In this document: piece by piece, positions 1 to 64,000 of the stretch
Position numbering within the stretch: position 1 is the first letter of the stretch
Layout of the letters: each line of letters starts with the position of its first letter
From: Arthrobacter oryzae
GTDB lineage: Bacteria > Actinomycetota > Actinomycetes > Actinomycetales > Micrococcaceae
Length of the DNA: 64,000 nucleotides
Assembly (NCBI RefSeq): GCF_003634095.1
Contig: NZ_RBIR01000001.1
Location: 124,001-188,000, forward strand
Reading direction: 5' to 3'
Position numbers and translations under genes: made by a program
The notes under the pieces: model-generated
Databases searched by the model: none
What the model saw: the letters and a program-made list of their open reading frames with translations, nothing else
What the model was told of the DNA's origin: nothing

Positions 1-223
1 AGCAAGATCGAGGGGGCAGCGGAATACCTATGCAGATGATTCGGGATGACGAGGAGCGGGTGCGAGGCCGTAGGGGAGGGTGCTGGGGTCCAGAAGGGGA
101 TTCGCCATGACGTAAACCTTTCACATCGGGGCACGCTGCTCAATCGGCCCGGCACAGCCACCGCCCATGCTGGTGCCTGGTTCTCCGCGCCGCCCGTGGC
201 TGGCCTAGGATGACGGCTAGGCG

Positions 224-1630
224 GTGCTGCACGAGCAAGCCGTGATGAAGGAGCCGAGATTCTTGGTAGTTCCGCAGCCCGGAGCCAAACCGTTGACGTC
301 GCTCCCGGGCGTGCCCCTGCGGCGCCTCGGCCCCACTGTGATCATCATCCTCGCGGCAGCCTACGCCCTGTATTGGCTCCTGGCCCGTCCCGCGGGGGAA
401 CCTGCCGCCGGATACGTCGGCCAGCTCTTCGGCGGGGAGTCGATCCTGCTGCTCTCCATCGCCCTGGTCCTGATCAGCACCCTTCCGCAGGTGGAGCACG
501 TGTTCGGCGGGATTGACCACGCAGCCATCTGGCACCGGCGTGCCGCAATCACCGGGACCGTCCTTCTGCTTCCGCACATCGAGCTGGCAGCCAACCCGGA
601 GGCGACCAGCGTGGGGAAAACCCTTGCCGTCATCGGGATCTCCGGGCTCGCGGCCCTGATGGCCTGGGCCATCCTGCCGCGCTGGCGGACAATGGTCCCC
701 GCGCGGGTGCGTGACTTGGTCCTTGGCCTCGGAAGCGCCCGGCCGGTCCGCCTGGTGGCCCGCCTGCTGGGTGGTTACGAGCGCTGGCGTGGCTTCCACC
801 GGTTGACGGGAATATTCGTTGCGGCCGGGTTCTTCCACGGACTGCTGGACGCCAGCGCGTTCGACGCCGCCCCCGGGCTACGGTGGAGTTACGTGGCCAT
901 CGGCGGCGTCGGGCTGGCGTTCTACGCCTACCGGGAGCTCCTGGCGCGCCACTTCCTGCCGCACCACGACTACCAGGTGGACCAGGTCAAAGCGGTGGCC
1001 CCTGATCTGGTGGAGCTGAGCCTTGCACCGCTCGGCAAACCGCTGGACTTCCGGCCTGGCCAGTTCGCCATGATCTACCTGGAAACTAAGCAGGGCTGGC
1101 AACGCCATCCCTTTTCCATGTCCGGTTCGGCCCGGGACCAGCACCTGCGTATCACCGTCAAGGCGCTTGGGGACCACACAACAAGGCTTCCTGACGTTGT
1201 GCAGCCCGGAATGCCGGCGGTGGTGGGCGGGCCCTATGGCCGGTTCGACAGGCACAGGGGAACGGAACACCAGGTCTGGATTGCCGCCGGTGTGGGAATC
1301 ACACCGTTCCTGAGCTGGCTGCGGTCCCTGGAGGGGGACCTGCGGGAGTCAGTCCATTTTTTTGTCACGTCGGCAGGGCCGTCCCCGTTCGCCGCGGAAA
1401 TCACATCCATCGCGAAAGACTACCCAAGCCTGACCGTGCACCTGGTGGACACCGCCGTCGACGGCCGGTTGACGCCCGAGCAGGTGCTTGCCGCCGTGGA
1501 CAGCCCGCCCCGGAAGCTCTCGGTCTTCATGGGTGGGCCGGATCCCATGCTCAGGCAGTTCCGGAGGACCTTCCGTTCTGCAGGAGTCCGCACAGCCAAC
1601 ATCCACCGCGAGTACTTCCAGTGGCGCTGA
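224..1630 (+). CDS. Ferric reductase-like transmembrane flavoprotein / oxidoreductase
   Basis: Predicted 468-residue membrane electron-transfer protein. The N-terminal half (about residues 35-240) carries several hydrophobic helices with conserved histidines (LLLPHIE; GFFHGLLD), as in ferric-reductase-like haem domains. The C-terminal half is a ferredoxin-NADP reductase module: flavin motif RHPFSMSG near residue 298, the nucleotide-binding stretch AAGVGITPFLSWL, and a terminal HREYFQWR. The family passes electrons from NAD(P)H through FAD and haem across the membrane. The GTG at 224 has an AGGATG about 10 bases upstream. An ATG at 245 (residue 8) is an alternative start with no better ribosome site. 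It is convergent with the aldo/keto reductase that follows. The substrate cannot be told from sequence. Confidence 0.85.
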   Translation: MLHEQAVMKEPRFLVVPQPGAKPLTSLPGVPLRRLGPTVIIILAAAYALYWLLARPAGEPAAGYVGQLFGGESILLLSIALVLISTLPQVEHVFGGIDHAAIWHRRAAITGTVLLLPHIELAANPEATSVGKTLAVIGISGLAALMAWAILPRWRTMVPARVRDLVLGLGSARPVRLVARLLGGYERWRGFHRLTGIFVAAGFFHGLLDASAFDAAPGLRWSYVAIGGVGLAFYAYRELLARHFLPHHDYQVDQVKAVAPDLVELSLAPLGKPLDFRPGQFAMIYLETKQGWQRHPFSMSGSARDQHLRITVKALGDHTTRLPDVVQPGMPAVVGGPYGRFDRHRGTEHQVWIAAGVGITPFLSWLRSLEGDLRESVHFFVTSAGPSPFAAEITSIAKDYPSLTVHLVDTAVDGRLTPEQVLAAVDSPPRKLSVFMGGPDPMLRQFRRTFRSAGVRTANIHREYFQWR

Positions 1631-1832
1631 GTTGTCCGCCAGGACGAATGGGGTTGTCTGCCGATTCAGCCGCCGGCAGGATACTCACCTGATGATGAGG
1701 GGCGAAAGGCCTACGGCCTGAACGCCGCGACGCCCCGTGTACTGACTTTGTCAGATCCGAGCCAGGCCGCGCTTCAGCGTCCGTCAATCGCGCGGTTGGT
1801 GCTGCCGTCGGGTCACCTCACGCCGTCGCTGC

Positions 1833-2807
1833 TCAGTATCCGGCGACCGCGTGCGGGACGTAGGGGCTTTCCAGTTCCGCCTTTTCCTCGGTGGTGAGTG
1901 TCAGTTCCAGGGAGGCGACGGCGTCTGTAAGATGTGCCGGCTTGCTCGCCCCGACAATCGGCGCGCTGACCACGCTGTTGGAGCGGACCCATGCCAGGGC
2001 GACCTGGGCGCGGGGCAGGCCGCGGCGTTCGGCAATGACGCGCACGGGTTCGGCGACCGCCTTGTCGCTTTCCTCCGTGGTGTAGAGCGTCTTGCCGAAC
2101 TCGTCCTTCTCCGAGCGGTTGGTTTTCTCGTCCCAGTCCCGGGTGAGCTTCCCCCGCGCCAGCGGACTCCAGGGCAGCACCCCGATCTTCTGGTCCGCGC
2201 AGAGGGGGAACATTTCGCGTTCCTCCTCCCGGTAGACCAGGTTGTAGTGGTCCTGCATGGTGACGAAACGGGTCCATCCGTTTAATTGCTGAAGGTAGAG
2301 CGCTTTGCTGAACTGCCAGGCGGCCATCGAGGATGCGCCGATATAGCGGACTTTGCCAGCTTTGACGAGGTCGTGAAGGGCTTCCAGAGTCTCCTCGATC
2401 GGCGTGGCGGGGTCCCAACGGTGAATCTGGTACAGGTCCACGTAGTCCGTTGCCAGCCGGGTCAGGCTGGCATCGAGTTCGGCGAAGATGGCCTTGCGGG
2501 ACAGTCCCCGCCCGTTGGGTCCCTGCCGCATCGCGCCGTGCACCTTCGTGGCGATGACGGTTTCATCCCGGCGGGTGAAATCTGCCAGGGCCCGGCCTAT
2601 GATTTCCTCGCTGGAACCGTTGGAGTACACGTTGGCAGTGTCAAAGAAATTGATCCCCGCCTCCACGGCCTGGCGGATCAGCGGCCGGCTCTGGTCCTCC
2701 GGCAGCGTCCAGGGATGCGGGCCCCGGCCCGGGTCCCCGTACGTCATGCATCCCAGTGCCAGCGGGGAGATGTCCATGCCGGTGTTGCCGAGTTTGATGT
2801 ATTCCAT
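1833..2807 (-). CDS. Aldo/keto reductase (family AKR12/13-like)
   Basis: A 324-residue NADPH-dependent aldo/keto reductase with a TIM-barrel. The catalytic tetrad is visible as Asp and Tyr in FFDTANVYSNG, Lys in VIATKVHG and His in YQIHRWD. The phosphate-binding GASKPAHL segment lies near the C-terminus. The length is typical of the yajO/gpr-like subgroup. The ATG is preceded by GGAGG with good spacing (minus strand, just above 2807). It is monocistronic and convergent with the ferric-reductase-like gene. The carbonyl substrate is unknown. Confidence 0.9.
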   Translation of the reverse strand: MEYIKLGNTGMDISPLALGCMTYGDPGRGPHPWTLPEDQSRPLIRQAVEAGINFFDTANVYSNGSSEEIIGRALADFTRRDETVIATKVHGAMRQGPNGRGLSRKAIFAELDASLTRLATDYVDLYQIHRWDPATPIEETLEALHDLVKAGKVRYIGASSMAAWQFSKALYLQQLNGWTRFVTMQDHYNLVYREEEREMFPLCADQKIGVLPWSPLARGKLTRDWDEKTNRSEKDEFGKTLYTTEESDKAVAEPVRVIAERRGLPRAQVALAWVRSNSVVSAPIVGASKPAHLTDAVASLELTLTTEEKAELESPYVPHAVAGY

Positions 2808-3313
2808 GTTCGTCCTCCGTCAAACAGTCCCAGGCCCGGCTGCGGCCCTTGCCCCCACGCTATGTGAAGAACGGCCAACTGTTTGCACGCAAGGGGTCCC
2901 GGCCGATCCCACCGTCGCAGCGTCGCGGGCAGATGCCGCCGGGTTTGGAGAACCAGCCAGGTTGGAGCGGAGATCAAAGGCCGCCGGCTCAATGCCGAGC
3001 CGGCCGGCAGTGTCGTCGCAAGGGACTTAGACGACCCGTGACGGCAGCTTAATTCGGTCCGCTGGCCCGTGCTGTCCGGCTGCGAGGATGGCTTCGGAGA
3101 CGGCGGGGCACACGCCCGATAAGGTCGATCCGATCCGTCAGAAACGGAGGTTGTTGGCCATTCGGAGCTACCCCCATCAACGCGGTTCAAGTGCGTCAGC
3201 CGACCGACTTCGAAAAAGGGCCAACTAAGTTGGAACAACCGCTCATTGAAGCGATCGAAAGTTCCCGCGAACACTGGGGTCAATTATGGAGATTTGTATA
3301 GATAGATCGGAAT
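2808..3313. other. Intergenic stretch without a supportable gene
   Basis: Reading frames here are short and lack ribosome sites. It holds only a small perfect palindrome CCAACT-A-AGTTGG at 3221-3233. It separates the chromosomal aldo/keto reductase from the repeat-rich left flank of the transposition module. Confidence 0.5.
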
Positions 3314-3407
3314 CTCACACTAAGTTCAAGAACGGGCATCCATTTGGAAGAACTTGTCGGCCTATTTGCAAGACTTGCAAATAGGCCGACTGTGAACTCG
3401 GTGTGAG
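3314..3407. repeat. Nested inverted repeat with a perfect 35-bp palindrome at its heart
   Basis: Inner palindrome 3356-3390: arms GTCGGCCTATTTGCAAG and its exact complement around one central base. Outer arms 3314-3328 (CTCACACTAAGTTCA) and 3393-3407 (complement with two mismatches). The inner arms contain CTATTTG, which recurs at 3416 and, as TATTTGGCG/TATTTAGCG, at 3633-3665. This suggests transposase-binding sites, possibly two abutted element ends. It could also form a cruciform or act as a strong bidirectional terminator. Confidence 0.8.
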
Positions 3408-3542
3408 GTTTCACGCTATTTGAACCTGTTCCGATTTACATGGAAAAGCGTCCCGATCTAGTTGAACCAGCGACTGATTCTGTGAGGTCGAAGGCTAGTT
3501 GGCGGTTTGAACGCTGGTTGGCGTAAGGGGACTAGTGGTTTG

Positions 3543-3568
3543 GTCTCACAACGATCGGTTAATGAGAC
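3543..3568. repeat. GTCTC...GAGAC dyad, resolvase-site-like
   Basis: An imperfect 26-bp dyad starting GTCTCACAAC and ending TTAATGAGAC. Its half sites match those of the dyad next to the resolvase at 6743-6772 (GTCTCGAAAA) and the GTCTCACAA sequences at 14499 and 18923. Read on the minus strand it lies about 97 bases beyond the CGCCAAATA repeats, the same arrangement as at the other two loci. Confidence 0.55.
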
Positions 3569-3632
3569 AGGCGGGCGGCCTTGCCCGGGCTTCGGGAGTT
3601 CCCGGCGCGGCAAGGATTGTAATTGTCCGCGG

Positions 3633-3665
3633 TATTTGGCGGGTATTTAGCGGCGCTATTTGGCG
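3633..3665 (-). repeat. CGCCAAATA repeats at the ATPase-side end of the transposition module
   Basis: On the plus strand TATTTGGCG occurs at 3633-3641 and 3657-3665 (24-bp period), with TATTTAGCG between them at 3644-3652. They directly abut the stop codon of the ATPase gene. The same CGCCAAATA motif with the same 24-bp spacing occurs at 14413-14454 and 18832-18873. Repeated short sites at element ends are typical transposase-binding sites of Tn7/Tn5053-type elements. Confidence 0.65.
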
Positions 3666-3668
3666 CGC

Positions 3669-4559
3669 TCATGTGCCGATCAGTAGGGTTTCGCGGGCGG
3701 TTTCGACGACTTCCTTGGTGATGCTGTGGAGCTGGTTGATGTCGCGGATGCGCGTGATCTGAGTGAAGAGGCGTTGGATGAGCCGGAAGTTGCCATTGGT
3801 GATGCGGGCGACAGCGGCGAGGGCTTCGGCATCGGTGAAGTCGTCGGGGTCGATGGTGAGGCCGAGTTCCTGCCAGCGGTTTGCCAGGACGAAGGTGAGT
3901 TCCTCGGTGCTGAGGGTCCGGTAGTGGTGGGCGAAGCCGATGCGGCTATAGAGCTGGGGGTAGCGGGCGAGGCGTTTTTCGATGCCGGGCATGCCGATAA
4001 GGATGACCCCCATGGTGTGGCGGTCGTAGTAGTCCCTGACCTGCTCGAGCGCTGGAGGTTTGAGCCGGTCGGCCTCGTCGATGATGAGGAGTTCGGTCAG
4101 GCCGGATGCCCGGGAGTCGCGGTGCTCAAAGATATCGATGTTGCCCTCCCGGGCGTATTCGACCGCCCAGGAAATTCTCTGGCAGATCCGAGGCAGTTGC
4201 CGGTCGATCTCTCGGGGGCTGATAGTCACGGTGGGGGTCCAGAACGCTGTTCTGGCCTCGAGCACACGGGCAGGGACGGGCTCGGTGTTGGTTTCACCGG
4301 TCCGTTGCCATTGTTCCCATTCGGTCGCACCGGCGTAGGCGCGTGCGGAGAGGGTCTTACCGACGCCGGGCGGCCCGTAGCAGACGCCGATGTGGCGGTT
4401 GGTGCGTACCGCAGTGACGAATTCGATGAAGCGCCGATGCTCCTTGGTGATGAGAAATGCCGGCGTCTCGGGCGGGACCGGTGGCGGAGCGGCGGAAATT
4501 TCGCCGAGATTGTTGAAGAGGAAGCGGCGTCCGTCGTCATTCTCATCCTTGGCGGTCAT
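3669..4559 (-). CDS. tniB: TniB/TnsC-like AAA+ transposition ATPase
   Basis: A 296-residue ATP-binding partner of the upstream transposase. It shows Walker A GPPGVGKT, Walker B LLIIDEAD and a downstream arginine-containing AAA segment, as in TniB and MuB. In the family it selects or activates target DNA and stimulates the DDE transposase. The ATG at 4559 is preferred because AGAGGA sits seven bases upstream. An ATG at 4574 would add five residues but would overlap that ribosome site. It follows the transposase stop by about 20 bases and is clearly co-transcribed. The stop codon touches the CGCCAAATA repeats. Confidence 0.85.
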   Translation of the reverse strand: MTAKDENDDGRRFLFNNLGEISAAPPPVPPETPAFLITKEHRRFIEFVTAVRTNRHIGVCYGPPGVGKTLSARAYAGATEWEQWQRTGETNTEPVPARVLEARTAFWTPTVTISPREIDRQLPRICQRISWAVEYAREGNIDIFEHRDSRASGLTELLIIDEADRLKPPALEQVRDYYDRHTMGVILIGMPGIEKRLARYPQLYSRIGFAHHYRTLSTEELTFVLANRWQELGLTIDPDDFTDAEALAAVARITNGNFRLIQRLFTQITRIRDINQLHSITKEVVETARETLLIGT

Positions 4560-4577
4560 GGGCGTTCCTCTCATGGG

Positions 4578-6029
4578 TCAGTCTTCGGCGTAGGTGCGGA
4601 GCCGATGCCGTTTTGGATCCGCGGGTCGCCCACCGGTTTCGGCAGGTTCGGCGGATGCCGGCGCTGCGTACCGGTCGTCGGCGGGGAGTGCGTCGGCCAG
4701 GCTGAGTTTGGTGCGCAGCTGCTTCTTCAGTTCGTTCCGACGTGCTGATCGGGCCGCCTTGAGCTGCTTGAAGGTGACAGAACCGGCGGCGAGTTCCGGG
4801 GCGATGGCACGGCAGAGGAACGTGTCTTGGTGCCAGACGCGGATCTCGGCCATGTCACGGGGGCTATAGCGGATGGTGACGCTCTCTCCGACGAAAGCGG
4901 AAAGTGTGAGGTCCAGGTAGCGCAGGCCATTGAATTGAATGCCGTCGCGGTGGACGATGCGCTGGTGTGCGACGGTCAGGAGCAGAAGGTCAAGGTCCTC
5001 GGGCCGGGCTGGCATTCTGGGGATCCATCCGCCGGCCTGCCAACGTGCTGTGGGGATCTCTCCGGTTTCGGAGTGCGTGCGCTGGTTGTACTCGTCAACG
5101 ATGAACCGCTCGAGCGCGGTGTCGAGCTGTTCGAGGGTCATCGTCGGTGCCGTCACCGGGATCCCGCGGGTGCCGTGCGGGATGAAGCCGGGCAGGTGCG
5201 GCAGGAGCCCGTCGGTGAGGGTGCGATAGAACCGCTCGATCTTCCCGCGGCCCTGCGGCACGCCGGGGAGGGAATGGATGAGGCGGATGTGGGTGTCAAG
5301 GCAGACGCGATCGAGGTGGGTGCTGGTGAAATCGGCGCCGTGATCGCTGTAGAGGAGATCGGGCAGACCCATGACGGGCCAGGCCGGATGCTTCTTGCGC
5401 TGCACGGCCTGGTGAAGGGCCAGTGCCGTCTGGAGCGCGGTCGGCGCACCGGTGAAGACGGTGTAGCCCGCGACGGCGCGGGAGTAGTCATCGAGTACGA
5501 CGGTCAGCCACGGGCGCGCGCGGGCGCCGCCGGCGTCGACGATCTCGATGTCCAACTCCGTGTGGTCGCACTGCCACTGCTCGTTCGCGCGGCTGGCGGT
5601 GCGCCGGTAGACCAGCTCGAACCGGTCACGGTATGCGGCGTCGCCTTCGAGCGCGATGGTGCGCAGTCCGGGATCGATGGCGGCAACGACCGCTCGGACC
5701 GTCGAGTAGCCGGGGGCGGGAAGGCCGCGGTCGAGCGCGACGTCACCGATCCGCCGGTGGATGAACGCTATGGTCGGCGCCGGCCGGCGGAGCGCGAGGC
5801 CTTCGATCGCGCCCACGATTTCGGGCGGGAGCGAATGACTCCCGCGGTCCGAGCGTGGCTGGCGGACCAGGGCCTCGACCGAGCCGCAGGCGCGGAATTC
5901 TGCCGTCCACCGTTGCAGCGTGCGGAGGGGGATGTCGGCCTGACTGGAGATCCGGGCGAGGGGAACACCGTCATCGAGGTGCTGCCGGAGCAGTGCCGCG
6001 CGGTCTTCGGCCGACAGCCGATGCTTCAT
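4578..6029 (-). CDS. tniA: DDE transposase, TniA/Mu A-like (rve integrase core)
   Basis: A 483-residue transposase. The N-terminus has helix-turn-helix DNA-binding segments (residues 1-120; for example ISSQADIPLRTLQRW). The catalytic core shows Asp155 (WQCDHTELD), Asp229 (LLYSDHGADF) and Glu265 (GRGKIERFYRT). Asp229 and Glu265 are separated by exactly 35 residues, an intact DD35E triad. A beta-barrel-like domain and a basic tail (residues 350-483) follow, where the ATPase partner is contacted in MuA/TniA. Its ATG overlaps the resolvase stop by four bases. No frameshift is seen, so the module may be active. Confidence 0.9.
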   Translation of the reverse strand: MKHRLSAEDRAALLRQHLDDGVPLARISSQADIPLRTLQRWTAEFRACGSVEALVRQPRSDRGSHSLPPEIVGAIEGLALRRPAPTIAFIHRRIGDVALDRGLPAPGYSTVRAVVAAIDPGLRTIALEGDAAYRDRFELVYRRTASRANEQWQCDHTELDIEIVDAGGARARPWLTVVLDDYSRAVAGYTVFTGAPTALQTALALHQAVQRKKHPAWPVMGLPDLLYSDHGADFTSTHLDRVCLDTHIRLIHSLPGVPQGRGKIERFYRTLTDGLLPHLPGFIPHGTRGIPVTAPTMTLEQLDTALERFIVDEYNQRTHSETGEIPTARWQAGGWIPRMPARPEDLDLLLLTVAHQRIVHRDGIQFNGLRYLDLTLSAFVGESVTIRYSPRDMAEIRVWHQDTFLCRAIAPELAAGSVTFKQLKAARSARRNELKKQLRTKLSLADALPADDRYAAPASAEPAETGGRPADPKRHRLRTYAED

Positions 6030-6613
6030 AACCGGCGGTCTTCGGCCGCCTGACGGTGGCGGTAGAGCGTCGCGCGGCTCCAGCCGACAAGTCGGGCCGC
6101 GTCCTCAGCGGAGCGACCCTTCGCGCGTGCATCCTGGGCGATCGCGAGCTTATCGGCGATAACGAGCGGGTCGGACAGGGGCCGGCCGAACCGGGTTCCG
6201 CCCTGCCGCGCCGCGGCGATGCCCGCGTTCACGCGTTCGACGATCAGCTCCCGCTCGTACTCGGCAAGGGTCGCGAGCATGTTCAGCATCAGGCGGCCCG
6301 ACGTTGTTGTGGGGTCAATTCCGTCCGAGATGGACCTCAAGTTCACACCGCGCTCCCGCAGCAGGTTCACCGTGTTCAACACATCGATCAAGGACCGGCC
6401 GAGCCGGTCCACCCGCCACACGACGACGGTGTCCCCCGGCTCCACATACGCGAGGAGCTTTTTCATCCCGGGCCGCTCAATAGCGGCCTTGCTCCCGGAC
6501 GTGACGTCGGCGAACACATCGCGTTTCTGAACCCCGGCGTCGACAAGTGCATCGAGCTGCAACTTCGCGTCCTGGCCCGACGTACTCACCCGCGTATACC
6601 CGAGATGTCTCAC
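6026..6613 (-). CDS. tniR: Serine resolvase of the transposition module
   Basis: A 195-residue small serine recombinase. The N-terminal motif YTRVSTSGQD carries the nucleophile Ser10. The core includes VWRVDRLGRSLIDVL and EYERELIVERVNAG, and a C-terminal helix-turn-helix ends in SRATLYRHRQ. The GTG at 6613 gives the canonical resolvase N-terminus; a longer in-frame extension upstream would run into the res dyads and is rejected. It is the first gene of the operon and overlaps the transposase start. Its expected role is to resolve cointegrates at the dyads just upstream. Confidence 0.9.
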   Translation of the reverse strand: MRHLGYTRVSTSGQDAKLQLDALVDAGVQKRDVFADVTSGSKAAIERPGMKKLLAYVEPGDTVVVWRVDRLGRSLIDVLNTVNLLRERGVNLRSISDGIDPTTTSGRLMLNMLATLAEYERELIVERVNAGIAAARQGGTRFGRPLSDPLVIADKLAIAQDARAKGRSAEDAARLVGWSRATLYRHRQAAEDRRL

Positions 6614-6677
6614 CCGGCCATTGTGCCTCAGAAACCCCCGTCCGGCACGCGCCTGAGACGATTCACGGTGAGACATC
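6604..6677. repeat. Inverted GATGTCTCACC / GGTGAGACATC pair at resolvase start
   Basis: Perfect 11-bp inverted arms at 6604-6614 and 6667-6677 flank the resolvase initiation region. They share the GTCTC core with the neighbouring 6743 dyad. This is consistent with resolvase-binding subsites of a res locus that also autoregulates the gene. Confidence 0.6.
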
Positions 6678-6742
6678 TTTCCAAGACACGGGGCGGCCCG
6701 ACAGGACGCCGATTCCTTCGACCCTCCGGGACACGACGTCCG

Positions 6743-6772
6743 TGTCTCGAAAAACTGTTGCTTTTCGAGACA
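6743..6772. repeat. 30-bp dyad, probable res crossover subsite
   Basis: TGTCTCGAAAA and its exact complement TTTTCGAGACA flank an 8-base spacer. The overall length (30 bp) and symmetry fit a serine-resolvase subsite. It lies about 130 bases upstream of the resolvase gene. The stretch from here to 7043 holds no further gene. Confidence 0.65.
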
Positions 6773-7043
6773 ACCCATCCCGGGCTCGTCGCCAGTCAGC
6801 TGTCCCACTCCTTGGCGCTGCCGGATGTCGGAACTCGGACGCCGCGCTCGTCGTCGTGGCGACCGTCGCGCTGCTGACCAGTCGCAGCAGTGATATACAG
6901 ACGCTGGCCCGTGGAGGCCGATGCGACGGCCTCGCGCGATGAGCGCCCGATAGGTGTAATGACAGTTCCTCCCTTCTTCCGTCGAGCACGCGTAGCGTCG
7001 GAGGCGGGAATGACCGGTTCTCGCTTATCTCAGGAGGGATTGC

Positions 7044-7364
7044 ATGGCACAGGAGAAGAGTCGGGCGCAGCAGTTGGTGGGGGACATCGCGCCGAAGTTG
7101 GCGGAGCTGACCGACGAGGTGTTGTTCGGCGATGTGTGGGCGCGCCCCGGGCTCTCGCCGCGGGATCGCAGTCTGATCACCGTCGCAACGCTCACGGCAC
7201 TCGGACGCACCGATCAGCTCCGGTCCCATCTGGGTCTGGCGCTGGACAACGGCGTGACCCAGGAGGAGCTGGCCGAGCTCGCTACCCACCTCGCCTTCTA
7301 CGCCGGTTGGCCGGCCGGGATGAGCGCTGCCACGACGCTCAAGCAGGTCCTCGATGCCCGCTGA
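7044..7364 (+). CDS. Carboxymuconolactone decarboxylase family protein
   Basis: A 106-residue all-helical protein with the family signature WARPGLSPRDRSLITVATLTALGRTDQLRSH and the C-terminal HLAFYAGWPA segment. It contains no cysteine, so it is of the decarboxylase type rather than the AhpD peroxidase type. The gene is preceded by AGGAGGG with ideal spacing and starts a four-gene operon. Such stand-alone CMD proteins often sit beside cupins and hydrolases in catabolic or detoxification clusters. The true substrate is unknown. Confidence 0.88.
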   Translation: MAQEKSRAQQLVGDIAPKLAELTDEVLFGDVWARPGLSPRDRSLITVATLTALGRTDQLRSHLGLALDNGVTQEELAELATHLAFYAGWPAGMSAATTLKQVLDAR

Positions 7365-7803
7365 CGATGTGAGCGAGGACCCGATGGTCGTCCTGCCCGC
7401 GCCCGCCACGGTGAAGGCGGCGGCGGACCGGTTCACGGGCGACGTGTGGGTAGATGGCATCACGAACGGTGCCGGTCCTGGCACGGCGACGCTCGCGGCC
7501 GTGCGTTTCTCGCCGGGCGCGCGCACCGCGTGGCACCGCCACGCGAATGGCCAAACCCTGCATGTGACCGACGGCCGCGGGATCGTTTGCAGCCGCGACG
7601 GGCATGCGATCGCCATGAAACCCGGAGATACCGTTTACACCCCGCCTGGCATCTGGCACTGGCACGGCGCGGCGCCCGATTCGTTCATGACGCACCTCGC
7701 ACTCTCCGTCGCCGGCGGCGATGTCGAATGGGACGAGCACGTCAATGATGACGAGTACACCAACGCCACAGCCAGTGTTGAGGCCAAGAGTAGGACCCGA
7801 TGA
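7354..7803 (+). CDS. Cupin-domain protein
   Basis: A 149-residue single-domain cupin. The metal-site motifs are visible as WHRHANGQTLHV and the second motif GDTVYTPPGIWHWHG. The start codon lies inside the end of the CMD gene (11-base overlap), and the stop overlaps the next start by four bases, so translation is probably coupled. Small cupins of this type bind a divalent metal and act as isomerases, dioxygenases or stress proteins. CMD-cupin pairs are common in actinobacteria. Confidence 0.88.
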   Translation: MPADDVSEDPMVVLPAPATVKAAADRFTGDVWVDGITNGAGPGTATLAAVRFSPGARTAWHRHANGQTLHVTDGRGIVCSRDGHAIAMKPGDTVYTPPGIWHWHGAAPDSFMTHLALSVAGGDVEWDEHVNDDEYTNATASVEAKSRTR

Positions 7804-8831
7804 TGGTCGAGGATGCGAGAGCATCCGGGGAGCCTGCCGCTCCGCTGGCGATCGCGGCGCAAGGCAGCTTCGCCGTCGGCGGCGCCATCGTGACCAGGGA
7901 CGGAAGCTTTGACCCTCGGAACCCGATGGATCCTGCCGGGCAGACGCTGCACGGCGACCACGCCCGTGTCAGCTATCAGGTCCCGGTTGCTGCGCGCCCG
8001 TTGCCGCTGCTGTTCTGGCACGGCTGGTGGGTGGACAGCAGTTGCTGGGACACCACACCTGACGGTCGTGAAGGGTTCCGCACCTTGTTCCTACGCCGCG
8101 GGTACGGTGTGTATCTGCTTGATCAGCCCCGGCGCGGTTCGGCGGGCAAGACGACGAGGGCCGCCGAGATCAGCACCGGGCCGAACGAGCAGTGGTTCTT
8201 CAACCAGTTCCGCCTCGGTCTGTGGCCGGACCTGTACGAGGGAGGCCAGTTCTCCTCCGATCCGGCGGCGTTGGAGCAGTTCTTCCGGGCGATGGTGCCC
8301 GACACCGGCCCGTTGGACACCGAAGTGATCGTCGCGGGGGCATCAGCGGCGATCGACCGCATCGGTCCGTTGGTGCTGGTCACGCACTCCCACGCCGGCG
8401 GTTTCGGGTGGCTCGCCCGGCTGCGCAACGACAACGTGCGCGCGGTCGTCAGCATCGAACCCGGCAGCGGGTTCGTCTTCCCCGAGGGCGAGCTGCCCGG
8501 GACGATGCCCAGCTCGAACGGCACGCTGGAGCCGGTGTCCATTCCGCTCGAAGAGTTCGAGGCGCTGACGCGGGTGCCGATCATCGTCTACTACGGCGAC
8601 AACATCCCGACCGCGCCGACCGACATCGCCGGCCGCGACAACTGGCGTGTGCGCGTGGAGATGGCCCGCATCTGGGTCGACACGATCAACCGCCACGGTG
8701 GCGACGCGACGTTCGTGTCGCTGCCGGAGCGGGGCATTCACGGCAACACCCACTTCGCATTCAGCGACCTCAACAACCACGAGATCGCCGACCAGATCGC
8801 GGCGTTCCTCGCCGCGAAGAAGCTCGACTGA
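7800..8831 (+). CDS. Alpha/beta hydrolase (esterase-like)
   Basis: A 343-residue alpha/beta hydrolase. The oxyanion loop is LLFWHGWW (about residues 70-77). The nucleophile elbow is VTHSHAGG with Ser197, in which the usual first Gly of GxSxG is Thr. A candidate acid follows in VSIEPGSG (Glu220), with a histidine in RGIHGNTHF. No signal peptide is seen, although related proteins are often secreted. It overlaps the cupin gene by four bases. The substrate is unknown; its place between a cupin and a second hydrolase suggests a short catabolic or detoxification route. Confidence 0.85.
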   Translation: MMVEDARASGEPAAPLAIAAQGSFAVGGAIVTRDGSFDPRNPMDPAGQTLHGDHARVSYQVPVAARPLPLLFWHGWWVDSSCWDTTPDGREGFRTLFLRRGYGVYLLDQPRRGSAGKTTRAAEISTGPNEQWFFNQFRLGLWPDLYEGGQFSSDPAALEQFFRAMVPDTGPLDTEVIVAGASAAIDRIGPLVLVTHSHAGGFGWLARLRNDNVRAVVSIEPGSGFVFPEGELPGTMPSSNGTLEPVSIPLEEFEALTRVPIIVYYGDNIPTAPTDIAGRDNWRVRVEMARIWVDTINRHGGDATFVSLPERGIHGNTHFAFSDLNNHEIADQIAAFLAAKKLD

Positions 8832-8925
8832 TCACCGATCAGTCAGGGCCGCCCGGGCGCGACGACGACGGCGCGAGAAGCAGCAACCGTCCCGGCCCGG
8901 GCATCCGAGTGAAAAGGAGATGAAC

Positions 8926-9948
8926 ATGAACGACACGAACTTCGCCGCGGAAGCGGGGCCGGTGCACGACTACCGTCAGAACCCGTTCGGCCTCGTCTAC
9001 GAGTACGCCATCACGGAGAACGAGCCGGGGAAGGTCAACATCCACCCCGTCAATTACATGTTGCGTGGGCTGAACATCGCCGCAAACGTCTACACCCCGG
9101 CAGGCTACGACCCGACCGGCAAGTATCCGGCGATCACTGTGGCCCACCCCAACGGTGGCACCAAGGAGCAGGTCGCCGGCCGGTACGCGCAGCGCCTCGC
9201 GGAGCAGGGCTACATCACGGTCACCGCGGACGCCGCCTACCAGGGACACAGTGAGGGCGAGCCCCGCAGCGTGGACAAGCCCTTCTTCCGCACCGACGAC
9301 ATTCACGGCATGGCCGACTTCATCGCCGGTTTCCCGGGCGTGGACGCCGACCGGCTGGGCGCACTGGGCATCTGCGGCGGCGGCGGGTACACGTTGAAGG
9401 CGGCCCAGTCCGACAAGCGCTTCAAGTCGGTCGCCACGGTGAGCATGTTCAACTCCGGCCGCGTCCGACGCAACGGCCTCCAGGACTCGGCACTGGACAC
9501 CATCCAGGACCGGCTGCGGCAGGCATCCGCTGCCCGCGCCCAGGAAGCTGCCGGCGGCGAAGTCCTCTACGCCGGGGATGCTGACCTGACGGACGAGCAG
9601 ATCGCGGCCCTGCCGTTCGACCTGTACCGGCAGGGCTACAAGTACTACTGGGGGACTCACGCCTGCCCGGGCTCGACCTTCAAGTACACGCTGAGCAGCC
9701 TGCTGGACCTGATGGCCTTTGACGCTACCGACCAGCTCCAGCTCATCGACGTGCCGTTGCTGATGATCGCCGGAAGCGAAGCCGACACGAAATATATGAG
9801 CGAGGACGCGATCCCGAAGGCGACCGGCACCGAGGATAAAGAGCTGTTCCTCATCGAGGGCGCCCGGCACATCGAAACGTACTGGATCGACAAGTACGTG
9901 GATGCTGCGCTGGAGAAGCTTGTGGCCTTCTACGCCAGAAGCATCTAG
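8926..9948 (+). CDS. Dienelactone-hydrolase-like alpha/beta hydrolase with cysteine nucleophile
   Basis: A 340-residue protein related to YcjY/dienelactone hydrolase-type enzymes. The nucleophile elbow reads LGICGGGGY, placing Cys150 where serine hydrolases have Ser. The acid lies in the IAGSEADT region and the histidine in EGARHIETYW. The ATG at 8926 has AAGGAG six bases upstream; an ATG six bases earlier lies within that ribosome site. It is the last gene of the 7.0-9.9 kb operon, about 95 bases after the preceding stop. The function is not assigned. Confidence 0.87.
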   Translation: MNDTNFAAEAGPVHDYRQNPFGLVYEYAITENEPGKVNIHPVNYMLRGLNIAANVYTPAGYDPTGKYPAITVAHPNGGTKEQVAGRYAQRLAEQGYITVTADAAYQGHSEGEPRSVDKPFFRTDDIHGMADFIAGFPGVDADRLGALGICGGGGYTLKAAQSDKRFKSVATVSMFNSGRVRRNGLQDSALDTIQDRLRQASAARAQEAAGGEVLYAGDADLTDEQIAALPFDLYRQGYKYYWGTHACPGSTFKYTLSSLLDLMAFDATDQLQLIDVPLLMIAGSEADTKYMSEDAIPKATGTEDKELFLIEGARHIETYWIDKYVDAALEKLVAFYARSI

Positions 9949-10174
9949 ACGCAACAGAAAAGCCCCGGCGACGCCGCAGCCTGGATCAGGTGAGGGCGCC
10001 GCTGCCGCGCAGGGCGACACGGGACTGCGGTGTTCCCTCCGTTCGCCAGGCCCTCAAGCATCGGCGCGAAAGCTCTCGCGTGAGCCGGTTTGGCTGCCAC
10101 GAAGTCCACTGCGAGAACCCACACCCACGTCGGCGCGCCCGTCACGGAAACCGGGAACCGGTTGGTTGGCGGGA

Positions 10175-10900
10175 TCAGCCTGTGGCGCGTGGTCGATCTT
10201 GAAGGAGTCCGGTGCGGCGCAGCCAGGATTCGATGGCCGGTCCGGCGTCGCGGACTTCCTCCCCCCGCACTGCGAGTCCTTCGCCGATGGTCGCTCCGGG
10301 GCAGGATCCGGCGTAGTCCCTTTCGGTGGTGCCGAGTCCGCTCATGGCGTGGGTGGTGACGGGGTGGATGGATTTTCCGCTGAAGTCGTGGCTTTCGGTG
10401 AATGTCGTCATGATCATGGGTGCCCGGACGTTCCAGATGCCGCTGGCCAGCAGCACGGTGTCGTACTGGTCGATGGAGGGCAGATGGTTGACGATGGCCG
10501 GCCGGGCGTTGGTGTTTTGTTCGCGGACGTTCCGTGCCACGGTGGCGTCGTAGCTGTCCGGGTAGGGATCGACGGCTTCGATGCGGTGCACGTCGCACTT
10601 AATGAGTTTGCTGATGGCATCGGCCAGGACCTGGGTGTTGCCGACGTCGAGGCTGGTGCGGCCCCCGTAGAAGTAGTTCTCCCCGGCACGGGAGAAGTAG
10701 GCCAGCAGAACCCGTCCGCCATTTCCGGGACCCGGAATCCCCTGGGCGGAGCCGAGGGTGGTTGGGTTTGGGGGCATGGGCGTGTTCCTTTCGTCCGGTG
10801 CGCAGGCTGATGTGCCGGTAGCGATCATGGCAGCGCCCAGCCCGGTGGCAGCGGAGTGCAGGACCGAGCGCCGGCCAATAGTTCGTGGATTTGTGGTCAT
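10175..10900 (-). CDS. Flavodoxin-fold lipoprotein, Tat-exported
   Basis: A 241-residue protein. The N-terminus has a twin-arginine motif (GRRSVLH), a hydrophobic stretch and a lipobox-like TSAC, so it is probably a Tat-exported lipoprotein. The mature part is flavodoxin-like: VLLAYFSRAGEN is the phosphate-binding loop, followed by SGIWNVRAPMIMTTF and a C-terminal GEEV region. The ATG at 10900 begins the signal peptide; an in-frame start further upstream would add a non-signal leader. It lies downstream of an aldo/keto reductase with a hairpin between them. Related proteins are FMN-dependent reductases with unknown partners. Confidence 0.85.
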   Translation of the reverse strand: MTTNPRTIGRRSVLHSAATGLGAAMIATGTSACAPDERNTPMPPNPTTLGSAQGIPGPGNGGRVLLAYFSRAGENYFYGGRTSLDVGNTQVLADAISKLIKCDVHRIEAVDPYPDSYDATVARNVREQNTNARPAIVNHLPSIDQYDTVLLASGIWNVRAPMIMTTFTESHDFSGKSIHPVTTHAMSGLGTTERDYAGSCPGATIGEGLAVRGEEVRDAGPAIESWLRRTGLLQDRPRATG

Positions 10901-10996
10901 CACGGGTCTCCGGGTCGGGTGAAGGGCCAGCGTTGGCATCCCTGCTCGCGGTTTAGGGTGCGTTTCAAGGTGCGGCCACGGCCCGGTGCGGACACT

Positions 10997-11031
10997 GTCC
11001 GTTGGGGTGACCGGCCGTCACCCCAACGGAC
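10997..11031. terminator. Strong hairpin between aldo/keto reductase and flavodoxin genes
   Basis: Perfect 15-bp arms (GTCCGTTGGGGTGAC and complement) enclose a five-base loop, 12 bases beyond the minus-strand stop at 11043. No clear T-run follows, but GC-rich hairpins commonly end transcripts in actinobacteria. It separates the two minus-strand genes. Confidence 0.7.
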
Positions 11032-11042
11032 GGAGGGTCCGT

Positions 11043-11900
11043 TTAGTTGTAGCGGCGTCCTCCCAGCCAGCTGACCATGGCGGGGTCGCGGTGGTCGAAG
11101 AAGAGGCTGGCACCGGTGTCCAGGGTCGCGATCTGGCTCATCTGCTCCTCCGTGAGCTCGAAGCCGAAGACGTCGAGGTTCTCGGCCATCCGATCGGGCC
11201 GGACGGATTTGGGGATGACGACCACCTCGCGCTGGATGAGCCAGCGGAGCACCACCTGGGCGACAGACTTGCCGTGGGCCTCTGCGATGGCGCTGAGGAC
11301 CGGATCGGTGAAGAGGTTGTTCTTGCCCTCGGCGAAGGGGCCCCAGGACTCGATCTGGACGCCGCGTTCGCGCATCAGCGCCTGGTCGGCGGCGCGCTGG
11401 TGGAAGGGGTGGGTCTCGATCTGGTTGACGGCCGGGACGATCTCGTTGTGGTCGATGAGGTCCACCAGCCGGTCGGGGTGGAAGTTGGACACGCCGATGG
11501 CACGGGCCAGGCCTTCCTTGTGGAGATCCTGCATGGCCCGCCACTCGCTGTAGTAGTCCCCGAGCGGCTGGTGGATCAGGTACAGGTCGAGATAGTCCAG
11601 TCCGAGCCTGCTGAGTGAGTTTTCAAAGGCGCGCCTGGTGTCGTCCTGGACGCTGCCGGTCGGGGCGTGCTGGATCCAGAGCTTGGTGGTGATGAAGAGG
11701 TCCTCGCGGGCGATTCCGCTGGCCTTGATCGCGGCGCCGACGGCGGCCTCGTTGCCGTAGGAGGCGGCCGTGTCCAGATGGCGGTACCCGGCGGCGAGGG
11801 CGGCCTCGACGGCGGCCTGGGTTTCGTCGTCGGGAATCTGGAAGACGCCAAAGCCCAGGATGGGCATCTGGACGCCGTTGTTGAGGGTGACGGTCTGCAT
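11043..11900 (-). CDS. Aldo/keto reductase (2,5-diketo-D-gluconate reductase-like)
   Basis: A 285-residue AKR5-type reductase. The tetrad is [10 protein letters not shown] (Asp, Tyr), ITTKLWI (Lys) and [12 protein letters not shown] (His), with the cofactor motif [14 protein letters not shown]. The ATG at 11900 follows AAAGGAA. The frame stays open upstream for over 100 codons, but those residues read as a shadow of the MFS gene. It lies about 80 bases downstream of the MFS transporter on the same strand and may share its transcript. Confidence 0.9.
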
Positions 11901-11982
11901 GGGGTTCCTTTGTGCGGGTGTGCGGGTTATGGGTTGGTTTAGGGACGGGGTCGTGGCGGGGGCTGTGGTTCTGGGACCGTCC

Positions 11983-13356
11983 TTAGTGCTGTGGTCGTTT
12001 CGCGTGCCGTAGTCGCAGGGACGCGGCGATGAGGATGAGCAGGACGACGGCAGTGATGCCGAGACCAAGGCGGAGCCCGTCCATGAAGTCGTGCCCGGCG
12101 AGCAGGGCGCCATAGATCGCGACCCCGAGGGAGCCTCCGACCTGCCGGGCGGTATTGACGACTCCGCTGGCGGTCCCGGCCCGTTCCGCGGGCACGTCGT
12201 CCATGACGAGAGCGATGATCGGGGGAACGGTGAAGGACCCGCCGACGCCGACGGGAACCATGACGAGCGCCACGGCCAGGACCGGGGCATCGGCGGGTAG
12301 CAGCCACAGTCCGGCCAGGCCCAGGGCCATGAGTAGTTGGCCGGCGGCGATCATGGCCACGTTGCCGTAGCGGGCCATCAACCGGGCGGCCAAGGGGTTG
12401 AGGAGGGCGACGAGGCCGGTCATCGGAAGGAACAGCAGCCCGGTTTCCAGCGCCGTGGCGCCGCGTTGCTGCTGGAAGTAGAGGCTCTGGAGGAAGACCA
12501 CGCCGTAGAAGGCGGCCATCGTGACGACGGCGATTGCCAGGGTGGTGGAGACCGTGCGTGAGCGGAACAGGTCCAGCGGGACCATGGGGTGTTTTCCGCG
12601 GGCCTGCGCCAGCACGAAGACGGCCGCCGATGCCGCGGACACGGCGAACAGGGTGAGGATTCCGGGGTTTCCGTAGCCGACTTCCGCGCCTTCGATGATG
12701 CCGTAGGTCAGGCTGGCCAGGGCCAGCACGGCGGTGACCTGCCCGACCCAGTCAAAGGGTGTCGGACGCCGGGGCGACGGCATGACGCGGGCGAGCACGA
12801 ACAGTGCTGCCGCCCCGACGGGAAGGTTGACGAAGAAGATCAGCCGCCAGTCGAGCTGGGTGAGGACGCCGCCGAGCACCGGGCCGGCCGCCGCGGCGAC
12901 GGAGCCGCCCAGTCCCCAGTACACGATGGCCCTCCCGCGCTGGGCCGCGTCGTGGTACGCCTCCCGGATGAGCGCAAGGGAGCTGGGGGTGATCATCGCC
13001 GCGCCGATGCCCTGCAGGATGCGGCCGGCGATGAGTACCTGGAGATTCGGGCTGAGCCCGCATGCCAGGGACGCAACGGTGAACAGGATCATGCCGAGGC
13101 CGTAGGCGCGTCGTGCCCCTGCCCGGTCGGAGAAGGTCCCGGAGAAGAGTTGCAGGGCCGAAAACATCAGGGTGTAGCCGGTGACGATCCATTGCAGGCC
13201 GGACAGGCCGCCCCCGAGGTCGTTCCGGATCGCGGGCAGGGCGACGTTGACGATCTGGGCATCCAGGGCAACAACGAAGAATCCCAGCATGGCGACCGCC
13301 AGCGAGGCGCGCGGCCGGGCCGCTGTTTGCGAAGGGCTGAGCGTGGATACAGACAT
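11983..13356 (-). CDS. MFS efflux transporter, DHA2-like
   Basis: A 457-residue integral membrane protein with about 14 hydrophobic segments. DHA-type signatures include [16 protein letters not shown] in helix 1, [16 protein letters not shown] after helix 2, the helix-4 [10 protein letters not shown] and the helix-5 [24 protein letters not shown] antiporter motif. The family exports drugs or toxic small molecules by proton antiport. It is divergent from the MmyB-like regulator gene, with a 130-bp shared promoter region, which suggests direct control by that regulator. Confidence 0.92.
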
Positions 13357-13487
13357 GGTGTCCTTGCAGGATGGGGAAACTGGACTCCTTCAAGACAACC
13401 AGCCAATTCCTGCGCGCGGCAGTGCCTCTTGTGCGGTGTACTGGCAGTTCCTGTTAGGCCGGACCGGGCCGCCGTAGCGTAGAGGCC

Positions 13488-14411
13488 ATGGAGAACAGTA
13501 AAGACGTCCGCGAGTTCCTCATGAGCCGGCGGTCACGCATCACTCCGGCCCAGGCCGGGCTGCCCGCCTACGGCGGAACCAGGAGGGTGGCCGGCCTCAA
13601 ACGCGAGGAAGTCGCCATGCTCACCGGCGTCAGCACCGAATACTATGCCCGGCTAGAACGCGGGAACCTGCGGGGAGTCTCCGAAAGCGTCCTCGAATCC
13701 CTCGCCGGCGCCCTCCGGCTCGATGAGGCTGAACGGGCCCACCTGCTCGACCTCGCCAGGGCAGCCGGGCCAGCGCGGGCGCCGGGAACACGCCGTGTGA
13801 GGGCGGAACTGCGGCCCAGCGTTCAGCGGATCCTGGCCGGAATGACCGGCACGCCCGCCTACGTCCGTAACTCACGCATGGACATCCTGGCCGCAAACAG
13901 CCTCTGCTTCGCACTCTACGACGGCATCCTCAGCCCCGAGACGCTGCCCCTGAACCTCGCACGGTTCATGTTCCTGGACCCACGCTCCCAAGACTTCTTT
14001 CTCGAATGGGACACCCTCGCTGATGACCTCGCCGCCGCGCTCCGCACCGAAGCAGGCCGCAACCCGCGCGACAGGGCCCTGAACAGCCTCATTGGTGACC
14101 TCGCCACGGGAAGCACCGAATTCTCCACCCGCTGGGCACGGCACAACGTCCGCTTCCACCGCTCGGCGACCAAGACACTGCACAACCCGCTCGTTGGAGA
14201 CATAGAACTCACCGGCGATTCCCTCGAACTCCCCGGCGAGGATCTGACCCTCATCGCCTACACCGCCGAACCCGGATCCCATGCCCAGGAACAACTCGAC
14301 TTCCTCACCAGCTGGAACATAACCGGAAAACGTCCGGCAGAACCGACTCCAGCCAACGCACACACCCCAACGACCCCGCCAACTGAAGGCGAGTCGCAGG
14401 ACCGGCCATGA
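13488..14411 (+). CDS. XRE-family regulator with MmyB-like ligand domain
   Basis: A 307-residue regulator. The N-terminal helix-turn-helix (about residues 20-85) includes RVAGLKREEVAMLTGVSTEYYARLERG. The C-terminal MmyB-like LBD contains LAANSLCFALYDGIL and the HNVRFHRSATKTLHNPLVGDIEL signature. These regulators usually repress a divergent transporter or oxidoreductase. Its stop (14409-14411) is immediately followed by the CGCCAAATA repeats of a decayed transposon end, so the proline- and threonine-rich C-terminal tail could have been altered by insertion. Confidence 0.9.
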   Translation: MENSKDVREFLMSRRSRITPAQAGLPAYGGTRRVAGLKREEVAMLTGVSTEYYARLERGNLRGVSESVLESLAGALRLDEAERAHLLDLARAAGPARAPGTRRVRAELRPSVQRILAGMTGTPAYVRNSRMDILAANSLCFALYDGILSPETLPLNLARFMFLDPRSQDFFLEWDTLADDLAAALRTEAGRNPRDRALNSLIGDLATGSTEFSTRWARHNVRFHRSATKTLHNPLVGDIELTGDSLELPGEDLTLIAYTAEPGSHAQEQLDFLTSWNITGKRPAEPTPANAHTPTTPPTEGESQDRP

Positions 14412-14454
14412 GCGCCAAATATCGCTGCGAATAACACGCCAAATATCTCTGCGA
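14412..14454 (+). repeat. CGCCAAATA direct repeats (transposon-end module copy 2)
   Basis: Two 18-bp copies at 14413-14430 and 14437-14454 differ at one base and are spaced 24 bp. The same motif and spacing occur at 3633-3665 (minus orientation) and 18832-18873. Here they lead into a res-like segment and a complete serine resolvase gene. Confidence 0.75.
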
Positions 14455-14460
14455 TTCACA

Positions 14461-14547
14461 GTCCTGGATTGTCTCGATATGCCGTCTAACAACCAGTAGT
14501 CTCACAATGGCAAATTGCTCGGGAATAAGAGAATAATGAGGGCGGCT
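14461..14547 (+). repeat. res-like region upstream of resolvase, duplicated at 18890-18970
   Basis: It contains a GTCTCACAA half-site at 14499-14507 and AAGAGAAT before the resolvase start. The segment from GCCGTCTAACAAC to the start codon matches 18904-18970 at roughly three bases in four, by eye. It is probably the recombination site and promoter of the resolvase. Confidence 0.6.
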
Positions 14548-15096
14548 ATGGCTGTGATCGGGTACGCGAGGGTTTCCACGACGGAACAGAACCTTGACCT
14601 GCAGCTCACGGCACTTCAGGCCGCTGGCGCAGCCCGGACCTTTGCCGACAACGGAGTCAGCGGTTCCACGGTGGAACGTCCTCAGCTCTCCAAAGCCCTC
14701 GACCGGCTTGAAGCTGGTGACGTGCTCACCGTGTGGAAGCTCGACCGTCTTGGCCGAAACACCCGGCACGTCCTGGACCTCATCGAGAAGGTCCGGGCAC
14801 AGGGCGCAGGTTTCCGGTCCCTGACCGAGGGACTGGACACCACGGGGCCCATGGGCACTGCCATGTTGACGATCATGGCCGCATTCGCACAACTGGAGCG
14901 CGACACCATGATCGAACGCACCAGGGCAGGACTCGCCGCGGCCGCCGCCAACAACCGCCACGGCGGCAGGCCACGCAAGGTCGATGACGTTGCCGCTGCC
15001 AGGGCCAAGGAGCTTAAGGGCAAAGGAGTCAACGCCTCCGATATCGGCAAGATGCTCGGAGTCTCCCGCGCAACCGTCTACCGGTACCTTGCATAG
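14548..15096 (+). CDS. Serine resolvase/invertase (Tn3-type)
   Basis: A 182-residue serine recombinase. Ser10 lies in YARVSTTEQNLDLQ. The core has VWKLDRLGRNTRHVLDL, GPMGTAMLTIMAAFAQLERDTMIERT and a C-terminal helix-turn-helix ending GVSRATVYRYLA. The ATG at 14548 has GAGG five bases before it and gives the standard length; an ATG at 14536 is less suitable. No transposase accompanies it, so it is either an orphan from a decayed element or a stand-alone resolution system. Its sequence differs clearly from the resolvase at 6026-6613. Confidence 0.92.
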   Translation: MAVIGYARVSTTEQNLDLQLTALQAAGAARTFADNGVSGSTVERPQLSKALDRLEAGDVLTVWKLDRLGRNTRHVLDLIEKVRAQGAGFRSLTEGLDTTGPMGTAMLTIMAAFAQLERDTMIERTRAGLAAAAANNRHGGRPRKVDDVAAARAKELKGKGVNASDIGKMLGVSRATVYRYLA

Positions 15097-15296
15097 GCAA
15101 TACGGAGAGGGGCTCCGGCACCCCGCCGACACCCAAACGGGCGCCCGTCACGGTCAGGCAGGTCGCTTCGAGCAGGTGACGTTCTGGCCTGCCGAACCTT
15201 CGGGCCGTTCCGCCAGCGATTCTGATGTTCGAACGCTCAGAGACTGAAGCCGTGTCGCAGGACGCCCAGTGGCTGGACGGCTGTTACTGCTAAGGG

Positions 15297-15815
15297 CTAG
15301 GGCCGATTCAGAGCCGTGTACTCGGCCCCCAGTTCCTTTGCGAGTTTCTGCAGGTCCTTGCCGCTGGCCGGCGCATGCAATGCCTCGGACGTGTCTACGA
15401 CCAGCCAGTTCTTGCCAGACACGACAGAGACGGGCTGGGTTTTGGCGTCTGCGTATACCTGGTAGTCCGCTTTCCGGCCCGCTTCATCCTTGAACCAGTC
15501 GATCTGGACGTGGCCCGAGCACACGGCGGATTCGGCTTTGATCCCTTTCTCGTCCAGGGCCTTGTTGATGATCGGATCGGTCGTGGGCTTCTTCTCGCAG
15601 CCCAGGACTTTGTCAACGGCGTGGAGGGCATCGTCGAGGGAGCCGAATTCGGGTAGTCCCTGATCTACCGACTGCTGTGCAGCTGGCTGTTGCGTTGCTG
15701 GCTGTTGCGTTGCTGGCTGTTGTACAGCTGCCGGCTGTCCAGCGGCCGCGCAACTTGAAAGCAGGCACCCCAGCGCCAGAGCGGCGGCGGCATTCCTGTA
15801 TTTGAGCTTGCCCAT
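15297..15815 (-). CDS. Secreted lipoprotein of unknown function
   Basis: A 172-residue protein with a lipoprotein signal (KLKYRNAAAALALGCLLSSC) and then a low-complexity linker of repeated QPATQQPA units encoded by 15-base DNA repeats. The C-terminal domain (about 110 residues) is unassigned and has two cysteines that could pair (VLGCEKK, SAVCSGH). The start at 15815 places the signal peptide at the N-terminus; frames open further upstream would bury it. The lipid anchor and linker place it on the outer face of the membrane. Confidence 0.75.
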   Translation of the reverse strand: MGKLKYRNAAAALALGCLLSSCAAAGQPAAVQQPATQQPATQQPAAQQSVDQGLPEFGSLDDALHAVDKVLGCEKKPTTDPIINKALDEKGIKAESAVCSGHVQIDWFKDEAGRKADYQVYADAKTQPVSVVSGKNWLVVDTSEALHAPASGKDLQKLAKELGAEYTALNRP

Positions 15816-16356
15816 CGTCTTCAGGCCCCCACTTGTTTCGCTGAAATTATCCTGACTGCTGGTTGAAAAGTAACACATAAAGGGTATGTGAAAAACGATT
15901 CATAAAATCGGTTTACTTTCCCGATGTCTCTGGCCTTGGCCTGGCGTGTCCCGTTCACGTTAGGGCCGTGCTGCCCGACTTGCCTGGAGTGTTCAGCGCC
16001 ACGAGATGGTACTCAGAACGCCTCTTTTGAATACCGCACCATCGGAGCCCTTGACCATGCAACGGTAGCTGTGGAGCGGCCTAAGCGGGACAGTTTTGCG
16101 GGCGGGGTGTACGCGAATTTCGGATTCCAGCATCTGTATGGGATTTTTCGCGGCGGGAGATCGGGCCGAGGGTGTCGCGGTGGGGGACCGGCTTACGGGC
16201 AAGTCTGTACGGACGGGGTGCGAGACATGATTCGCCGTGTTTCGAGGGTGGTGGGTGCCCGGAGGGGTGCCGTCGATGGTTCGGGCCACTTCTTGCCTCC
16301 CGTTCACCCCCTCTCAGTTGGGGGAAGACAGCGAGAGGTGCCTGTAAGAATGGGGC
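15816..16356. other. Gene-free stretch within the accessory region
   Basis: The 540 bases hold open frames on both strands, but none shows a ribosome site, a family motif or natural composition. AT-rich sequence at 15840-15920 probably carries the promoter of the lipoprotein gene. The rest looks like eroded coding DNA. Confidence 0.4.
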
Positions 16357-17079
16357 ATGCCTCCACATAATTTTCCGATCAGACGGGTGGCTGAAGACCC
16401 GGCCCACCTTCTCGGCCGCGGTCGGTGGCCGGGTGCCCTGGCCCCTGTCGCCCAGGTTCTCGACCAGGGGCTCGATCTGACTCCGGCCACTATCTTCGTC
16501 GGTGAAAATGGGTCGGGAAAATCCACTCTCGTGGAAGCCATCGCGCTGGCTTATGGCTTGTCTCCTGAAGGCGGATCTACAGGGGCCCGCCACAGCACTA
16601 GATCTACCGAATCCATACTCGCCGATCACTTGCAGCTCGTCCGGAACGCCGGCGCCACAAGACGCGGCTACTTCCTGCGGGCGGAGACAATGCACGGCTT
16701 CTTCACTTACCTCGAGAAGAACCCGAGCACGTCCGGTCCGGACATCTCGTTCCACGACATGTCACACGGCGAATCGTTCTTGGAACTGGCGGTGGATCGT
16801 TTCCGAGGACGTGGATTGTGGGTGCTCGATGAACCGGAATCGGCGCTCTCCTTCGCCGGATGCCTCAGCCTCCTCACTGTCTTGAAAGATCTCCTCGCCG
16901 AAGGCTCCTCACAGGTCATCATGTCAACACACTCGCCTGTCCTCGCAGCACTTCCCGGCGCGCAGATTCTCGAAGTCGGCCCGTGGGGACTTCGGCAGCA
17001 GAAATGGTCCGACCTCGATCTGGTTTCCAACTGGCGGTCGTTCCTGGACTCGCCTGAAAGATACCTGCGCCACCTTTAG
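16357..17079 (+). CDS. Stand-alone ABC-type AAA ATPase
   Basis: A 240-residue P-loop ATPase. Walker A is FVGENGSGKSTLVEAIALAYG (about residues 47-67), the signature-like segment is DMSHGESFLELAVDRF, Walker B is LWVLDEPESALS and the H-loop is IMSTHSPVLAALPGA. This is the predicted-ATPase family related to Rad50/OLD-type AAA proteins, often found in mobile or defence regions and as small housekeeping paralogues. No membrane partner or nuclease gene is adjacent. The biological role is unknown. Confidence 0.88.
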   Translation: MPPHNFPIRRVAEDPAHLLGRGRWPGALAPVAQVLDQGLDLTPATIFVGENGSGKSTLVEAIALAYGLSPEGGSTGARHSTRSTESILADHLQLVRNAGATRRGYFLRAETMHGFFTYLEKNPSTSGPDISFHDMSHGESFLELAVDRFRGRGLWVLDEPESALSFAGCLSLLTVLKDLLAEGSSQVIMSTHSPVLAALPGAQILEVGPWGLRQQKWSDLDLVSNWRSFLDSPERYLRHL

Positions 17080-17168
17080 GGAAGGCCCGGTCAGGGATCG
17101 GCTTCCGAGCATCCCAGTCACTCGAGCGGCGATGAAAAAAGCAGCAACTGATGGACGACGCCGAGTCT

Positions 17169-17441
17169 TCAGCGCCCATCAGGCAGCCTTGATCTAAGTT
17201 CTTCTGCAAAGGAAGCGATGGCCTGACGCCGGTCTCGGGTAAATGCTTTCGCCTGCAGCTCCAGGACTGCCCGGCTGCCAAGCTCGCCCAAGCCCAACAG
17301 CTGACCCACCCGACGGATCGCTTCGTCCATGTCCTGTGAATCCTCGATCACCTTGAAGACCTCGTCCCGCCGATCCATCGCCTGCACCAGAGCCTCGTGG
17401 AGCATCAACTGCTGCCTCATCTGCCGCTCGTCCTCATCCAT
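17169..17441 (-). CDS. GyrA C-gate-like small protein
   Basis: A 90-residue helical protein beginning MDEDERQMRQQLMLHEALVQ. Its length aligns with the coiled-coil and C-gate part of DNA gyrase/topoisomerase IV subunit A. The order 'hLxALVxAhDxxDEVhxhIxxSxxxDEAhxxhxxLLGL' then 'ARAVLELQhxxhTRxxRxxIxxhxEELRxxL' matches GyrA's 'EGLLIALDNIDEVI...' and 'AQAILDMRLxRLT' helices. There is no catalytic tyrosine domain or DNA-wrapping domain. The ATG at 17441 (residue 8 of the longest frame) is preferred, but 17462 is possible. Function is unknown; binding to gyrase or DNA is conceivable. Confidence 0.75.
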   Translation of the reverse strand: MDEDERQMRQQLMLHEALVQAMDRRDEVFKVIEDSQDMDEAIRRVGQLLGLGELGSRAVLELQAKAFTRDRRQAIASFAEELRSRLPDGR

Positions 17442-17533
17442 GCGGCGATTCTCGCACGACAAAGGTAGAGGACATGAGGTCCCGGTAGGGGATCCCTCCG
17501 CGGGACGTTCGGTGTAATGGCAGACTGCTGGCT

Positions 17534-18388
17534 ATGAGCACTCGTGAGCGTGACGCCTCCGCGGCTTGGTCGGCTCTTCGGAGTGTTTGGTCGGATTTGG
17601 CGTGGACAAGCCCCGTCTACAGTCATGGAGCTTTTCATCATGTCGCGGTGCTGGGCTCAACCGGCGCCGTGCGTGTGTCCTTTGCCGCTAACCATGAGGC
17701 GCAGATCGCCCGCGAGAGCGCTGTGCTCCTCGCCGTCAGCAATGTCGGGCTCAAGACCCGCATCCCGCAGCTCCTTCGAACACTGACCGGTGGCACCTGG
17801 TCAGCGATGGCGTCCACAGTCATCGAGGGAGCCCATATGGCGGATCGGCCGTGGCATGAGGTCCGGCACTACTTCGCCGATATCCTCGACGACCTCCAAG
17901 GTGCGCAGCTACCGGCTGGCTTGCCTGCTGCACGCTCGTGGTGCGGCGGAAACTCCTGGCCTGACGTCGTTGAGCGCATCACGGCAGATTTCGGCTCTCC
18001 TGTGCGGGACGCTGCTCAAATTGTGGTGCGGGAGGTTCTCAGTCTCGAGGAAGATGTGACCCCTTCCCTCGTCCATGGTGACTTCGGTCCGCACAACATT
18101 CTGTGGGATGAGTCAGGCGCACCAGGCCTTATCGACTTCGACAACGCGTGTACGGCAGACCCTGCTATCGATGTTGCTCCCCTCATCGGGTTTTACGGCG
18201 CGGCCAAAGTAGGGGAAATTGTGGACGCAGACGTGCTGGCGCGAGCGAAGGTGTACCGCGCATCTCTACCCCTGCAGGTAGCGGCGGCCGCAGCGCTTGG
18301 CGCAGACCGCAAGCTCCAAAGCCACGCACTGTCGAACTTCGCGCGCCGGCTTGAGGCAGGAACACTTCACGATCCAGCAGCTACCTAG
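17534..18388 (+). CDS. Aminoglycoside phosphotransferase-like (APH) kinase-fold enzyme
   Basis: A 284-residue protein kinase-fold phosphotransferase. The Brenner-type catalytic motif is LVHGDFGPHNILWDESG and the metal-binding motif is GLIDFDNACTADPAID. The N-lobe is short. The APH family includes antibiotic kinases, choline/homoserine kinases and many uncharacterised members, so no antibiotic resistance is claimed. It is divergent from the GyrA-like gene with about 90 bases between them. Confidence 0.85.
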   Translation: MSTRERDASAAWSALRSVWSDLAWTSPVYSHGAFHHVAVLGSTGAVRVSFAANHEAQIARESAVLLAVSNVGLKTRIPQLLRTLTGGTWSAMASTVIEGAHMADRPWHEVRHYFADILDDLQGAQLPAGLPAARSWCGGNSWPDVVERITADFGSPVRDAAQIVVREVLSLEEDVTPSLVHGDFGPHNILWDESGAPGLIDFDNACTADPAIDVAPLIGFYGAAKVGEIVDADVLARAKVYRASLPLQVAAAAALGADRKLQSHALSNFARRLEAGTLHDPAAT

Positions 18389-18438
18389 ACATGCACGATC
18401 AGGGATCCTCGTACGGGACGCTGGCGCCGAGTCTGGCT

Positions 18439-18861
18439 CTACCCGTTCTCACGTCCAGGAAGAGGGGCCCCGGCCAAGAATGCCTCATAGGCTTCGCGGG
18501 CGTCCTCTTCCACCATGGGTTGTTGAGAGCTGTAGCGGCCGTCAGTTCGGTCACGCTTGGGTCCTGAGAGCCAGTATTCCTCGCCCGAGTCGACGTCGTA
18601 GAAGTTTGAGTCGAAATTTGCGTGAGAAGTACCCGTCACCCGATGCAGTGTGCGCCCCTGAAAATACGCGGTGCGCCAGGTCTCACTGAAGCGCACGCGC
18701 GAGATCCAGGACGGTCCTTTGTCCGTTCCATGGCCTGTCTTCAGCTGGACGTACATGATGCGTTCATTCACCTGCTCAGAGTAGTGACACTTAGCGTCCC
18801 AGTCGACGATCCCTTCCGGGCCCCACCCGGGCGCCAAATAGCGCCGCAAGAAGACCGCCAT
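18439..18861 (-). CDS. Hypothetical protein with transposon-derived N-terminus
   Basis: A 140-residue frame with natural composition (for example IMYVQLKTGHGTDKGPSWISRVRFSETWRTAYFQGRTL) but no recognised family. Its first ten codons lie within the CGCCAAATA repeats at 18832-18873, so the start MAVFLRRYLAP appears to be supplied by a transposon end joined to an older coding sequence. The original gene was therefore probably longer. It may be a truncated pseudogene or a chimeric gene. Confidence 0.55.
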   Translation of the reverse strand: MAVFLRRYLAPGWGPEGIVDWDAKCHYSEQVNERIMYVQLKTGHGTDKGPSWISRVRFSETWRTAYFQGRTLHRVTGTSHANFDSNFYDVDSGEEYWLSGPKRDRTDGRYSSQQPMVEEDAREAYEAFLAGAPLPGRENG

Positions 18862-18873
18862 TTACCGCCGAAA
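18832..18873 (+). repeat. CGCCAAATA-type repeats (transposon-end module copy 3)
   Basis: CGCCAAATAGCGCCGCAA at 18832 and the degenerate CGCCATTTACCGCCGAAA at 18856 are spaced exactly 24 bp, as in the other two copies. They are followed by a GTCTCACAAC half-site at 18923. Confidence 0.65.
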
Positions 18874-18889
18874 GTCACAGCAAGGATCG

Positions 18890-18990
18890 CCGCTGTTTCG
18901 AAATGCCGTCCAACAACAGGCAGTCTCACAACAGCGAGTTGTTCGGGTTTAAGAGAACATGGGACGGCTAGTGGCTGTGATCGGGTACGC
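18890..18990 (+). pseudogene. Decayed res region and first codons of a serine resolvase
   Basis: Similar to 14470-14567. It includes the GTCTCACAAC site and ends in GTGGCTGTGATCGGGTACGC, which encodes the resolvase N-terminus AVIGYA. Homology stops abruptly at about 18990, before the catalytic serine codon. This is the remnant of a second element of the same family in direct orientation, about 4.4 kb from the first. Confidence 0.8.
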
Positions 18991-19148
18991 AGGGCACGGG
19001 CGTACTGGCGGCGGTTCACGAAGCCTTCGGCATCCTCAAGACGGCCATATGGACCGGCGGGACGCCGGAACCCTTGCCGGAACTGCCACTCTTTCTCCGC
19101 CAGGAAACTGCGACCCTGAATGATTCACTGCCACTGTGCGACCCGTAA
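18990..19148 (+). pseudogene. C-terminal fragment of an unidentified protein
   Basis: An open frame starts exactly at the resolvase breakpoint and reads GTGVLAAVHEAFGILKTAIW then PLFLRQETATLNDSLPLCDP before a TAA at 19146. It has natural amino-acid composition but no start codon or ribosome site. It looks like the tail of a gene cut by the recombination event. The family is not recognised. Confidence 0.4.
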
Positions 19149-19266
19149 GGGAGGCGACGGGCGGGCCGCGTCTCCGGCCGTGGCGGGGGCGGCCAGTGTC
19201 GCCGGAGGGGTGCGGGGCTGAGGCCCCGCGGGAATAAGAACCCCCGCCAAGAGGTTGGTTTGTGGT

Positions 19267-20289
19267 GTGAAAAACATCGGATTCCTATCCTTCGGCCATT
19301 GGACTGACCACCCGGAGTCCGGCACGCGCAACGCGTCGGATGCGCTGTTGCAGGCGATCGACCTCTCGGTCGCTGCCGAGGAGTTGGGGGCGGATGGCGC
19401 TTACTTCCGTGTCCACCACTTCGCGCAGCAATACGCCTCCCCGTTCCCGCTGCTCGCTGCGATCGGGGCACGGACAAACGGCATTGAGATCGGTACCGGC
19501 GTGATCGACATGCGCTACGAGAACCCGCTCTACATGGCGGAGGACGCCGGCGCGGCCGACCTGATCTCGGGGGGACGGCTGCAGCTGGGCATCAGTAGGG
19601 GTTCACCCGAACAGGTCATCGACGGGTGGCGTCACTTCGGCTTCGCCCCCCGCGAGGGCGAGTCGGACGCCGATATGGGCCGCAGGCACACCGAGCGTCT
19701 GCTCGAGGTGCTCACTGGCGAGGGCTTCGCGGCGCCGAGCCCCCGCCCGATGTTCCCGAACCCTCCGGGACTGCTGCGCGTGGAGCCGTACTCGGAGGGC
19801 CTGCGCGAGCGCATCTGGTGGGGTTCCGGTTCGAACGCCACGGCTATCTGGGCGGCGAAGCTCGGCATGAACCTGCAGAGCTCCACGCTCAAGGATGACG
19901 AGAGCGGCAAGCCGTTCCACGTCCAGCAGGCCGAGCAGATCGAGCTCTACCGGCAGGCCTGGAAGGAGGCGGGGCATGAGCGGGAGCCGCGCGTCTCGGT
20001 CAGCCGCAGCATCTTCGCACTGACGGACGAGCGCGACTGGCAATATTTCGGCCGCGACCGCCACAGCTCCGACCAGGTGGGCAACATCGACGAGAAAACG
20101 CGCGCGGTCTTTGGCCGGTCCTACGCGGGTGCCCCGGATGAGCTGGCCGCGAAGCTGGCGGAGGACGAGGCGATCGCCAGCGCAGATACCCTGCTGCTCA
20201 CGGTCCCGAACCAGCTCGGTGTCGACTACAACGCCCACGTCATCGAGTCGATCCTGAAGTATGTGGCGCCGCAGCTCGGCTGGCGCTGA
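19267..20289 (+). CDS. LLM-class (luciferase-like) flavin-dependent oxidoreductase
   Basis: A 340-residue bacterial luciferase-type TIM-barrel. Family features are GFLSFGHW at the N-terminus, ADGAYFRVHHFAQQYASPFPLLAAIGARTNGIEIGTGVI, and LISGGRLQLGISRGSPEQVIDGW. Members oxidise substrates with FMNH2 or F420. The GTG at 19267 gives the usual start KNIGFLSF; a TTG 12 bases upstream is possible. The upstream 100 bases are GC-rich with no clear promoter. It is flanked by fragments and has no operon partner, so it is probably an acquired orphan. Confidence 0.88.
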   Translation: MKNIGFLSFGHWTDHPESGTRNASDALLQAIDLSVAAEELGADGAYFRVHHFAQQYASPFPLLAAIGARTNGIEIGTGVIDMRYENPLYMAEDAGAADLISGGRLQLGISRGSPEQVIDGWRHFGFAPREGESDADMGRRHTERLLEVLTGEGFAAPSPRPMFPNPPGLLRVEPYSEGLRERIWWGSGSNATAIWAAKLGMNLQSSTLKDDESGKPFHVQQAEQIELYRQAWKEAGHEREPRVSVSRSIFALTDERDWQYFGRDRHSSDQVGNIDEKTRAVFGRSYAGAPDELAAKLAEDEAIASADTLLLTVPNQLGVDYNAHVIESILKYVAPQLGWR

Positions 20290-20450
20290 CCCCGAATGGC
20301 AGATTCCCCCTAGGAGACTGCTGAATTAGGGGCTTGGTCGCCTGCGGGGGTCGCGAACGTGGAAGCTGCGCTGGATAGCCGGCGCCCTTGCCTGAGCCCG
20401 TCCCACGGCGGAATCTGTACACGCGACTTCGTCGGTGCCACACTGCGTTG

Positions 20451-20684
20451 ATGAACATCCTCGAGTGGTGGCCTCTGGTCGACGCGGAAACACGCGGCTG
20501 GCTCATCGAGCACAACGGCGAGACGCTGCCGCCGGATGTCATCGCCGACATCATGGCGGCTACCGGAGGCACGACAGAATCTGCGTGGTGGGCTGGCGAA
20601 GCAGCAGACGGTCCCCAGCTTTCCGACCAGGCTGTGGATTGGATCGAGGCTGTCGCCAACGATGAGGAGCCGACTGCCGGCTGA
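20451..20684 (+). CDS. Small hypothetical protein
   Basis: A 77-residue acidic protein starting MNILEWWPLVDAETRGWLIEH and rich in Trp, Glu and Asp. The composition is natural and the start lies in a plausible position after the oxidoreductase. It resembles small conserved actinobacterial proteins of unknown function. There are no membrane segments or motifs. Confidence 0.55.
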   Translation: MNILEWWPLVDAETRGWLIEHNGETLPPDVIADIMAATGGTTESAWWAGEAADGPQLSDQAVDWIEAVANDEEPTAG

Positions 20685-20796
20685 TATCTTCCGCCGCATC
20701 CCGCAGGCGTTCCTCTATCGGACCGGCTTGCGGGCAGTCGATGCGTCTTGGAGGCCCGCCGGAAGAACCTTGGATAGAGCGCCTCTCGCAGTTGCT

Positions 20797-21648
20797 TTAG
20801 CCCAGGACGGCCCACCCCCGTGGTGGAACCAGGACGACGTTCGCACCGTCATCGAGTGTCGCTTGTCCGGCTACGACGGTGGTGGCGCCCGCGGCGCTGA
20901 TCCGCTGGGTGTCGTGCGAGAGGTTCAGTGCGACCACAAGCGCATCGGCGTCAACCGCGACGCGGTAGGCAAGCACCTCATTGGAGAGCTGGAGGACGTC
21001 TGTGGTCGCACGGTGCAGCCATGGGTTCCGCCTCCGCACCCCTATGAGCTCCTGGTGCACGGCGAAGATGGGTCCTCCCACGGCCGAGAGCTGGTCGGGA
21101 GAGGGCGGGAAGAGCGGCCTCACGTCGTCGTCGCCCCCTGCCCTGTCCTCCTTGACGCCCCGGTAGCCCTGCTCGTCGCCGTAGTAGATGGACGGCGTTC
21201 CGCCGACCGTGAGCAGGACGACGACGGCATGCGGGACGAGCGCTGCATCGGTGAGCTTGCTCGCGATGCGGGTGACGTCGTGGTTGCCGATGAAGGTGAG
21301 CGGTGCGTAGGAGCCCAGGAGCGCGTTGTGTCGTTCGAATGCGGCTGCGAGTTCGAAGAAGTTCGCGTCGTTGAGCGAACTCCAGACAGCCTTCCAGAGC
21401 TCGTATTGCGTGGCGGAATCGAGGCCGCCGGACCGGACCGCTGCTGCATAGTCGCCGTGGATGTACTCGCCCACGAAGTACGCGTCCGGATGGGATGCGC
21501 GGACGTGCGCCGTGACCGTGGCCCAGAACGACGACGGGACGGCATAGGCGGCGTCGAGTCGCCAGCCGTCCGCACCCCGGCGCAACCAGTGCTCCATGAC
21601 TTCAACGACGAAATCAGCGACTGCGGGCTCGTCATGGTTGAGCGCCAC
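20797..21648 (-). pseudogene. GH13 alpha-amylase-family glycosidase lacking its N-terminal half
   Basis: A 283-residue frame that begins in the middle of a GH13 barrel. It keeps the nucleophile in GADGWRLDAAYA, the acid/base glutamate in AYFVGEYIHGD and the third carboxylate in FIGNHDVTRI, and has a C-terminal beta domain. The first strands of the barrel and the conserved DxxxNH region are missing, and an in-frame TGA lies just upstream at about 21673. The residual protein cannot form a full barrel, so it is a 5'-truncated pseudogene. Activity on alpha-glucans is the ancestral expectation. Confidence 0.8.
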
Positions 21649-21656
21649 GAGGTGAC

Positions 21657-21893
21657 TTAGTATCCGAGGTGGTCACGAAGGTCTGCTCCCTTGGGCTCCC
21701 CGGCGTGAGCGCGACGATATAGTTCCTGATCGACCAGGCCGAGGAGTTCGCCGGCGACGGCCTGTCCCACGAGTTTCTGCACCTGGCGCAGCGACTGGCG
21801 CAAGTTCAGAAGGTCTTCATCGGGTACCAGCGACCACATTCCAAAACGGCAGAACAGCCGGCCCCCGCGCTCGGGTTTTACTTGTCCGCTCAT
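21657..21893 (-). CDS. Small hypothetical protein
   Basis: A 78-residue protein, helical in the middle (DLLNLRQSLRQVQKLVGQAVAGELLGLVDQELYRR). The start overlaps the stop of the upstream gene by four bases, suggesting an operon and a genuine gene. The family is not recognised. The stop codon lies within nine bases of the broken GH13 gene, so a recombination junction may fall here and the C-terminus may not be original. Confidence 0.5.
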   Translation of the reverse strand: MSGQVKPERGGRLFCRFGMWSLVPDEDLLNLRQSLRQVQKLVGQAVAGELLGLVDQELYRRAHAGEPKGADLRDHLGY

Positions 21894-22186
21894 GCGGCCA
21901 CCCTCCCGGCAAGATCCGGGTGGTGTCCACGACGAGTGCGCCTTGAGCGTTGCGCCGTAAGGGTTTTGACCCCGGCCCCGGAGAGGGTCTTGAGCGCATC
22001 CGGGGAGCCGGGGTGGAGCTGGCCTGGGTCCAGGTGAACATCGAAGCCGGGCAGGACGCGCCCGGCGCGCCCCACTAATGCGAGGAGGGCGCGAACATTG
22101 TCGGACGTGAGCCGGCCGGCAGGACTTAGAGTGACGGTCGTGGCGTCCATGTCGACTGCAACGGTGACGGCGAGTTTGGCGGTCAT
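21890..22186 (-). CDS. Small protein, possible STAS-like domain
   Basis: A 98-residue protein starting MTAKLAVTVAVDMDATTVTLSPAGRLTSDNVRALLALV. The beta-alpha pattern and the phrase 'TVTLSPAGRLT..N..AL' recall STAS/anti-anti-sigma domains, but the match is weak and the C-terminus is basic and disordered (QRSRRTRRGHHPD). The start at 22186 has AGGA upstream; a start at 22267 is also open. It is translationally coupled to the next gene by a four-base overlap. Confidence 0.5.
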   Translation of the reverse strand: MTAKLAVTVAVDMDATTVTLSPAGRLTSDNVRALLALVGRAGRVLPGFDVHLDPGQLHPGSPDALKTLSGAGVKTLTAQRSRRTRRGHHPDLAGRVAA

Positions 22187-22380
22187 AGAAGTCGGGTCCT
22201 CAACGAAGAACTGGAAGCCTTCTGCCTGACCTGTTTCCAGAATACAGAGACTGCCGGTGGCACCCAAAGTTTCTCGTGCCGCACGTCACATCACGTCACG
22301 CCGTCCGTGAATCCGCACTCCCATCCGACGCCAGTCTTGAGCCTGCGCCGGCCCCGAGCAGAAGAACGGCGCAGCCGATG

Positions 22381-22863
22381 CTAGTCCAGAGGCAGTGTTA
22401 TCGTCACACAGGTTCCTGCGGCGGGGGACGATTCGATGATCATGTCTCCGCCGGCAAGGCCTACGGCCGCTCGCATGAGGCGCAGTCCCATCCCCGTGTG
22501 CCGACCAACCATGGCTGCCGGCACGTCGAAGCCACCGCCGTCGTCGGTTACTTTGAGTTGGATGCTGTGGCTCAGGCCCTGAGTGACGCAGCCGAGCCGG
22601 ATTGTCACAGTTGAAGCGTGGGCGAATTTGTAGACATTGCTGAGGAGTTCCTGTGCGGCCCGGTACAGAAGAGTTGCGGATTGCCGGTCCACTTCCATTC
22701 CGTGGTGCGGAGTCTCCAGGTGCACCGCGGCTCCGCGTTCGCGGAGTGGAAGAGTCAAGCGGTCGATTGCGCCGGTTACCCCGAGGGCATGGAAGTCGAC
22801 CGGGTGCGTATCGGTGAGGACGCCACGTACGGCGACGACGTCATCGCTCAGTAGTGATTTCAT
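22381..22863 (-). CDS. Histidine-kinase-like ATPase without phospho-acceptor helix
   Basis: A 160-residue HATPase_c domain of the NarX/LiaS type. The N-box is RAAQELLSNVYKFAHAS, in which the usual K(H)A reads KFA. The G1 box is VTDDGGGFD and the G2 region is GRHTGMGLRLMRAAV. The N-terminus keeps only the second dimerisation helix (DFHALGVTGAIDRL), so the phosphorylatable histidine helix is absent. A TAG sits in frame directly before the ATG and no response regulator is adjacent. It is either a truncated kinase remnant or an anti-sigma-like ATPase. Confidence 0.7.
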   Translation of the reverse strand: MKSLLSDDVVAVRGVLTDTHPVDFHALGVTGAIDRLTLPLRERGAAVHLETPHHGMEVDRQSATLLYRAAQELLSNVYKFAHASTVTIRLGCVTQGLSHSIQLKVTDDGGGFDVPAAMVGRHTGMGLRLMRAAVGLAGGDMIIESSPAAGTCVTITLPLD

Positions 22864-23043
22864 GCTCTAACTCTGCGCTTGCTTCGTTGGGATTTTCTTG
22901 TGCCGCGCCGAGGATGGCGCACTTGGGGCTGCATGTCGATCGCGCGGTCGGATTTGTTTCCCGGCCGGCGGGTGACCGTCGGCCTGCGCGCGGACCCTGA
23001 CCTGTGGTCCTTCGCTGTCGCTTTCGTCGGTCACACTTAGCAT

Positions 23044-24234
23044 GTGCGTACTTTTGGTGTTGAAGAAGAATTCTTGATTGTGGATCCGGACAGCGGATAT
23101 CCTCTGCCCCTGGCGGGGGAGCTGCTTCGCCTTCACGATCCGGACCAAAAGCTGGCGGACCATCCGGCACCCTCTCAGATGCTGGCCGCGGAGCTTCAGC
23201 AGGAACAGCTCGAAGTCATCACACACCCACATTCCAGTCTGAGCGGACTCGCGGCCGAGATCCGGGCCGGGCGGGCTTATGCCGACTCGCTGGCCCGGAT
23301 GACGGGCGCGCGGATCGCTGCCCTGGCCACGTCTCCGCTGCCGGCCACACCGACGGCCACCCGCAACGTCCGTTATGACGCCTTGATGGAGAAATTTGCT
23401 CTGACGGCCCGCGAGCAGCTGACCTGCGGATACCACGTCCACGTCTCCGTGGGCTCCGATGAGGAGGGCGTCGCGGTCCTGGACCGGATCAGATCCTGGC
23501 TGCCGCCGCTTATAGCCTTGAGCTCAAATTCCCCGTTCTGGAACGGCACGGACAGCGGGTACGCCAGTTTTCGAACCCAGGCCTGGAATCGGTGGTCCAC
23601 AGCCGGGCCCACAGACGTCTTCGGCTCGGCAAAGGCCTACTATTCGCTGGTGGAAGCCCTTTCGGGCACCGGGGTGGTCACCAGCCCTGATTTTGACGCG
23701 CGTCTGTCCGTCCGTCACCCGACCGTCGAAATCCGGGTGGCCGATGTTTGTCTTGATGCGCGCGACGCCGCACTGATTGCCGCGTTGGTGCGGGCGCTGG
23801 TGGAGACCGCCGCCCGGGAATGGGAAGCCGGGCATCCACCGGACATGGTTCCCGCCGCAATCCTGCGACAGGCAGCCTGGCGGGCCAGCCGTTGGGGCTC
23901 GGAGGGTGAGCTCCTGCATCCAGTAACGCACCGGCCAGCTACCGCCAGAAACGTCGCCGACGCGCTCCACGGCCATGTCCGGGAGGCTCTGGAGGATACC
24001 GGCGATGCCTCCTACGTCGCGGAGGCACTGCAAAGGATCCTTGGGCAGGGCACGGGGGCCGGCCGGCAGCGGCAAGCGTTCGAGCGCAACCGCAGACTCT
24101 CCGACGTCGTCAAACTCGCCACGGGCCTTACTCATCAGGAATCCGCCGACTACTCCAGCCTCGATAACCCGCTCCTCGAAGGGGACATGGAAACGACTGG
24201 TCCAAGCCCGGATTTGGCCGCCGTCTCCGTCTAA
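23044..24234 (+). CDS. Carboxylate-amine ligase / glutamate-cysteine ligase type 2 (YbdK)
   Basis: A 396-residue GCS2-family enzyme. It starts MRTFGVEEEFLIVD with the metal-binding GVEEEF box. Other signatures are AAELQQEQLEVITHP, LTCGYHVHVSVGSDEEGV, SSNSPFWNGTDSGYASFRTQAWNRWSTAG and HPTVEIRVADV. The family forms a gamma-glutamyl or similar amide bond using ATP. In actinobacteria it commonly has an unassigned physiological role. The start is GTG; an overlapping ATG two bases upstream is out of frame. Confidence 0.93.
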   Translation: MRTFGVEEEFLIVDPDSGYPLPLAGELLRLHDPDQKLADHPAPSQMLAAELQQEQLEVITHPHSSLSGLAAEIRAGRAYADSLARMTGARIAALATSPLPATPTATRNVRYDALMEKFALTAREQLTCGYHVHVSVGSDEEGVAVLDRIRSWLPPLIALSSNSPFWNGTDSGYASFRTQAWNRWSTAGPTDVFGSAKAYYSLVEALSGTGVVTSPDFDARLSVRHPTVEIRVADVCLDARDAALIAALVRALVETAAREWEAGHPPDMVPAAILRQAAWRASRWGSEGELLHPVTHRPATARNVADALHGHVREALEDTGDASYVAEALQRILGQGTGAGRQRQAFERNRRLSDVVKLATGLTHQESADYSSLDNPLLEGDMETTGPSPDLAAVSV

Positions 24235-24413
24235 CGATGGCACGAGGTGCCAATTCCGGCGACAGGCGCCTTTCATGGAGCCGAAACCATGACGCCGGTG
24301 CAGTGACTTTTCCTCTTAATTGGAGTTTGGGGGCGGCAGCACGCCGGCGTGCCGGGCGGGGGCGATGATGGGGGAGCCAGATACTGTCAGCAGGGAATCT
24401 ATGAGGAGTGACC

Positions 24414-25283
24414 ATGTGCCGACTGTTCGGCCTGCACGCCGGCCCCCGGCCGGTCCGGGCCACGTTCTGGCTCCTTGATGCCCCGGACAGCCTGTCCGAC
24501 CAGAGCAGGCGGGAGCCGGACGGGGCGGGCATCGGTACCTTTGACGCCGCCGGTAAGGCCCATGTGGCCAAGCAGCCGCTTGCGGCGTGGGAGGACCACG
24601 CGTTCGCCCGCGAGGCCCGGGATCTGAAGAGCACCACGTTCCTGGCCCATGTCCGGTATGCCAGTACCGGGGCGCACACGCTTCTCAACACCCACCCGTT
24701 TGAACAGGACGGGCGGCTGTTCGCGCACAATGGCGCCTTCGGAGACATCGAACGGCTCGAGCAGCGCCTGGTCGGGCTGGGGGTCGCGGATCTGGTGCAC
24801 GGGCAGACCGATAGCGAACGGCTCTTCGCCCTCATTACCGCCGAGACCCGCCGCGCGGGCGGAGACGTCGGAGAAGGCATCACCCGAGCCGTCACCTGGA
24901 TCGCCAGGGAGCTGCCGGTGTTGAGCCTGAACCTGATCGTGACGACCGCGACGGACCTGTGGGCTCTCAGGTACCCGGCCACGCACGAGCTGTATGTCCT
25001 GGAACGGAACCCTGCCGGCGTTCCCGGCCCCGCCGCGCCTCTGGAGGCCAGGAGCCGCCGTATCCACGCCCGTAGTGAAGAGCTCGCCATGTCCCCGCAC
25101 GTCCTCATCGCCACCGTGCCGATGGATCACAACCCGGACTGGCGTCCCATAGCGGCGGGTGAGATGGTCCGCGTGGGCCCGGATCTGACGGTGATGTCCA
25201 GCTTCCCCTTCCCGGAGGCCCCGGCACATCCACTCACCCTCACGGATCTGGACCCGGCTGCGGCCGAATCCCAGAGGCAGTGA
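24414..25283 (+). CDS. Class II glutamine amidotransferase
   Basis: A 289-residue Ntn-type amidotransferase (YafJ/GATase_6-like). The ATG at 24414 is chosen because it exposes Cys2 (MCRLFGLHAG), the catalytic nucleophile after methionine removal; GAGGAG lies just upstream. Glutamine-site motifs are LAHVRYASTG, NTHPFEQDGRLFAHNGAF and GQTDSERLFALI. No synthetase domain is attached. It hydrolyses glutamine or a gamma-glutamyl compound. It follows the YbdK-like ligase by 180 bases on the same strand, so a link in gamma-glutamyl metabolism is possible. Confidence 0.92.
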   Translation: MCRLFGLHAGPRPVRATFWLLDAPDSLSDQSRREPDGAGIGTFDAAGKAHVAKQPLAAWEDHAFAREARDLKSTTFLAHVRYASTGAHTLLNTHPFEQDGRLFAHNGAFGDIERLEQRLVGLGVADLVHGQTDSERLFALITAETRRAGGDVGEGITRAVTWIARELPVLSLNLIVTTATDLWALRYPATHELYVLERNPAGVPGPAAPLEARSRRIHARSEELAMSPHVLIATVPMDHNPDWRPIAAGEMVRVGPDLTVMSSFPFPEAPAHPLTLTDLDPAAAESQRQ

Positions 25284-25344
25284 CCGCGGCAGCTCCGGGA
25301 TGGCCGCCCGGCAGCGGACCATGTTGCTTCAGAGGGACGGGCGA

Positions 25345-26076
25345 TCAGGCGGCGGGCGTCGTTGCGGTCTTCTTTTCGAGCGCCTGGGCCGCATTCTGGA
25401 TCTTGGCACCATATCCGCCGTTGAGCGCGGTGTCCTTGATCTTGTTGGCCTGGGTGTCCAGGTCAGCAGGCGCGGCGGCCTTGAGCGTCTTGAGGTCCGT
25501 CTGCAGGTTGGCCGGAAGCTTGGCGAAGAGCTTCGGGTGGCTGACAAGCTGGTCGGCCACCTTCTGCATTCCGGCGCCCGGGTTTGCCGAGGTGAGGGCG
25601 TTCCGCAGCTCCTGCCGCAGACCGGCCCCGGCGGTGGCGCTCTTCTGAATGTGGACGGCCCGCTTCTGGATCCCGGCGCCATACCCGCCTGACAGTGCGG
25701 TCGTCTTGATCTTGTAGGCGTCTTTCACCCGGTCAGCGGGTGCGGCGTTCTTGAGGGCCGTCAAGTCCGCCTGCAAAGCGGACGGAAGCTTGGAGAAAAC
25801 CTCCGGGCGGTTGACCGCGGCTGTCGCGGCCTTCGCGGCGCGGTCCCCGGCAGCCTGCGGGCTGTCGGCTTTGAGGCGCAGGAAAGCCCCCAGGTTGCCG
25901 GCGCCTGCGTGGGCACCGGTTTTGGCGCCGGAGAACGGGGCCTCAGTTGCGGACGGTGCCGGGGCGGACGGTGACGCAGATGCGATTCCGACGCCGACTG
26001 TGGCCATTGCGCCGGCGGCCAGTACGGCGGCCGCTCCGATTCCGATACGGGTCTTCAGTGATTTCTTTGAGGGCAT
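25345..26076 (-). CDS. Secreted protein with duplicated helical domain
   Basis: A 243-residue exported protein. Signal peptide residues 1-37 (KKSLKTRIGIGAAAVLAAGAM... ASA) are followed by an Ala/Pro linker and two homologous repeats of about 85 residues. Both contain the pattern 'FxKLPxxLQxDLxxLKxAAPAD...KIKxTALxGGYGAxIQ'. No catalytic motif is visible. The repeats look like a recent tandem domain duplication, perhaps a cell-envelope adhesion or scaffold module. The start at 26076 is chosen for the signal peptide. It is convergent with the amidotransferase gene. Confidence 0.8.
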   Translation of the reverse strand: MPSKKSLKTRIGIGAAAVLAAGAMATVGVGIASASPSAPAPSATEAPFSGAKTGAHAGAGNLGAFLRLKADSPQAAGDRAAKAATAAVNRPEVFSKLPSALQADLTALKNAAPADRVKDAYKIKTTALSGGYGAGIQKRAVHIQKSATAGAGLRQELRNALTSANPGAGMQKVADQLVSHPKLFAKLPANLQTDLKTLKAAAPADLDTQANKIKDTALNGGYGAKIQNAAQALEKKTATTPAA

Positions 26077-26467
26077 TGCCACTCTGTGTCCTTCCACGTG
26101 CAGTTCGTCTCTGCCGTTTCATTGCGCAGACAAGTAAGCCCTTCGACCCTATGTATCCACTCTGGGCGCAAGCTGGGTGGAACCCTCCGCACGGTCGTGT
26201 TTCGGCTCAGACCTTGAGGAGCCCATTCTGCATGCACTGGCCGGCGCTGCGTTCCCGGGCGGCCCGGGAGACCGTCAAACCACGGCGATCGCTGCGAATG
26301 GCGCTCGGCCGTCCGTGACGGGTCCGGTCAGTTCGAGCACTTACCGCTTCCAGCCCGTCAGATGACGCCCTTGCCAGGGCGGCCACGGCGTCGAGTGGAC
26401 GCAGTAGAGCGCCACGCCGCGGACCGGTGCCGGGCATATCGCGGTGACCCAGTAGGCTCATCGGGAT
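26077..26467. other. Divergent promoter region
   Basis: About 390 bases lie between the minus-strand secreted repeat protein and the plus-strand cell-wall protein. Frames are short and unlike genes. It probably carries the promoters of both flanking secreted-protein genes; no clear consensus could be assigned by eye. Confidence 0.4.
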
Positions 26468-27724
26468 ATGCCCAGGTTCAAGTTCAGGTTGAAAGTGCCC
26501 GCCCGGAAAGTCTGTGCGGCGGTGATGAGCGCCGCGCTGCTGGCGGTGGCTGTCGTGCCGGTGGCCAGTGCGGACGACGCTCCACCGTCCGGCTACCCTT
26601 CGTGGGCCGATGTCCAGGCCGCCAAAGACAATGCCACCGCAAAGAGCGCAGAGATCCAAAAGATCAACGACCTTCTGGACGGCCTGGAGCAGCAGGCGTC
26701 GTCACTCGGCGCTGCTGCGGTCAAGGCGGGCCTGGCCTACGCCGTGGCGCGCAACAATCTTGATGCCTCAACGTCAAAACTGAACGATCTGAAAGAGAAG
26801 ACCAGCAAGGCCCATGCCACAGCGGCGGCACTGAGGCGGCAAACAGGAACCCTCGCAGCCCAGGACTACATGGCCGGGGGCATCAACCTGGGACCCTTCA
26901 CGGTAATGGATACCCTGCAGAGCCGGGACGGGCTGCAGAAGCTGGACATGATGCAGATCGTCACCCAACGGACCACCGACACGTACAACAGTTCGCGCGC
27001 CGCGGAGGCCGTTGCCTCGTCCCTGGATGAGCAGCAGGCAGTGGTGCAGACCGAGAACCAGCGGCTCACGGGGGATGCGCAGGCGAAACTTGGCGCCGCG
27101 CAGGACGCCCAACGGGCGGCCCAGCAGAAGGTGGCCGAGGAAAAGAAATACAGCGGCACCCTCACTGCACAGCTGGCGACACTGAAGAACACCAGCGCGA
27201 CCGTCGAACGGAACTACCGCGCTGGCGTCGAAGCCAGGGCGGCCTACGAGGCACAACAAGAAGCCCGCCGGCGAGCAGCCGAGGCCGCCGCCCAGGCTGC
27301 GGCCGCCGCCCAGGCTGCGGCAGCAGCAGCAGCCGCAGAGGCAGCTGCCCAGGCTGCCCCGCCGCCGAGCCCCCCGGCCACCGTGGTGCTGCCCGACATC
27401 CCCGGCGGTGCCGCCAACGATCCGGGCGGCGCCCAGGCATACGCCTCGAGCCAGCTAAGCGCCCACGGCTGGGGCGGTGACCAGATGACCTGCCTGATGA
27501 ATCTGTGGACCCAGGAGTCGAGCTGGATGACTAACGCCACCAACCCCTCGAGCGGCGCTTACGGTGTGGCGCAGGCCCTCCCGCCGGAGAAGTATTCGTC
27601 CACCGGATCCGACTGGCTGACCAACTATCGCACCCAGATCGATTGGGGGCTCGGCTACATCGCGGGACGGTACGGCTCACCTTGCGGGGCCTGGGCCCAC
27701 GAGACTTCCAATAACTGGTACTGA
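26468..27724 (+). CDS. Secreted coiled-coil protein with C-terminal lytic-transglycosylase-like domain
   Basis: A 418-residue exported protein. The signal peptide occupies residues 1-36, ending VASADD. Long coiled-coil stretches (about 45-280) end in an Ala-rich, EAAAQAAAA helix and a proline linker. The C-terminal 110 residues read LMNLWTQESSWMTNATNPSSGAYGVAQALPPEKY...YIAGRYGSPCGAWAHE, the SLT/Rpf-like fold with the catalytic glutamate in TQESSW. It resembles actinobacterial peptidoglycan hydrolases, where the coiled coil regulates or positions the enzyme. Two cysteines in the catalytic domain could form a disulfide. Confidence 0.88.
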   Translation: MPRFKFRLKVPARKVCAAVMSAALLAVAVVPVASADDAPPSGYPSWADVQAAKDNATAKSAEIQKINDLLDGLEQQASSLGAAAVKAGLAYAVARNNLDASTSKLNDLKEKTSKAHATAAALRRQTGTLAAQDYMAGGINLGPFTVMDTLQSRDGLQKLDMMQIVTQRTTDTYNSSRAAEAVASSLDEQQAVVQTENQRLTGDAQAKLGAAQDAQRAAQQKVAEEKKYSGTLTAQLATLKNTSATVERNYRAGVEARAAYEAQQEARRRAAEAAAQAAAAAQAAAAAAAAEAAAQAAPPPSPPATVVLPDIPGGAANDPGGAQAYASSQLSAHGWGGDQMTCLMNLWTQESSWMTNATNPSSGAYGVAQALPPEKYSSTGSDWLTNYRTQIDWGLGYIAGRYGSPCGAWAHETSNNWY

Positions 27725-27787
27725 CCTTGCCGCGGCGGCCACCCACAGCGTGCTTCACCCGGGCGGTTTCAAGGTCTAACAAACCCG

Positions 27788-27868
27788 GTTTCGGACTGGC
27801 CCAAGATCGACGCCTCCAAGGTCAACGGCAACGGCTGGTACCAGAAGTTCCAGGGCGGCACGATCTGA
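27788..27868 (+). pseudogene. LGFP-repeat-like fragment
   Basis: An open stretch encodes VSDWPKIDASKV then NGNGWYQKFQGGTI before TGA at 27866. The GWYQxFQGGxI phrase is typical of LGFP repeats in actinobacterial secreted proteins. There is no start codon or signal peptide nearby. It is probably a leftover of a cell-wall protein gene and adjoins the transglycosylase gene, perhaps once part of the same transcript. The rest of 27725-28156 shows nothing else supportable. Confidence 0.45.
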
Positions 27869-28156
27869 CAGGACACCAAGGGCGCTGAACGAGCCGTCTT
27901 CAAGAGGTAGTTTTTTGGGGCAGCCAGGACGCGCCGGGCCATCGCCCGCGTCTCGCCGTTGAGCAGAGTGCCACTTGGCGGCTTGGACGAAACATATCTC
28001 TTCGGTATGGCCCGGATCACCGACGCCGAAGCGTTCAAGCGATCCCTGCGCGTCGCACCGCGCAACTGGTCACGGGAAGGGGGACGATGTTTCGGCGTCC
28101 TCCCGCTTTCTGCATGTCCGGGGAGGCGTTCCCGATCCGCCCTACACATAGGACCC

Positions 28157-28846
28157 ATGAAGACTTCCGCCGCGCTGGCCGCCACCGCCCTTCTCCTACT
28201 CGGCCTCACCGGCTGTTCGACCGCAGCCCACAAGGCCGAGGGGGCCGCCACCGCGGCGGTAGCCCACGCCGCGAAAACAGCTGCCCACGCGTCCGCCTCG
28301 GCCGGCGCTAGCGCACCCCAGGTGTCGGCCGGCGTCGTGTCCTCCAGGGTGAAGTCAGTGCATTCCCCGGACAAGGTCGCCGTGGATGAGACCCTGGCCC
28401 CGGGCCAGTGCAAGGTCCGCGTCGTGGACGCGCACGCCGGATTGGACCTGCCGGACGCGGCCTGCACCCCGGGCGCGGTCGATCCGGCCGTTACCGAAGG
28501 CAATCTCGCCTCCACCATCTGCAAGTCCGGGTATACGACCACGGTCCGGGCACCTGCTTCGGACACCAACAAGGAGAAGGCCCTGAGCCTGACCCAGTAC
28601 GGCCAGACTCGCGTCTCCTCCACGGAGTACGATCACCTAATCTCGCTCCAGCTCGGCGGCACCAACGCTGTCTCCAACCTGTGGCCGGAACCGAACCGTG
28701 CCAATGCCCCGGGCACCACCAACCCGAAAGACGCCGTCGAGACGAAACTGAACAAGGCCGTCTGCTCGCACCAGGTCACCCTGGCCGCCGCGCAGAAGGC
28801 GATAGCAGCCAACTGGGTGACCGCCGTCAAAGACCTCGGCCTCTGA
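28157..28846 (+). CDS. Lipoprotein with HNH-like nuclease motif
   Basis: A 229-residue protein with a lipoprotein signal (MKTSAALAATALLLLGLTGC). An Ala-rich linker precedes a C-terminal domain containing EYDHLISLQLGGTNAVSNLWPEP. This matches the 'DHLIPLxLGG...NLWPE' core of a secreted HNH-type family in which Asp-His binds metal. Two further cysteines may pair. The expected location is the outer face of the membrane, suggesting an extracellular nuclease or DNA-binding role; activity is not proven. Confidence 0.78.
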   Translation: MKTSAALAATALLLLGLTGCSTAAHKAEGAATAAVAHAAKTAAHASASAGASAPQVSAGVVSSRVKSVHSPDKVAVDETLAPGQCKVRVVDAHAGLDLPDAACTPGAVDPAVTEGNLASTICKSGYTTTVRAPASDTNKEKALSLTQYGQTRVSSTEYDHLISLQLGGTNAVSNLWPEPNRANAPGTTNPKDAVETKLNKAVCSHQVTLAAAQKAIAANWVTAVKDLGL

Positions 28847-29143
28847 TCCGCCGCACCGGCCGTCAAAGGCTCAACCGCACCGACCGCGTCGTGGAAAGCG
28901 AAGGCCCCACACGCCTGGCGATCACCTTTGGGGACCTAGCCGGGGGGACCGAGTCTCCGTGCTCGTCACCTTCAGCATCGAGGAATACACGGAGATCGTG
29001 AAGCTCTCCATCGTGCATGAAAATATACCCACACTGCGGGGGCGCCACGGCCTCTGTGTGCCCCGAGATGCATTGCACAGCGTAGGCTCTGCTTGTTGGG
29101 GGGGGCACAGGAGGTGCTCCTGCACGCCAGAAGGAGCAGCCGC
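28847..29143. other. Gene-free stretch before the membrane protein gene
   Basis: About 300 bases with only short frames lacking ribosome sites. The AT-richer part near 29010-29040 (AAAATATACCC) may hold the promoter of the following gene. Confidence 0.35.
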
Positions 29144-29686
29144 ATGAGCCATGACCAGCAGTCTCCCTACCAGAGCCCTTGGCCTCCGCAGCCTTCTGCC
29201 CCGTGGCCCCCAGACGGGATGCTCTCCCCGCAGGACGCCGAGAAGTCGAGGCGGTGGCGCGTCGTGCTGGGGTGCAGTTCGCTCTTCCTCGCCCTCTTCT
29301 CCGGCTTCTACGCCTACATGAACATCGCCTCGGTCGCCCGGGCCACGAATGCCGTCGCGGCCGCGGGCGGCTACATCCCGCAGACCGCCATGGCCCTTGC
29401 CGTCGCCATCATCGGTGTCTTCTGCGCTCTGGCCCTTGCCTATGCGGGCATCGGGACCTGGAATATCGCCGCCCGAGGATCCACGGCCAAATCTCCCCTG
29501 ATCGCCGCGATCGTCCTGGCGGGCGCTGCGTTCGTCCTCATCGTCGTCTACATGGTGACCAGGTCCACCGGGGGGTTCCAGGTCGGCGGGCTCGGCCTTA
29601 ACGCCCTCATCATCGCCCGGGGCGCTATCGTCCTGCGGATGAAGAAGCTCCCTGCGTATCCCGCAGCCCCTAACTGGGCCGCCTGA
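29144..29686 (+). CDS. Four-helix membrane protein with Pro-rich N-terminus
   Basis: A 180-residue protein. The cytoplasmic leader is rich in Pro, Gln and Trp (SPYQSPWPPQPSAPWPPDG) and is followed by four hydrophobic segments. The ATG at 29144 has AGAAGGAG at good spacing; upstream in-frame codons are not used. Proline-rich leaders on small membrane proteins are common in actinobacteria and no function is known. It is convergent with the polysaccharide deacetylase gene. Confidence 0.75.
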   Translation: MSHDQQSPYQSPWPPQPSAPWPPDGMLSPQDAEKSRRWRVVLGCSSLFLALFSGFYAYMNIASVARATNAVAAAGGYIPQTAMALAVAIIGVFCALALAYAGIGTWNIAARGSTAKSPLIAAIVLAGAAFVLIVVYMVTRSTGGFQVGGLGLNALIIARGAIVLRMKKLPAYPAAPNWAA

Positions 29687-29761
29687 CTACTCGTCTGTAG
29701 GTGCGGCGCCCGATCGTCGCCCCCAACAATGCCCTTCAAATGCGGCGCCACCGGGAGTGCG

Positions 29762-29779
29762 GAGGCAGCATCCTGCCTC
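29762..29779. terminator. Hairpin between convergent genes
   Basis: GAGGCAG-CATC-CTGCCTC, perfect seven-base arms, lies in the 100-base gap between a plus-strand and a minus-strand stop codon. It could end both transcripts. Confidence 0.4.
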
Positions 29780-29786
29780 AGTCCGT

Positions 29787-30533
29787 CTAGCCGCCGGCGG
29801 GCGCGACGACGACGGCAGGCGAGCCCTGGTTGATCGGGTTGGCCGTCGCGGAGGGGGCCACCACCCCGAACTCGTAGCCCTTGGCCCGCAGTGCGTCGAT
29901 GGTCTTGGCCAAGTAGGCCCACTGGCTCGAGGAGCAGGACAGGACGTCCCCAGCATCGTGCAGCAGGATGATTGCGCCGGGCGTCGCCTCCGCCATCACA
30001 TACCTCTGGACGCGGGTCGCACCGGGGCACTCAAAGTCGCCGGGGTTGCCGACGTCCCAGTGCCAGATAACCCCGCCGCTCATACCGATGGTCTTGAGGT
30101 AGTTCGTCGCGTAAGGAGTGCTGTCGCCGTACGGGAAGCGCATGAGCTTGGGTGCCTCGCCTGTGATGGCTTTGATGGCGGCGTTCGTGCGGTCGATCTG
30201 CAGCTTCTGGCTGGCCTGGCTGATATCGGGGAAGTCGGGGTGGTTCCAGGAGTGGTTGCCGATCACGTGCCCCTCGGCCTTGATCCGGCGGACGAGGTCC
30301 GGGTACTGCTGCGCGTGGGAGCCCTCGAGGAAGAACGTCGCCTTGACGCCCTTCTGTTTGAGGACGTCGAGGACGAACGCGGTGCGCTGGGGCGACGGCC
30401 CGTCGTCGAACGTCAGGCCGATCAGCGGCTTGGTGGCGGCCTGGGCAGCCGCCACGGTGGGGCCTCCGGTGAGCAAGGCCATGACCAAGCTCGCGGCGGC
30501 CAGGGCCGCGAAGGCAATCCTGTTCTTCTTCAT
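29787..30533 (-). CDS. Secreted polysaccharide deacetylase (CE4/NodB domain)
   Basis: A 248-residue exported deacetylase. The signal peptide ends near AQAATKPL. NodB motifs are present: LTFDDGPSPQ (catalytic Asp and metal Asp), HVIGNHSWNHPDF (metal histidines), LMRFPYGDSTP, HWDVGNPGDF and IILLHDAG. The ATG at 30533 has GGGAG nine bases upstream; an ATG three codons earlier directly abuts it. CE4 enzymes remove N-acetyl groups from peptidoglycan, chitin or xylan O-acetyl groups. The carbohydrate is unknown, but envelope remodelling is likely. Confidence 0.92.
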   Translation of the reverse strand: MKKNRIAFAALAAASLVMALLTGGPTVAAAQAATKPLIGLTFDDGPSPQRTAFVLDVLKQKGVKATFFLEGSHAQQYPDLVRRIKAEGHVIGNHSWNHPDFPDISQASQKLQIDRTNAAIKAITGEAPKLMRFPYGDSTPYATNYLKTIGMSGGVIWHWDVGNPGDFECPGATRVQRYVMAEATPGAIILLHDAGDVLSCSSSQWAYLAKTIDALRAKGYEFGVVAPSATANPINQGSPAVVVAPAGG

Positions 30534-30703
30534 GGCGCTCATCTCCCGTTCCCAAGGCTGCCTGCAACCTTGCTAGGTGTGCACCATACGGCGCCGTTAA
30601 GGCGCTGTAAACACATACTCGTTAGGCGTGCCTGACGAGCGATCATCCGTCGGATCGGTTCCGGTGCCGGAGGTCTCCTCGCCGTCGCTAAGCTGTGGTG
30701 GGG

Positions 30704-31786
30704 TCAGCTGCCGAATCGTAGGCTGATCAGCAGGCCGATCAGCGCGGCCGCACCGGCCAGAAGCATCGCTGCCTTGGGATTGCCGAAGTTGAGAGTCCAT
30801 CCCAGGCCGAACCTGCGCGGAACGAATAACGTGCGGTCTTCGCGGTTGATGTAAAAGAGCCCGCCGCGCCAGTATCTGTCGTCGTCCCGGTGGATCAGTC
30901 CGGTGTTTTCCTCGCCCTCGTTCTGCTCGCGGTTGTTCCTGGCCAGGACGACGACGGTTACCGCGACGGCGGTCAGGACCGGGAGCACGATTACCAGCGG
31001 CGCCCACGGGGTGACGGTCCCGGTCCACATGAGAAGCGATGATCCCAGCATCCCCAGATCGATCATCGCCACCAGCCCGAGAAGGGCTTTGGCGCTCAGT
31101 GTCATGTACTGGCGGTACCAGTGCGCCGAGCCGGCAGGGTGCGCCGGGTCAATGTCGGGCCGGCCGCGGAAGATGGCCGCCGCGATGCCCACGAGCAGCG
31201 CTGTCACACCGATCTGCACGAACACCAGGGAGAAAGCGGTCCCCACGGACTTGGCGGCCAGCCTGTTGGGCCTTCCCCCCGCGCCGTAGTGCACGGCGAG
31301 TATCTCGGGCATCGAGGGGTAACTGATCACGCCGATGATCACGGTGGCGGCTGTGATGATCAGCGCCGGGACCAGCCAGAGCCAGGGAAACCGCGGGGGA
31401 TTGGTCCGCAGCTCGGTGTCTACTGCGATGCCTTGGTGTTGGCCCTCGTACCAGCGTCCCGCCGCCTTGGCGGCCCGGATCTCGTGGTTGGCCAAGAAGA
31501 AGCAGCCGTACCAGACGCCGACGAGCACCAGCGCCGACAGCGGCAGCAGCAGCGTCTCACCCGTTGCGGCGAAGATGATGACGCAGACCCCGACGGCGGC
31601 GATTCCGCCGAGGAGCACCCGCCATCGGTATACACGGGTCTGCCGGACCACCGTCGGGTCCCCGGCACGCTGGGCCGGCACCCGGACCCCGAACGGCACG
31701 GTCGGGCTGTTGATCGAAGGCAGCGCCAGGGCGATTGCGAGCACCAGCGCAGACAATACGGAACTCAGCACGATGGCAACGGTCAT
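30704..31786 (-). CDS. DUF1648/DUF5808 membrane protein, partner of GntR regulator
   Basis: A 360-residue protein with about eight hydrophobic segments. A central DUF1648-like stretch (ISYPSMPEILAVHYGAGGRPN) and a C-terminal DUF5808-like segment (DDRYWRGGLFYINREDRTLFVPRRFGLGWTLNFGNPKA) are recognisable. Such proteins are SdpI-like immunity or stress membrane proteins in Gram-positive bacteria. Its start overlaps the stop of the GntR gene by four bases, a conserved arrangement, so it is co-transcribed and under that regulator. Confidence 0.85.
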   Translation of the reverse strand: MTVAIVLSSVLSALVLAIALALPSINSPTVPFGVRVPAQRAGDPTVVRQTRVYRWRVLLGGIAAVGVCVIIFAATGETLLLPLSALVLVGVWYGCFFLANHEIRAAKAAGRWYEGQHQGIAVDTELRTNPPRFPWLWLVPALIITAATVIIGVISYPSMPEILAVHYGAGGRPNRLAAKSVGTAFSLVFVQIGVTALLVGIAAAIFRGRPDIDPAHPAGSAHWYRQYMTLSAKALLGLVAMIDLGMLGSSLLMWTGTVTPWAPLVIVLPVLTAVAVTVVVLARNNREQNEGEENTGLIHRDDDRYWRGGLFYINREDRTLFVPRRFGLGWTLNFGNPKAAMLLAGAAALIGLLISLRFGS

Positions 31787-32175
31787 GGCGTGCCCTCTGG
31801 CTTCCTGGCGTCAAACGAATCGAGTATTGACCGGCAAATAGTGAGAACCTCGTCGGCCGGCAGGCCTCTGGCGACGGCCTCGGCCAGCAGGGTCCGAGCC
31901 CGCGCCGTCCACTCGGCCGGAAACGGCGGGTCCGCGACCGTCTGGGTCACCACCGCACCGCTCTTGCGGTTGAGCCGGATCAGGCCTTCCTGACGGAGGA
32001 GGTCGTAGGCCTTGTTCACGGTGTGGAAGTTGATTCCGAAGTCGGCGGCGAGCGTCCTGGTGGCCGGCAACGGGCTGCCCTCGGCCAGCACGCCATCGGC
32101 GATCGCCTCCACGATCTGGTCCCGGAGTTGCTGGTAGATCGGCACCTCGCTGGCCAAGTCGACGTTGAGAATCAT
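31783..32175 (-). CDS. GntR-family regulator, YtrA subfamily
   Basis: A 130-residue regulator. The winged helix is near residues 10-80 (EVPIYQQLRDQIVEAIADGVLAEGSPLPATRTLAADFGINFHTVNKAYDLLRQEGLI), followed by a short effector/dimerisation tail. The short tail is characteristic of YtrA members, which usually repress adjacent ABC transporter or membrane-protein operons. The ATG at 32175 is preceded by GGTGGAAG. A 39-bp perfect palindrome lies immediately upstream, an obvious autoregulatory operator. Confidence 0.9.
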   Translation of the reverse strand: MILNVDLASEVPIYQQLRDQIVEAIADGVLAEGSPLPATRTLAADFGINFHTVNKAYDLLRQEGLIRLNRKSGAVVTQTVADPPFPAEWTARARTLLAEAVARGLPADEVLTICRSILDSFDARKPEGTP

Positions 32176-32185
32176 GACTTCCACC

Positions 32186-32224
32186 ACCACTGTTTGTTCT
32201 ATAAGTTATAGAACAAACAGTGGT
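32186..32224. promoter_or_regulatory. 39-bp perfect palindromic operator of the GntR operon
   Basis: Arms ACCACTGTTTGTTCTATAA and its exact complement surround one central base. It lies 11 bases upstream of the regulator start and contains TATAAC/TATAGA-like hexamers, so it overlaps the -10/initiation region. It could also influence the divergent lipoprotein gene at 32365. Confidence 0.9.
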
Positions 32225-32364
32225 CGGTGGCAACGTCGCGCCGGTTGGATTTGGCAGTCCGACCCGTCTTCGGCCGGCCCGGGGGTCTGGAGCCTCCAAC
32301 GGCCATTAGTTGACTGGCTGGGGCCTGCCGTGCAGGCTGTGAGGACATCGGACGAGGGGGGACC

Positions 32365-32919
32365 ATGATGACATGCAGGCGCGGGGTGGCCGCTATCGCG
32401 GTGCTGGTCGGGCTGGCCCTTGCCGGGTGCCAGCCTGCTGCCGGGCCGCTCCCGGCCGCAGCTCCCGTAGTGGCCGTGCCCAGTCCCTCATCCGCCGAGC
32501 TCACGGCCATCATCCGGACTGCCGTCGAGGACCGCAACGGCACTGCCCTGAACGTTCCCCCGGCACCGCATCTAGCCGACGCGCAGACGACGGCGGCATA
32601 TCGGGCCAAGCGCGCGCGGGATCTTCCGGTGGTGGCCCGGTCGAAGGCCGGATTCAAGTCGATGGGGTTCTGGTACACGGACTTTTCGACGACGATCACG
32701 GTGGAATCCATCGAGGTGACCGGCTCGACGGCGAGCGTGCACTTCAAGGAACTGACCGAGGAACACCAGGCCTCGGCCGCGAACGGGCCGAGCAACGTCC
32801 CGTCCGGCTACTCGCTGCCGCAGACCGCAACGTTCCGGGCATCCGCGCACGGCTGGCAGCTGGACAGCATCAGCCCTTCCGTGCATGGGGGCGGCCTGCC
32901 GATGTCCGTCGTCGAGTAG
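32365..32919 (+). CDS. Lipoprotein of unknown function
   Basis: A 184-residue protein with a lipoprotein signal (MMTCRRGVAAIAVLVGLALAGC). The mature part contains no recognised domain; SMGFWYTDFSTTITVESIEVTGSTASVHFKELTEEH resembles a beta-sheet NTF2-like or SnoaL-like extracytoplasmic fold, but this is speculative. The start is one of two adjacent ATGs after a GAGGGGGGA ribosome site. It is divergent from the GntR operon, with the palindrome between. Confidence 0.75.
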   Translation: MMTCRRGVAAIAVLVGLALAGCQPAAGPLPAAAPVVAVPSPSSAELTAIIRTAVEDRNGTALNVPPAPHLADAQTTAAYRAKRARDLPVVARSKAGFKSMGFWYTDFSTTITVESIEVTGSTASVHFKELTEEHQASAANGPSNVPSGYSLPQTATFRASAHGWQLDSISPSVHGGGLPMSVVE

Positions 32920-33077
32920 GAGGGCGGGGCCGTACCGCCTCCCGCTGTGACAGCGCATCCCTTAGGCTCTGACCGGTCCTGACGGACGGGCGTCAGGTGG
33001 GGAACGACGGCCGGGGCTGGCGGGACAGCGATGGCCCCGCGCCGCGTTCGCCGGCGATGTCTGGTTGCGGCGCGCTG

Positions 33078-33893
33078 TTAGACGCGTTTGGTGTCGCGGC
33101 GGAAGGCCAGGGCCGCGCCGGTACCAAAGACGATGAGCCAGACCAGGACGTTCCCGGCCGCGGCCCAGTTGAAGGCGTCGCCGGTGAGCGGGGCCCGGGC
33201 GATTTCGCCGATGCCGTACGTGGGTGTCCAGACGCCAATGTTCTGCAAGGCGGGGGTCATGGTTTTCAGGGGCTGGAAGAGTCCGCCGAAGAACGCGAGG
33301 AAGGCCAGGACCGGTCCCATGAACTGCATGACGTTTTCGGAGGGCACGAGGTAGCCGGCGAGCAGGCCCAGCGCGGTGAAGACGAGGGATCCGAGCCAGG
33401 CGGTGAGTCCGGCAAGGATCCAGATGTGCAGCTCCATGCGGACGCCGAGGAAGATCCCTGTGGCGAAAGTGCCGAGCACCGCGAGTAATCCGACGGCGAG
33501 GCCGCCGATGATTTTGACGGCAATGTTGGCTACGGGGGTCAGCGGGGTGAGCCGGAGCTGGCGGCTCCAGCCCTGGGCCCGTTCGATTGCAACGGCGCCG
33601 CCGGCGGAGGTGGAGGCCAGCATCGCCCCGTAGACAGCCATGGAGATCATGATGAACGCCGTGACGGAGGTGCCGCCCTTACTGACCGGCAAGGCTGCAT
33701 TGAGCGGGGTGTCTTTGTATTGGCTGCCGAAGGCGATGAGCATGATGACGGGGAAGGCGATGGTGAAGAACAGGGTGCGCCGGTTCCGGAGGCGGCGTTT
33801 GATTTCGATGCCCAGCAGTGTCCGGTTGAACCCGCCGAAGCCCGGGACCCGGCGTTCCGTCGAGAGGGCTGCCGGGGCGGGGGCGGGGATCAT
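33078..33893 (-). CDS. ABC-2 type exporter permease
   Basis: A 271-residue membrane protein with six hydrophobic segments. The N-terminal IKRRLRNRRTLFFTIAFPVIMLIAFG and the central SAGGAVAIERAQGWSRQLRLTPLTP match ABC2_membrane proteins of the drug or antibiotic export type. It overlaps the upstream ATPase gene by four bases. The complex would be a dimer with the ATPase, exporting an unknown lipid or drug. Confidence 0.92.
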   Translation of the reverse strand: MIPAPAPAALSTERRVPGFGGFNRTLLGIEIKRRLRNRRTLFFTIAFPVIMLIAFGSQYKDTPLNAALPVSKGGTSVTAFIMISMAVYGAMLASTSAGGAVAIERAQGWSRQLRLTPLTPVANIAVKIIGGLAVGLLAVLGTFATGIFLGVRMELHIWILAGLTAWLGSLVFTALGLLAGYLVPSENVMQFMGPVLAFLAFFGGLFQPLKTMTPALQNIGVWTPTYGIGEIARAPLTGDAFNWAAAGNVLVWLIVFGTGAALAFRRDTKRV

Positions 33894-34873
33894 TTGGTGC
33901 CTTCTTCTGCTGGCCGGGACGGTTCATCTGAGTCGGCGCCGCCGGGGTCGGACGTGAGTGCGAGGAACGCGTCTTCGAGGTTATGGGAGGTGATTTCCAG
34001 GTCGCTGGCGTCGGTGTGGGTCAGGAGGTACCGGGCCGCGGCGTCGGAATCTCTGGTGCGGATGCTCACGGTATCGGCGCGGACCTCGAACTCGTCGACG
34101 CCGGGCAGCGCTTCCACGGCGGCGGCGTCGAGGTTGCTCACGGACGCCCGGACGGTGCGGCCGGAGGCGAGGGACCTGATGTGGGCTGCGGTGCCGTCGG
34201 CCACGATCCGTCCGCGCCGGAGAAGAATGATCCGGTCCGCGTAGGCGTCGGCTTCATCCAGATAGTGGGTAGCGAAGATGACCGTCCGCCCGCGGGCGGC
34301 ATCGGACCTGATCGCATCCCAGAAATCACGCCGCCCCTCGACGTCCATGCCGGTGGTTGGTTCATCCAGCACCAGCAGCCCCGGATCCGAAACCAGTGCC
34401 ATGGCAAAGCGGAGCCTTTGCTGTTGGCCGCCGGAGCATTTCTCCACCCTCCGGTCCGCGATCTCGGAGATCCCGGCCCGTCCCAGGACCTCGTCCACGG
34501 GCTGGGTGTCGGCGAACAGTGACGCTGTCAGGGCCACGGTTTCACGCACCGTGAGGTCTTTGAGCAGTCCGCCGGTCTGCATGACGGCGGAGACCTGTCC
34601 GCGCGCAATTGCGCCGCGGGGCGTGTGACCGTAGATCCGCACGTCGCCGCGGTCCGGCTTGGCCAGTCCCAGGAGCAAGTCGATAGTGGTGGTCTTGCCT
34701 GCCCCATTGGGGCCAAGGAGCGCCACGATTTCGCCCGGGGCAATGGTGAGGTCGATGCCATTCACCGCGTGAACGCTGCCGAAGGATTTGTGCAGGCCGC
34801 GGGCGTCCACGGCAGCTACCGGGGCAGCCGTCAGCGCTACGGGGCCCGGTTGGGACAGAACAGCCTCGGACAT
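33890..34873 (-). CDS. ABC exporter ATPase (DrrA/CcmA-like)
   Basis: A 327-residue ATPase. Walker A is LLGPNGAGKTTTIDLLLG, the signature is KCSGGQQQRLRFAMAL, Walker B is LLVLDEPTTGMDV and the H-loop is FATHYLDEADAY. In the signature the usual Leu-Ser reads Cys-Ser. The C-terminal extension (about 90 residues) is typical of DrrA-type exporters. The ATG at 34873 has AAAGG six bases before it; the preceding ATG at 34876 is too close to it. It heads the operon with the permease. Confidence 0.92.
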   Translation of the reverse strand: MSEAVLSQPGPVALTAAPVAAVDARGLHKSFGSVHAVNGIDLTIAPGEIVALLGPNGAGKTTTIDLLLGLAKPDRGDVRIYGHTPRGAIARGQVSAVMQTGGLLKDLTVRETVALTASLFADTQPVDEVLGRAGISEIADRRVEKCSGGQQQRLRFAMALVSDPGLLVLDEPTTGMDVEGRRDFWDAIRSDAARGRTVIFATHYLDEADAYADRIILLRRGRIVADGTAAHIRSLASGRTVRASVSNLDAAAVEALPGVDEFEVRADTVSIRTRDSDAAARYLLTHTDASDLEITSHNLEDAFLALTSDPGGADSDEPSRPAEEGTK

Positions 34874-34970
34874 CATGAACCTTTGCATCGAAGAGAAGGG
34901 GCGGGCGGACGGTCCTGCAAACGTGCCGACGGGTTTCGCCGGCGAGATGGGCAACCACACGGAGGCCCGA

Positions 34971-34983
34971 GTTTGTCTATAAC
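34971..34983. promoter_or_regulatory. Possible GntR half-operator upstream of the ABC exporter
   Basis: GTTTGTCTATAAC resembles half of the 39-bp GntR palindrome (GTTTGTTCTATAA, one base shorter). It lies about 100 bases upstream of the ATPase start. YtrA-type regulators frequently control ABC exporters, which supports but does not prove a connection. Confidence 0.35.
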
Positions 34984-35015
34984 GTACTTGGTTAGCTCAC
35001 AGGCAGACCAGACGG

Positions 35016-35354
35016 TCATGGTGTCGGGGGTAAGTTTTTGGGTGTGAGGAGGCTACGGACTCTCACATGGTCACGATCTTGGGTTTCGCCGTCCCAAGAC
35101 CTGGTGTCCCCGGAGCCGCTGCCGCTGTGGTCTGTTGCGTCGATGGGTTCCACGGAAATCAGGAGGATGCCGAGGTCCCGGATCTTTGTGAGCAGCCCGT
35201 GCAGGGCGGCTTGGTCGGGCACGGCCCCGCTGAGGCTTGTGGTGCCGTCGTCTTCGCGGGCCAAGGCAAGGCAATCGAACCAGGCTGACCAGTGGTCGTC
35301 GAGGTGACCGCCGACCCGAATCCGGTAGCCGTGGGGCACGTGGGATCCAGTCAT
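35016..35354 (-). CDS. Small conserved protein of unknown function
   Basis: A 112-residue cytosolic protein starting MTGSHVPHGYRIRVGGHLDDHWSAWFD, with REDDGTTSLSGAVPDQAALHGLLTKIRDLGILLISVEP. This pattern is a widespread small actinobacterial protein with an 'RIRVxGHLDDxWxxWF...TxLxGxVxDQAALHGLLxxxRDLGxxLxSV' layout and unknown function. The C-terminal 35 residues are extra and charged. The ATG overlaps the preceding stop (35351) by four bases, so it is the third gene of an operon. Confidence 0.85.
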   Translation of the reverse strand: MTGSHVPHGYRIRVGGHLDDHWSAWFDCLALAREDDGTTSLSGAVPDQAALHGLLTKIRDLGILLISVEPIDATDHSGSGSGDTRSWDGETQDRDHVRVRSLLTPKNLPPTP

Positions 35355-36034
35355 GGGAGCCGGGCCTCGCCCGTTGACGGGGATGTCCGGTTGCCGCCGC
35401 GGCGGATGATGAACTCCGCGACAATGAGATTCAGGGCCCACCCGGCCCCCAGCATGAGGTCCGTGGTGAGTGCGCTGACGCCAAAGACGGCGTTCCCGAT
35501 GCCTTGGGTGAAGACCTGGGTGCCGGCGCCGAGAGCCAACGCATAGGCGCGGGTCATCCAGGCCCGGTGACGTGCGACGTCGGCGCGACGGATCGCCGCG
35601 AAGCCGAGGATGAGGCTGGTCGCCATCCCAGTACCGAACGCCAGCCGGAAGATGTAGGCGAGTGTCCCGGTGCCGGGCTGGCGCGGATAAAACTGCGTCA
35701 TCCACAGCGCGGAGAACGCGACGGCGAATCCCAGAACCAGCACGACGCGTCCGGCCGCACGGTGCCAGGCGGGCCAACGGCGTCGCAACCGGGACGAGAA
35801 CTGAAAGGCGCCCAGGACCGCGTAGGGGACCGCCCCGACGATGTGCACGACCACGGGCACGGGTGAGGCCGTCATTCGCGCGTTCACCGGGAGGAGAGAG
35901 GGGCCGCCCGCCAACTCGATAAGCCGTAAGGAGCCGGCCGCGGCGGGGATCAGGACGAGGACGATGAGGGCGAACGGCACCCACCCGGTCGACCGCGTCG
36001 ACCAGGCGGGGCGCGCTGCCTTGTGCAGGGTCAT
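35351..36034 (-). CDS. DUF2306 membrane protein
   Basis: A 227-residue protein with about seven hydrophobic segments. DUF2306-like signatures include HIVGAVPYAVLGAFQFSSRLRRRWPAWHRAAGRVVLVLG and RRADVARHRAWMTRAYALALGAGTQVF. Conserved histidines (PAWHRAAGR, RHRAWM) suggest haem or quinone contact, as inferred for the family. It overlaps both flanking genes by four bases, in a three-gene operon below the MalT-like regulator. Confidence 0.88.
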   Translation of the reverse strand: MTLHKAARPAWSTRSTGWVPFALIVLVLIPAAAGSLRLIELAGGPSLLPVNARMTASPVPVVVHIVGAVPYAVLGAFQFSSRLRRRWPAWHRAAGRVVLVLGFAVAFSALWMTQFYPRQPGTGTLAYIFRLAFGTGMATSLILGFAAIRRADVARHRAWMTRAYALALGAGTQVFTQGIGNAVFGVSALTTDLMLGAGWALNLIVAEFIIRRGGNRTSPSTGEARLP

Positions 36035-36720
36035 TTGGTGCCAGCCGGGTTGAGCGGGCGACTTGCGTCCCGGGGCAGGATTCGAATAGCACAGGCGCGC
36101 TGGTCACGCCACAACGAGTATCCCAGGCCCACCATTGCCACCCCGGTGGGTATGGCGAACAGCCTTTCGTTGACCTGCGGCAGCAAGGGAATGGCCAGTG
36201 TCGCCACGGAGCCGGCGGCTAGAAGGGCGGCGGCCCAGCGGGCGAGGACCTTGGCGCGGAACAGCCCGATCCCGAACAAGAGCCCGCCGCCCAGGAATGT
36301 GGCCGCGGACGCCAGGTTAAGGGCTTGCATCAGGCCGATGTCTCCGCTGGCGCGCCCGCCCGTGAACACGGCAAAGACGTCGTTGACGTAGCCCGGCGCC
36401 GTGTGGGCAAGAGTGGAAAAGACAACGGCCCCGATCACTTCAACACTCATCATGATGAGGTAGCCGGCGCCAAACACGAGGTACCCGATCAGGCCCAACA
36501 CGCCGGCCTGCCTCACCTGGCGCAGGTACATCCCGGTGATGCCGGCCAGCGACAACCCGGCCATGAGCACCTTCAGGCTCTGGCGGACCGTGTACTCGGT
36601 GGTGGTGGCGAACTCCGCATCCAGGTGGGGATGGTTGAACTGGACGCCGATGAACAGCAGGCCTGCCGCCACGGCGGACAGGCCGGCCGCCCGGGTGAGG
36701 TTGGTGGTGGTGATGGACAT
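36031..36720 (-). CDS. DUF4386-like membrane protein
   Basis: A 229-residue protein with six to seven hydrophobic segments. It starts ITTTNLTRAAGLSAVAAGLLFIGVQFNHP and shows LMQALNLASAATFLGGGLLFGIGLFRAKVLARWAAALLAAG, a DUF4386-type layout. It is the first gene of the operon and lies 120 bases below the 3' end of the large regulator gene on the same strand. No enzymatic motif is seen. Confidence 0.8.
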   Translation of the reverse strand: MSITTTNLTRAAGLSAVAAGLLFIGVQFNHPHLDAEFATTTEYTVRQSLKVLMAGLSLAGITGMYLRQVRQAGVLGLIGYLVFGAGYLIMMSVEVIGAVVFSTLAHTAPGYVNDVFAVFTGGRASGDIGLMQALNLASAATFLGGGLLFGIGLFRAKVLARWAAALLAAGSVATLAIPLLPQVNERLFAIPTGVAMVGLGYSLWRDQRACAIRILPRDASRPLNPAGTK

Positions 36721-36844
36721 CTTCGACTCCTGGGTCTGGGTTTCCGCGTCAGGGTGTCGCGGGATACTTCAAACCTAGGGAAGGGCCGGGTGAGCAAGCA
36801 TCACCCCATGATGTGAGTGACAGGGTGAGATTTGGCTTTCCCGG

Positions 36845-39559
36845 TCACGTGAGGCCTCGGTCGCGCGCCTTGCGGACCGCGGCCCGCCGGGTGGTGACGG
36901 CGAGCTTCGCGAAAATGTGCTTGGTGTGCGTGCGGAGCGTGTTGGTTGAGATGAACAGCGCTTGCGCGATCTCCGGCCCGCTCAAATCGCCGTCGAGGAG
37001 CCGGAGCACCTGCAGCTCGCGCCCGCTCAACTTTTCTCCCACGGAGGAGGGCAACCGATGCCCCTGAGCGGGGGCTTGGGCGTAGGGCGGCGCAGCCACG
37101 TTGAGCAGCCGCTGGACGTGTCCTTCGGCGATTCCGTGGGCGGCGGCGTCGCGCAGCAGCTCCATCATCGGCGTCCCCTCGGCTAAGAAAAGCCCGGCAT
37201 ACCCGCCGGGTTCGGGCGCCTCCGCGAAAGCCCGGCCAAGCATCGCGCGGGCCTGCTCCCAATGTCCCTGAACGGCCAGGGCCAGAGCCTGCAGCATGCG
37301 GATCTCCATCACGCTCCCGGCGCGTCCGCCCGTCTCCGCGGACTCGAGCAGCCGCCCTAACAGGTGATCGGCCTGCCGGGGCATGCCGCCGTCGGGATGT
37401 TCCCGGTGCTGCGCGATGAGCAGCCGCACGAGCGTGAGGTGATCGAACTCGCTCAGGTAGCTCGCTTTATCCGTTAATGCCACCCCTCGTGCCTCGGCCC
37501 AGCCGGCTGCTTCCGACGTCTTGCCGTGGACGATCCAGATCCGGGCCCTCATCGCCCCGATCGGCTGCACGTCCGGAAAGAATCCAGGCAGGTAGAGCTG
37601 CTCAGCCTGGCCAAGCAGGGTAGCGGCGTCGTCGAGCCTTCCGTCGGCACGGGCAGCAAGCGCCCTGGCCACGAACCACCGGTAGCGGCTCTCAGTCATT
37701 GGCGCCCGTTCGAAGTACTCGCCAGCGGTCGTGAGGTGCCCCGCCGCGGCAGCGAAGTCTCCGGCTTCCAGGTCAAGCCCACCCAGCCCCACATGCAGTT
37801 CGGCGGTTGCCCGGGCGACCGGCTCGCCCTCGGCCTCCGCAAGCTGCAACGCGTCCTGGTAGAGCCGCCGCGCCTTACCGGGCCGGCCGGCCACGAGCCA
37901 CATGTCAGCGAGCACGACGGTGCTGCTGATGGCGTCAACGAGGTTTCCGGAGGCGTGCAGACTCGCCACGGCCTGCGTGAATGTATCCAGCGCAGAAGAC
38001 ATCTCCCCGTTCGCCCACGCAGCCAGCCCTAGAAAGCCCGAGGCAGCGCCGCGCGCAAGATGGTCGCCGGGGCCGGCCAGGGCAAGGGCGTGCCGGGCGT
38101 GCTCGGAAGTGCCGGCCGCGTCGCCCCGCGCCTGTGCAAGCGAGGCACGATAAACGGCGATGGTTGCCGGCAGCGTCCGGAGTTCCTCAGTCTCGGGCCA
38201 GGGCGGAACTGCCCCGGACGGGACCGCGGCCAGTGCACGTTCCGCATCCTCCAGACGCGGTTCCACCCCGTGGAGGTCACCGGAGGCCATGAGCATGAAT
38301 CCGTAGAAGACGCTAAGCACCGGGCTGCACCGGACGACGTCGGCGGGAAGCGCCCTCAGCCAGCCGAACAAGATTGCCTCCTGCCGGTTGCGCCGGATCA
38401 TCGGCACGGCCCACTCCATCAAGTGGGCCGCCCTATTGAAGTCTTGGGCTTCCAGGGCATGCCGGACCGCTTCTTCCATCAGGTCCTTGTGCGCGTACCA
38501 CGCGCTGGCGCGCTGATGCAGCAGCGGAACTAATCCAGGCTGTTCGTTGAGCAGACGCGCCCGCAGCACGTCCGCGAAGAGGTGGTGGTAGCGGTACCAT
38601 TCCCGCCGGTCATCCAACGGGACGATGAATAGGTTGGCTCGCTCCAGTGCTGTGAGCATCTCTCTCCCGTCGGCGCGGCCCGTCACAGCATCGCAAAGCG
38701 GTCCGCTGAAACGGTCGAGAACGGCTGTGAGCATCAGGAAGGTGCGGACGTGATCGGGCTGATGCCCGAGTACCTCTTCGACCAGGTAGTCGACGACGTA
38801 GCGGTCAGTTCCGGCGAACCCGGCAATGAAACCGGCGACGTCCTCGCGTCCCTGGAGCGAGAGCGCGGCCAGCTGCAGTGCCGCCGCCCACCCTTCAGTA
38901 CGCTGCTCCAACGCCACGACGGCCCCGGCGGAGAGGTTCAGTCCTGCCACCTCATTGAGGTATGCGCTCACCTCCTCTGCCGTGAAACGCAGGTCCGCTG
39001 CACGGAGCTCGACAAGCTCGCCGCGCACCCGCCAGCGGGGCATCGGCAGCTCGGGGTCAGCGCGGGTGCTGATCACAACGTGAACGTGGGACGGAAGGTG
39101 CTCCAGCAGGAAGACCATCCCCTTGCCCACCTCGTGACTGTCAACAAGGTGGTAGTCATCGAGCACCAACCAAACATCAGCCGGCACCATGGCCAGCTCG
39201 TTTAGGACCGTGGTCAGCACTGACTCAGTCCAGCCGTCCGATGGGGAAATGAGCTCGAGAGCAGATGACCCGATGCCTGGCACCGCTGTTTGCAGCGCGG
39301 ACACAACATAGGTCCAAAAAGACGCAGCGTCGGTGTCGGAGGCGTCGAGCGAAACCCACGCAATGCGACGGTCATCCGCCTGCATTCCGCCCAGCCACTC
39401 GGCCAGGAGCGTTGTCTTACCGAACCCGGCCGGGGCAGATACCAGCGTCAATCGCGACCCGGCACCACGGCGCAGGCGATCCAACAGCCGCGTGCGTGTC
39501 ACAACATTGCGTCGGGCTGGCGGGATGAACAGCTTCGTTGCGATCAGCGGACGTGCCAT
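36845..39559 (-). CDS. Large ATP-binding LuxR-family (MalT-like/LAL) regulator
   Basis: A 904-residue regulator. The STAND-type NTPase starts near residue 1: Walker A SAPAGFGKTTLLAEW at about 41-55, Walker B-like DVWLVLDDYHLVDS, and RADPELPMPRWRVRGELVELRAADLRFT as in MalT. TPR-like helical repeats fill the middle (about 350-800). The C-terminal LuxR helix-turn-helix is LSGRELQVLRLLDGDLSGPEIAQALFISTNTLRTHTKHIFAKLAV. Its neighbour operon of membrane proteins (36.7-35.0 kb) is a likely target. The effector is unknown. Confidence 0.93.
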   Translation of the reverse strand: MARPLIATKLFIPPARRNVVTRTRLLDRLRRGAGSRLTLVSAPAGFGKTTLLAEWLGGMQADDRRIAWVSLDASDTDAASFWTYVVSALQTAVPGIGSSALELISPSDGWTESVLTTVLNELAMVPADVWLVLDDYHLVDSHEVGKGMVFLLEHLPSHVHVVISTRADPELPMPRWRVRGELVELRAADLRFTAEEVSAYLNEVAGLNLSAGAVVALEQRTEGWAAALQLAALSLQGREDVAGFIAGFAGTDRYVVDYLVEEVLGHQPDHVRTFLMLTAVLDRFSGPLCDAVTGRADGREMLTALERANLFIVPLDDRREWYRYHHLFADVLRARLLNEQPGLVPLLHQRASAWYAHKDLMEEAVRHALEAQDFNRAAHLMEWAVPMIRRNRQEAILFGWLRALPADVVRCSPVLSVFYGFMLMASGDLHGVEPRLEDAERALAAVPSGAVPPWPETEELRTLPATIAVYRASLAQARGDAAGTSEHARHALALAGPGDHLARGAASGFLGLAAWANGEMSSALDTFTQAVASLHASGNLVDAISSTVVLADMWLVAGRPGKARRLYQDALQLAEAEGEPVARATAELHVGLGGLDLEAGDFAAAAGHLTTAGEYFERAPMTESRYRWFVARALAARADGRLDDAATLLGQAEQLYLPGFFPDVQPIGAMRARIWIVHGKTSEAAGWAEARGVALTDKASYLSEFDHLTLVRLLIAQHREHPDGGMPRQADHLLGRLLESAETGGRAGSVMEIRMLQALALAVQGHWEQARAMLGRAFAEAPEPGGYAGLFLAEGTPMMELLRDAAAHGIAEGHVQRLLNVAAPPYAQAPAQGHRLPSSVGEKLSGRELQVLRLLDGDLSGPEIAQALFISTNTLRTHTKHIFAKLAVTTRRAAVRKARDRGLT

Positions 39560-39860
39560 ACGGACCCCGTTCTAAGGCACAACAACTTGGGAAGGTACGG
39601 CCAGCCGGTGCTTAAACTCCGGCAAGGGCCCGGATAGTCGAATGATACTCAGGAAGCAGGGGAGTGCAGCCCGAGGGCTGCGGTTTCGGCGTGAAAGAAG
39701 ATGGGTGCCCTCACCTTACAGTCAGATGTGGCCACGTATCCGGCTACGCGGACCATTCCATGGGTCAACCCGAGCCCTTGTCCTGTGTAGGGGCCGCGGC
39801 TAGTCTGACCTCGACCGTCGGCTTTGCTGCGGGCGCTTCACCCCCGACCAGGAGGATGCC
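39560..39860. other. Divergent promoter region
   Basis: 300 bases between the LAL regulator and the cysteine hydrolase. No gene is supportable. A strong ribosome site (AGGAGG at about 39850) lies at the right end. Confidence 0.4.
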
Positions 39861-40466
39861 TTGAAATTTGATCCGAACACCACCGCCGTTGTACTCATCG
39901 AATATCAGAACGACTTCACGTCCGAAGGCGGCGGGCTGCATGACGCGGTCCGACCGGTCATGGAAAAAACGGACATGCTCGCCAACACGGCTCGCGTTGT
40001 AGAGGCAGCCCGCGCGGCCGGGGTCACGATAATGCACGCGCCCATCACGTTTGCCGAGGGCTACAACGAGCTCGGCAAACATCCATACGGGATCCTCAAG
40101 GGGGTCGTCGACAGCGGCGTGTTCGTCAAGGGAACCTGGGGTGCAGCCATCATCGACGAGCTGGCGCCGGCTGAGGGCGACATCGTCATTGAAGGCAAAA
40201 GGGGTCTCGACACCTTCGCCAGCACAAACCTGGACTTCATCCTTCGCAGCAAAGGCATCACCACCATCGTCCTGGGCGGGTTCCTGACCAACTGTTGTGT
40301 CGAGTCAACCATGCGCAGTGGCTACGAGAACGGGTACGAGGTGGTGACGCTGAGCGACTGTGTGGCTGCAACGTCGGTTGAGGAACACGACAACGCGATC
40401 GCATACGACTACCCGATGTTCTCCACCCCGATGACTGCCGAGGAGTTCTCCAGCCGGCTGTCCTGA
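39861..40466 (+). CDS. Cysteine hydrolase (isochorismatase family)
   Basis: A 201-residue isochorismatase-fold hydrolase. The catalytic set is Glu/Asp in VLIEYQNDF, Lys in EGKRGLD and Cys in GGFLTNCCVESTMRSG. The usual first aspartate of DxQxDF is replaced by glutamate here, a known variant of the cysteine hydrolase family. The start is TTG with an excellent AGGAGG six bases upstream. Substrates of the family include isochorismate, nicotinamide and N-carbamoyl compounds. Confidence 0.88.
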   Translation: MKFDPNTTAVVLIEYQNDFTSEGGGLHDAVRPVMEKTDMLANTARVVEAARAAGVTIMHAPITFAEGYNELGKHPYGILKGVVDSGVFVKGTWGAAIIDELAPAEGDIVIEGKRGLDTFASTNLDFILRSKGITTIVLGGFLTNCCVESTMRSGYENGYEVVTLSDCVAATSVEEHDNAIAYDYPMFSTPMTAEEFSSRLS

Positions 40467-40664
40467 CTTTGCCCAAGCACGAAGGCCGCACCGTCCGGCA
40501 CCCAGCCGTGGTGCGGTCCTTTGTTCTTGCCTTGGTTGAGCCGCCACGAGGGGCGCGCCGCCGCATTCCTGCTCTAAGTCATTCACCGAATGATTCCCCT
40601 GCGGTAGCGTCGTCGAATGACCGGTTATGCGGCCGGGTGATCCGGCCGAGGAAGCGGGGACGTC

Positions 40665-41798
40665 ATGGCGAGCAGCAGAATCAAGCACGTTATGGTGATG
40701 GTCCAAGAGAACCACACCACCGATAATTACTTCCAGGGCCTGGCCCCTTACGGGGCGAACGTTGCGAAGGACTGGCCGGCCCAGGTCAACCCGCCCGCGT
40801 CGGATCAGCCCCATGACCGGCACGCCTACTACCGCTGGCTCGCCGGAGAGCACAAGGCGACCCGGACCCAGTTCGACACCGCGGCGGTCATCCCGTTTTA
40901 CGCGTATCTGGCGCTGACGGGGGCGTTCCTGGAAAACCATTGCAGCGGCTTCGGCACTAACTCGACGCCTAATCATCTGCTGATCCTTGGCGGCCAGTCA
41001 CCGACGCTGCGCAACCCCTCTCGGACCCAGCCGCCGCCGCTGTGGGACATGCCCTCCGTCCCGGGCCTCGCGGATGAGGCGGGCATCGGCTGGGCCTGCT
41101 ACACAGGCACCGACAGCTACCCGGCCGGGTTCTACCAACAACTCAGCGGCTCCAAAAACCTGATTCCCAACGCGCACTTCGTCGCCGACGCCGCCGCCGG
41201 GAAGCTGCCGCCCTTGACTTATCTGTGGCACGACGCGCCCGAAGACGAACACCCGACCGCCGACGTTACGATCGGAATGAACAAGACCTGGGAATCCGTG
41301 GACGCCGTCGTCAGATCCGGCGGGTGGGATGAGACGGTGTTCCTGCTGACCTGGGATGACTGGGGCGGCTGGGATGATCACGTGGCCACGCCGAACATCG
41401 AACATACCCTGGACGGGGTACAACTCGCGTACGGTCCGCGGGTCCCGCTGATCATGTTCGGCGGCCCGGTCAAGCCGGGCATCGACAGCCGCTGGTCCAA
41501 CCACGCCGGCATACCGAAGACCGTCATGCAGCTGCTCGGACTGCCCGAACTGGGGGTGGACCGCGTCGACAAGGATCCCGGCCTCGCCGACCTCATCGAC
41601 CCCACCCGGCACAACCCTGCACCGCCGGTGTTCGGGTCGAAGATCAGCCTGCCTGCTCCGCCGCAGCCGGAGCGCAGACCCAACCCCTTGCCACCCCCTC
41701 CCGCGGCGACTTCAAATCCGGTCCCGCCGGTGGTGCTGCGTAGCGGCGGCACACTTCCGCCCCCGAACGACGTCACCCTGACCCCGAACAAGCCCTGA
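40665..41798 (+). CDS. Phosphoesterase family protein (phospholipase C/acid phosphatase AcpA-like)
   Basis: A 377-residue phosphoesterase. Family motifs are IKHVMVMVQENHTTDNYFQGL, FGTNSTPNHLLILGG, LLTWDDWGGWDDHVATPN and GPRVPLIMFGGPVKPG. The catalytic Thr/Asn pair is in ENHTTDNYF. Members normally act on phospholipids or phosphomonoesters outside the cell, yet no signal peptide is visible here. A proline-rich tail of about 70 residues follows the domain. The next gene (sedolisin) starts 31 bases later, so the two are probably co-transcribed. Confidence 0.85.
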   Translation: MASSRIKHVMVMVQENHTTDNYFQGLAPYGANVAKDWPAQVNPPASDQPHDRHAYYRWLAGEHKATRTQFDTAAVIPFYAYLALTGAFLENHCSGFGTNSTPNHLLILGGQSPTLRNPSRTQPPPLWDMPSVPGLADEAGIGWACYTGTDSYPAGFYQQLSGSKNLIPNAHFVADAAAGKLPPLTYLWHDAPEDEHPTADVTIGMNKTWESVDAVVRSGGWDETVFLLTWDDWGGWDDHVATPNIEHTLDGVQLAYGPRVPLIMFGGPVKPGIDSRWSNHAGIPKTVMQLLGLPELGVDRVDKDPGLADLIDPTRHNPAPPVFGSKISLPAPPQPERRPNPLPPPPAATSNPVPPVVLRSGGTLPPPNDVTLTPNKP

Positions 41799-41829
41799 GC
41801 GAGAACCGTCCCACGAACGGAGCACAATC

Positions 41830-43422
41830 ATGTCTGAGCAGAACACCACCCCGATGACCGCCGTGCAGAGTGTCCCGCTGCCAGGTTCGGAACGCAGTGC
41901 GGCGGCCGGGATCCAAGCCACGCACGGACCCGTCGATCCCTCCCGCAGGATTGAGGTGACCGTGATCCTGCGCCGGCAGGAGCCATTGACGCAGATGCCC
42001 GCCGAACCGATGTCCGGCGCCGAACTCGCCGCCCGCCACGGGGCCTCGGCCGGGGACTTGGGCCTTGCTGTCGAGACGTTCACCCGGCTCGGAGCGGAGA
42101 TCCTCGAAGCGGACCCGGCCTCCCGCCGGCTGCGGCTGGCCGGAACTGTCGAACAGCTGGGCCGGATCTTCGGCACCAGCCTGGAGGACGTGACCAGCAG
42201 CGGGCCCCACGGTCAGGACGTCACGCACCGGCACCGGACCGGGGGCCTGCAGATCCCGGCAGAGCTGGACGGAATCGTCACGGCGGTCCTGGGCCTCGAT
42301 GATCGTCCTCAGGCGCGTGCGCAGTTCCATGCGATCCCGCTGGCCGCAGCCGGGACCAGCTACACCCCGCCGGAACTGGCCAGGATCTACAACTTCCCTG
42401 CCGGCGCCGATGGCAGCGGTCAGAGCGTGGCCATCATCGAACTCGGCGGCGGTTTCGGTCAGGCGGACCTGGACGCATATTTCGCAGGTCTCGGGATCAC
42501 CGGGCCAACGGTGACTGCCGTGGGCGTCGATGGCGCCGCCAACCAGCCCGGGCAGGACCCGGCCGGAGCCGACGGGGAGGTACTGCTCGACATCGAAGTC
42601 ATCGGGGCCCTGGTACCGGCGGCGGAGATTCTGGTCTACTTCGCGCCGAACACGGATGCCGGGTTCCTCGACGCGATCATCAATGCCTCTCACGCCGCGC
42701 CGACACCGGCGGCTATCAGCATCAGCTGGGGTCAGAACGAGGACGACTGGACCGCCCAGGCACGGACAGCGTTTGACCAGGCCGTCGCCGACGCCTCGGC
42801 GCTGGGCGTGACCGTCACGGCGGCGGCGGGGGATAACGGCAGCGCCGACGCAGCCACGGACGGCAAGGACCACGCGGACTTTCCGGCCTCCAGCCCGCAC
42901 GTGCTGGCCTGCGGCGGCACCCGCCTGAATGCCGACATCGTTACGGGAACAATCAGTTCGGAAACCGTCTGGAATGACGGACCGAACTCAGCCACGGGTG
43001 GCGGCTACAGCGACACCTTCCCCGTTCCGGCCTGGCAGCGCGGCCTGCCCGCCCATGCCCGCCACCGCAAACCGGCACCAAAGCCCGCCCCCAGGGGCCA
43101 TGGCCGCGGCGTCCCGGACGTCAGCGGCGTCGCCGACCCGCAAACCGGGTACAGGGTCAGAGTCGACGGCGAGGACATGGTCATCGGCGGCACGAGCGCC
43201 GTCGCACCCCTCTGGGCGGCACTGATCACCCTGTTCGCCCAGTCGACGGGGCGGCGGTTCGGCCAAATCCAGCCTCTGCTCTATAGCCGGACGAGCGGGT
43301 TCCACGACGTCACCACGGGAAACAACGGCACCTACCGGGCCGCGACCGGCTGGGATCCCTGCACCGGCCTCGGCAGCCCCGACGGGACAGCCCTGCTCGC
43401 TGCGATCAACTCCGGCCTCTAA
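41830..43422 (+). CDS. S53 peptidase (sedolisin/kumamolisin-like)
   Basis: A 530-residue serine-carboxyl protease. The pro-domain spans about residues 35-165. The catalytic Glu250 and Asp254 are in ADGEVLLDIEV, the oxyanion Asp335 in AAAGDNGSADA and the nucleophile Ser456 in GGTSAVAP. A calcium-site region follows (GFHDVTTGNNG). S53 enzymes are acid endopeptidases activated by loss of the propeptide and are usually secreted. No signal peptide is seen, so export by another route or cytosolic storage is implied. It is paired with the phosphoesterase gene. Confidence 0.93.
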   Translation: MSEQNTTPMTAVQSVPLPGSERSAAAGIQATHGPVDPSRRIEVTVILRRQEPLTQMPAEPMSGAELAARHGASAGDLGLAVETFTRLGAEILEADPASRRLRLAGTVEQLGRIFGTSLEDVTSSGPHGQDVTHRHRTGGLQIPAELDGIVTAVLGLDDRPQARAQFHAIPLAAAGTSYTPPELARIYNFPAGADGSGQSVAIIELGGGFGQADLDAYFAGLGITGPTVTAVGVDGAANQPGQDPAGADGEVLLDIEVIGALVPAAEILVYFAPNTDAGFLDAIINASHAAPTPAAISISWGQNEDDWTAQARTAFDQAVADASALGVTVTAAAGDNGSADAATDGKDHADFPASSPHVLACGGTRLNADIVTGTISSETVWNDGPNSATGGGYSDTFPVPAWQRGLPAHARHRKPAPKPAPRGHGRGVPDVSGVADPQTGYRVRVDGEDMVIGGTSAVAPLWAALITLFAQSTGRRFGQIQPLLYSRTSGFHDVTTGNNGTYRAATGWDPCTGLGSPDGTALLAAINSGL

Positions 43423-43427
43423 ACCTG

Positions 43428-43457
43428 CAACCGGGTGTCCGCCGGCTTGCCCGGTTG
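43428..43457. terminator. Hairpin downstream of the sedolisin gene
   Basis: CAACCGGG and its complement CCCGGTTG with a 14-base loop lie directly after the stop codon, consistent with the end of the phosphoesterase-sedolisin transcript. Confidence 0.5.
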
Positions 43458-43495
43458 ACCGGCCGCCCTGCTCAACGCCGTCGCCCTGCAAACAG

Positions 43496-43612
43496 CTACG
43501 CCCCGAATTTCCGTTTCCGGCTACGGCGCACAGACCGAAATGCCAGGATGATGAAGGCCGCAAAGAACGCGACCGGCAAGAGCACGAGCGGGTTCCAGCC
43601 TTTAAGTGTCAT
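43496..43612 (-). CDS. 38-residue single-pass membrane protein
   Basis: A short gene starting at ATG 43612 with GGAGGG eight bases upstream. The product reads MTLKGWNPLVLLPVAFFAAF then IILAFRSVRRSRKRKFGA. It has one transmembrane helix (about residues 8-25) and a strongly basic cytoplasmic tail. The stop is TAG at 43496-43498. The hydrophobic helix followed by a basic cluster is typical of bona fide small membrane proteins, and the ribosome site argues for translation. It lies 150 bases below the IclR gene on the same strand. Confidence 0.65.
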   Translation of the reverse strand: MTLKGWNPLVLLPVAFFAAFIILAFRSVRRSRKRKFGA

Positions 43613-43765
43613 TGATGTTCCCTCCGGTCCGCTCGAAATGCCATGCGCAGACTATATGCCCACGCAGCGGGCCGCCTCCGTGTCCCGGCCTGCGGGTCGT
43701 GGGAGTTCCCGAAGGCTGCTCCCCGGACGGCTCACCCTGCAGTTCCACTGATTGGCACGTTTGCC

Positions 43766-44620
43766 TTAGGCGAGCGCCTGCTGCCGCATTCCGGCGCTGG
43801 TCTCGGCGTTGAACCCGAGATTTCGTGACACCGCCCTGGCCGTGGCCTGGACCGCAGGCGCCAGCACGTTCGGGGGAGTCGCGCCGTCGGGAACCACAAT
43901 GGAAAGTGCTGCGACGACGGCGCCCTGGGCATCGAAAATGGGCGAGGCCACGGAGACGGTCCGGGAGGGCGCCGATCTTCTGATCATGGCGACCCCAGTG
44001 CGGCGCACATCGGACAGCGTGCGCCGCAGTTGCCCCTCCGGCATGGCGTCCACGCCGGCCTCCTCATCAGCGGGTTGCTTGATGACGGCTTCCTGAAATG
44101 CCGTATCAGCGCCGGCGAGCAACACCAGCCCTACGGCCGTGGACCGAAGGGGTACCCGGCCGCCCACCCGGTAAGCCACCTCCGTAGCCTGCTTGGACGA
44201 CAGCCGTTCAATCAGCACGGCCTCGTCCTTGTCGCGCACCGCCAGGAGGACGTGATGACGTGTCACTTCGAACAGGTCCTCGAGATAGGGCAGTGCGATT
44301 TCCCGCACGCCATGGCCGCGGGGCGACAGCGATGCGACTTCCCACAGCCGAACTCCCACAACGTATCGCCCGTCGTCGAGCCTTTCCAGCGCACCCCAGG
44401 CCACCAGTCGGGCGATCAGCCGGAGGGCCGTCGGCGCCGGGATGTCTGCGTACCTGGCCATTTCGGAAAGCGTCAGGGCGCGACGCCGGTCCGAGAACAC
44501 CGCAAGCAGGCTCAACGCACGGTCGATCACGGGTTCGCCCTGCTTCGGCCGCTTGCCGCGCGCAGGGGCCGGGGTTGCGGGCCCGGCGCTGTCCGGATCC
44601 CTTTCGGGGACTGCTGTCAT
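43766..44620 (-). CDS. IclR-family transcriptional regulator
   Basis: A 284-residue regulator. The N-terminal winged helix-turn-helix (about 30-90) reads VIDRALSLLAVFSDRRRALTLSEMARYADIPAPTALRLIARLVAWGALERL. The C-terminal effector domain contains LEDLFEVTRHHVLLAVRDKDEAVLIERL and ASPIFDAQGAVVAALSIVVPDG. IclR proteins commonly control uptake and degradation of aromatic compounds or sugars. It sits at the left border of the glycoside/aromatic island, and a palindrome matching four others in the island lies in its own promoter, suggesting autoregulation. Confidence 0.93.
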   Translation of the reverse strand: MTAVPERDPDSAGPATPAPARGKRPKQGEPVIDRALSLLAVFSDRRRALTLSEMARYADIPAPTALRLIARLVAWGALERLDDGRYVVGVRLWEVASLSPRGHGVREIALPYLEDLFEVTRHHVLLAVRDKDEAVLIERLSSKQATEVAYRVGGRVPLRSTAVGLVLLAGADTAFQEAVIKQPADEEAGVDAMPEGQLRRTLSDVRRTGVAMIRRSAPSRTVSVASPIFDAQGAVVAALSIVVPDGATPPNVLAPAVQATARAVSRNLGFNAETSAGMRQQALA

Positions 44621-44645
44621 CTCAAATCGTTCCTAGTTCGTCGCC

Positions 44646-44683
44646 AGTGACCCCCACCACAATAGTGTTTCGCCCAATGAAAC
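44646..44683 (-). promoter_or_regulatory. Promoter/operator of the IclR gene (site 1)
   Basis: GTTTC-N7-GAAAC palindrome at 44667-44683, followed on the minus strand by the 19-base block TATTGTGGTGGGGGTCACT (44646-44664). The block is identical in the GH1 promoter region. TATTGT may be a -10 element. It lies 26-63 bases upstream of the IclR start codon. Confidence 0.65.
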
Positions 44684-44741
44684 TCGTAGCCGGTGCGCCA
44701 TGGCCGCGGCACTGTTGCGGTGGGGCGTCATCTGCGCCGGT

Positions 44742-45995
44742 TCACACGGACTCAGCCACCCTCCTCCCGGCCAGGCTGCCCAGGAACTTGGCGCTCTCCT
44801 TTGGGGTCCGTTCCTGCGTGGTCCGGTCCACGGCGATGAGGCCGAACTTCGGCCCGTAGCCAAAGATCCACTCGAAGTTGTCGAAGGCTGTCCAGGCGAT
44901 GTAGCCGCGGACGTCGATGCCGTCGGCCAGGCAGGACTCCACGCCGGCTATCGCCGTGCGGAGGTAGGCCAGCCGCTGGGAGTCGTCGTCAGTGGACAGG
45001 CCGTTCTCCGTGACGATGACAGGGATGCCGGCGATCGTGGCTGCCTCCCGGATGGTCGCTTCGAGGGCCTCGGGGTAAATTTCCTCGCCCATCTGGTTCG
45101 TCGCGGCTCCCTCGGGGGCCGGCATCACCCCATCCGGGCCGAAGACCGTCCGGCCGTACGTCTGGATCCCCACGAAGTCGTCGTCGCGGGACGCCACGAG
45201 GAAGCGTTCGTTGACCTCTCGCCGGATCCTGTCCGCACGGTCCTGGCCGCCTTCCGTTGCCTGGATGTCGGTGTTGGCCAGGGTCCACCCGACCGGGAGC
45301 TCCGGCCGGATCGCTTTGATGGCGGCCCGGCCCTCCCGGTGCGCAGCGAGCTTGATATCGAAGCCGGCCTCGGAGACCGTGAACTGGAAGGGCGCCACGC
45401 GGCTTGCGTCGATCCCGAGCCGGTCCGCCGCCGCCGCCCACAGCGGCACCTCTGCCCTGCGATCAGGGGCCTCGCCACCCAGGCCGAGCTCCTTGAGCAG
45501 CCATGGGAGGTTGGGTTCATTGAGTGTGCAGGCAACGCCGATGAGGTCGCCGAGGTGCCTCATGGCCCGGTCGCAGAAGCGGGCAAACCGTGCGGGCGTC
45601 TGCGGGTCCTCCCAGCCGCCGGCCGCCAGCAGCCATCTGGGCGACGTGAAGTGATGAAACGTGACTACCGGCGTGAGGCCGTGCTCATGGCACGCCTCCA
45701 GCATGCGGCGGTAATGGTTGAGTTCCGCCACGGAGAAATAGCCTTCCTCGGGCTCGATGCGGGCCCATTCCAGCGAGAAACGGTAACTGGTAAACCCTAG
45801 GCCGGCGATCAGGGCGATGTCCTCGCGGTATCGGTGGTAGTGGTCGACGGCGTCCCCGGACGGTTCGGCGAAGATCGTGCCGGGAAGCCTCTCCAGGAAC
45901 CAGCAGTCACTGTTGACGTTGTTTCCCTCGACCTGGTGGGCTGCCGTGGCGACGCCCCACAGGAAATCGCTCGGGAAGGCAAAAGAGTCGGTCAT
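44742..45995 (-). CDS. GH1 family beta-glycosidase (beta-glucosidase-like)
   Basis: A 417-residue retaining beta-glycosidase of family GH1. The acid/base is Glu160 in CTLNEPN and the nucleophile Glu330 in VIVTENG. The N-terminal FPSDFLWGVATAAHQVEG is the family signature. No signal peptide, so it is cytosolic. The ATG at 45995 is preceded by AAAGGAA. It would remove the glucose of a rhamnosyl-glucoside after a rhamnosidase has acted. It follows the palindromic sites at 46083 and 46168. Confidence 0.93.
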   Translation of the reverse strand: MTDSFAFPSDFLWGVATAAHQVEGNNVNSDCWFLERLPGTIFAEPSGDAVDHYHRYREDIALIAGLGFTSYRFSLEWARIEPEEGYFSVAELNHYRRMLEACHEHGLTPVVTFHHFTSPRWLLAAGGWEDPQTPARFARFCDRAMRHLGDLIGVACTLNEPNLPWLLKELGLGGEAPDRRAEVPLWAAAADRLGIDASRVAPFQFTVSEAGFDIKLAAHREGRAAIKAIRPELPVGWTLANTDIQATEGGQDRADRIRREVNERFLVASRDDDFVGIQTYGRTVFGPDGVMPAPEGAATNQMGEEIYPEALEATIREAATIAGIPVIVTENGLSTDDDSQRLAYLRTAIAGVESCLADGIDVRGYIAWTAFDNFEWIFGYGPKFGLIAVDRTTQERTPKESAKFLGSLAGRRVAESV

Positions 45996-46082
45996 CTGGT
46001 TCCTTTCGATCTGAGCGCCAAGCGGCTGTGCATGGGCTGACTGTCCATCCTCCGTGGTCAATGCCGGGGGAGGCGCGGCCGT

Positions 46083-46097
46083 TTTCATTGGTTGAAA
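46083..46097. promoter_or_regulatory. Palindromic operator site TTTCA-TTGGT-TGAAA (site 2)
   Basis: A perfect TTTCA/TGAAA dyad about 90 bases upstream of the GH1 start. It shares the consensus with sites at 44667, 46168, 56279 and 60131. Confidence 0.6.
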
Positions 46098-46148
46098 GGG
46101 TCGTCCCTCAGCACTCGGACACTGTGCGTCCGCCCGGCATCCGTCCGG

Positions 46149-46186
46149 AGTGACCCCCACCACAATACTTTTCCAATCAATGACAT
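46149..46186 (-). promoter_or_regulatory. Second promoter/operator copy between GH1 and binding-protein genes (site 3)
   Basis: The block TATTGTGGTGGGGGTCACT (minus strand, 46149-46167) is identical over 19 bases to that upstream of the IclR gene. It is adjacent to a degenerate dyad at 46168-46186 (TGTCATTGATTGGAAAA on the minus strand). It lies in the 374-bp divergent region between GH1 and the ABC binding protein, so it could control both. Confidence 0.65.
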
Positions 46187-46369
46187 TCTCGTGTTTCCGT
46201 TTGAGGCGTCGCCGTGATCCTTGAGTGAGCCGGTCACCGAGCCCCATCTGACGAGAGGGGCACCGGCGCAACGGCCCGGAAGCCGGTCACGGACGATCGG
46301 CACACAGGCCGCCAAGCTCCTCCGGATGTTGACCCCCGTTTGCTGAGAAAGAATGCGAAGGCGCACTAC

Positions 46370-47923
46370 ATGAAACTTCTGAACTCCACCGCACGACGGA
46401 GCGCGGCCGTTCTGGCCGGAGCGCTTCTGCTCGGCCCGCTGACCGCCTGCGGCGGCGGGTCCCAGGCGGCATCCGCCGTCAACAAAGACGCATTGACCAT
46501 CGCCGTCGACAGCGACAGCGCCTCCTTCGGCTTCGATCCCCTGCGTGTCGCCGACGCGCAGCGGCAGTTTTTTGAAGGTCTCTACGAAAACCTCATGACC
46601 CTGCAGCCGGACGGTTCCGTTGGGCCGGGCCTGGCCAAGGAGTTCCACTACAGCGCGGACAACACGGTCCTCACCTTGACCCTCAAGGAAGGGGTCACCT
46701 TCACGGACGGCGAGACCCTTGATGCGGCACTGGTGAAGGCCAACCTGGACCGCCGCAGCGACCCCGCACTCAGTGCCTACTCCGCCATCGCCAAGGGCGG
46801 CGCACAGGAAATCACGTCGGTGAGTGTTGTCAGTCCCACCCAGGTGGCCATCAAGTTCGCCAAGCCGCAGCCGGGGTTCGAAAAGAACCTCGCCTCCACC
46901 ATGGGCATGGTTGTCGGTAAGAGCGGTGTTGCCGATACCGCCAGCCTCGCCAAAACCCCGGACGGCTCGGGACCCTACACGCTCGACCCCTCCACGGTTA
47001 AGGGCAACAAGTACGTCCTGGTGAAGAACGCCAAGAACGCCGACGCCGCAGACTACGCCTACAACAAGATCACCTTCAGCGTCATCCAGGATCCCCAGGC
47101 ACGCGCCAACGCCCTCGTCTCCGGCCAGGCCGACGTCGCCATGCTCACCTCCCCCACGGTGGACTTCGCAAAGTCAAAGGGCCTCGGCGTGTCCCAGATC
47201 GGCGGAACCCTCCACACCATGGTTTCCTTCGACAAGACGGGGAAGACCGCACCCGCCTTTGGCAGCGAAAAAGTCCGCCAGGCGTTCCAGTACGCCATAA
47301 ACCGCCAGTCGCTGGTAGACGCCCTGCACAAAGGTGATATCGCGTCCTGGAATGCCCTGCCCAAGGATTCCGCGGGCTTCACCGAAACGCTTAACACCAA
47401 ATTCGCCTACAACCCGGAGAAGGCCAAGAGCCTGCTGGCTGAGGCCGGCTACGGCAACGGCTTCGAGTTCACCATCGTTGGCAGCGCTGAAACCCAGACG
47501 GACCTGCAGGCGGTCCAGAAGGATCTGGCTGCCGTCGGAATCAAGATGAACATCAAGATGGCTTCCTCCACCGATGAAGCCTTCGCGGCCGTCGCAACCA
47601 CACCCCTCGGCTACGCCGCGCTCGGCTGGGACAACCCGGTGGGCCTGATGTACGGCGTGGTCCTGAACGGTTTCACCAATGTGCAGAAGGCCACCGATGA
47701 GCAGCTGACGGCCGCCACGGGCGAGGCCGCAGCCGCGAAGGACGACGCCGCCAGGAAGACCGCCCTGACCAAGCTCAACACCCGTTTGCTGGAATCCGGC
47801 TGGATGATCCCGCTCTACGAGTCACTCACCAACCAGGGTTACAACACGAAGAAGGTTCAGCAGGTGAAGTTCGCAGGTTCGAACGCCTACCCGCTGCTCT
47901 CGTCGTACGCACCGGCCAGCTAA
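46370..47923 (+). CDS. ABC transporter solute-binding lipoprotein (SBP_bac_5, peptide/nickel type)
   Basis: A 517-residue extracytoplasmic binding protein. The lipoprotein signal (KLLNSTARRSAAVLAGALLLGPLTAC) ends at a lipobox cysteine. The mature protein has the family 5 layout, with LTLTLKEGVTFTDGETLDAALVKANLDR and GSGPYTLDPSTVKGNKYVLVKNA. Members bind oligopeptides, glycosides or other large solutes. The start at 46370 is chosen for the signal peptide, with GAAGG upstream. It is followed by a strong hairpin and then the permease genes, so it is probably made in excess. Confidence 0.92.
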   Translation: MKLLNSTARRSAAVLAGALLLGPLTACGGGSQAASAVNKDALTIAVDSDSASFGFDPLRVADAQRQFFEGLYENLMTLQPDGSVGPGLAKEFHYSADNTVLTLTLKEGVTFTDGETLDAALVKANLDRRSDPALSAYSAIAKGGAQEITSVSVVSPTQVAIKFAKPQPGFEKNLASTMGMVVGKSGVADTASLAKTPDGSGPYTLDPSTVKGNKYVLVKNAKNADAADYAYNKITFSVIQDPQARANALVSGQADVAMLTSPTVDFAKSKGLGVSQIGGTLHTMVSFDKTGKTAPAFGSEKVRQAFQYAINRQSLVDALHKGDIASWNALPKDSAGFTETLNTKFAYNPEKAKSLLAEAGYGNGFEFTIVGSAETQTDLQAVQKDLAAVGIKMNIKMASSTDEAFAAVATTPLGYAALGWDNPVGLMYGVVLNGFTNVQKATDEQLTAATGEAAAAKDDAARKTALTKLNTRLLESGWMIPLYESLTNQGYNTKKVQQVKFAGSNAYPLLSSYAPAS

Positions 47924-47931
47924 ACACCGAA

Positions 47932-47974
47932 CCTGCCGGACGGCCACCCCGCCTTCGGGCGGCCGTCCGGCAGG
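47932..47974 (+). terminator. Intra-operon hairpin after the binding-protein gene
   Basis: 14-base perfect arms (CCTGCCGGACGGCC and complement) with a loop that itself contains GCCxxxCGGGCGG-type pairing, nine bases after the stop. It probably protects or attenuates the transcript between the binding protein and the permease, giving different product ratios. Confidence 0.7.
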
Positions 47975-47995
47975 ACCTGACCGATGGAGGTCACC

Positions 47996-48937
47996 ATGGC
48001 ACTATTCATCACCAAGCGTCTGCTGATGGCGCTGGCCACCGTGCTGGTTGTTGCGGTGCTGGCATTCCTGCTGGTGCACGCGATGCCCGGCAGCCCCGGC
48101 GCCGTGTCGCTTGGCGCCGGGGCGTCCCAGGACGCTATCGACGAGGTCAACACACGGCTTGGCTGGAACGATCCGCTCCCCGCCCAGTTCTTCCGCTGGC
48201 TCGGTGACGCCGTCCAGGGAAACCTGGGGGCGTCCCTGATCGATGGCCGCTCGGTTAGTGCGGACCTGGGCAACAGGCTTCCGGTGACGGCCTCACTCGC
48301 GGCCGGCGCCACCGTGCTGAGCGCGGTCCTCGGGATCGGCCTGGGCGTCACGGCGGCGGTCCGTGGCGGCCTGGTGGACCGGATCGTCGGCGCGATCTGT
48401 GGCCTGGCGGTTGCCCTCCCGGCCTTCTGGATCGGCATCATCTTCGTGTACCTGTTCGCCGTCCAGTCCTCGGTCTTTCCCGCCACCGGGTACGTGCCGT
48501 TCGAGGTCTCGCCGCAGGACTGGGGCCTGTCCCTGGCTCTCCCAGTCATCACGCTTGCCGTCGGCGGAGCGGCCTTCATTGCCCGCCAGACCAGGGCCTC
48601 GATGCTTGAAGCGTTGCAGCAGGAGCACGTCCGGACGCTGCGTGCCACGGCCACCCCCACCTGGAAAATCCTCTACGTCCACGCCCTGCGCTACGCAAGC
48701 CTGCCCATCGTGGCCGGCATCGCCCTCCAATTCATCGGCCTGTTTGGCGGCTCCGTCATCGCGGAGCAACTCTTCGCCATGCCGGGTCTGGGCCAGGCCG
48801 TCCAGACCTCCGTCAGCACCCACGACGCCCCGGCCGTCCAGGGCGTGGTGGTCATCGCCACGGTCGTGGTGGTGGCCGTGAACCTCGTGCTGGAACTCGC
48901 CACCAAGTTTCTCGACCCGAAGTTGCGTGCCTCATGA
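47996..48937 (+). CDS. ABC importer permease (DppB-like)
   Basis: A 313-residue permease with six transmembrane helices. Family features include LLVHAMPGSPG at the N-terminus, a catalytic-loop segment QTRASMLEALQQEHVRTLRATATPTWKILYVHALRYASLPIV (EAA loop) and a C-terminal LFGGSVIAEQLFAMPGLGQ. The ATG at 47996 follows GGAGG. It overlaps the next gene by four bases. Confidence 0.93.
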   Translation: MALFITKRLLMALATVLVVAVLAFLLVHAMPGSPGAVSLGAGASQDAIDEVNTRLGWNDPLPAQFFRWLGDAVQGNLGASLIDGRSVSADLGNRLPVTASLAAGATVLSAVLGIGLGVTAAVRGGLVDRIVGAICGLAVALPAFWIGIIFVYLFAVQSSVFPATGYVPFEVSPQDWGLSLALPVITLAVGGAAFIARQTRASMLEALQQEHVRTLRATATPTWKILYVHALRYASLPIVAGIALQFIGLFGGSVIAEQLFAMPGLGQAVQTSVSTHDAPAVQGVVVIATVVVVAVNLVLELATKFLDPKLRAS

Positions 48938-51027
48938 TCCCCAACGTCGCCCCCGCCCCTGCAGACAGTGCGCAAGCCACGGCTGCCGCAGCTGTGCAGC
49001 CCAATTCAGTGCAGCCCAAGCCCGGCCAGCGGACCGCCTTCAGCAAAGTTTCCGCGAGCCGACTCGTCGGCTCGCCCGGGGGTGTGGCCGGCATCGTATG
49101 GCTGGGAGCCCTGGTGATCGCGTCGCTGACTGCCCCGTGGTGGCTGCCGTACAAGACCGAAGACCAGGACTTCACCGCCGTCCTGTCCGGCCCCACCGCC
49201 GCGCACTGGCTGGGCACCGACGAGCTTGGCCGGGACCTCCTCAGCCGGATCTTCGCTGCCGCCGCAGGCACCTTGGGAACCTCCCTGATCACGGTGATTG
49301 TCGGCGTCGGGCTTGGAACGGCCCTGGCGATGGTGGCCGCGGGTGGAGACCGGACGGAAGGAGTGATCAGCCGCGTCACCGAGGTCATGATGTCGCTGCC
49401 CGGCACCGTCATCATCCTGGCGGTCATTGGTGCCGTCGGTACCAACATCCCGCTGGTCATGGCCATCCTGGGTGTCCTGATCTCCGCCGGCATCTACCGC
49501 GTCATGCTGGGCCAGGCCAAGTCGCTTCAGTCCCAGCTCTACGTGGACGCCGCCAAGGTGGACGGCGTAAGCACCCTGGGCATCAGCCTCCGCCACGTCC
49601 TGCCCGGACTGACCAACACCATCGTGGTTCAGTCCGCCCTCATCTTCGCCGTCGGCATGCTCATCCAGGCCGGACTGGCGTTCATCGGCTTCGGCCCGCC
49701 CATCCCGCAGCCCAGCTGGGGCGGCATGATCCAGGGCGCCTCGCAGCACGTCTACGACGCCCCGTGGCTCATGGTTCCGACAGGTGCGGTCCTTGCCCTG
49801 ACCGTCCTTGCCGCGAATGCCATCGGCAACGCCCTGGGGAAGGCGCCGAATACCGCGGCATCGCACCTGCCGTCGGCAGGTGCGCGCCGCCAGCGTGGTG
49901 GTTCTGTGGCATCGGCAGGTGCCGCAGCGGACGCCGCCGTCGGCGCAGCGGCTTCGGCTGCCGACCCCCGAGCCATGCCGGCCAAAGGCCAGCTGAGCGT
50001 CCGCAACCTTTCGGTAGGGGTCGATGGAGGGACTCCGCTGGTCACGGGCGTCTCGTTCGACGTGGAGCAGGGAACGGTGCTGGGGCTGGTGGGGGAGTCC
50101 GGCTGCGGCAAGACCATGACGGCACTGTCGTTGCTGGGACTGCTGCCCGCCGGGGTGTCCGCCGCCGGCGGGCAGATCCTGTGGAACGGCAAGAACCTGG
50201 CCGCCGCCACGGAGCGCGAGATGGAAGGCATCCGCGGCCGGGACATCGCCCTGATCTCGCAGGAACCCATGCGGGCCTTGGACCCCATGTTCACCGTGGG
50301 CTACCAGCTCGCCGGGGCCATCCGCCGGCTGCGCAAGGTAGGCAAGGCCGAGGCACGTGCCGAAGCCCTCAGCCTGCTCGAAAAGGTGGGCATTGTGGAC
50401 GCCAAACGCATCCTCAAGACCTACCCGCACCAGATCAGCGGCGGCATGGCCCAGCGCGTCGCCATCGCCCTGGCACTCTCCGGCCGCCCCCGGCTGCTGG
50501 TGGCCGATGAACCCACCACGGCGCTGGACGTCACCGTGCAGGCCGAAATCCTCTCGCTGCTGCGCACCCTGGTGAAGGACACCGGGATGTCCGTGGTGAT
50601 GGTGACGCACGACCTCGGCGTGGTGGCGGACATCTGCGACAACGTCGCCGTGATGTACGCCGGTCAGGTGGTGGAAAGCGGCCGTACCGCCACTATTCTC
50701 GACAACCCCCGCCACCCTTACACCTTGGCGCTTCTGGCCGCGGACCCGCACGCCAACACCGCGGCGGACATGCCGGAACGGCTGGCCACCATCAGCGGGC
50801 AGGTGCCGCAGCCAAAGGACTGGCCCACGGGCTGCCGTTTCATGGCCCGCTGCCAGTTTGCCGGCGCCGCGTGCGCCGCCCCGGTGCCGCTGCTGTCCTC
50901 GGGCTCCGAGTCCGGGATGGTCCGCTGCGTGAAGGCGGACGAACTGGCCGTGGAGGGCCTGGAATGGCTGGCCACCGAAGTGCCGACTCACCGTGTACTG
51001 AAAATCGTCGAAAAGGATCTGGCATGA
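48934..51027 (+). CDS. Fused ABC permease (DppC-like) and ATPase (DppD-like)
   Basis: A 697-residue fusion. Residues about 1-305 are a permease with the EAA loop VDAAKVDGVSTLGISLRHVLPG. An Ala/Gly-rich linker covers about 305-350. Residues about 352-697 are a dipeptide-type ATPase with Walker A GESGCGKT (387-394), signature HQISGGMAQRVAIAL and Walker B LLVADEPTTALD, ending in the CRFMARCQFAGAACAAP cysteine motif. Normally these are separate proteins; the fusion fixes their stoichiometry. Four-base overlaps link it to both neighbours. Confidence 0.93.
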   Translation: MIPNVAPAPADSAQATAAAAVQPNSVQPKPGQRTAFSKVSASRLVGSPGGVAGIVWLGALVIASLTAPWWLPYKTEDQDFTAVLSGPTAAHWLGTDELGRDLLSRIFAAAAGTLGTSLITVIVGVGLGTALAMVAAGGDRTEGVISRVTEVMMSLPGTVIILAVIGAVGTNIPLVMAILGVLISAGIYRVMLGQAKSLQSQLYVDAAKVDGVSTLGISLRHVLPGLTNTIVVQSALIFAVGMLIQAGLAFIGFGPPIPQPSWGGMIQGASQHVYDAPWLMVPTGAVLALTVLAANAIGNALGKAPNTAASHLPSAGARRQRGGSVASAGAAADAAVGAAASAADPRAMPAKGQLSVRNLSVGVDGGTPLVTGVSFDVEQGTVLGLVGESGCGKTMTALSLLGLLPAGVSAAGGQILWNGKNLAAATEREMEGIRGRDIALISQEPMRALDPMFTVGYQLAGAIRRLRKVGKAEARAEALSLLEKVGIVDAKRILKTYPHQISGGMAQRVAIALALSGRPRLLVADEPTTALDVTVQAEILSLLRTLVKDTGMSVVMVTHDLGVVADICDNVAVMYAGQVVESGRTATILDNPRHPYTLALLAADPHANTAADMPERLATISGQVPQPKDWPTGCRFMARCQFAGAACAAPVPLLSSGSESGMVRCVKADELAVEGLEWLATEVPTHRVLKIVEKDLA

Positions 51028-52031
51028 GCATCGAGACGGCAGAACGGCAGGACACGGCGCCAGCTGCGCCGGAGCAGCCCATGCTGGAGGTCAAGGATCT
51101 GGTGGTCCGGTACGGCCGCGGCCGGAAAGCTGCAGCAGCCCCGGCAGCGGTGGACGGCGTCAGCTTCTCCATCCGTCCCGGCGAGACGGTAGGCCTGGTG
51201 GGGGAATCCGGCTCCGGAAAGTCCACCATCGGCAAGGCGATCCTTGGCCTCCAGACGAGCGCCGGCGGCATCATCAGGTTCCAGGGCAAGGACATCACCC
51301 ATGCCGGGGCTGCAGAGCGCCGCGCCCTCGGCGGCGAACTCCGGGCGGTCTTTCAGGACCCCAACTCCTCGCTGAACCCGCGCCAGAGCATCGGTGCTTC
51401 GTTGGCGGAACCGCTGCGGCTCCGCGGCGTTACGGCCGCAGTGGCACGCCAAAAAGCAGAAGCCATGCTGGAACGTGTCGGGCTGCCCCGCGAGGCCGTG
51501 GACCGGTACCCCAGCCAGTTCTCCGGCGGGCAGCGCCAGCGCATCGCCGTGGCCCGTGCCCTGATCTGCGAACCCAAACTCGTCGTCTGCGACGAAGCAG
51601 TCAGCGCACTGGACCTCTCCACCCAGGCCCAGGTGCTCAACCTCCTCGCCGACCTCCGGGATGAACACGGGCTCAGCTACCTGTTCATTGCCCACGACAT
51701 CTCGGTGGTCCAGTTCCTCGCTCAGCGCGTCGTGGTGCTCTACCGCGGCCAGGTTATGGAAAGCGGGCCCGCGGCAGCCGTCACGGAGTCGCCCGTGCAC
51801 CCCTTCACGCAGGCCCTCGTCGCCGCCTCACCCGTGCCGAGGGCCGCCGAACAGGCCGAGCGGAGGATGCTGCGCGAATCCCTCGGCGTCCGCACGGCTG
51901 CTGCGGTGACGGCGTCGCAGGCGGGCTGTCCCTTCAGCCAGCGGTGCCCGCTCGCCACGGAACTTTGCACCGCCGAGCGTCCGGCCCTCCGTCGGGTAGG
52001 TGCCGCCGACGTCGCCTGCCACTACGCCTGA
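51024..52031 (+). CDS. ABC importer ATPase (DppF-like)
   Basis: A 335-residue ATPase. Walker A is GLVGESGSGKSTIGKAIL, signature SQFSGGQRQRIAVARAL, Walker B KLVVCDEAVSALDLS and H-loop LFIAHDISVVQF. The C-terminal cysteine motif CPFSQRCPLATELC is typical of oligopeptide ABC ATPases and resembles iron-sulfur-like clusters seen in the family. The ATG at 51024 follows AAAAGGA and overlaps the fusion's stop by four bases. With the fused ATPase it forms the energising dimer. Confidence 0.95.
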   Translation: MSIETAERQDTAPAAPEQPMLEVKDLVVRYGRGRKAAAAPAAVDGVSFSIRPGETVGLVGESGSGKSTIGKAILGLQTSAGGIIRFQGKDITHAGAAERRALGGELRAVFQDPNSSLNPRQSIGASLAEPLRLRGVTAAVARQKAEAMLERVGLPREAVDRYPSQFSGGQRQRIAVARALICEPKLVVCDEAVSALDLSTQAQVLNLLADLRDEHGLSYLFIAHDISVVQFLAQRVVVLYRGQVMESGPAAAVTESPVHPFTQALVAASPVPRAAEQAERRMLRESLGVRTAAAVTASQAGCPFSQRCPLATELCTAERPALRRVGAADVACHYA

Positions 52032-52098
52032 CCCCCGGCGCAGCCCAACGTCAGAACCGCGCTATCCAGCTGAACCGAATTTCAGGGAGCTTCCCCGC

Positions 52099-54813
52099 AT
52101 GAACCACCCCACGCACCTTCGTACCGAGCACCTCAGCGAAGCCTTCGGGATTACCAATACGCTGCCCAGATTCAGCTGGACCCCGCCGCAGGGCACGGTC
52201 CGGCAGGTTGCCTACCAGCTGACGGCCAGCAACGGCTGGGACACCGGCCGGGTGGCGAGCGGCACGCACAGCTTCGTGCCGTACGGCGGGCCGGACCTTG
52301 GCTCCCGGGAGCGGTTCGACTGGACGGTCCGGACCTGGAACGTGGCCTCTGACGGTACCGAGGTTCTGTCAGCCTGGTCCGCGCCGATGACCGTGGAACT
52401 GGGCCTGCTGCATCCCGGCGACTGGACCGCGCAGTGGATCGGGCCGGACGAACCGGCGGTTCCGGAACCCGGGGAGCGCCCCGGACACGCGCTGTCGAAG
52501 ACCTTCACCCTAGACGCCGCACCGGATCTTGCGCGCGTCTACGCCACAGCCCACGGCATCTACGAGCTCTTCATCAACGGCGTACGGGTGGGGGACCAGC
52601 AGCTCACCCCGGGTTCGACGAGTTACCATAGCACGCTCCAGGTGCAGGCCTTTGATATCGCCGGCCTGCTCCGGCCCGGCTCCAACGCCGTCCGGGCCGT
52701 CCTCACCGACGGCTGGTATCGCGGCACGTTCGGGTACACGCGCGTTGCCGACATGTACGGAACACAGACGGCTTTCCTGGCCCAGCTGGAGCTGGGTACG
52801 GGCGGACAACGGACGGTCATCGGCACCGACGTCTCGTGGCACGTTTCCGCGACGGAGATCGTCAGCGCCGATCTCATGGCCGGGCAGCGAGTGGATTTCC
52901 GCCGCCGCCACCAAGGAGCAGGGCGCGCGGTCCTCCGGGACGGCAGCTTCGCTGGCCTGACCGGCCCGGTGGCGCCGCCCACCCGGATTGTGGAGGAACT
53001 CGTGCCGATCTCCATCACCCGGCTCAGCAACGGCAACCAGGTCGTGGACCTGGGCCAGAACATCAATGGCTGGATCCGCCTGAGCCGGCTTGGCGCCCCG
53101 GGCGCGACTGTCACGCTGGTGTACGGCGAAGCCCTCGACGCCGACGGGGACGTCACCCAGGACCACCTCCGCCCCCATGATTTCCGCAATCCGGGGCAGT
53201 TCCTCGGCGCCGGCCAGGTGGATTCCGTGGTGGCCTCGGGAGCGCCGGGGGAGGTCTTCGAACCGCGCCACACCACCCATGGTTTCCAGTACATCGCCGT
53301 GCAGGGACTGGACGCAGACCTGGAACCGGGGGACATCACGGGCTGCATGGTCCAGACCGACCTGGAACGCCTGGGCACCTTCAGCTGCAGCGACCGCCGG
53401 CTCAACAGGCTCCACGACATTGTTGAATGGAGCTTCCGTGGCAACGCCTGCGAGGTCCCCACCGACTGCCCGCAACGCGAAAAAGCCGGCTGGGCCGGCG
53501 ACTGGCAGCTGTTTGCGCCCACGGCCGCCTACCTCTTCGACGTCGCAGGATTTACGGCGAAGTGGCTCAACGACGTCCGCAAGGACCAGTGGGACAACGG
53601 GGTGGTCACGAACATCTCTCCCTCGCCGGGACCGGAGCTAACCGGGGCCGAATTCATGGCCTTCACGAACGGATCCTCAGGGTGGGGAGATGCGGTGGTC
53701 ATGGTGCCCTGGGAGATCCATCTGGCCACCGGTGACACCGGCATCCTGGAACAGAACTGGGAGGCCATGGAACGTTGGCTCGGCTTCATCCGCAGCACCG
53801 CGGAGGGCGCCCGGCACCCGGCCAAGGCGGCGGCACATGGCGCGCCGGCCCCGCACGAGCAGTATCTCTGGGACACCGGCTTCCATTTCGGGGAATGGAT
53901 GGAACCGGGCGGCCCGGCGCCGGACCTGTTCGCCTCCCGGTCCGCCGACAACGGCATCGTGGCCACCGCCTATTACCGGCACTCCTCCGCCATCATGGCC
54001 AGGATTGCCGCCGTACTGGGTAAGGAGGACAAAGCCCGGGAACTCGGGGAGCTCTCCGAAAACGTCCGCCGCGCGTGGCAGCGGGAATACCTGCGGGCCG
54101 ACGGAACAGTGGGGAACAGGACAGTGGGGAACGGAACGGTGGGAAACAGAACAGTCGACGGCGGTACGCAGGCCAATTGTGTGCGGGCGCTCGCCTTCGA
54201 CCTCGTGTCCGACGACGTTCGCGCCGCAGTCGCCGGGCAACTGGCAGGACTGGTCCGCGACGCCGGAACCCATCTGGGTACCGGGTTCCTGGCCACGCCG
54301 TACCTGCTGCCCGTCCTTGCCGACAACGGGTACCCCGACCTCGCCTATGAGCTGCTCATGCAGGACTCCGAGCCGTCCTGGCTTGCGATGGTGGACCGCG
54401 GTGCCACCACCGTCTGGGAGGCCTGGAACGGCCTCGACGCGGACGGAACAGCCCGCCAGTCGCTGAACCACTACAGCAAGGGTGCCGTTATCTCGTTCCT
54501 GCACCGCTACACCGCCGGCCTGCGCCAGGCACCCGGGAGCGCGGCCCACGAACGGATCATCATCGAGCCCCGTCCCGGCGCCGGGATCACCTCCGCGGCC
54601 ACGTCGCACCGCGGCCCGCAGGGACTCATCGGTGTCAGCTGGGCGATCGACGACGACGAGATCACCCTCACGGCGACCATCCCGTCAGGAACCACGGCGG
54701 AAGTCAGGCTGCCCGGCCAGCCGAACGCCGTCGTCGGGCCTGGAACCCATACCTTCACCGCCCCTTCCGGCGGCAATGACCACCAGCCCCGACTTGCAAG
54801 GAGTGCATCGTGA
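52099..54813 (+). CDS. GH78 alpha-L-rhamnosidase, first copy
   Basis: A 904-residue GH78 enzyme. Order of domains: N-terminal beta-sandwich (about 1-300, with LARVYATAHGIYELFINGVRVGDQQLTPGSTSYH), then an (alpha/alpha)6 catalytic barrel with RGNACEVPTDCPQREKAGWAGDWQLFAPTAAYLFD, the motif that carries the catalytic carboxylates, and a C-terminal beta domain. No signal peptide. The ATG at 52099 has AGGGAG upstream. It cleaves terminal alpha-L-rhamnose, as in naringin, hesperidin or rutin. It contains an in-frame 15-bp minisatellite. It overlaps the next start by four bases. Confidence 0.94.
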   Translation: MNHPTHLRTEHLSEAFGITNTLPRFSWTPPQGTVRQVAYQLTASNGWDTGRVASGTHSFVPYGGPDLGSRERFDWTVRTWNVASDGTEVLSAWSAPMTVELGLLHPGDWTAQWIGPDEPAVPEPGERPGHALSKTFTLDAAPDLARVYATAHGIYELFINGVRVGDQQLTPGSTSYHSTLQVQAFDIAGLLRPGSNAVRAVLTDGWYRGTFGYTRVADMYGTQTAFLAQLELGTGGQRTVIGTDVSWHVSATEIVSADLMAGQRVDFRRRHQGAGRAVLRDGSFAGLTGPVAPPTRIVEELVPISITRLSNGNQVVDLGQNINGWIRLSRLGAPGATVTLVYGEALDADGDVTQDHLRPHDFRNPGQFLGAGQVDSVVASGAPGEVFEPRHTTHGFQYIAVQGLDADLEPGDITGCMVQTDLERLGTFSCSDRRLNRLHDIVEWSFRGNACEVPTDCPQREKAGWAGDWQLFAPTAAYLFDVAGFTAKWLNDVRKDQWDNGVVTNISPSPGPELTGAEFMAFTNGSSGWGDAVVMVPWEIHLATGDTGILEQNWEAMERWLGFIRSTAEGARHPAKAAAHGAPAPHEQYLWDTGFHFGEWMEPGGPAPDLFASRSADNGIVATAYYRHSSAIMARIAAVLGKEDKARELGELSENVRRAWQREYLRADGTVGNRTVGNGTVGNRTVDGGTQANCVRALAFDLVSDDVRAAVAGQLAGLVRDAGTHLGTGFLATPYLLPVLADNGYPDLAYELLMQDSEPSWLAMVDRGATTVWEAWNGLDADGTARQSLNHYSKGAVISFLHRYTAGLRQAPGSAAHERIIIEPRPGAGITSAATSHRGPQGLIGVSWAIDDDEITLTATIPSGTTAEVRLPGQPNAVVGPGTHTFTAPSGGNDHQPRLARSAS
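54106..54150 (+). repeat. 15-bp tandem repeat in the first rhamnosidase gene
   Basis: Three consecutive 15-base units (ACAGTGGGGAACAGG, ACAGTGGGGAACGGA, ACGGTGGGAAACAGA) encode TVGNR-TVGNG-TVGNR followed by a related partial unit. It stays in frame, and lies on the surface loop of the barrel domain. Confidence 0.9.
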
Positions 54814-55799
54814 CCCCGGACGCCGCCACAGCCATAGAAACCGCCCCCGGCGAAACGGAACAGGCCGCACCAGCGGGGCTGCCGGCCCCGGCCTTCCCGG
54901 CGTTCCTGCCCCCGGGCGCGGCCGACGTCGTGTCGGAAAACTCTGCCGTCCACCGCGAAGTCAGCTATGCGATCGCCATCGGCTTCCGCCGGCTCGCCAT
55001 GGATATCTGGCTGCCCCGCAACGCCGCCGAGACACCGGTGCCGCTGGTGGTATGGATCCACGGCGGTGCCTTCCAGCTGGGGGACCGCCGCGAGCTGCCG
55101 CCCACCTTCGCCCCCGATTCAGTGTTCCGCCGGCTGAATGAGGCCGGCATCGCGTGCGCCACCGTGGATTACCGCCACGCCCTCGAAGCGCCGTTCCCGG
55201 CGCAGCTGCACGACCTCAAGGCCGCCGTCCGGTACCTCCGCCAACACGCAGGCTTCCTGGGGGTCGACGCCGGACGGATCGGCGCCTGGGGCGAATCGGC
55301 AGGCGGACACCTGGCCGCCCTGCTGGGACTTACCGGCGCCAGGGAGGACCTGGAAGGCGGCCTCGGAGTCCAAGGCCACTCCAGTGCCGTGAGCGCAGTC
55401 GTCGACTTCTACGGGGTGTCCTCGCTGCCGGACATGCCGGCCATGAGCATTCCCCCGGGCATGATGAACGGGCCGTTGAGCGCGGCCGTGCCTAACGGCA
55501 TGACGCTCGAGCCCGGCCCCATGCTGGTGGGCGGCACCGCCGACGCCGCCCTGCTGGCCGCCGCCAGCCCACTGGGCTACGTCGGCGCCGACGCGCCGCC
55601 GTTCCTGCTGGTCCACGGCGACAGCGACGGCCTGGTCCCGCTCTCGCAGAGCGAACTGCTGGCCACTGCGCTCGCCGATGCGAACGTCCGCCATGAACTC
55701 ATCTCCGTCCAGAGCGGTGACCACTGCTTCTTTGGCGCGGAGGACCGGCTGGACGGGATCCTCGGCTCAGCGGTGGATTATTTTGCCCGCGAGCTCTAG
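54810..55799 (+). CDS. HSL-family alpha/beta hydrolase (esterase)
   Basis: A 329-residue hormone-sensitive-lipase-type esterase. The oxyanion motif is VVWIHGGAFQLG, the nucleophile elbow GAWGESAGGHLAALLG, the acid region VHGDSDGLVP and the histidine GDHCFFG. The start is GTG at 54810, overlapping the rhamnosidase stop by four bases, so it is part of the same transcript. It probably removes acyl groups from glycoside or aromatic esters. Confidence 0.92.
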   Translation: MTPDAATAIETAPGETEQAAPAGLPAPAFPAFLPPGAADVVSENSAVHREVSYAIAIGFRRLAMDIWLPRNAAETPVPLVVWIHGGAFQLGDRRELPPTFAPDSVFRRLNEAGIACATVDYRHALEAPFPAQLHDLKAAVRYLRQHAGFLGVDAGRIGAWGESAGGHLAALLGLTGAREDLEGGLGVQGHSSAVSAVVDFYGVSSLPDMPAMSIPPGMMNGPLSAAVPNGMTLEPGPMLVGGTADAALLAAASPLGYVGADAPPFLLVHGDSDGLVPLSQSELLATALADANVRHELISVQSGDHCFFGAEDRLDGILGSAVDYFAREL

Positions 55800-55833
55800 G
55801 GACGGGCTCAATTTCCGGCGGTAGCATTCCGAT

Positions 55834-56193
55834 ATGGCTACCGCACGCTTCCCAGGTCTCGTCATTGATTGCCCCGACGCCGGCGCCCTCGCGGGCTTTT
55901 ACGGTGCCCTGCTCGGCTGGAACGTGAAGGACGACGGTGACTGGGCCGAAATCCGCCCCGAAGACGGCAGCGACTGTATTTCCTTCCAGCAGGTGGACGG
56001 CTACCGGGCACCGGAATGGCCGGGCCAGGAGGTGCCACAGCAGATGCACCTGGACTTGATGGTGCAGGACTTGGACGAGGGCGAGAAGGCCGCTGTCGAG
56101 ATGGGGGCCACGAAAGCGGATTCCCAGCCCGGCACCACCTTCCGGGTATTCCTCGACCCTGCCGGCCACCCCTTCTGCCTCTGCGTGGACTAA
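55834..56193 (+). CDS. VOC superfamily (glyoxalase-like) protein
   Basis: A 119-residue protein of two beta-alpha-beta-beta-beta units. Features are PGLVIDCPDAGALAGFYGALLGWNV, QQMHLDLMVQDLDEGEKAAVEMGATKA and FLDPAGHPFCLCVD. Metal ligands are usually at histidine and glutamate positions, but only some are present, so a binding or epimerase role is as likely as dioxygenase activity. It follows the hydrolase by 34 bases. VOC proteins include ring-cleaving enzymes, but this small size fits the glyoxalase/bleomycin group. Confidence 0.85.
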   Translation: MATARFPGLVIDCPDAGALAGFYGALLGWNVKDDGDWAEIRPEDGSDCISFQQVDGYRAPEWPGQEVPQQMHLDLMVQDLDEGEKAAVEMGATKADSQPGTTFRVFLDPAGHPFCLCVD

Positions 56194-56278
56194 AGATTCT
56201 GCACTGACCAGCCACTTCGCCATGCCCGTTCAGACCCGGCAGCAGCGGGGCAGCGGAACAGGCCGGCCCTCCCACCCG

Positions 56279-56296
56279 GTTTCCAGTCAATGAAAC
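56279..56296. promoter_or_regulatory. Palindromic operator upstream of second rhamnosidase (site 4)
   Basis: GTTTC-N8-GAAAC palindrome (GTTTCCAGTCAATGAAAC) 80 bases upstream of the TTG start. On the minus strand it reads TTTCATTGACTGGAAA, matching the sites at 44667, 46083, 46168 and 60131. Confidence 0.7.
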
Positions 56297-56375
56297 ATCG
56301 CTAGCGGTCGCAGTAGAGTTCCCGGGACGCTGGGGGGAGCCCAAGTCTTCCCCTTCGTGACGAATCGAGCCGACG

Positions 56376-59132
56376 TTGACTCCAAACACCCTTCGCTTCC
56401 CCTTGCAGGGCGCCGCCCTCCCGCTGGCTGCCGTTCCCTCCGCCCCCCGTTTCGAACACCATGAGGAGCCCCTCGGTATCGGCGAGGACCGGCCGCGGCT
56501 TTCCTGGCAGGTCGCCACCGGACTACCTGACTGGGTCCAGACCGCCTACGAACTGGAGCTCGGCCCCGATGAGGCCAGCCTGACAAGCTACGGCCGCACC
56601 GAGACCAGGGAGCAGCTCCTGCAGCCCTGGCCCGCACCGCCACTGGAAAGCCGCCAGCGCGTCGCCGTCCGCGTGCGTGTCTGGGGCAATGCCGGAGACG
56701 TGCCCTCCGAATGGAGCCCCGTTGCCTACGTGGAGGCGGGATTGCTGACCGCGTCAGATTGGCAGGCAGCCATGATCCGCCCGGCCTGGGACGAGGCCAG
56801 CGACGCCAACGAGCCGGCAGCGCGGCTGAGCCGGACGTTCGAAGTGGCCGGACCCGTGGCGTCCGCCCGGCTCTACGCCAGCGCCCACGGGGTTTACGTG
56901 GCGCACATCAATGGGCGCCGCGTGGGCCGGGACATCCTGACGCCGGGCTGGACCAGCTACCACCACCGCCTGCGCTACCAGAGCTACGACGTCACTGAAT
57001 ATCTGCGGCCAGGCACGAACGTGATCGGCCTTGAGTTCGCGGACGGCTGGTGGCGCGGCAATCTGGGCTTCCAGGAGAAGCGCAACACGTACGGCAACCG
57101 CACCGCCGTGATCGCCCAGCTGGAAATGACCGACGCCGGCGGGGCAGTGAGCGTGATTGGCTCGGATGCGTCGTGGCTGGCCGGGCGGGGGCCGGTGCTG
57201 TCGGCAGATCTGTACGACGGCGAAACTTTCGATGCGCGGCTCGTGAACCGTGGCTGGGCCGAGACCGGAGCGGACACCGGCGCAGGCACGGACACGCTGC
57301 AGCCCGCCGTCGTGGTTGACGGCTTCGACCCCGCAGTCCTGGCCGCACCCGACGGCCCGCCCGTCCGGGCCACCGAGGAGCTGCCGGTCAAAGCCGTGCT
57401 GGGAACGCCGTCCGGAAAGACCATTCTGGACTTCGGCCAGAACCTGGTGGGACGGGTGCGTTTCACTGTGATCGGTGCGGCCGGCACTGAGGTGGTGCTG
57501 CGGCACGCCGAGGTTCTGGAGCACGGCGAACTCGGCGTCAGGCCGCTGCGCGTGGCCAAGCAGACCGACTGCTACATCCTGCGCGGCGATTCGGACGGCG
57601 AGACCTGGGAGCCCGAGTTCACTATCCACGGGTTCCGCTATGTGGAGGTGAGCGGCTGGCCCGGCGAGCTGGACCCCGAAGCCTTTACCGCCGTCGTAAT
57701 CCATTCCGATCTGGTGCGGACGGGCACGTTCGAATGCTCCGATCCGATGCTGAACCAGCTCCACTCGAACGTGGTGTGGGGGATGCGCGGGAACTTTGTC
57801 GACGTGCCCACGGACTGCCCGCAGCGCAACGAGCGGCTCGGCTGGACCGGCGACTTCCAGATCTTCGCCGCCACCGCGTCCTTCCTGTACCGGATCCCCG
57901 GTTTCACCACATCCTGGCTCAAGGACCTTGCCGCGGAGCAGGGGACCGACGGGCCGCCGCCGCTGGTGGTCCCGGAAGTGGTGGCCGAAAAGCCGCCGTT
58001 TCCGGACCGTCCCGTCATGGCCGCCTGGGGTGACGCCGCCGTACTTGTCCCCTGGGTGCTGTACCAGCGCACGGGTGACCTCGAGTTTCTCCGCCGGCAA
58101 CTGCCGGGAATGGTCGCCTGGCTGGAAGCCGCGGCCCGGGCCGCCGGCCCGGAAATGCAGTTTGAGCACGGCTTCCAGTTCGGCGACTGGCTGGACCCGG
58201 CCGCACCGCCGGATTCGCCCGGTGACGCCCGCACCCCGTGGCAGCTCGTGGCGCAGGCCTACCTGGCGTACTCGGCGGCGGTGGCGGGCGAGGCCGCCGG
58301 GCTGCTGGGCCAGGACACGGAAGCGGAGCGGCTGCGCGGGCTGTCCGCCCGGTCCCGGGCGGTCTTCCGCAAGCGCTACCTCCACGACGACGGCCGGCTC
58401 CTGCCATCGACGCAGACAGCCTACGCGGTGGCCCTGCGCTTCGGCCTCCTCGAGCCGGCGGAACACCCTGCCGCCGGTGCCCGGCTGGCCGAAACCGTGG
58501 AAACAGACGGCTACCGCATCGCCACCGGGTTCGTGGGAACGCCGCTGGTCTGCGACGCGCTCAGCGATGAAGGATACACAACTGAGGCCTATCGCCTGCT
58601 CCTCCAGACCGAGTGCCCGTCCTGGCTGTACCCCGTAACAATGGGTGCCACCACCATCTGGGAACGCTGGGACTCCATGCTCCCGGACGGCAGCATCAAC
58701 GCCGGCGAGATGACGTCCTTCAACCACTACGCCCTGGGCGCGGTAGCCGACTGGATGCACCGCAGCGTGGCCGGCCTGGCACCGGCTGAACCCGGGTACC
58801 GGAAGCTCTCCATCCGGCCGAAGCCCGGCGGGGGACTGTCATGGGCCGCGGCCCGGCACGAGACTCCCTACGGGGAGGCTGCGGTGCGCTGGGAGCTCGC
58901 GGGCAGGGAATTCTCGCTAGCGGTGACGGTCCCTGCCGGTTGCACCGCCGCGGTGTACCTGCCCGACGGCGGGACCACCGGCGTCGAAGTCGGTTCCGGG
59001 TCGCATTCGTTCAGCTGCACAGTTCCTTTGGACGCAGTTCCGTCAGACGCAGTTCCTTCAGACGCAGTTCCTGCAGACGCTGTTCCTTCAGCGACTGCCG
59101 ATGGGGCGCGCGAGCCGGTGTTTCTGCCATGA
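56376..59132 (+). CDS. GH78 alpha-L-rhamnosidase, second copy
   Basis: A 918-residue GH78 enzyme with the same domain order as the copy at 52.1-54.8 kb but clearly diverged. Motifs: ARLYASAHGVYVAHINGRRVGRDILTPGWTSYH, KTILDFGQNLVGRVRFTVIG, FVDVPTDCPQRNERLGWTGDFQIFAATASFLY. No signal peptide. The start is TTG at 56376, the only start codon in this frame for some distance, with no strong ribosome site. The C-terminus carries a 15-bp tandem repeat. It overlaps the next gene by four bases. Two GH78 paralogues suggest specificity for different rhamnosyl linkages. Confidence 0.92.
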   Translation: MTPNTLRFPLQGAALPLAAVPSAPRFEHHEEPLGIGEDRPRLSWQVATGLPDWVQTAYELELGPDEASLTSYGRTETREQLLQPWPAPPLESRQRVAVRVRVWGNAGDVPSEWSPVAYVEAGLLTASDWQAAMIRPAWDEASDANEPAARLSRTFEVAGPVASARLYASAHGVYVAHINGRRVGRDILTPGWTSYHHRLRYQSYDVTEYLRPGTNVIGLEFADGWWRGNLGFQEKRNTYGNRTAVIAQLEMTDAGGAVSVIGSDASWLAGRGPVLSADLYDGETFDARLVNRGWAETGADTGAGTDTLQPAVVVDGFDPAVLAAPDGPPVRATEELPVKAVLGTPSGKTILDFGQNLVGRVRFTVIGAAGTEVVLRHAEVLEHGELGVRPLRVAKQTDCYILRGDSDGETWEPEFTIHGFRYVEVSGWPGELDPEAFTAVVIHSDLVRTGTFECSDPMLNQLHSNVVWGMRGNFVDVPTDCPQRNERLGWTGDFQIFAATASFLYRIPGFTTSWLKDLAAEQGTDGPPPLVVPEVVAEKPPFPDRPVMAAWGDAAVLVPWVLYQRTGDLEFLRRQLPGMVAWLEAAARAAGPEMQFEHGFQFGDWLDPAAPPDSPGDARTPWQLVAQAYLAYSAAVAGEAAGLLGQDTEAERLRGLSARSRAVFRKRYLHDDGRLLPSTQTAYAVALRFGLLEPAEHPAAGARLAETVETDGYRIATGFVGTPLVCDALSDEGYTTEAYRLLLQTECPSWLYPVTMGATTIWERWDSMLPDGSINAGEMTSFNHYALGAVADWMHRSVAGLAPAEPGYRKLSIRPKPGGGLSWAAARHETPYGEAAVRWELAGREFSLAVTVPAGCTAAVYLPDGGTTGVEVGSGSHSFSCTVPLDAVPSDAVPSDAVPADAVPSATADGAREPVFLP
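59031..59090 (+). repeat. 15-bp tandem repeat at the end of the second rhamnosidase
   Basis: Four units of GACGCAGTTCCGTCA type encode DAVPS-DAVPS-DAVPA-DAVPS near the C-terminus. The repeats vary by one to three bases and are in frame. Confidence 0.92.
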
Positions 59133-60139
59133 GCCTCGACGTGGAGCTGGAAGGCCTCATGCATCACGTGGCTGAAGTGGACTCCTTCGCCGATCTCCTG
59201 GCCGATCCTGCCGGGATGCGGCGGCTGGAGGCGTTCAGCGGCGCGGATCTGCCCTACTCGGCCCCTGCCGTTCCTATCCGTTCGGTAGAAGCACCGGGGC
59301 CCAACGGACCAGTGCCCGTCCGGATCTATGGCCCCAGCGGCCGGGTGCTGGACGGTGACCGGGGTTCCACGGCTGCGGATGCGCCCGGTGCCGGACTGCC
59401 CGGCCTGGTGTGGCTGCATGGCGGCGGGTTCGCCGGAGGGACGCTGGACATGCGGGAGGCTGACCAAGCCGCCCGTGAACTGGCTGACCGGACCGGGGGC
59501 CTGGTGTTCTCGGTCGACTACCGGCTGGCCCGCGACGGTGTCCACTTCCCGGTTCCACATGAAGACGCGCTCGCGGCGTGGATCTGGGCGACGGCCCACG
59601 CCGAGGAGCTTGGCGTGGCACCGGGAGCTCTGTGCCTTGGCGGTGCCTCCGCCGGCGGGAACCTTGCCGTCGGCGCCGCCATGTATCTCAAGGATGCCGG
59701 CCGGGGGCTGCCCGCCAAGCTGCTCCTGGCCTACCCGCTCCTGCACGCCGTGCTTCCCCCTCCGGAGCCTGCCGCGCCCGACGGCAGGGTGCTTTCTAGC
59801 CTGCCGCGGATCCTGCGCTTCACCGAGGACGACTGCCGGGCAATGGTGGAGAACTACATTGGCGGGCCCGCCGGGATGGCGTCCTCGTATGCGCTGCCCG
59901 GCCATGCCGACCCTTCGGGACTTCCCCCGGTGGCGATCATCGCCTGCGAATACGATGACCTGCGTCGGTCGGCTGAGCTTTTCCGGGAATCGCTCCGCGC
60001 GGCCGGCGTTCAGGTGGCCTTCCGGCTGGAAGCGGGAGCTACGCACGGCTACCTCAACCACTCGGCGGCGCTTGGGATCGTGCAGCAGGGCCTGGCCTTC
60101 CTCGCGGCGGAACTGGACTCGGCAAAGCCCTTTCAATGA
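59129..60139 (+). CDS. HSL-family alpha/beta hydrolase
   Basis: A 336-residue esterase. The oxyanion motif is LVWLHGGGFAGG, nucleophile elbow LGGASAGGNLAVGAAMYL, acid in IIACEYDDLR and histidine in AGATHGYLN. The start overlaps the rhamnosidase stop by four bases. It is the second of three related but non-identical hydrolases in the island. The end of the gene contains a TTTCA/TGAAA palindrome. Confidence 0.92.
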   Translation: MSLDVELEGLMHHVAEVDSFADLLADPAGMRRLEAFSGADLPYSAPAVPIRSVEAPGPNGPVPVRIYGPSGRVLDGDRGSTAADAPGAGLPGLVWLHGGGFAGGTLDMREADQAARELADRTGGLVFSVDYRLARDGVHFPVPHEDALAAWIWATAHAEELGVAPGALCLGGASAGGNLAVGAAMYLKDAGRGLPAKLLLAYPLLHAVLPPPEPAAPDGRVLSSLPRILRFTEDDCRAMVENYIGGPAGMASSYALPGHADPSGLPPVAIIACEYDDLRRSAELFRESLRAAGVQVAFRLEAGATHGYLNHSAALGIVQQGLAFLAAELDSAKPFQ

Positions 60140-60145
60140 TTGAAA
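60131..60145. promoter_or_regulatory. Palindromic operator TTTCAAT-G-ATTGAAA (site 5)
   Basis: A perfect 15-base palindrome overlapping the stop codon of the upstream hydrolase. It lies 129 bases upstream of the next hydrolase start and fits the TTTCA-N5-TGAAA island consensus, so an internal promoter is likely here. Confidence 0.65.
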
Positions 60146-60273
60146 TCCGTGGTTTGCGCTGGCCCGGTGATCCGACAGTCTTAGGAGAAGACGCCGGGGC
60201 ATCACGGAACCGGCGCACCAAGCGAACCAGCGCAGGAAGTGAACCGGCGCAGAAAATACCGAGGGAGTCGACC

Positions 60274-61164
60274 ATGACGGAAGGCCGGGTGCTGAGCGGC
60301 ATCGAATTCGCCCGCGCGGGCGACGACGATTCCCGCCCGCTGCTGCTTGACCTGTACCTTCCCGGTCCTGGGAGCCGGGCGGCTCTCCGGCCCGCGGTGG
60401 TCCATTTCCACGGGGGCGGCTGGCGCATGGGGGAGCGGTCTTCCCTGGGCCCGGTCCTGGACGGATTCGGCATTAGCGCCTTCGAAACCCTCACTGACGC
60501 CGGATTCGTGGTGGCATCGGCCGACTACCGGCTTAGCCATGAGGCGCACTTCCCGGCCCAGCTGCACGACGCGAAAGCCGCCGTCCGCTGGCTGCGGAAC
60601 CATGCCGCCGACTACAACGTGGACCCGGACCGGATCTACGCGTGGGGTGACTCCGCGGGCGGCCATCTCGCCAGCCTGGTGGGTCTCACCGCCCATGCCG
60701 ACGGCGTCAATGCCGGCGCCGCCGGTGCCGATGCTGCCGTCGCCGCGGTGGCGGCCTGGTACCCGCCCACGGACCTGGGCAGGATGGCCGAGCAAAGCCT
60801 GCCGGCCGCCGTCGCCCGGGCCGACGATCCCGGATCCCGCGAGGAACTTCTCCTCGGCGCCGTCCTGGCCGACCAGCCGGCGAAAACGGCGGCGGCCAGC
60901 CCCATCAGCTACGCCAGCGCGGCGGCCCCGCCGTTCTTCCTGGCTCACGGAACTGGCGACCGCTTTGTTCCCCACGCCCAGTCAGAAACGCTGGCCGCCG
61001 CGCTGGAAGACGCCGGTGCCGAGGTCGAGCTTCTCCTGATTGAGGGCGCGGACCACATGTGGATCCTCCCGGACCACAATCGGGCCGCAGCCGAAAAGGT
61101 GCTGGCGGCAACCGTCTCCTTCTTTCTCCGGCAAAGCCGGCCCCCGCACGCTCAGGCCATCTGA
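60274..61164 (+). CDS. BD-FAE/HSL-like alpha/beta hydrolase
   Basis: A 296-residue alpha/beta hydrolase. Motifs are VVHFHGGGWRMGER, YAWGDSAGGHLASLVGL, HGTGDRFVPHAQ and EGADHMW. The ATG at 60274 has GAGGGAG upstream; an ATG at 60136 that overlaps the previous stop would add 46 unlikely residues. The BD-FAE-like layout is seen in feruloyl/acetyl esterases. It probably releases acyl groups from glycosides. Confidence 0.9.
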   Translation: MTEGRVLSGIEFARAGDDDSRPLLLDLYLPGPGSRAALRPAVVHFHGGGWRMGERSSLGPVLDGFGISAFETLTDAGFVVASADYRLSHEAHFPAQLHDAKAAVRWLRNHAADYNVDPDRIYAWGDSAGGHLASLVGLTAHADGVNAGAAGADAAVAAVAAWYPPTDLGRMAEQSLPAAVARADDPGSREELLLGAVLADQPAKTAAASPISYASAAAPPFFLAHGTGDRFVPHAQSETLAAALEDAGAEVELLLIEGADHMWILPDHNRAAAEKVLAATVSFFLRQSRPPHAQAI

Positions 61165-61278
61165 CCAGCCACTCCACTGCTGCACTACAACTACAGGTTC
61201 TCTGACTACAGGGCCTCTCATTGGCGTGCCCACCTACCACCGCCGCCCCCTCCGGGCGGCACCAGAAAGGCCCACTAC

Positions 61279-62151
61279 ATGCAGTACATAGGCATCAACC
61301 ACGACGGCGGCGCATGGGCGGCTGCCCTCCTCGGCTCACGGGTGGTTCCGCTGGCCCCGGTTCCTGACTTCTGGGCCGATGCCGCCGGTTGGCAGGAGAA
61401 AGCGCTCTCCCTGTCAGCCGACGCGCTGGTGGATGACTCCGGTGCCGGGCTGGACCGCGCCGACGTCACTGAGATCCCGCTGGTGCCGGCCTCCGCGCGG
61501 GTGATCTGCGTCGGCCTGAACTACAGGGCCCACGCCGCGGAAGGCAGCTACAAGGACCAGGATCTGCCTCCTTACCCCACACTGTTCGGGCGCTGGACAG
61601 CTTCCCTTTCCGTTTCAAACGTGCCGGCCCCTGTACCCCGGGGCGAAGACGGCCTGGACTGGGAAGGGGAGGTGGCCGCCTACATCGGCCGGCGCGTGGA
61701 AGCCGCCGACGAGGCCACGGCCGCAGACTCGGTCTTTGGCTACTCCACGTTCAACGACCTCACTGCCCGCCGGGCCCAGAAACTCACTTCCCAGTGGACG
61801 CTGGGCAAGAACGGTGACTTCAGCGGGCCGATGGGCCCCGTGGTCAGCCGTGACGAGGTGGGGGACCTGCGCGACGGACTGCAGGTCCGGACCCGGGTGA
61901 ACGGCTCCGAAGTCCAGAACGGCAACACCAGGGACATGATTTTCTCCGTCCCGGCCATCATCGCGCTCATCAGCCAGACCTTCACCCTGCACCCCGGCGA
62001 CGTCATCGCCACGGGAACCCCTGAAGGCGTGGGCTATGCGCGGACCCCGCAGTGGCTCCTGCAGGCCGGCGACACCGTTGAGGTGGAAATCGACCGGCTG
62101 GGAATCCTCACCACGCCCATCGGCACGCCGGACCTCAGGGCGAGGGCCTGA
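61279..62151 (+). CDS. Fumarylacetoacetate hydrolase (FAH) family protein
   Basis: A 290-residue FAH-family enzyme. The metal site is DWEGEVAAYIG (Glu-x-Glu) and FNDLTARRAQK (Asp), with TGTPEGVGYARTPQWLLQAGDTVEVEIDRLG at the C-terminus. The N-terminal domain (about 65 residues) is typical. Members hydrolyse or decarboxylate ring-cleavage products such as acylpyruvates. The stop overlaps the next start by one base. It fits a downstream step after ring hydroxylation and cleavage. Confidence 0.93.
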   Translation: MQYIGINHDGGAWAAALLGSRVVPLAPVPDFWADAAGWQEKALSLSADALVDDSGAGLDRADVTEIPLVPASARVICVGLNYRAHAAEGSYKDQDLPPYPTLFGRWTASLSVSNVPAPVPRGEDGLDWEGEVAAYIGRRVEAADEATAADSVFGYSTFNDLTARRAQKLTSQWTLGKNGDFSGPMGPVVSRDEVGDLRDGLQVRTRVNGSEVQNGNTRDMIFSVPAIIALISQTFTLHPGDVIATGTPEGVGYARTPQWLLQAGDTVEVEIDRLGILTTPIGTPDLRARA

Positions 62152-63911
62152 TGACGGCCATCGAGAACGCCTCCCTTGAGGACCTTCCGGCGGACGTCCC
62201 GGTCCTGATTGCCGGCGGGGGACCCAGCGGGCTGTTCCTGTCCCTCGACCTCGCCCGGCGCGGCATAAGCAGCCTCGTCATCGAACCCCGGACGTCAATC
62301 GATCCGGACAGGCCAAGGGCGAAGACCACCAACGCGCGGACTATGACACACCTGCGCCGGCTGGGCCTGGCGGACACCCTGCGGAACGCGGCGCCCCTGC
62401 CCGTCTCCTACGCCCAGGACGTCATCTTCTGCTCGGGGCTGACGGGGGACGCCGGCCGGGAGATCACCCGGTTCCGCCACGCCTTCCAACTGGTTCCCGG
62501 CCGTTACGAACACCAGCCCGAGTGCGGGCAGCAGGTTCCGCAGCCCGTGATGGAAAGAGTCCTGCGGGACGCCGTGGCAGAATCGCCGCTTGCCACCCTG
62601 CTGACCGGGCTGAGCGTTGGAGACGTTGACTATGGCCACCGAAGTTCCCCCCGGGACATCTCCGGTCAGGACGGCCCGCCAGCCCGCATAAAAGTCTCGA
62701 ACACCGCCGGACGCCGCCGCGCCGTGGAGTGCCGTTTCCTGGTCGGTGCGGACGGCGCAACCTCCGCCGTCCGGCGTAGCCTTGGCATCCGGTTGGAGGG
62801 CGGCTCGGCGGAACTGTCGAACATCAGCGTCCTGTTCCGTTCCCGGGACCTGGGTAACGCCATCACCCTGGATCCCGCCGTACAGTACTGGGTCCTGGGG
62901 CCGGAAGTTGCCGGCATGGTGGGGAGGATGGACCTCGAGGGCACTTGGTGGGCCATTATCCAAGGCGTGGACGGCCGTGAGTCCTTCGATGCCACCGCAC
63001 TAGTGCGCTCACTGGTGGGTGCGGACGTGGACCTCGAAATTGTCGCCACCGACCCCTGGACGGCGCGCATGCTGTTGGCCCCCAGCTATGGCCGCGACGG
63101 CGTTTACCTTGTGGGCGACGCCGCACACCTGAACCCGCCCTGGGGCGGCCACGGCTTCAACACCTGCATCGGCGACGCCGCCAACCTGGCCTGGAAGATC
63201 GCCGCCGCCCTGGACGGCTGGGCAGGGCCCGCCCTGACCGGCAGCTATGAACTGGAACGGCGGCCCGTGGCGGCCCGGACCATCCGGGACGCCGCCGCCA
63301 ACGGGCAGTCGCTCGCGTACCACTTCGCGGATCCCGCCCTGCGCAGCGGCGGAGCTGGCGGTGAGGCGGCGCGGCTCCAGGCGAAAGAGTCGCTCGCGGT
63401 CAAGCAAAGTGAATTCGATTCGCTGGGCCTGGTTTTGGGCTACGACTACGCTTCCTCACCCTTGGTGGTCCCCGACGCCTTGCCCGTCCCGGCCGAGGAC
63501 CCCATCAGGTACTTTCCCTCGGCCAGCCCCGGTGCGCTGCTGCCTCACACCTGGCTGGACCGCTCGACGTCGCTCTACGACATCCTCGGGCCCGGCTTCA
63601 CGCTGCTCGTGGACGCCGGGAGCCTTGCCGGCATGCCCGCACAGGAGGCCTATGAGCCGGTGCTGGCTGCGGCAGCCCGGCACGTCATTCCGGTAACTGT
63701 CGCCGCCGTTGGGCCTTCCGACGACGGAACCGCCATGGCCACGCACTGGCAGGCCTCCGCGGTGCTGGTCCGCCCGGACCAGCACATCGCGTGGCGGGGG
63801 ACCGACCCTGCCCAGGCCGCCGCGGCCCTTGGCGTAGCCGCCGGCTGGCCTCTGGCCACCCCATCCGAAGACCCAGACAGGAGTTCGCATGTCCGAGCCG
63901 TCGTTCCGTGA
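62151..63911 (+). CDS. FAD-dependent aromatic monooxygenase (PheA/TfdB-like)
   Basis: A 586-residue class A flavin hydroxylase. FAD-binding GxGxxG is VLIAGGGPSGLFLSLDLARRG (about 17-37). Other motifs are VGADGATSAVRRSLGI (DG motif) and VYLVGDAAHLNPPWGGHGFNTCIGDAANLAWK (GD motif). The C-terminal thioredoxin-like domain is typical of phenol hydroxylase types. It would hydroxylate an aromatic ring using NAD(P)H and O2. Placed between the FAH protein and a partial gene, it is a core enzyme of the aromatic branch. Confidence 0.93.
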   Translation: MTAIENASLEDLPADVPVLIAGGGPSGLFLSLDLARRGISSLVIEPRTSIDPDRPRAKTTNARTMTHLRRLGLADTLRNAAPLPVSYAQDVIFCSGLTGDAGREITRFRHAFQLVPGRYEHQPECGQQVPQPVMERVLRDAVAESPLATLLTGLSVGDVDYGHRSSPRDISGQDGPPARIKVSNTAGRRRAVECRFLVGADGATSAVRRSLGIRLEGGSAELSNISVLFRSRDLGNAITLDPAVQYWVLGPEVAGMVGRMDLEGTWWAIIQGVDGRESFDATALVRSLVGADVDLEIVATDPWTARMLLAPSYGRDGVYLVGDAAHLNPPWGGHGFNTCIGDAANLAWKIAAALDGWAGPALTGSYELERRPVAARTIRDAAANGQSLAYHFADPALRSGGAGGEAARLQAKESLAVKQSEFDSLGLVLGYDYASSPLVVPDALPVPAEDPIRYFPSASPGALLPHTWLDRSTSLYDILGPGFTLLVDAGSLAGMPAQEAYEPVLAAAARHVIPVTVAAVGPSDDGTAMATHWQASAVLVRPDQHIAWRGTDPAQAAAALGVAAGWPLATPSEDPDRSSHVRAVVP

Positions 63912-64000
63912 CTATCTTTACCCGCCCGGCCACCCGAGGGTGGCCCAGATCCGGGGCCTCGATGCACGGGGTTATGCCGAGGCGGCGAAGACTGACTCGT
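63889..64000 (+). CDS. Partial gene at the right window edge
   Basis: The ATG at 63889 has AGGAG about six bases upstream and lies inside the end of the monooxygenase gene (23-base overlap), so it belongs to the same operon. The first 37 codons read SEPSFRDYLYPPGHPRVAQI then RGLDARGYAEAAKTDS. The rest lies beyond the window. The family is not recognised from so short a piece. Confidence 0.6.
   Translation, partial: MSEPSFRDYLYPPGHPRVAQIRGLDARGYAEAAKTDS

Follow-up and report, generated by a model that had tools for sequence, protein, structure and literature searches.

The transposon Tn7 inserts just downstream of glmS, with its right end adjoining the gene, and leaves a 5-bp duplication. The sites in its right end all run in one direction. 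In the available part of a survey of Tn7-like transposons, detection begins from tnsB (Benler et al. 2021, PMC8649781); a search designed as that part describes would therefore overlook ends that stand alone and elements devoid of tns genes. For the TniQ/TnsD target selectors, HTH domains are described in the accessible text of Faure et al. (2023, PMC10293859). Herein, we analysed a palindrome in a 64,000-nucleotide stretch of Arthrobacter oryzae DNA (the window, C1:124001-188000; positions given without a contig are those of the window). Very probably, it consists of the two innermost TnsB sites, mutually inverted, of a right end (RE) that belonged to a Tn7-like transposon whose group targets the 3' end of nrdF. 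This reading was drawn from the precise placement behind nrdF, the 5-bp duplications of two relatives, an array geometry common to related ends and linked tns genes, all of them visible in the DNA sequences compared.

The features of the locus are as follows.
3190-3319, minus strand: left end (LE) of a Tn7-like element with its body to the left (terminus TGTGAGATTCCGATC on the minus strand, ending at 3319)
3320-3390, plus strand: RE remnant of the TTGCAAG/TTGGAAG type (from the site spacing and the nearest match, G186)
3356-3390, no strand: 35-bp palindrome in which sites 3 and 4 are set back to back, with the complementary flanks GTCGGC/GCCGAC
3391-3401, plus strand: 11-nt stub TGTGAACTCGG, read from the sequence
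3402-3468, plus strand: RE remnant of the TTGAACC type (91-92% identity to G190, G088 and C1:110150 of the same genome)
3481-3550, plus strand: 70-bp unit of the TTGGCG type (TGTGAG on the left, CTCACA on the right)
3562-18930, no strand: tni transposon, left limit approximate and right limit uncertain (Pfam and end-like arrays)
3669-4574, minus strand: TniB-like ATPase (Pfam)
4578-6029, minus strand: TniA-like transposase (Pfam)
6026-6808, minus strand: resolvase (Pfam)

The palindrome was as perfect as the first-pass annotation had stated. All 17 of 17 pairs formed between the arms 3356-3372 and 3374-3390 around a 1-bp spacer (GTCGGCCTATTTGCAAG-A-CTTGCAAATAGGCCGAC). When 3300-3430 was folded as DNA, the energy was -27.9 kcal/mol, whereas shuffles averaged -12.4 (z -6.5) and 0/200 of them were equally stable; the hairpin folded as RNA reached -27.5 kcal/mol. 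With up to 3 mismatches allowed, the arm was found within the window at these two positions only (chance mean 0.08). The whole window contained two perfect palindromes whose arms were 12 bp or longer at spacers of 0-3 bp, at 3356-3390 and 32186-32224, and 15 first-order Markov resamplings of the window produced no arm of that length, the longest being 11. For the second of these, with 19-bp arms and a 1-bp spacer, no other copy was found in the genome. A search of Rfam gave no match to the palindrome and one sub-threshold match elsewhere, and plasmid BLAST with 3200-3700 returned two weak fragments only.

The palindrome closes an array of putative TnsB-type sites near a terminus, whose geometry is common to related ends. 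Three direct sites (3320-3330, 3340-3350 and 3362-3372) are followed by an inverted fourth (3374-3384). The spacing of the direct sites, 20 and 22 bp, is that of related RE arrays behind nrdF, in which the unit type reads TGTGAGATGTCGAC with sites at 15, 35 and 57 and an inverted site 1 bp past the third. The closest match of 3320-3390 lies behind nrdF in G186 (L014/L026; 77% over 79 nt). Considering that the first 14 nt of the RE, beginning with the TGTGAG kept in relatives, are absent from the window copy, which thereby lacks the intact TGT...ACA terminus of a Tn7-like transposon, we named it a remnant and not a working end. As we read it, the missing 14 nt were replaced by the left end of another element, ending at 3319. 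This LE is probably of the same type as the RE at C1:106842 of the same genome (TTGGCCA motif), an assignment based on its terminus and one GTTGGCC motif; a second copy was not found among the nrdF loci read.

To the right of the palindrome, the stub may be the start of another RE, and similar stubs of 11-20 nt stand ahead of the next TGTGAG in L121, L129 and L030. Copies of the TTGAACC-type RE lie directly behind nrdF in G190 and G088. The 70-bp unit at 3481-3550 is apparently an RE joined to a terminus with the cargo gone, on our reading a transposon cut down to its termini; RE-type matches were found in G087, G019, G126, G094, G110 and G131. The stack in the window is composed of three RE remnants and one left end. 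It had been suggested earlier that two element ends abut head to head here. The DNA is indeed transposon-end DNA, but the opposed parts are the third site and the inverted fourth site of one RE. Imperfect outer arms of 15 bp had also been described, and 3314-3328 and 3393-3407 do pair (13/15, by eye); however, we read them as junctions of different units and not as a single structure. In the left arm, the LE terminus (CTCACA, 3314-3319) would meet site 1, which starts at 3320; in the right arm, part of the stub would meet the terminus TGTGAG of the next unit (3402). Among ends with TTGCAAG/CTGCAAG sites (the window, L026, L208, L243 and L250), the outer arms differ and mostly still pair, as judged by eye.

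The gene at C1:105789-106760, which we take to be nrdF (ribonucleotide reductase beta chain) from its C-terminal sequence, is on the plus strand, and the palindrome lies 20.6 kb downstream with its array pointing away from the gene. Queried by BLAST with 3300-3520, the 198 genus genomes gave matches in 12, the source genome included. In 10 of the 11 others, the nrdF stop, located by the NTED(D/E)DWDF tail, was no more than about 130 bp from the match; in the eleventh, G019, the match shared the nrdF contig and lay approximately 19 kb downstream of the gene. In this genus nrdF is highly conserved, being found in 192/198 genomes at E 1e-150. We read 70 nrdF loci, comprising 10 picked for the window match and 60 taken, with some skipped, from the higher entries of the nrdF list; among those 60, G019 had also matched in the window BLAST.

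Within 400 bp past the stop of these 70 loci, with stubs included, no TGTGAG was present in 39, one in 20, two in 7, three in 1, four in 2 and five in 1. Many units carried several copies of a motif of their own, among them TTGGAAG, TTGGCCA, TTGGCG, TTGGCA and TTGACC. On the plus strand, TGTGAG occurred within 300 bp of the nrdF stop in 31/70 loci versus 138/4103 control windows from the same loci, and on the opposite strand in 1/70 versus 125/4103. Without the ten window-matched loci the plus-strand count was 21/60, and without G019 as well it was 20/59. Across the genus, an nrdF stop followed by 4-34 nt and TGTGAG was found in 37/198 genomes, against 0/198 for the reversed pattern. The distance was exactly 5 nt in 14 of these 37 and 4 nt in none. 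The A. oryzae genome is outside this count because 78 nt separate its nrdF stop from the nearest unit. A family sample gave 17/295 for the same pattern (4/24 in the same genus and 13/271 in six other genera; control 1/295), and 6/13 of the matches outside the genus were at exactly 5 nt. The locus had been called a possible recombination hot spot, and the stacked transposon ends linked to nrdF agree with that description. Target immunity among stacked units was also considered and is unproven: adjacent units shared a type in 0/9 pairs versus 1.8 expected, which was not significant (P 0.13; only units with two or more motif copies were counted).

The palindrome core CTANTTGNAAGNCTTNCAANTAG was then scanned exactly across 84,980 species genomes. 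It occurred in 11 stretches, where arithmetic on even base composition gives a chance expectation of about four. Eight were from Arthrobacter/Paenarthrobacter, and 8/8 of these were linked to nrdF: six within 283 bp of the stop, L208 at 4.4 kb downstream and L209, which shares a contig with L206, approximately 19 kb downstream. The remaining 3/11, from Clostridium, Enterococcus and Aliarcobacter, had no nrdF tail motif in the fetched stretch.

Comparison of 20 distinct related 35-mers revealed that pairs 1-7 formed in 15 to 20 of 20, pair 8 in 9/20, pairs 9-11 in 15 to 18 and pairs 12-17 in only 6 to 12, indicating that the perfection of the palindrome is not general; this set includes L233 3181, probably a chance match, and leaves out the ends with a 2-bp spacer, L243 and L250. 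By eye, another RE type behind nrdF, with CTGAGCA-like sites (L233, L235, L237, L239, L246 and L249), likewise ends in an abutting inverted site, and in L246 the arms of this inverted pair are lengthened into a long palindrome.

A rival reading would make the palindrome part of the adjoining tni module, either as a regulatory site of that module or as a head-to-head pair of its ends. In its favour, tniB is about 280 bp away, TGTGAG-like termini are found on both tni and Tn7-like elements, and the CTATTTG core is indeed common to the palindrome and the repeats at 3633-3665. We read those repeats as a tni end array because similar arrays exist at 14412-14445 and 18831-18879. The tni element, which we take to be of the Tn552/Tn5053 type, has its own end-like arrays (3618-3667 and, on the minus strand, the two just named) built on a different site, TATTTGGCG, and the palindrome is outside them. 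Moreover, nrdF-linked copies of the palindrome exist without tni genes, and the TniA and TniB of the window had no tblastn match (E 1e-3) in the 70 nrdF loci, among which arrays like that of the palindrome occur, the resolvase alone matching in three. A tni origin of the palindrome is consequently very unlikely in our judgement; the tni transposon is a separate element in the same island as the RE stack. A tni-type terminus, TGTGAGAC, is present on the minus strand at 14506 and 18930, and the tni-type ends at 14412-14506 and 18831-18930, each with this terminus and TATTTGGCG repeats, may be two right borders or two nested elements.

A host terminator or a cruciform-type regulatory hairpin unconnected with transposition would account for the stability of the hairpin given above, both as DNA and as RNA. 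It could also draw on a similar repeat followed by TTTTT in L239 and on the outer arms of L026, L208, L243 and L250, which diverge yet mostly pair. However, a T-tract is absent on both strands at the window palindrome, indicating that no canonical terminator exists at this locus. In the 250 nt past the nrdF stop, T-tailed hairpins were about equally common with an RE at 13 nt or less (7/38) and without one in 300 bp (6/39), and stems of at least 12 bp were rarer with an RE (16/38) than without (25/39). A terminator role thus found no support, and the host-hairpin reading explains neither the direct sites nor the TGTGAG terminus nor the target duplications. We give such a hairpin only a slight chance of being the explanation. 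That the inverted repeat caps the nrdF transcript in some relatives is a speculation that these counts do not support.

The Tn7-like reading also draws on elements bounded by two ends behind nrdF. In L232 (G152), a 3.3-kb element has a palindrome-type RE 5 nt past the nrdF stop, a TTGGAAG-type LE and an exact TCTTT duplication. Beyond the duplication there is pyrimidine-rich DNA and then a GC-rich inverted repeat, as behind unoccupied nrdF. The tns queries were unmatched in L232. Its LE is resembled by the LE at C1:110141 of the A. oryzae genome (by eye). In L241 (G408, another genus), a 307-bp mini-element with an exact TCCCG duplication is contained in the first 312 bases past the nrdF stop. 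At 49 loci, the pentanucleotide preceding the first TGTGAG was set against the one following each downstream CTCACA (90 comparisons), and a match was obtained in 2/49, L232 and L241, where about 0.1 would be expected under even bases; as the flank is pyrimidine-rich, TCTTT is weaker evidence than that figure implies. The search for target-site duplications that had been recommended earlier therefore had a divided outcome, with an exact 5-bp duplication in the relative L232 and none that is clean at the window locus itself, where GCCTA precedes the RE at C1:106842 and CTAAG follows the LE at 3319.

LE-like sequences were also seen on the minus strand 5-19 kb from nrdF, of the TTGGAAG type in L115 and L129 and of the TTGGCG type in L134, L145 and L153, and their type sometimes disagrees with that of the nearest RE. 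By eye, the cargo downstream of nrdF in L033, L134, L145 and L153 resembles defence genes, to which we assign the presumed names SIR2-like, type I restriction-modification, CD-NTase-like and DUF262-like.

Linkage of tns genes was assessed by setting PF09299 and NF033179 matches against the listed nrdF positions. Among these positions, at least six genomes had tns genes that shared the contig and strand of nrdF and followed it at 1.5 to 49 kb. TnsA/B/C-like sets were present in G107, G064, G087, G138, G006 and G035, and G026 had a partial set 16 kb from nrdF in which no tnsA was found. In G107 (L187), TnsA-, TnsB- and TnsC-like proteins and a 734-aa DUF4379 protein are encoded behind a TTGGCA-type RE. 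The profile matches were NF033179 at 1.9e-50, PF09299 at 2e-10 and PF05621 at 6e-14, and the protein in the TnsD position matched DUF4379 at 4.6e-78. Relatives of it occur in all seven genomes, where Pfam was run on L187 and the others were recognised by homology. Against the PDB, the TnsB profile retrieved TnsAB/TnsB chains at 5.7e-29 and Tn7 TnsB at 1.2e-9, the TnsC profile retrieved TnsC at 1.5e-7, and the TnsA profile retrieved nothing. A unit in which site-specific recombinase attachment sites, tyrosine or serine, replace DDE transposon ends is extremely improbable, for although the position behind a conserved gene is strict and such recombinase sites have inverted arms around a short core, integrases leave direct repeats of the core, whereas the termini of L232 and L241 are mutually inverted with a 5-bp duplication and TnsA/B/C-like genes lie downstream of nrdF in seven genomes, one set being partial.

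The genes tnsA, tnsB and tnsC were thus found in nrdF-linked relatives and not in the A. oryzae genome, which gave 0 matches to NF033179 and 0 to PF06527 and whose sole PF09299 match is the TniA of the window. None of the palindrome-type right ends examined had tnsABCD directly inside. Similar operons in G009, G131 and G109 are on contigs other than that of nrdF; the nrdF contig of G109 extends 391 kb further, so its operon is not near nrdF. G110 (265 kb from nrdF), G114 and G043 (the latter two in short stretches) had TnsABC genes without a match to the fourth protein. The pairing of operon to site motif was clear for L187 (TTGGCA) and, via its left end, L195 (TTGGCG) only. The tns operon of L231 (G138) has, in tandem, two proteins of the DUF4379 type that occupies the TnsD position. 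TniQ (PF06527) was tried as the transposition gene and rejected, being present in 31/198 genomes and absent from that of A. oryzae. Among the listed nrdF positions, TniQ was near nrdF in G170 and, as a sub-cut-off match 11 kb downstream, in G101, indicating that DUF4379-type operons are not alone at nrdF. In G170 (C1:4039597-4041493), the strand opposite to nrdF carries TniQ at 23 kb and PF09299 at 25 kb downstream, apparently from a different Tn7-like type.

On the Tn7-like reading, which we hold very probable, elements of this group use the nrdF 3' end as their attachment site. The RE, starting with TGTGAG, is inserted 5 bp past the nrdF stop with a 5-bp target duplication, as can be seen in relatives. 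Lineages with differing site motifs would arrive in turn, each insertion shifting older material outward, and deletions would strip most of the cargo and leave a stack of solo right ends; we infer this order from the arrangement. In A. oryzae, these events would have left the stack 20.6 kb from nrdF, with the LE of another element before it and the unrelated tni transposon after it. At an intact end, TnsB would probably bind the three direct sites and the inverted fourth, mark the RE and pair it with the LE, and the palindrome would be the head-to-head pair of TnsB sites. With the terminal 14 nt missing and no cognate tnsABC in the genome, the window copy should be inert.

A wider scheme is conceivable, although we regard it as rather doubtful. 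A zinc-ribbon DUF4379 TnsD would read the nrdF 3' end, and a superfamily served by it would insert exactly 5 bp past the stop in Arthrobacter and related genera. Mutually exclusive TnsB-motif lineages would stack, many non-autonomous cargo elements (with defence genes in some) would be moved in trans, the solo ends would form a fossil record, and the inner pair would cap the nrdF mRNA after its own terminator had been displaced.

Our literature search found no account joining Tn7-like transposons with nrdF, and a search for DUF4379 together with transposition, judged on titles and the start of abstracts, found nothing on nrdF targeting. For this group, nrdF would match the role of glmS for Tn7, as a further safe harbour whose target reader would be of a new kind and whose site is testable. 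The nrdF hot spot would also be a place to seek cargo, possibly including defence genes, in Arthrobacter and its relatives.

Compared with tni elements of the Tn552/Tn5053 type, the array is alike in its TGTGAG-like terminus and in tandem sites with a TATTTG core; it differs in that TniA, TniB, the resolvase and the other repeat are those of the tni element, which is not its source. The DUF4379 protein resembles the TniQ/TnsD selectors in the invariant CxxC and CxxH of its N-terminal part and in its operon position; unlike the selectors as the available part of PMC10293859 describes them, it has C-terminal DUF4379 repeats instead of HTH domains. The L187 protein had no PF06527 match, and profile comparison of its type with the TniQ of the genus was very weak (probability 2%, E 0.022). 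With Tn7 and Tn7-like transposons, so far as the accessible part of PMC8649781 describes them, the nrdF group shares tnsA, tnsB, tnsC, a gene in the TnsD position and arrays of ~20-bp TnsB sites near the ends. Like Tn7, the nrdF elements adjoin a conserved gene by the RE, with a 5-bp duplication in two relatives. Unlike Tn7, many nrdF copies are ends without tns genes in the stretch read, and the fourth RE site runs opposite to the third. The protein in the TnsD position bears DUF4379 zinc ribbons (by Pfam in L187 and by homology in the rest), the elements insert at nrdF, most often 5 bp after the stop codon, and differing RE types are stacked behind the gene.
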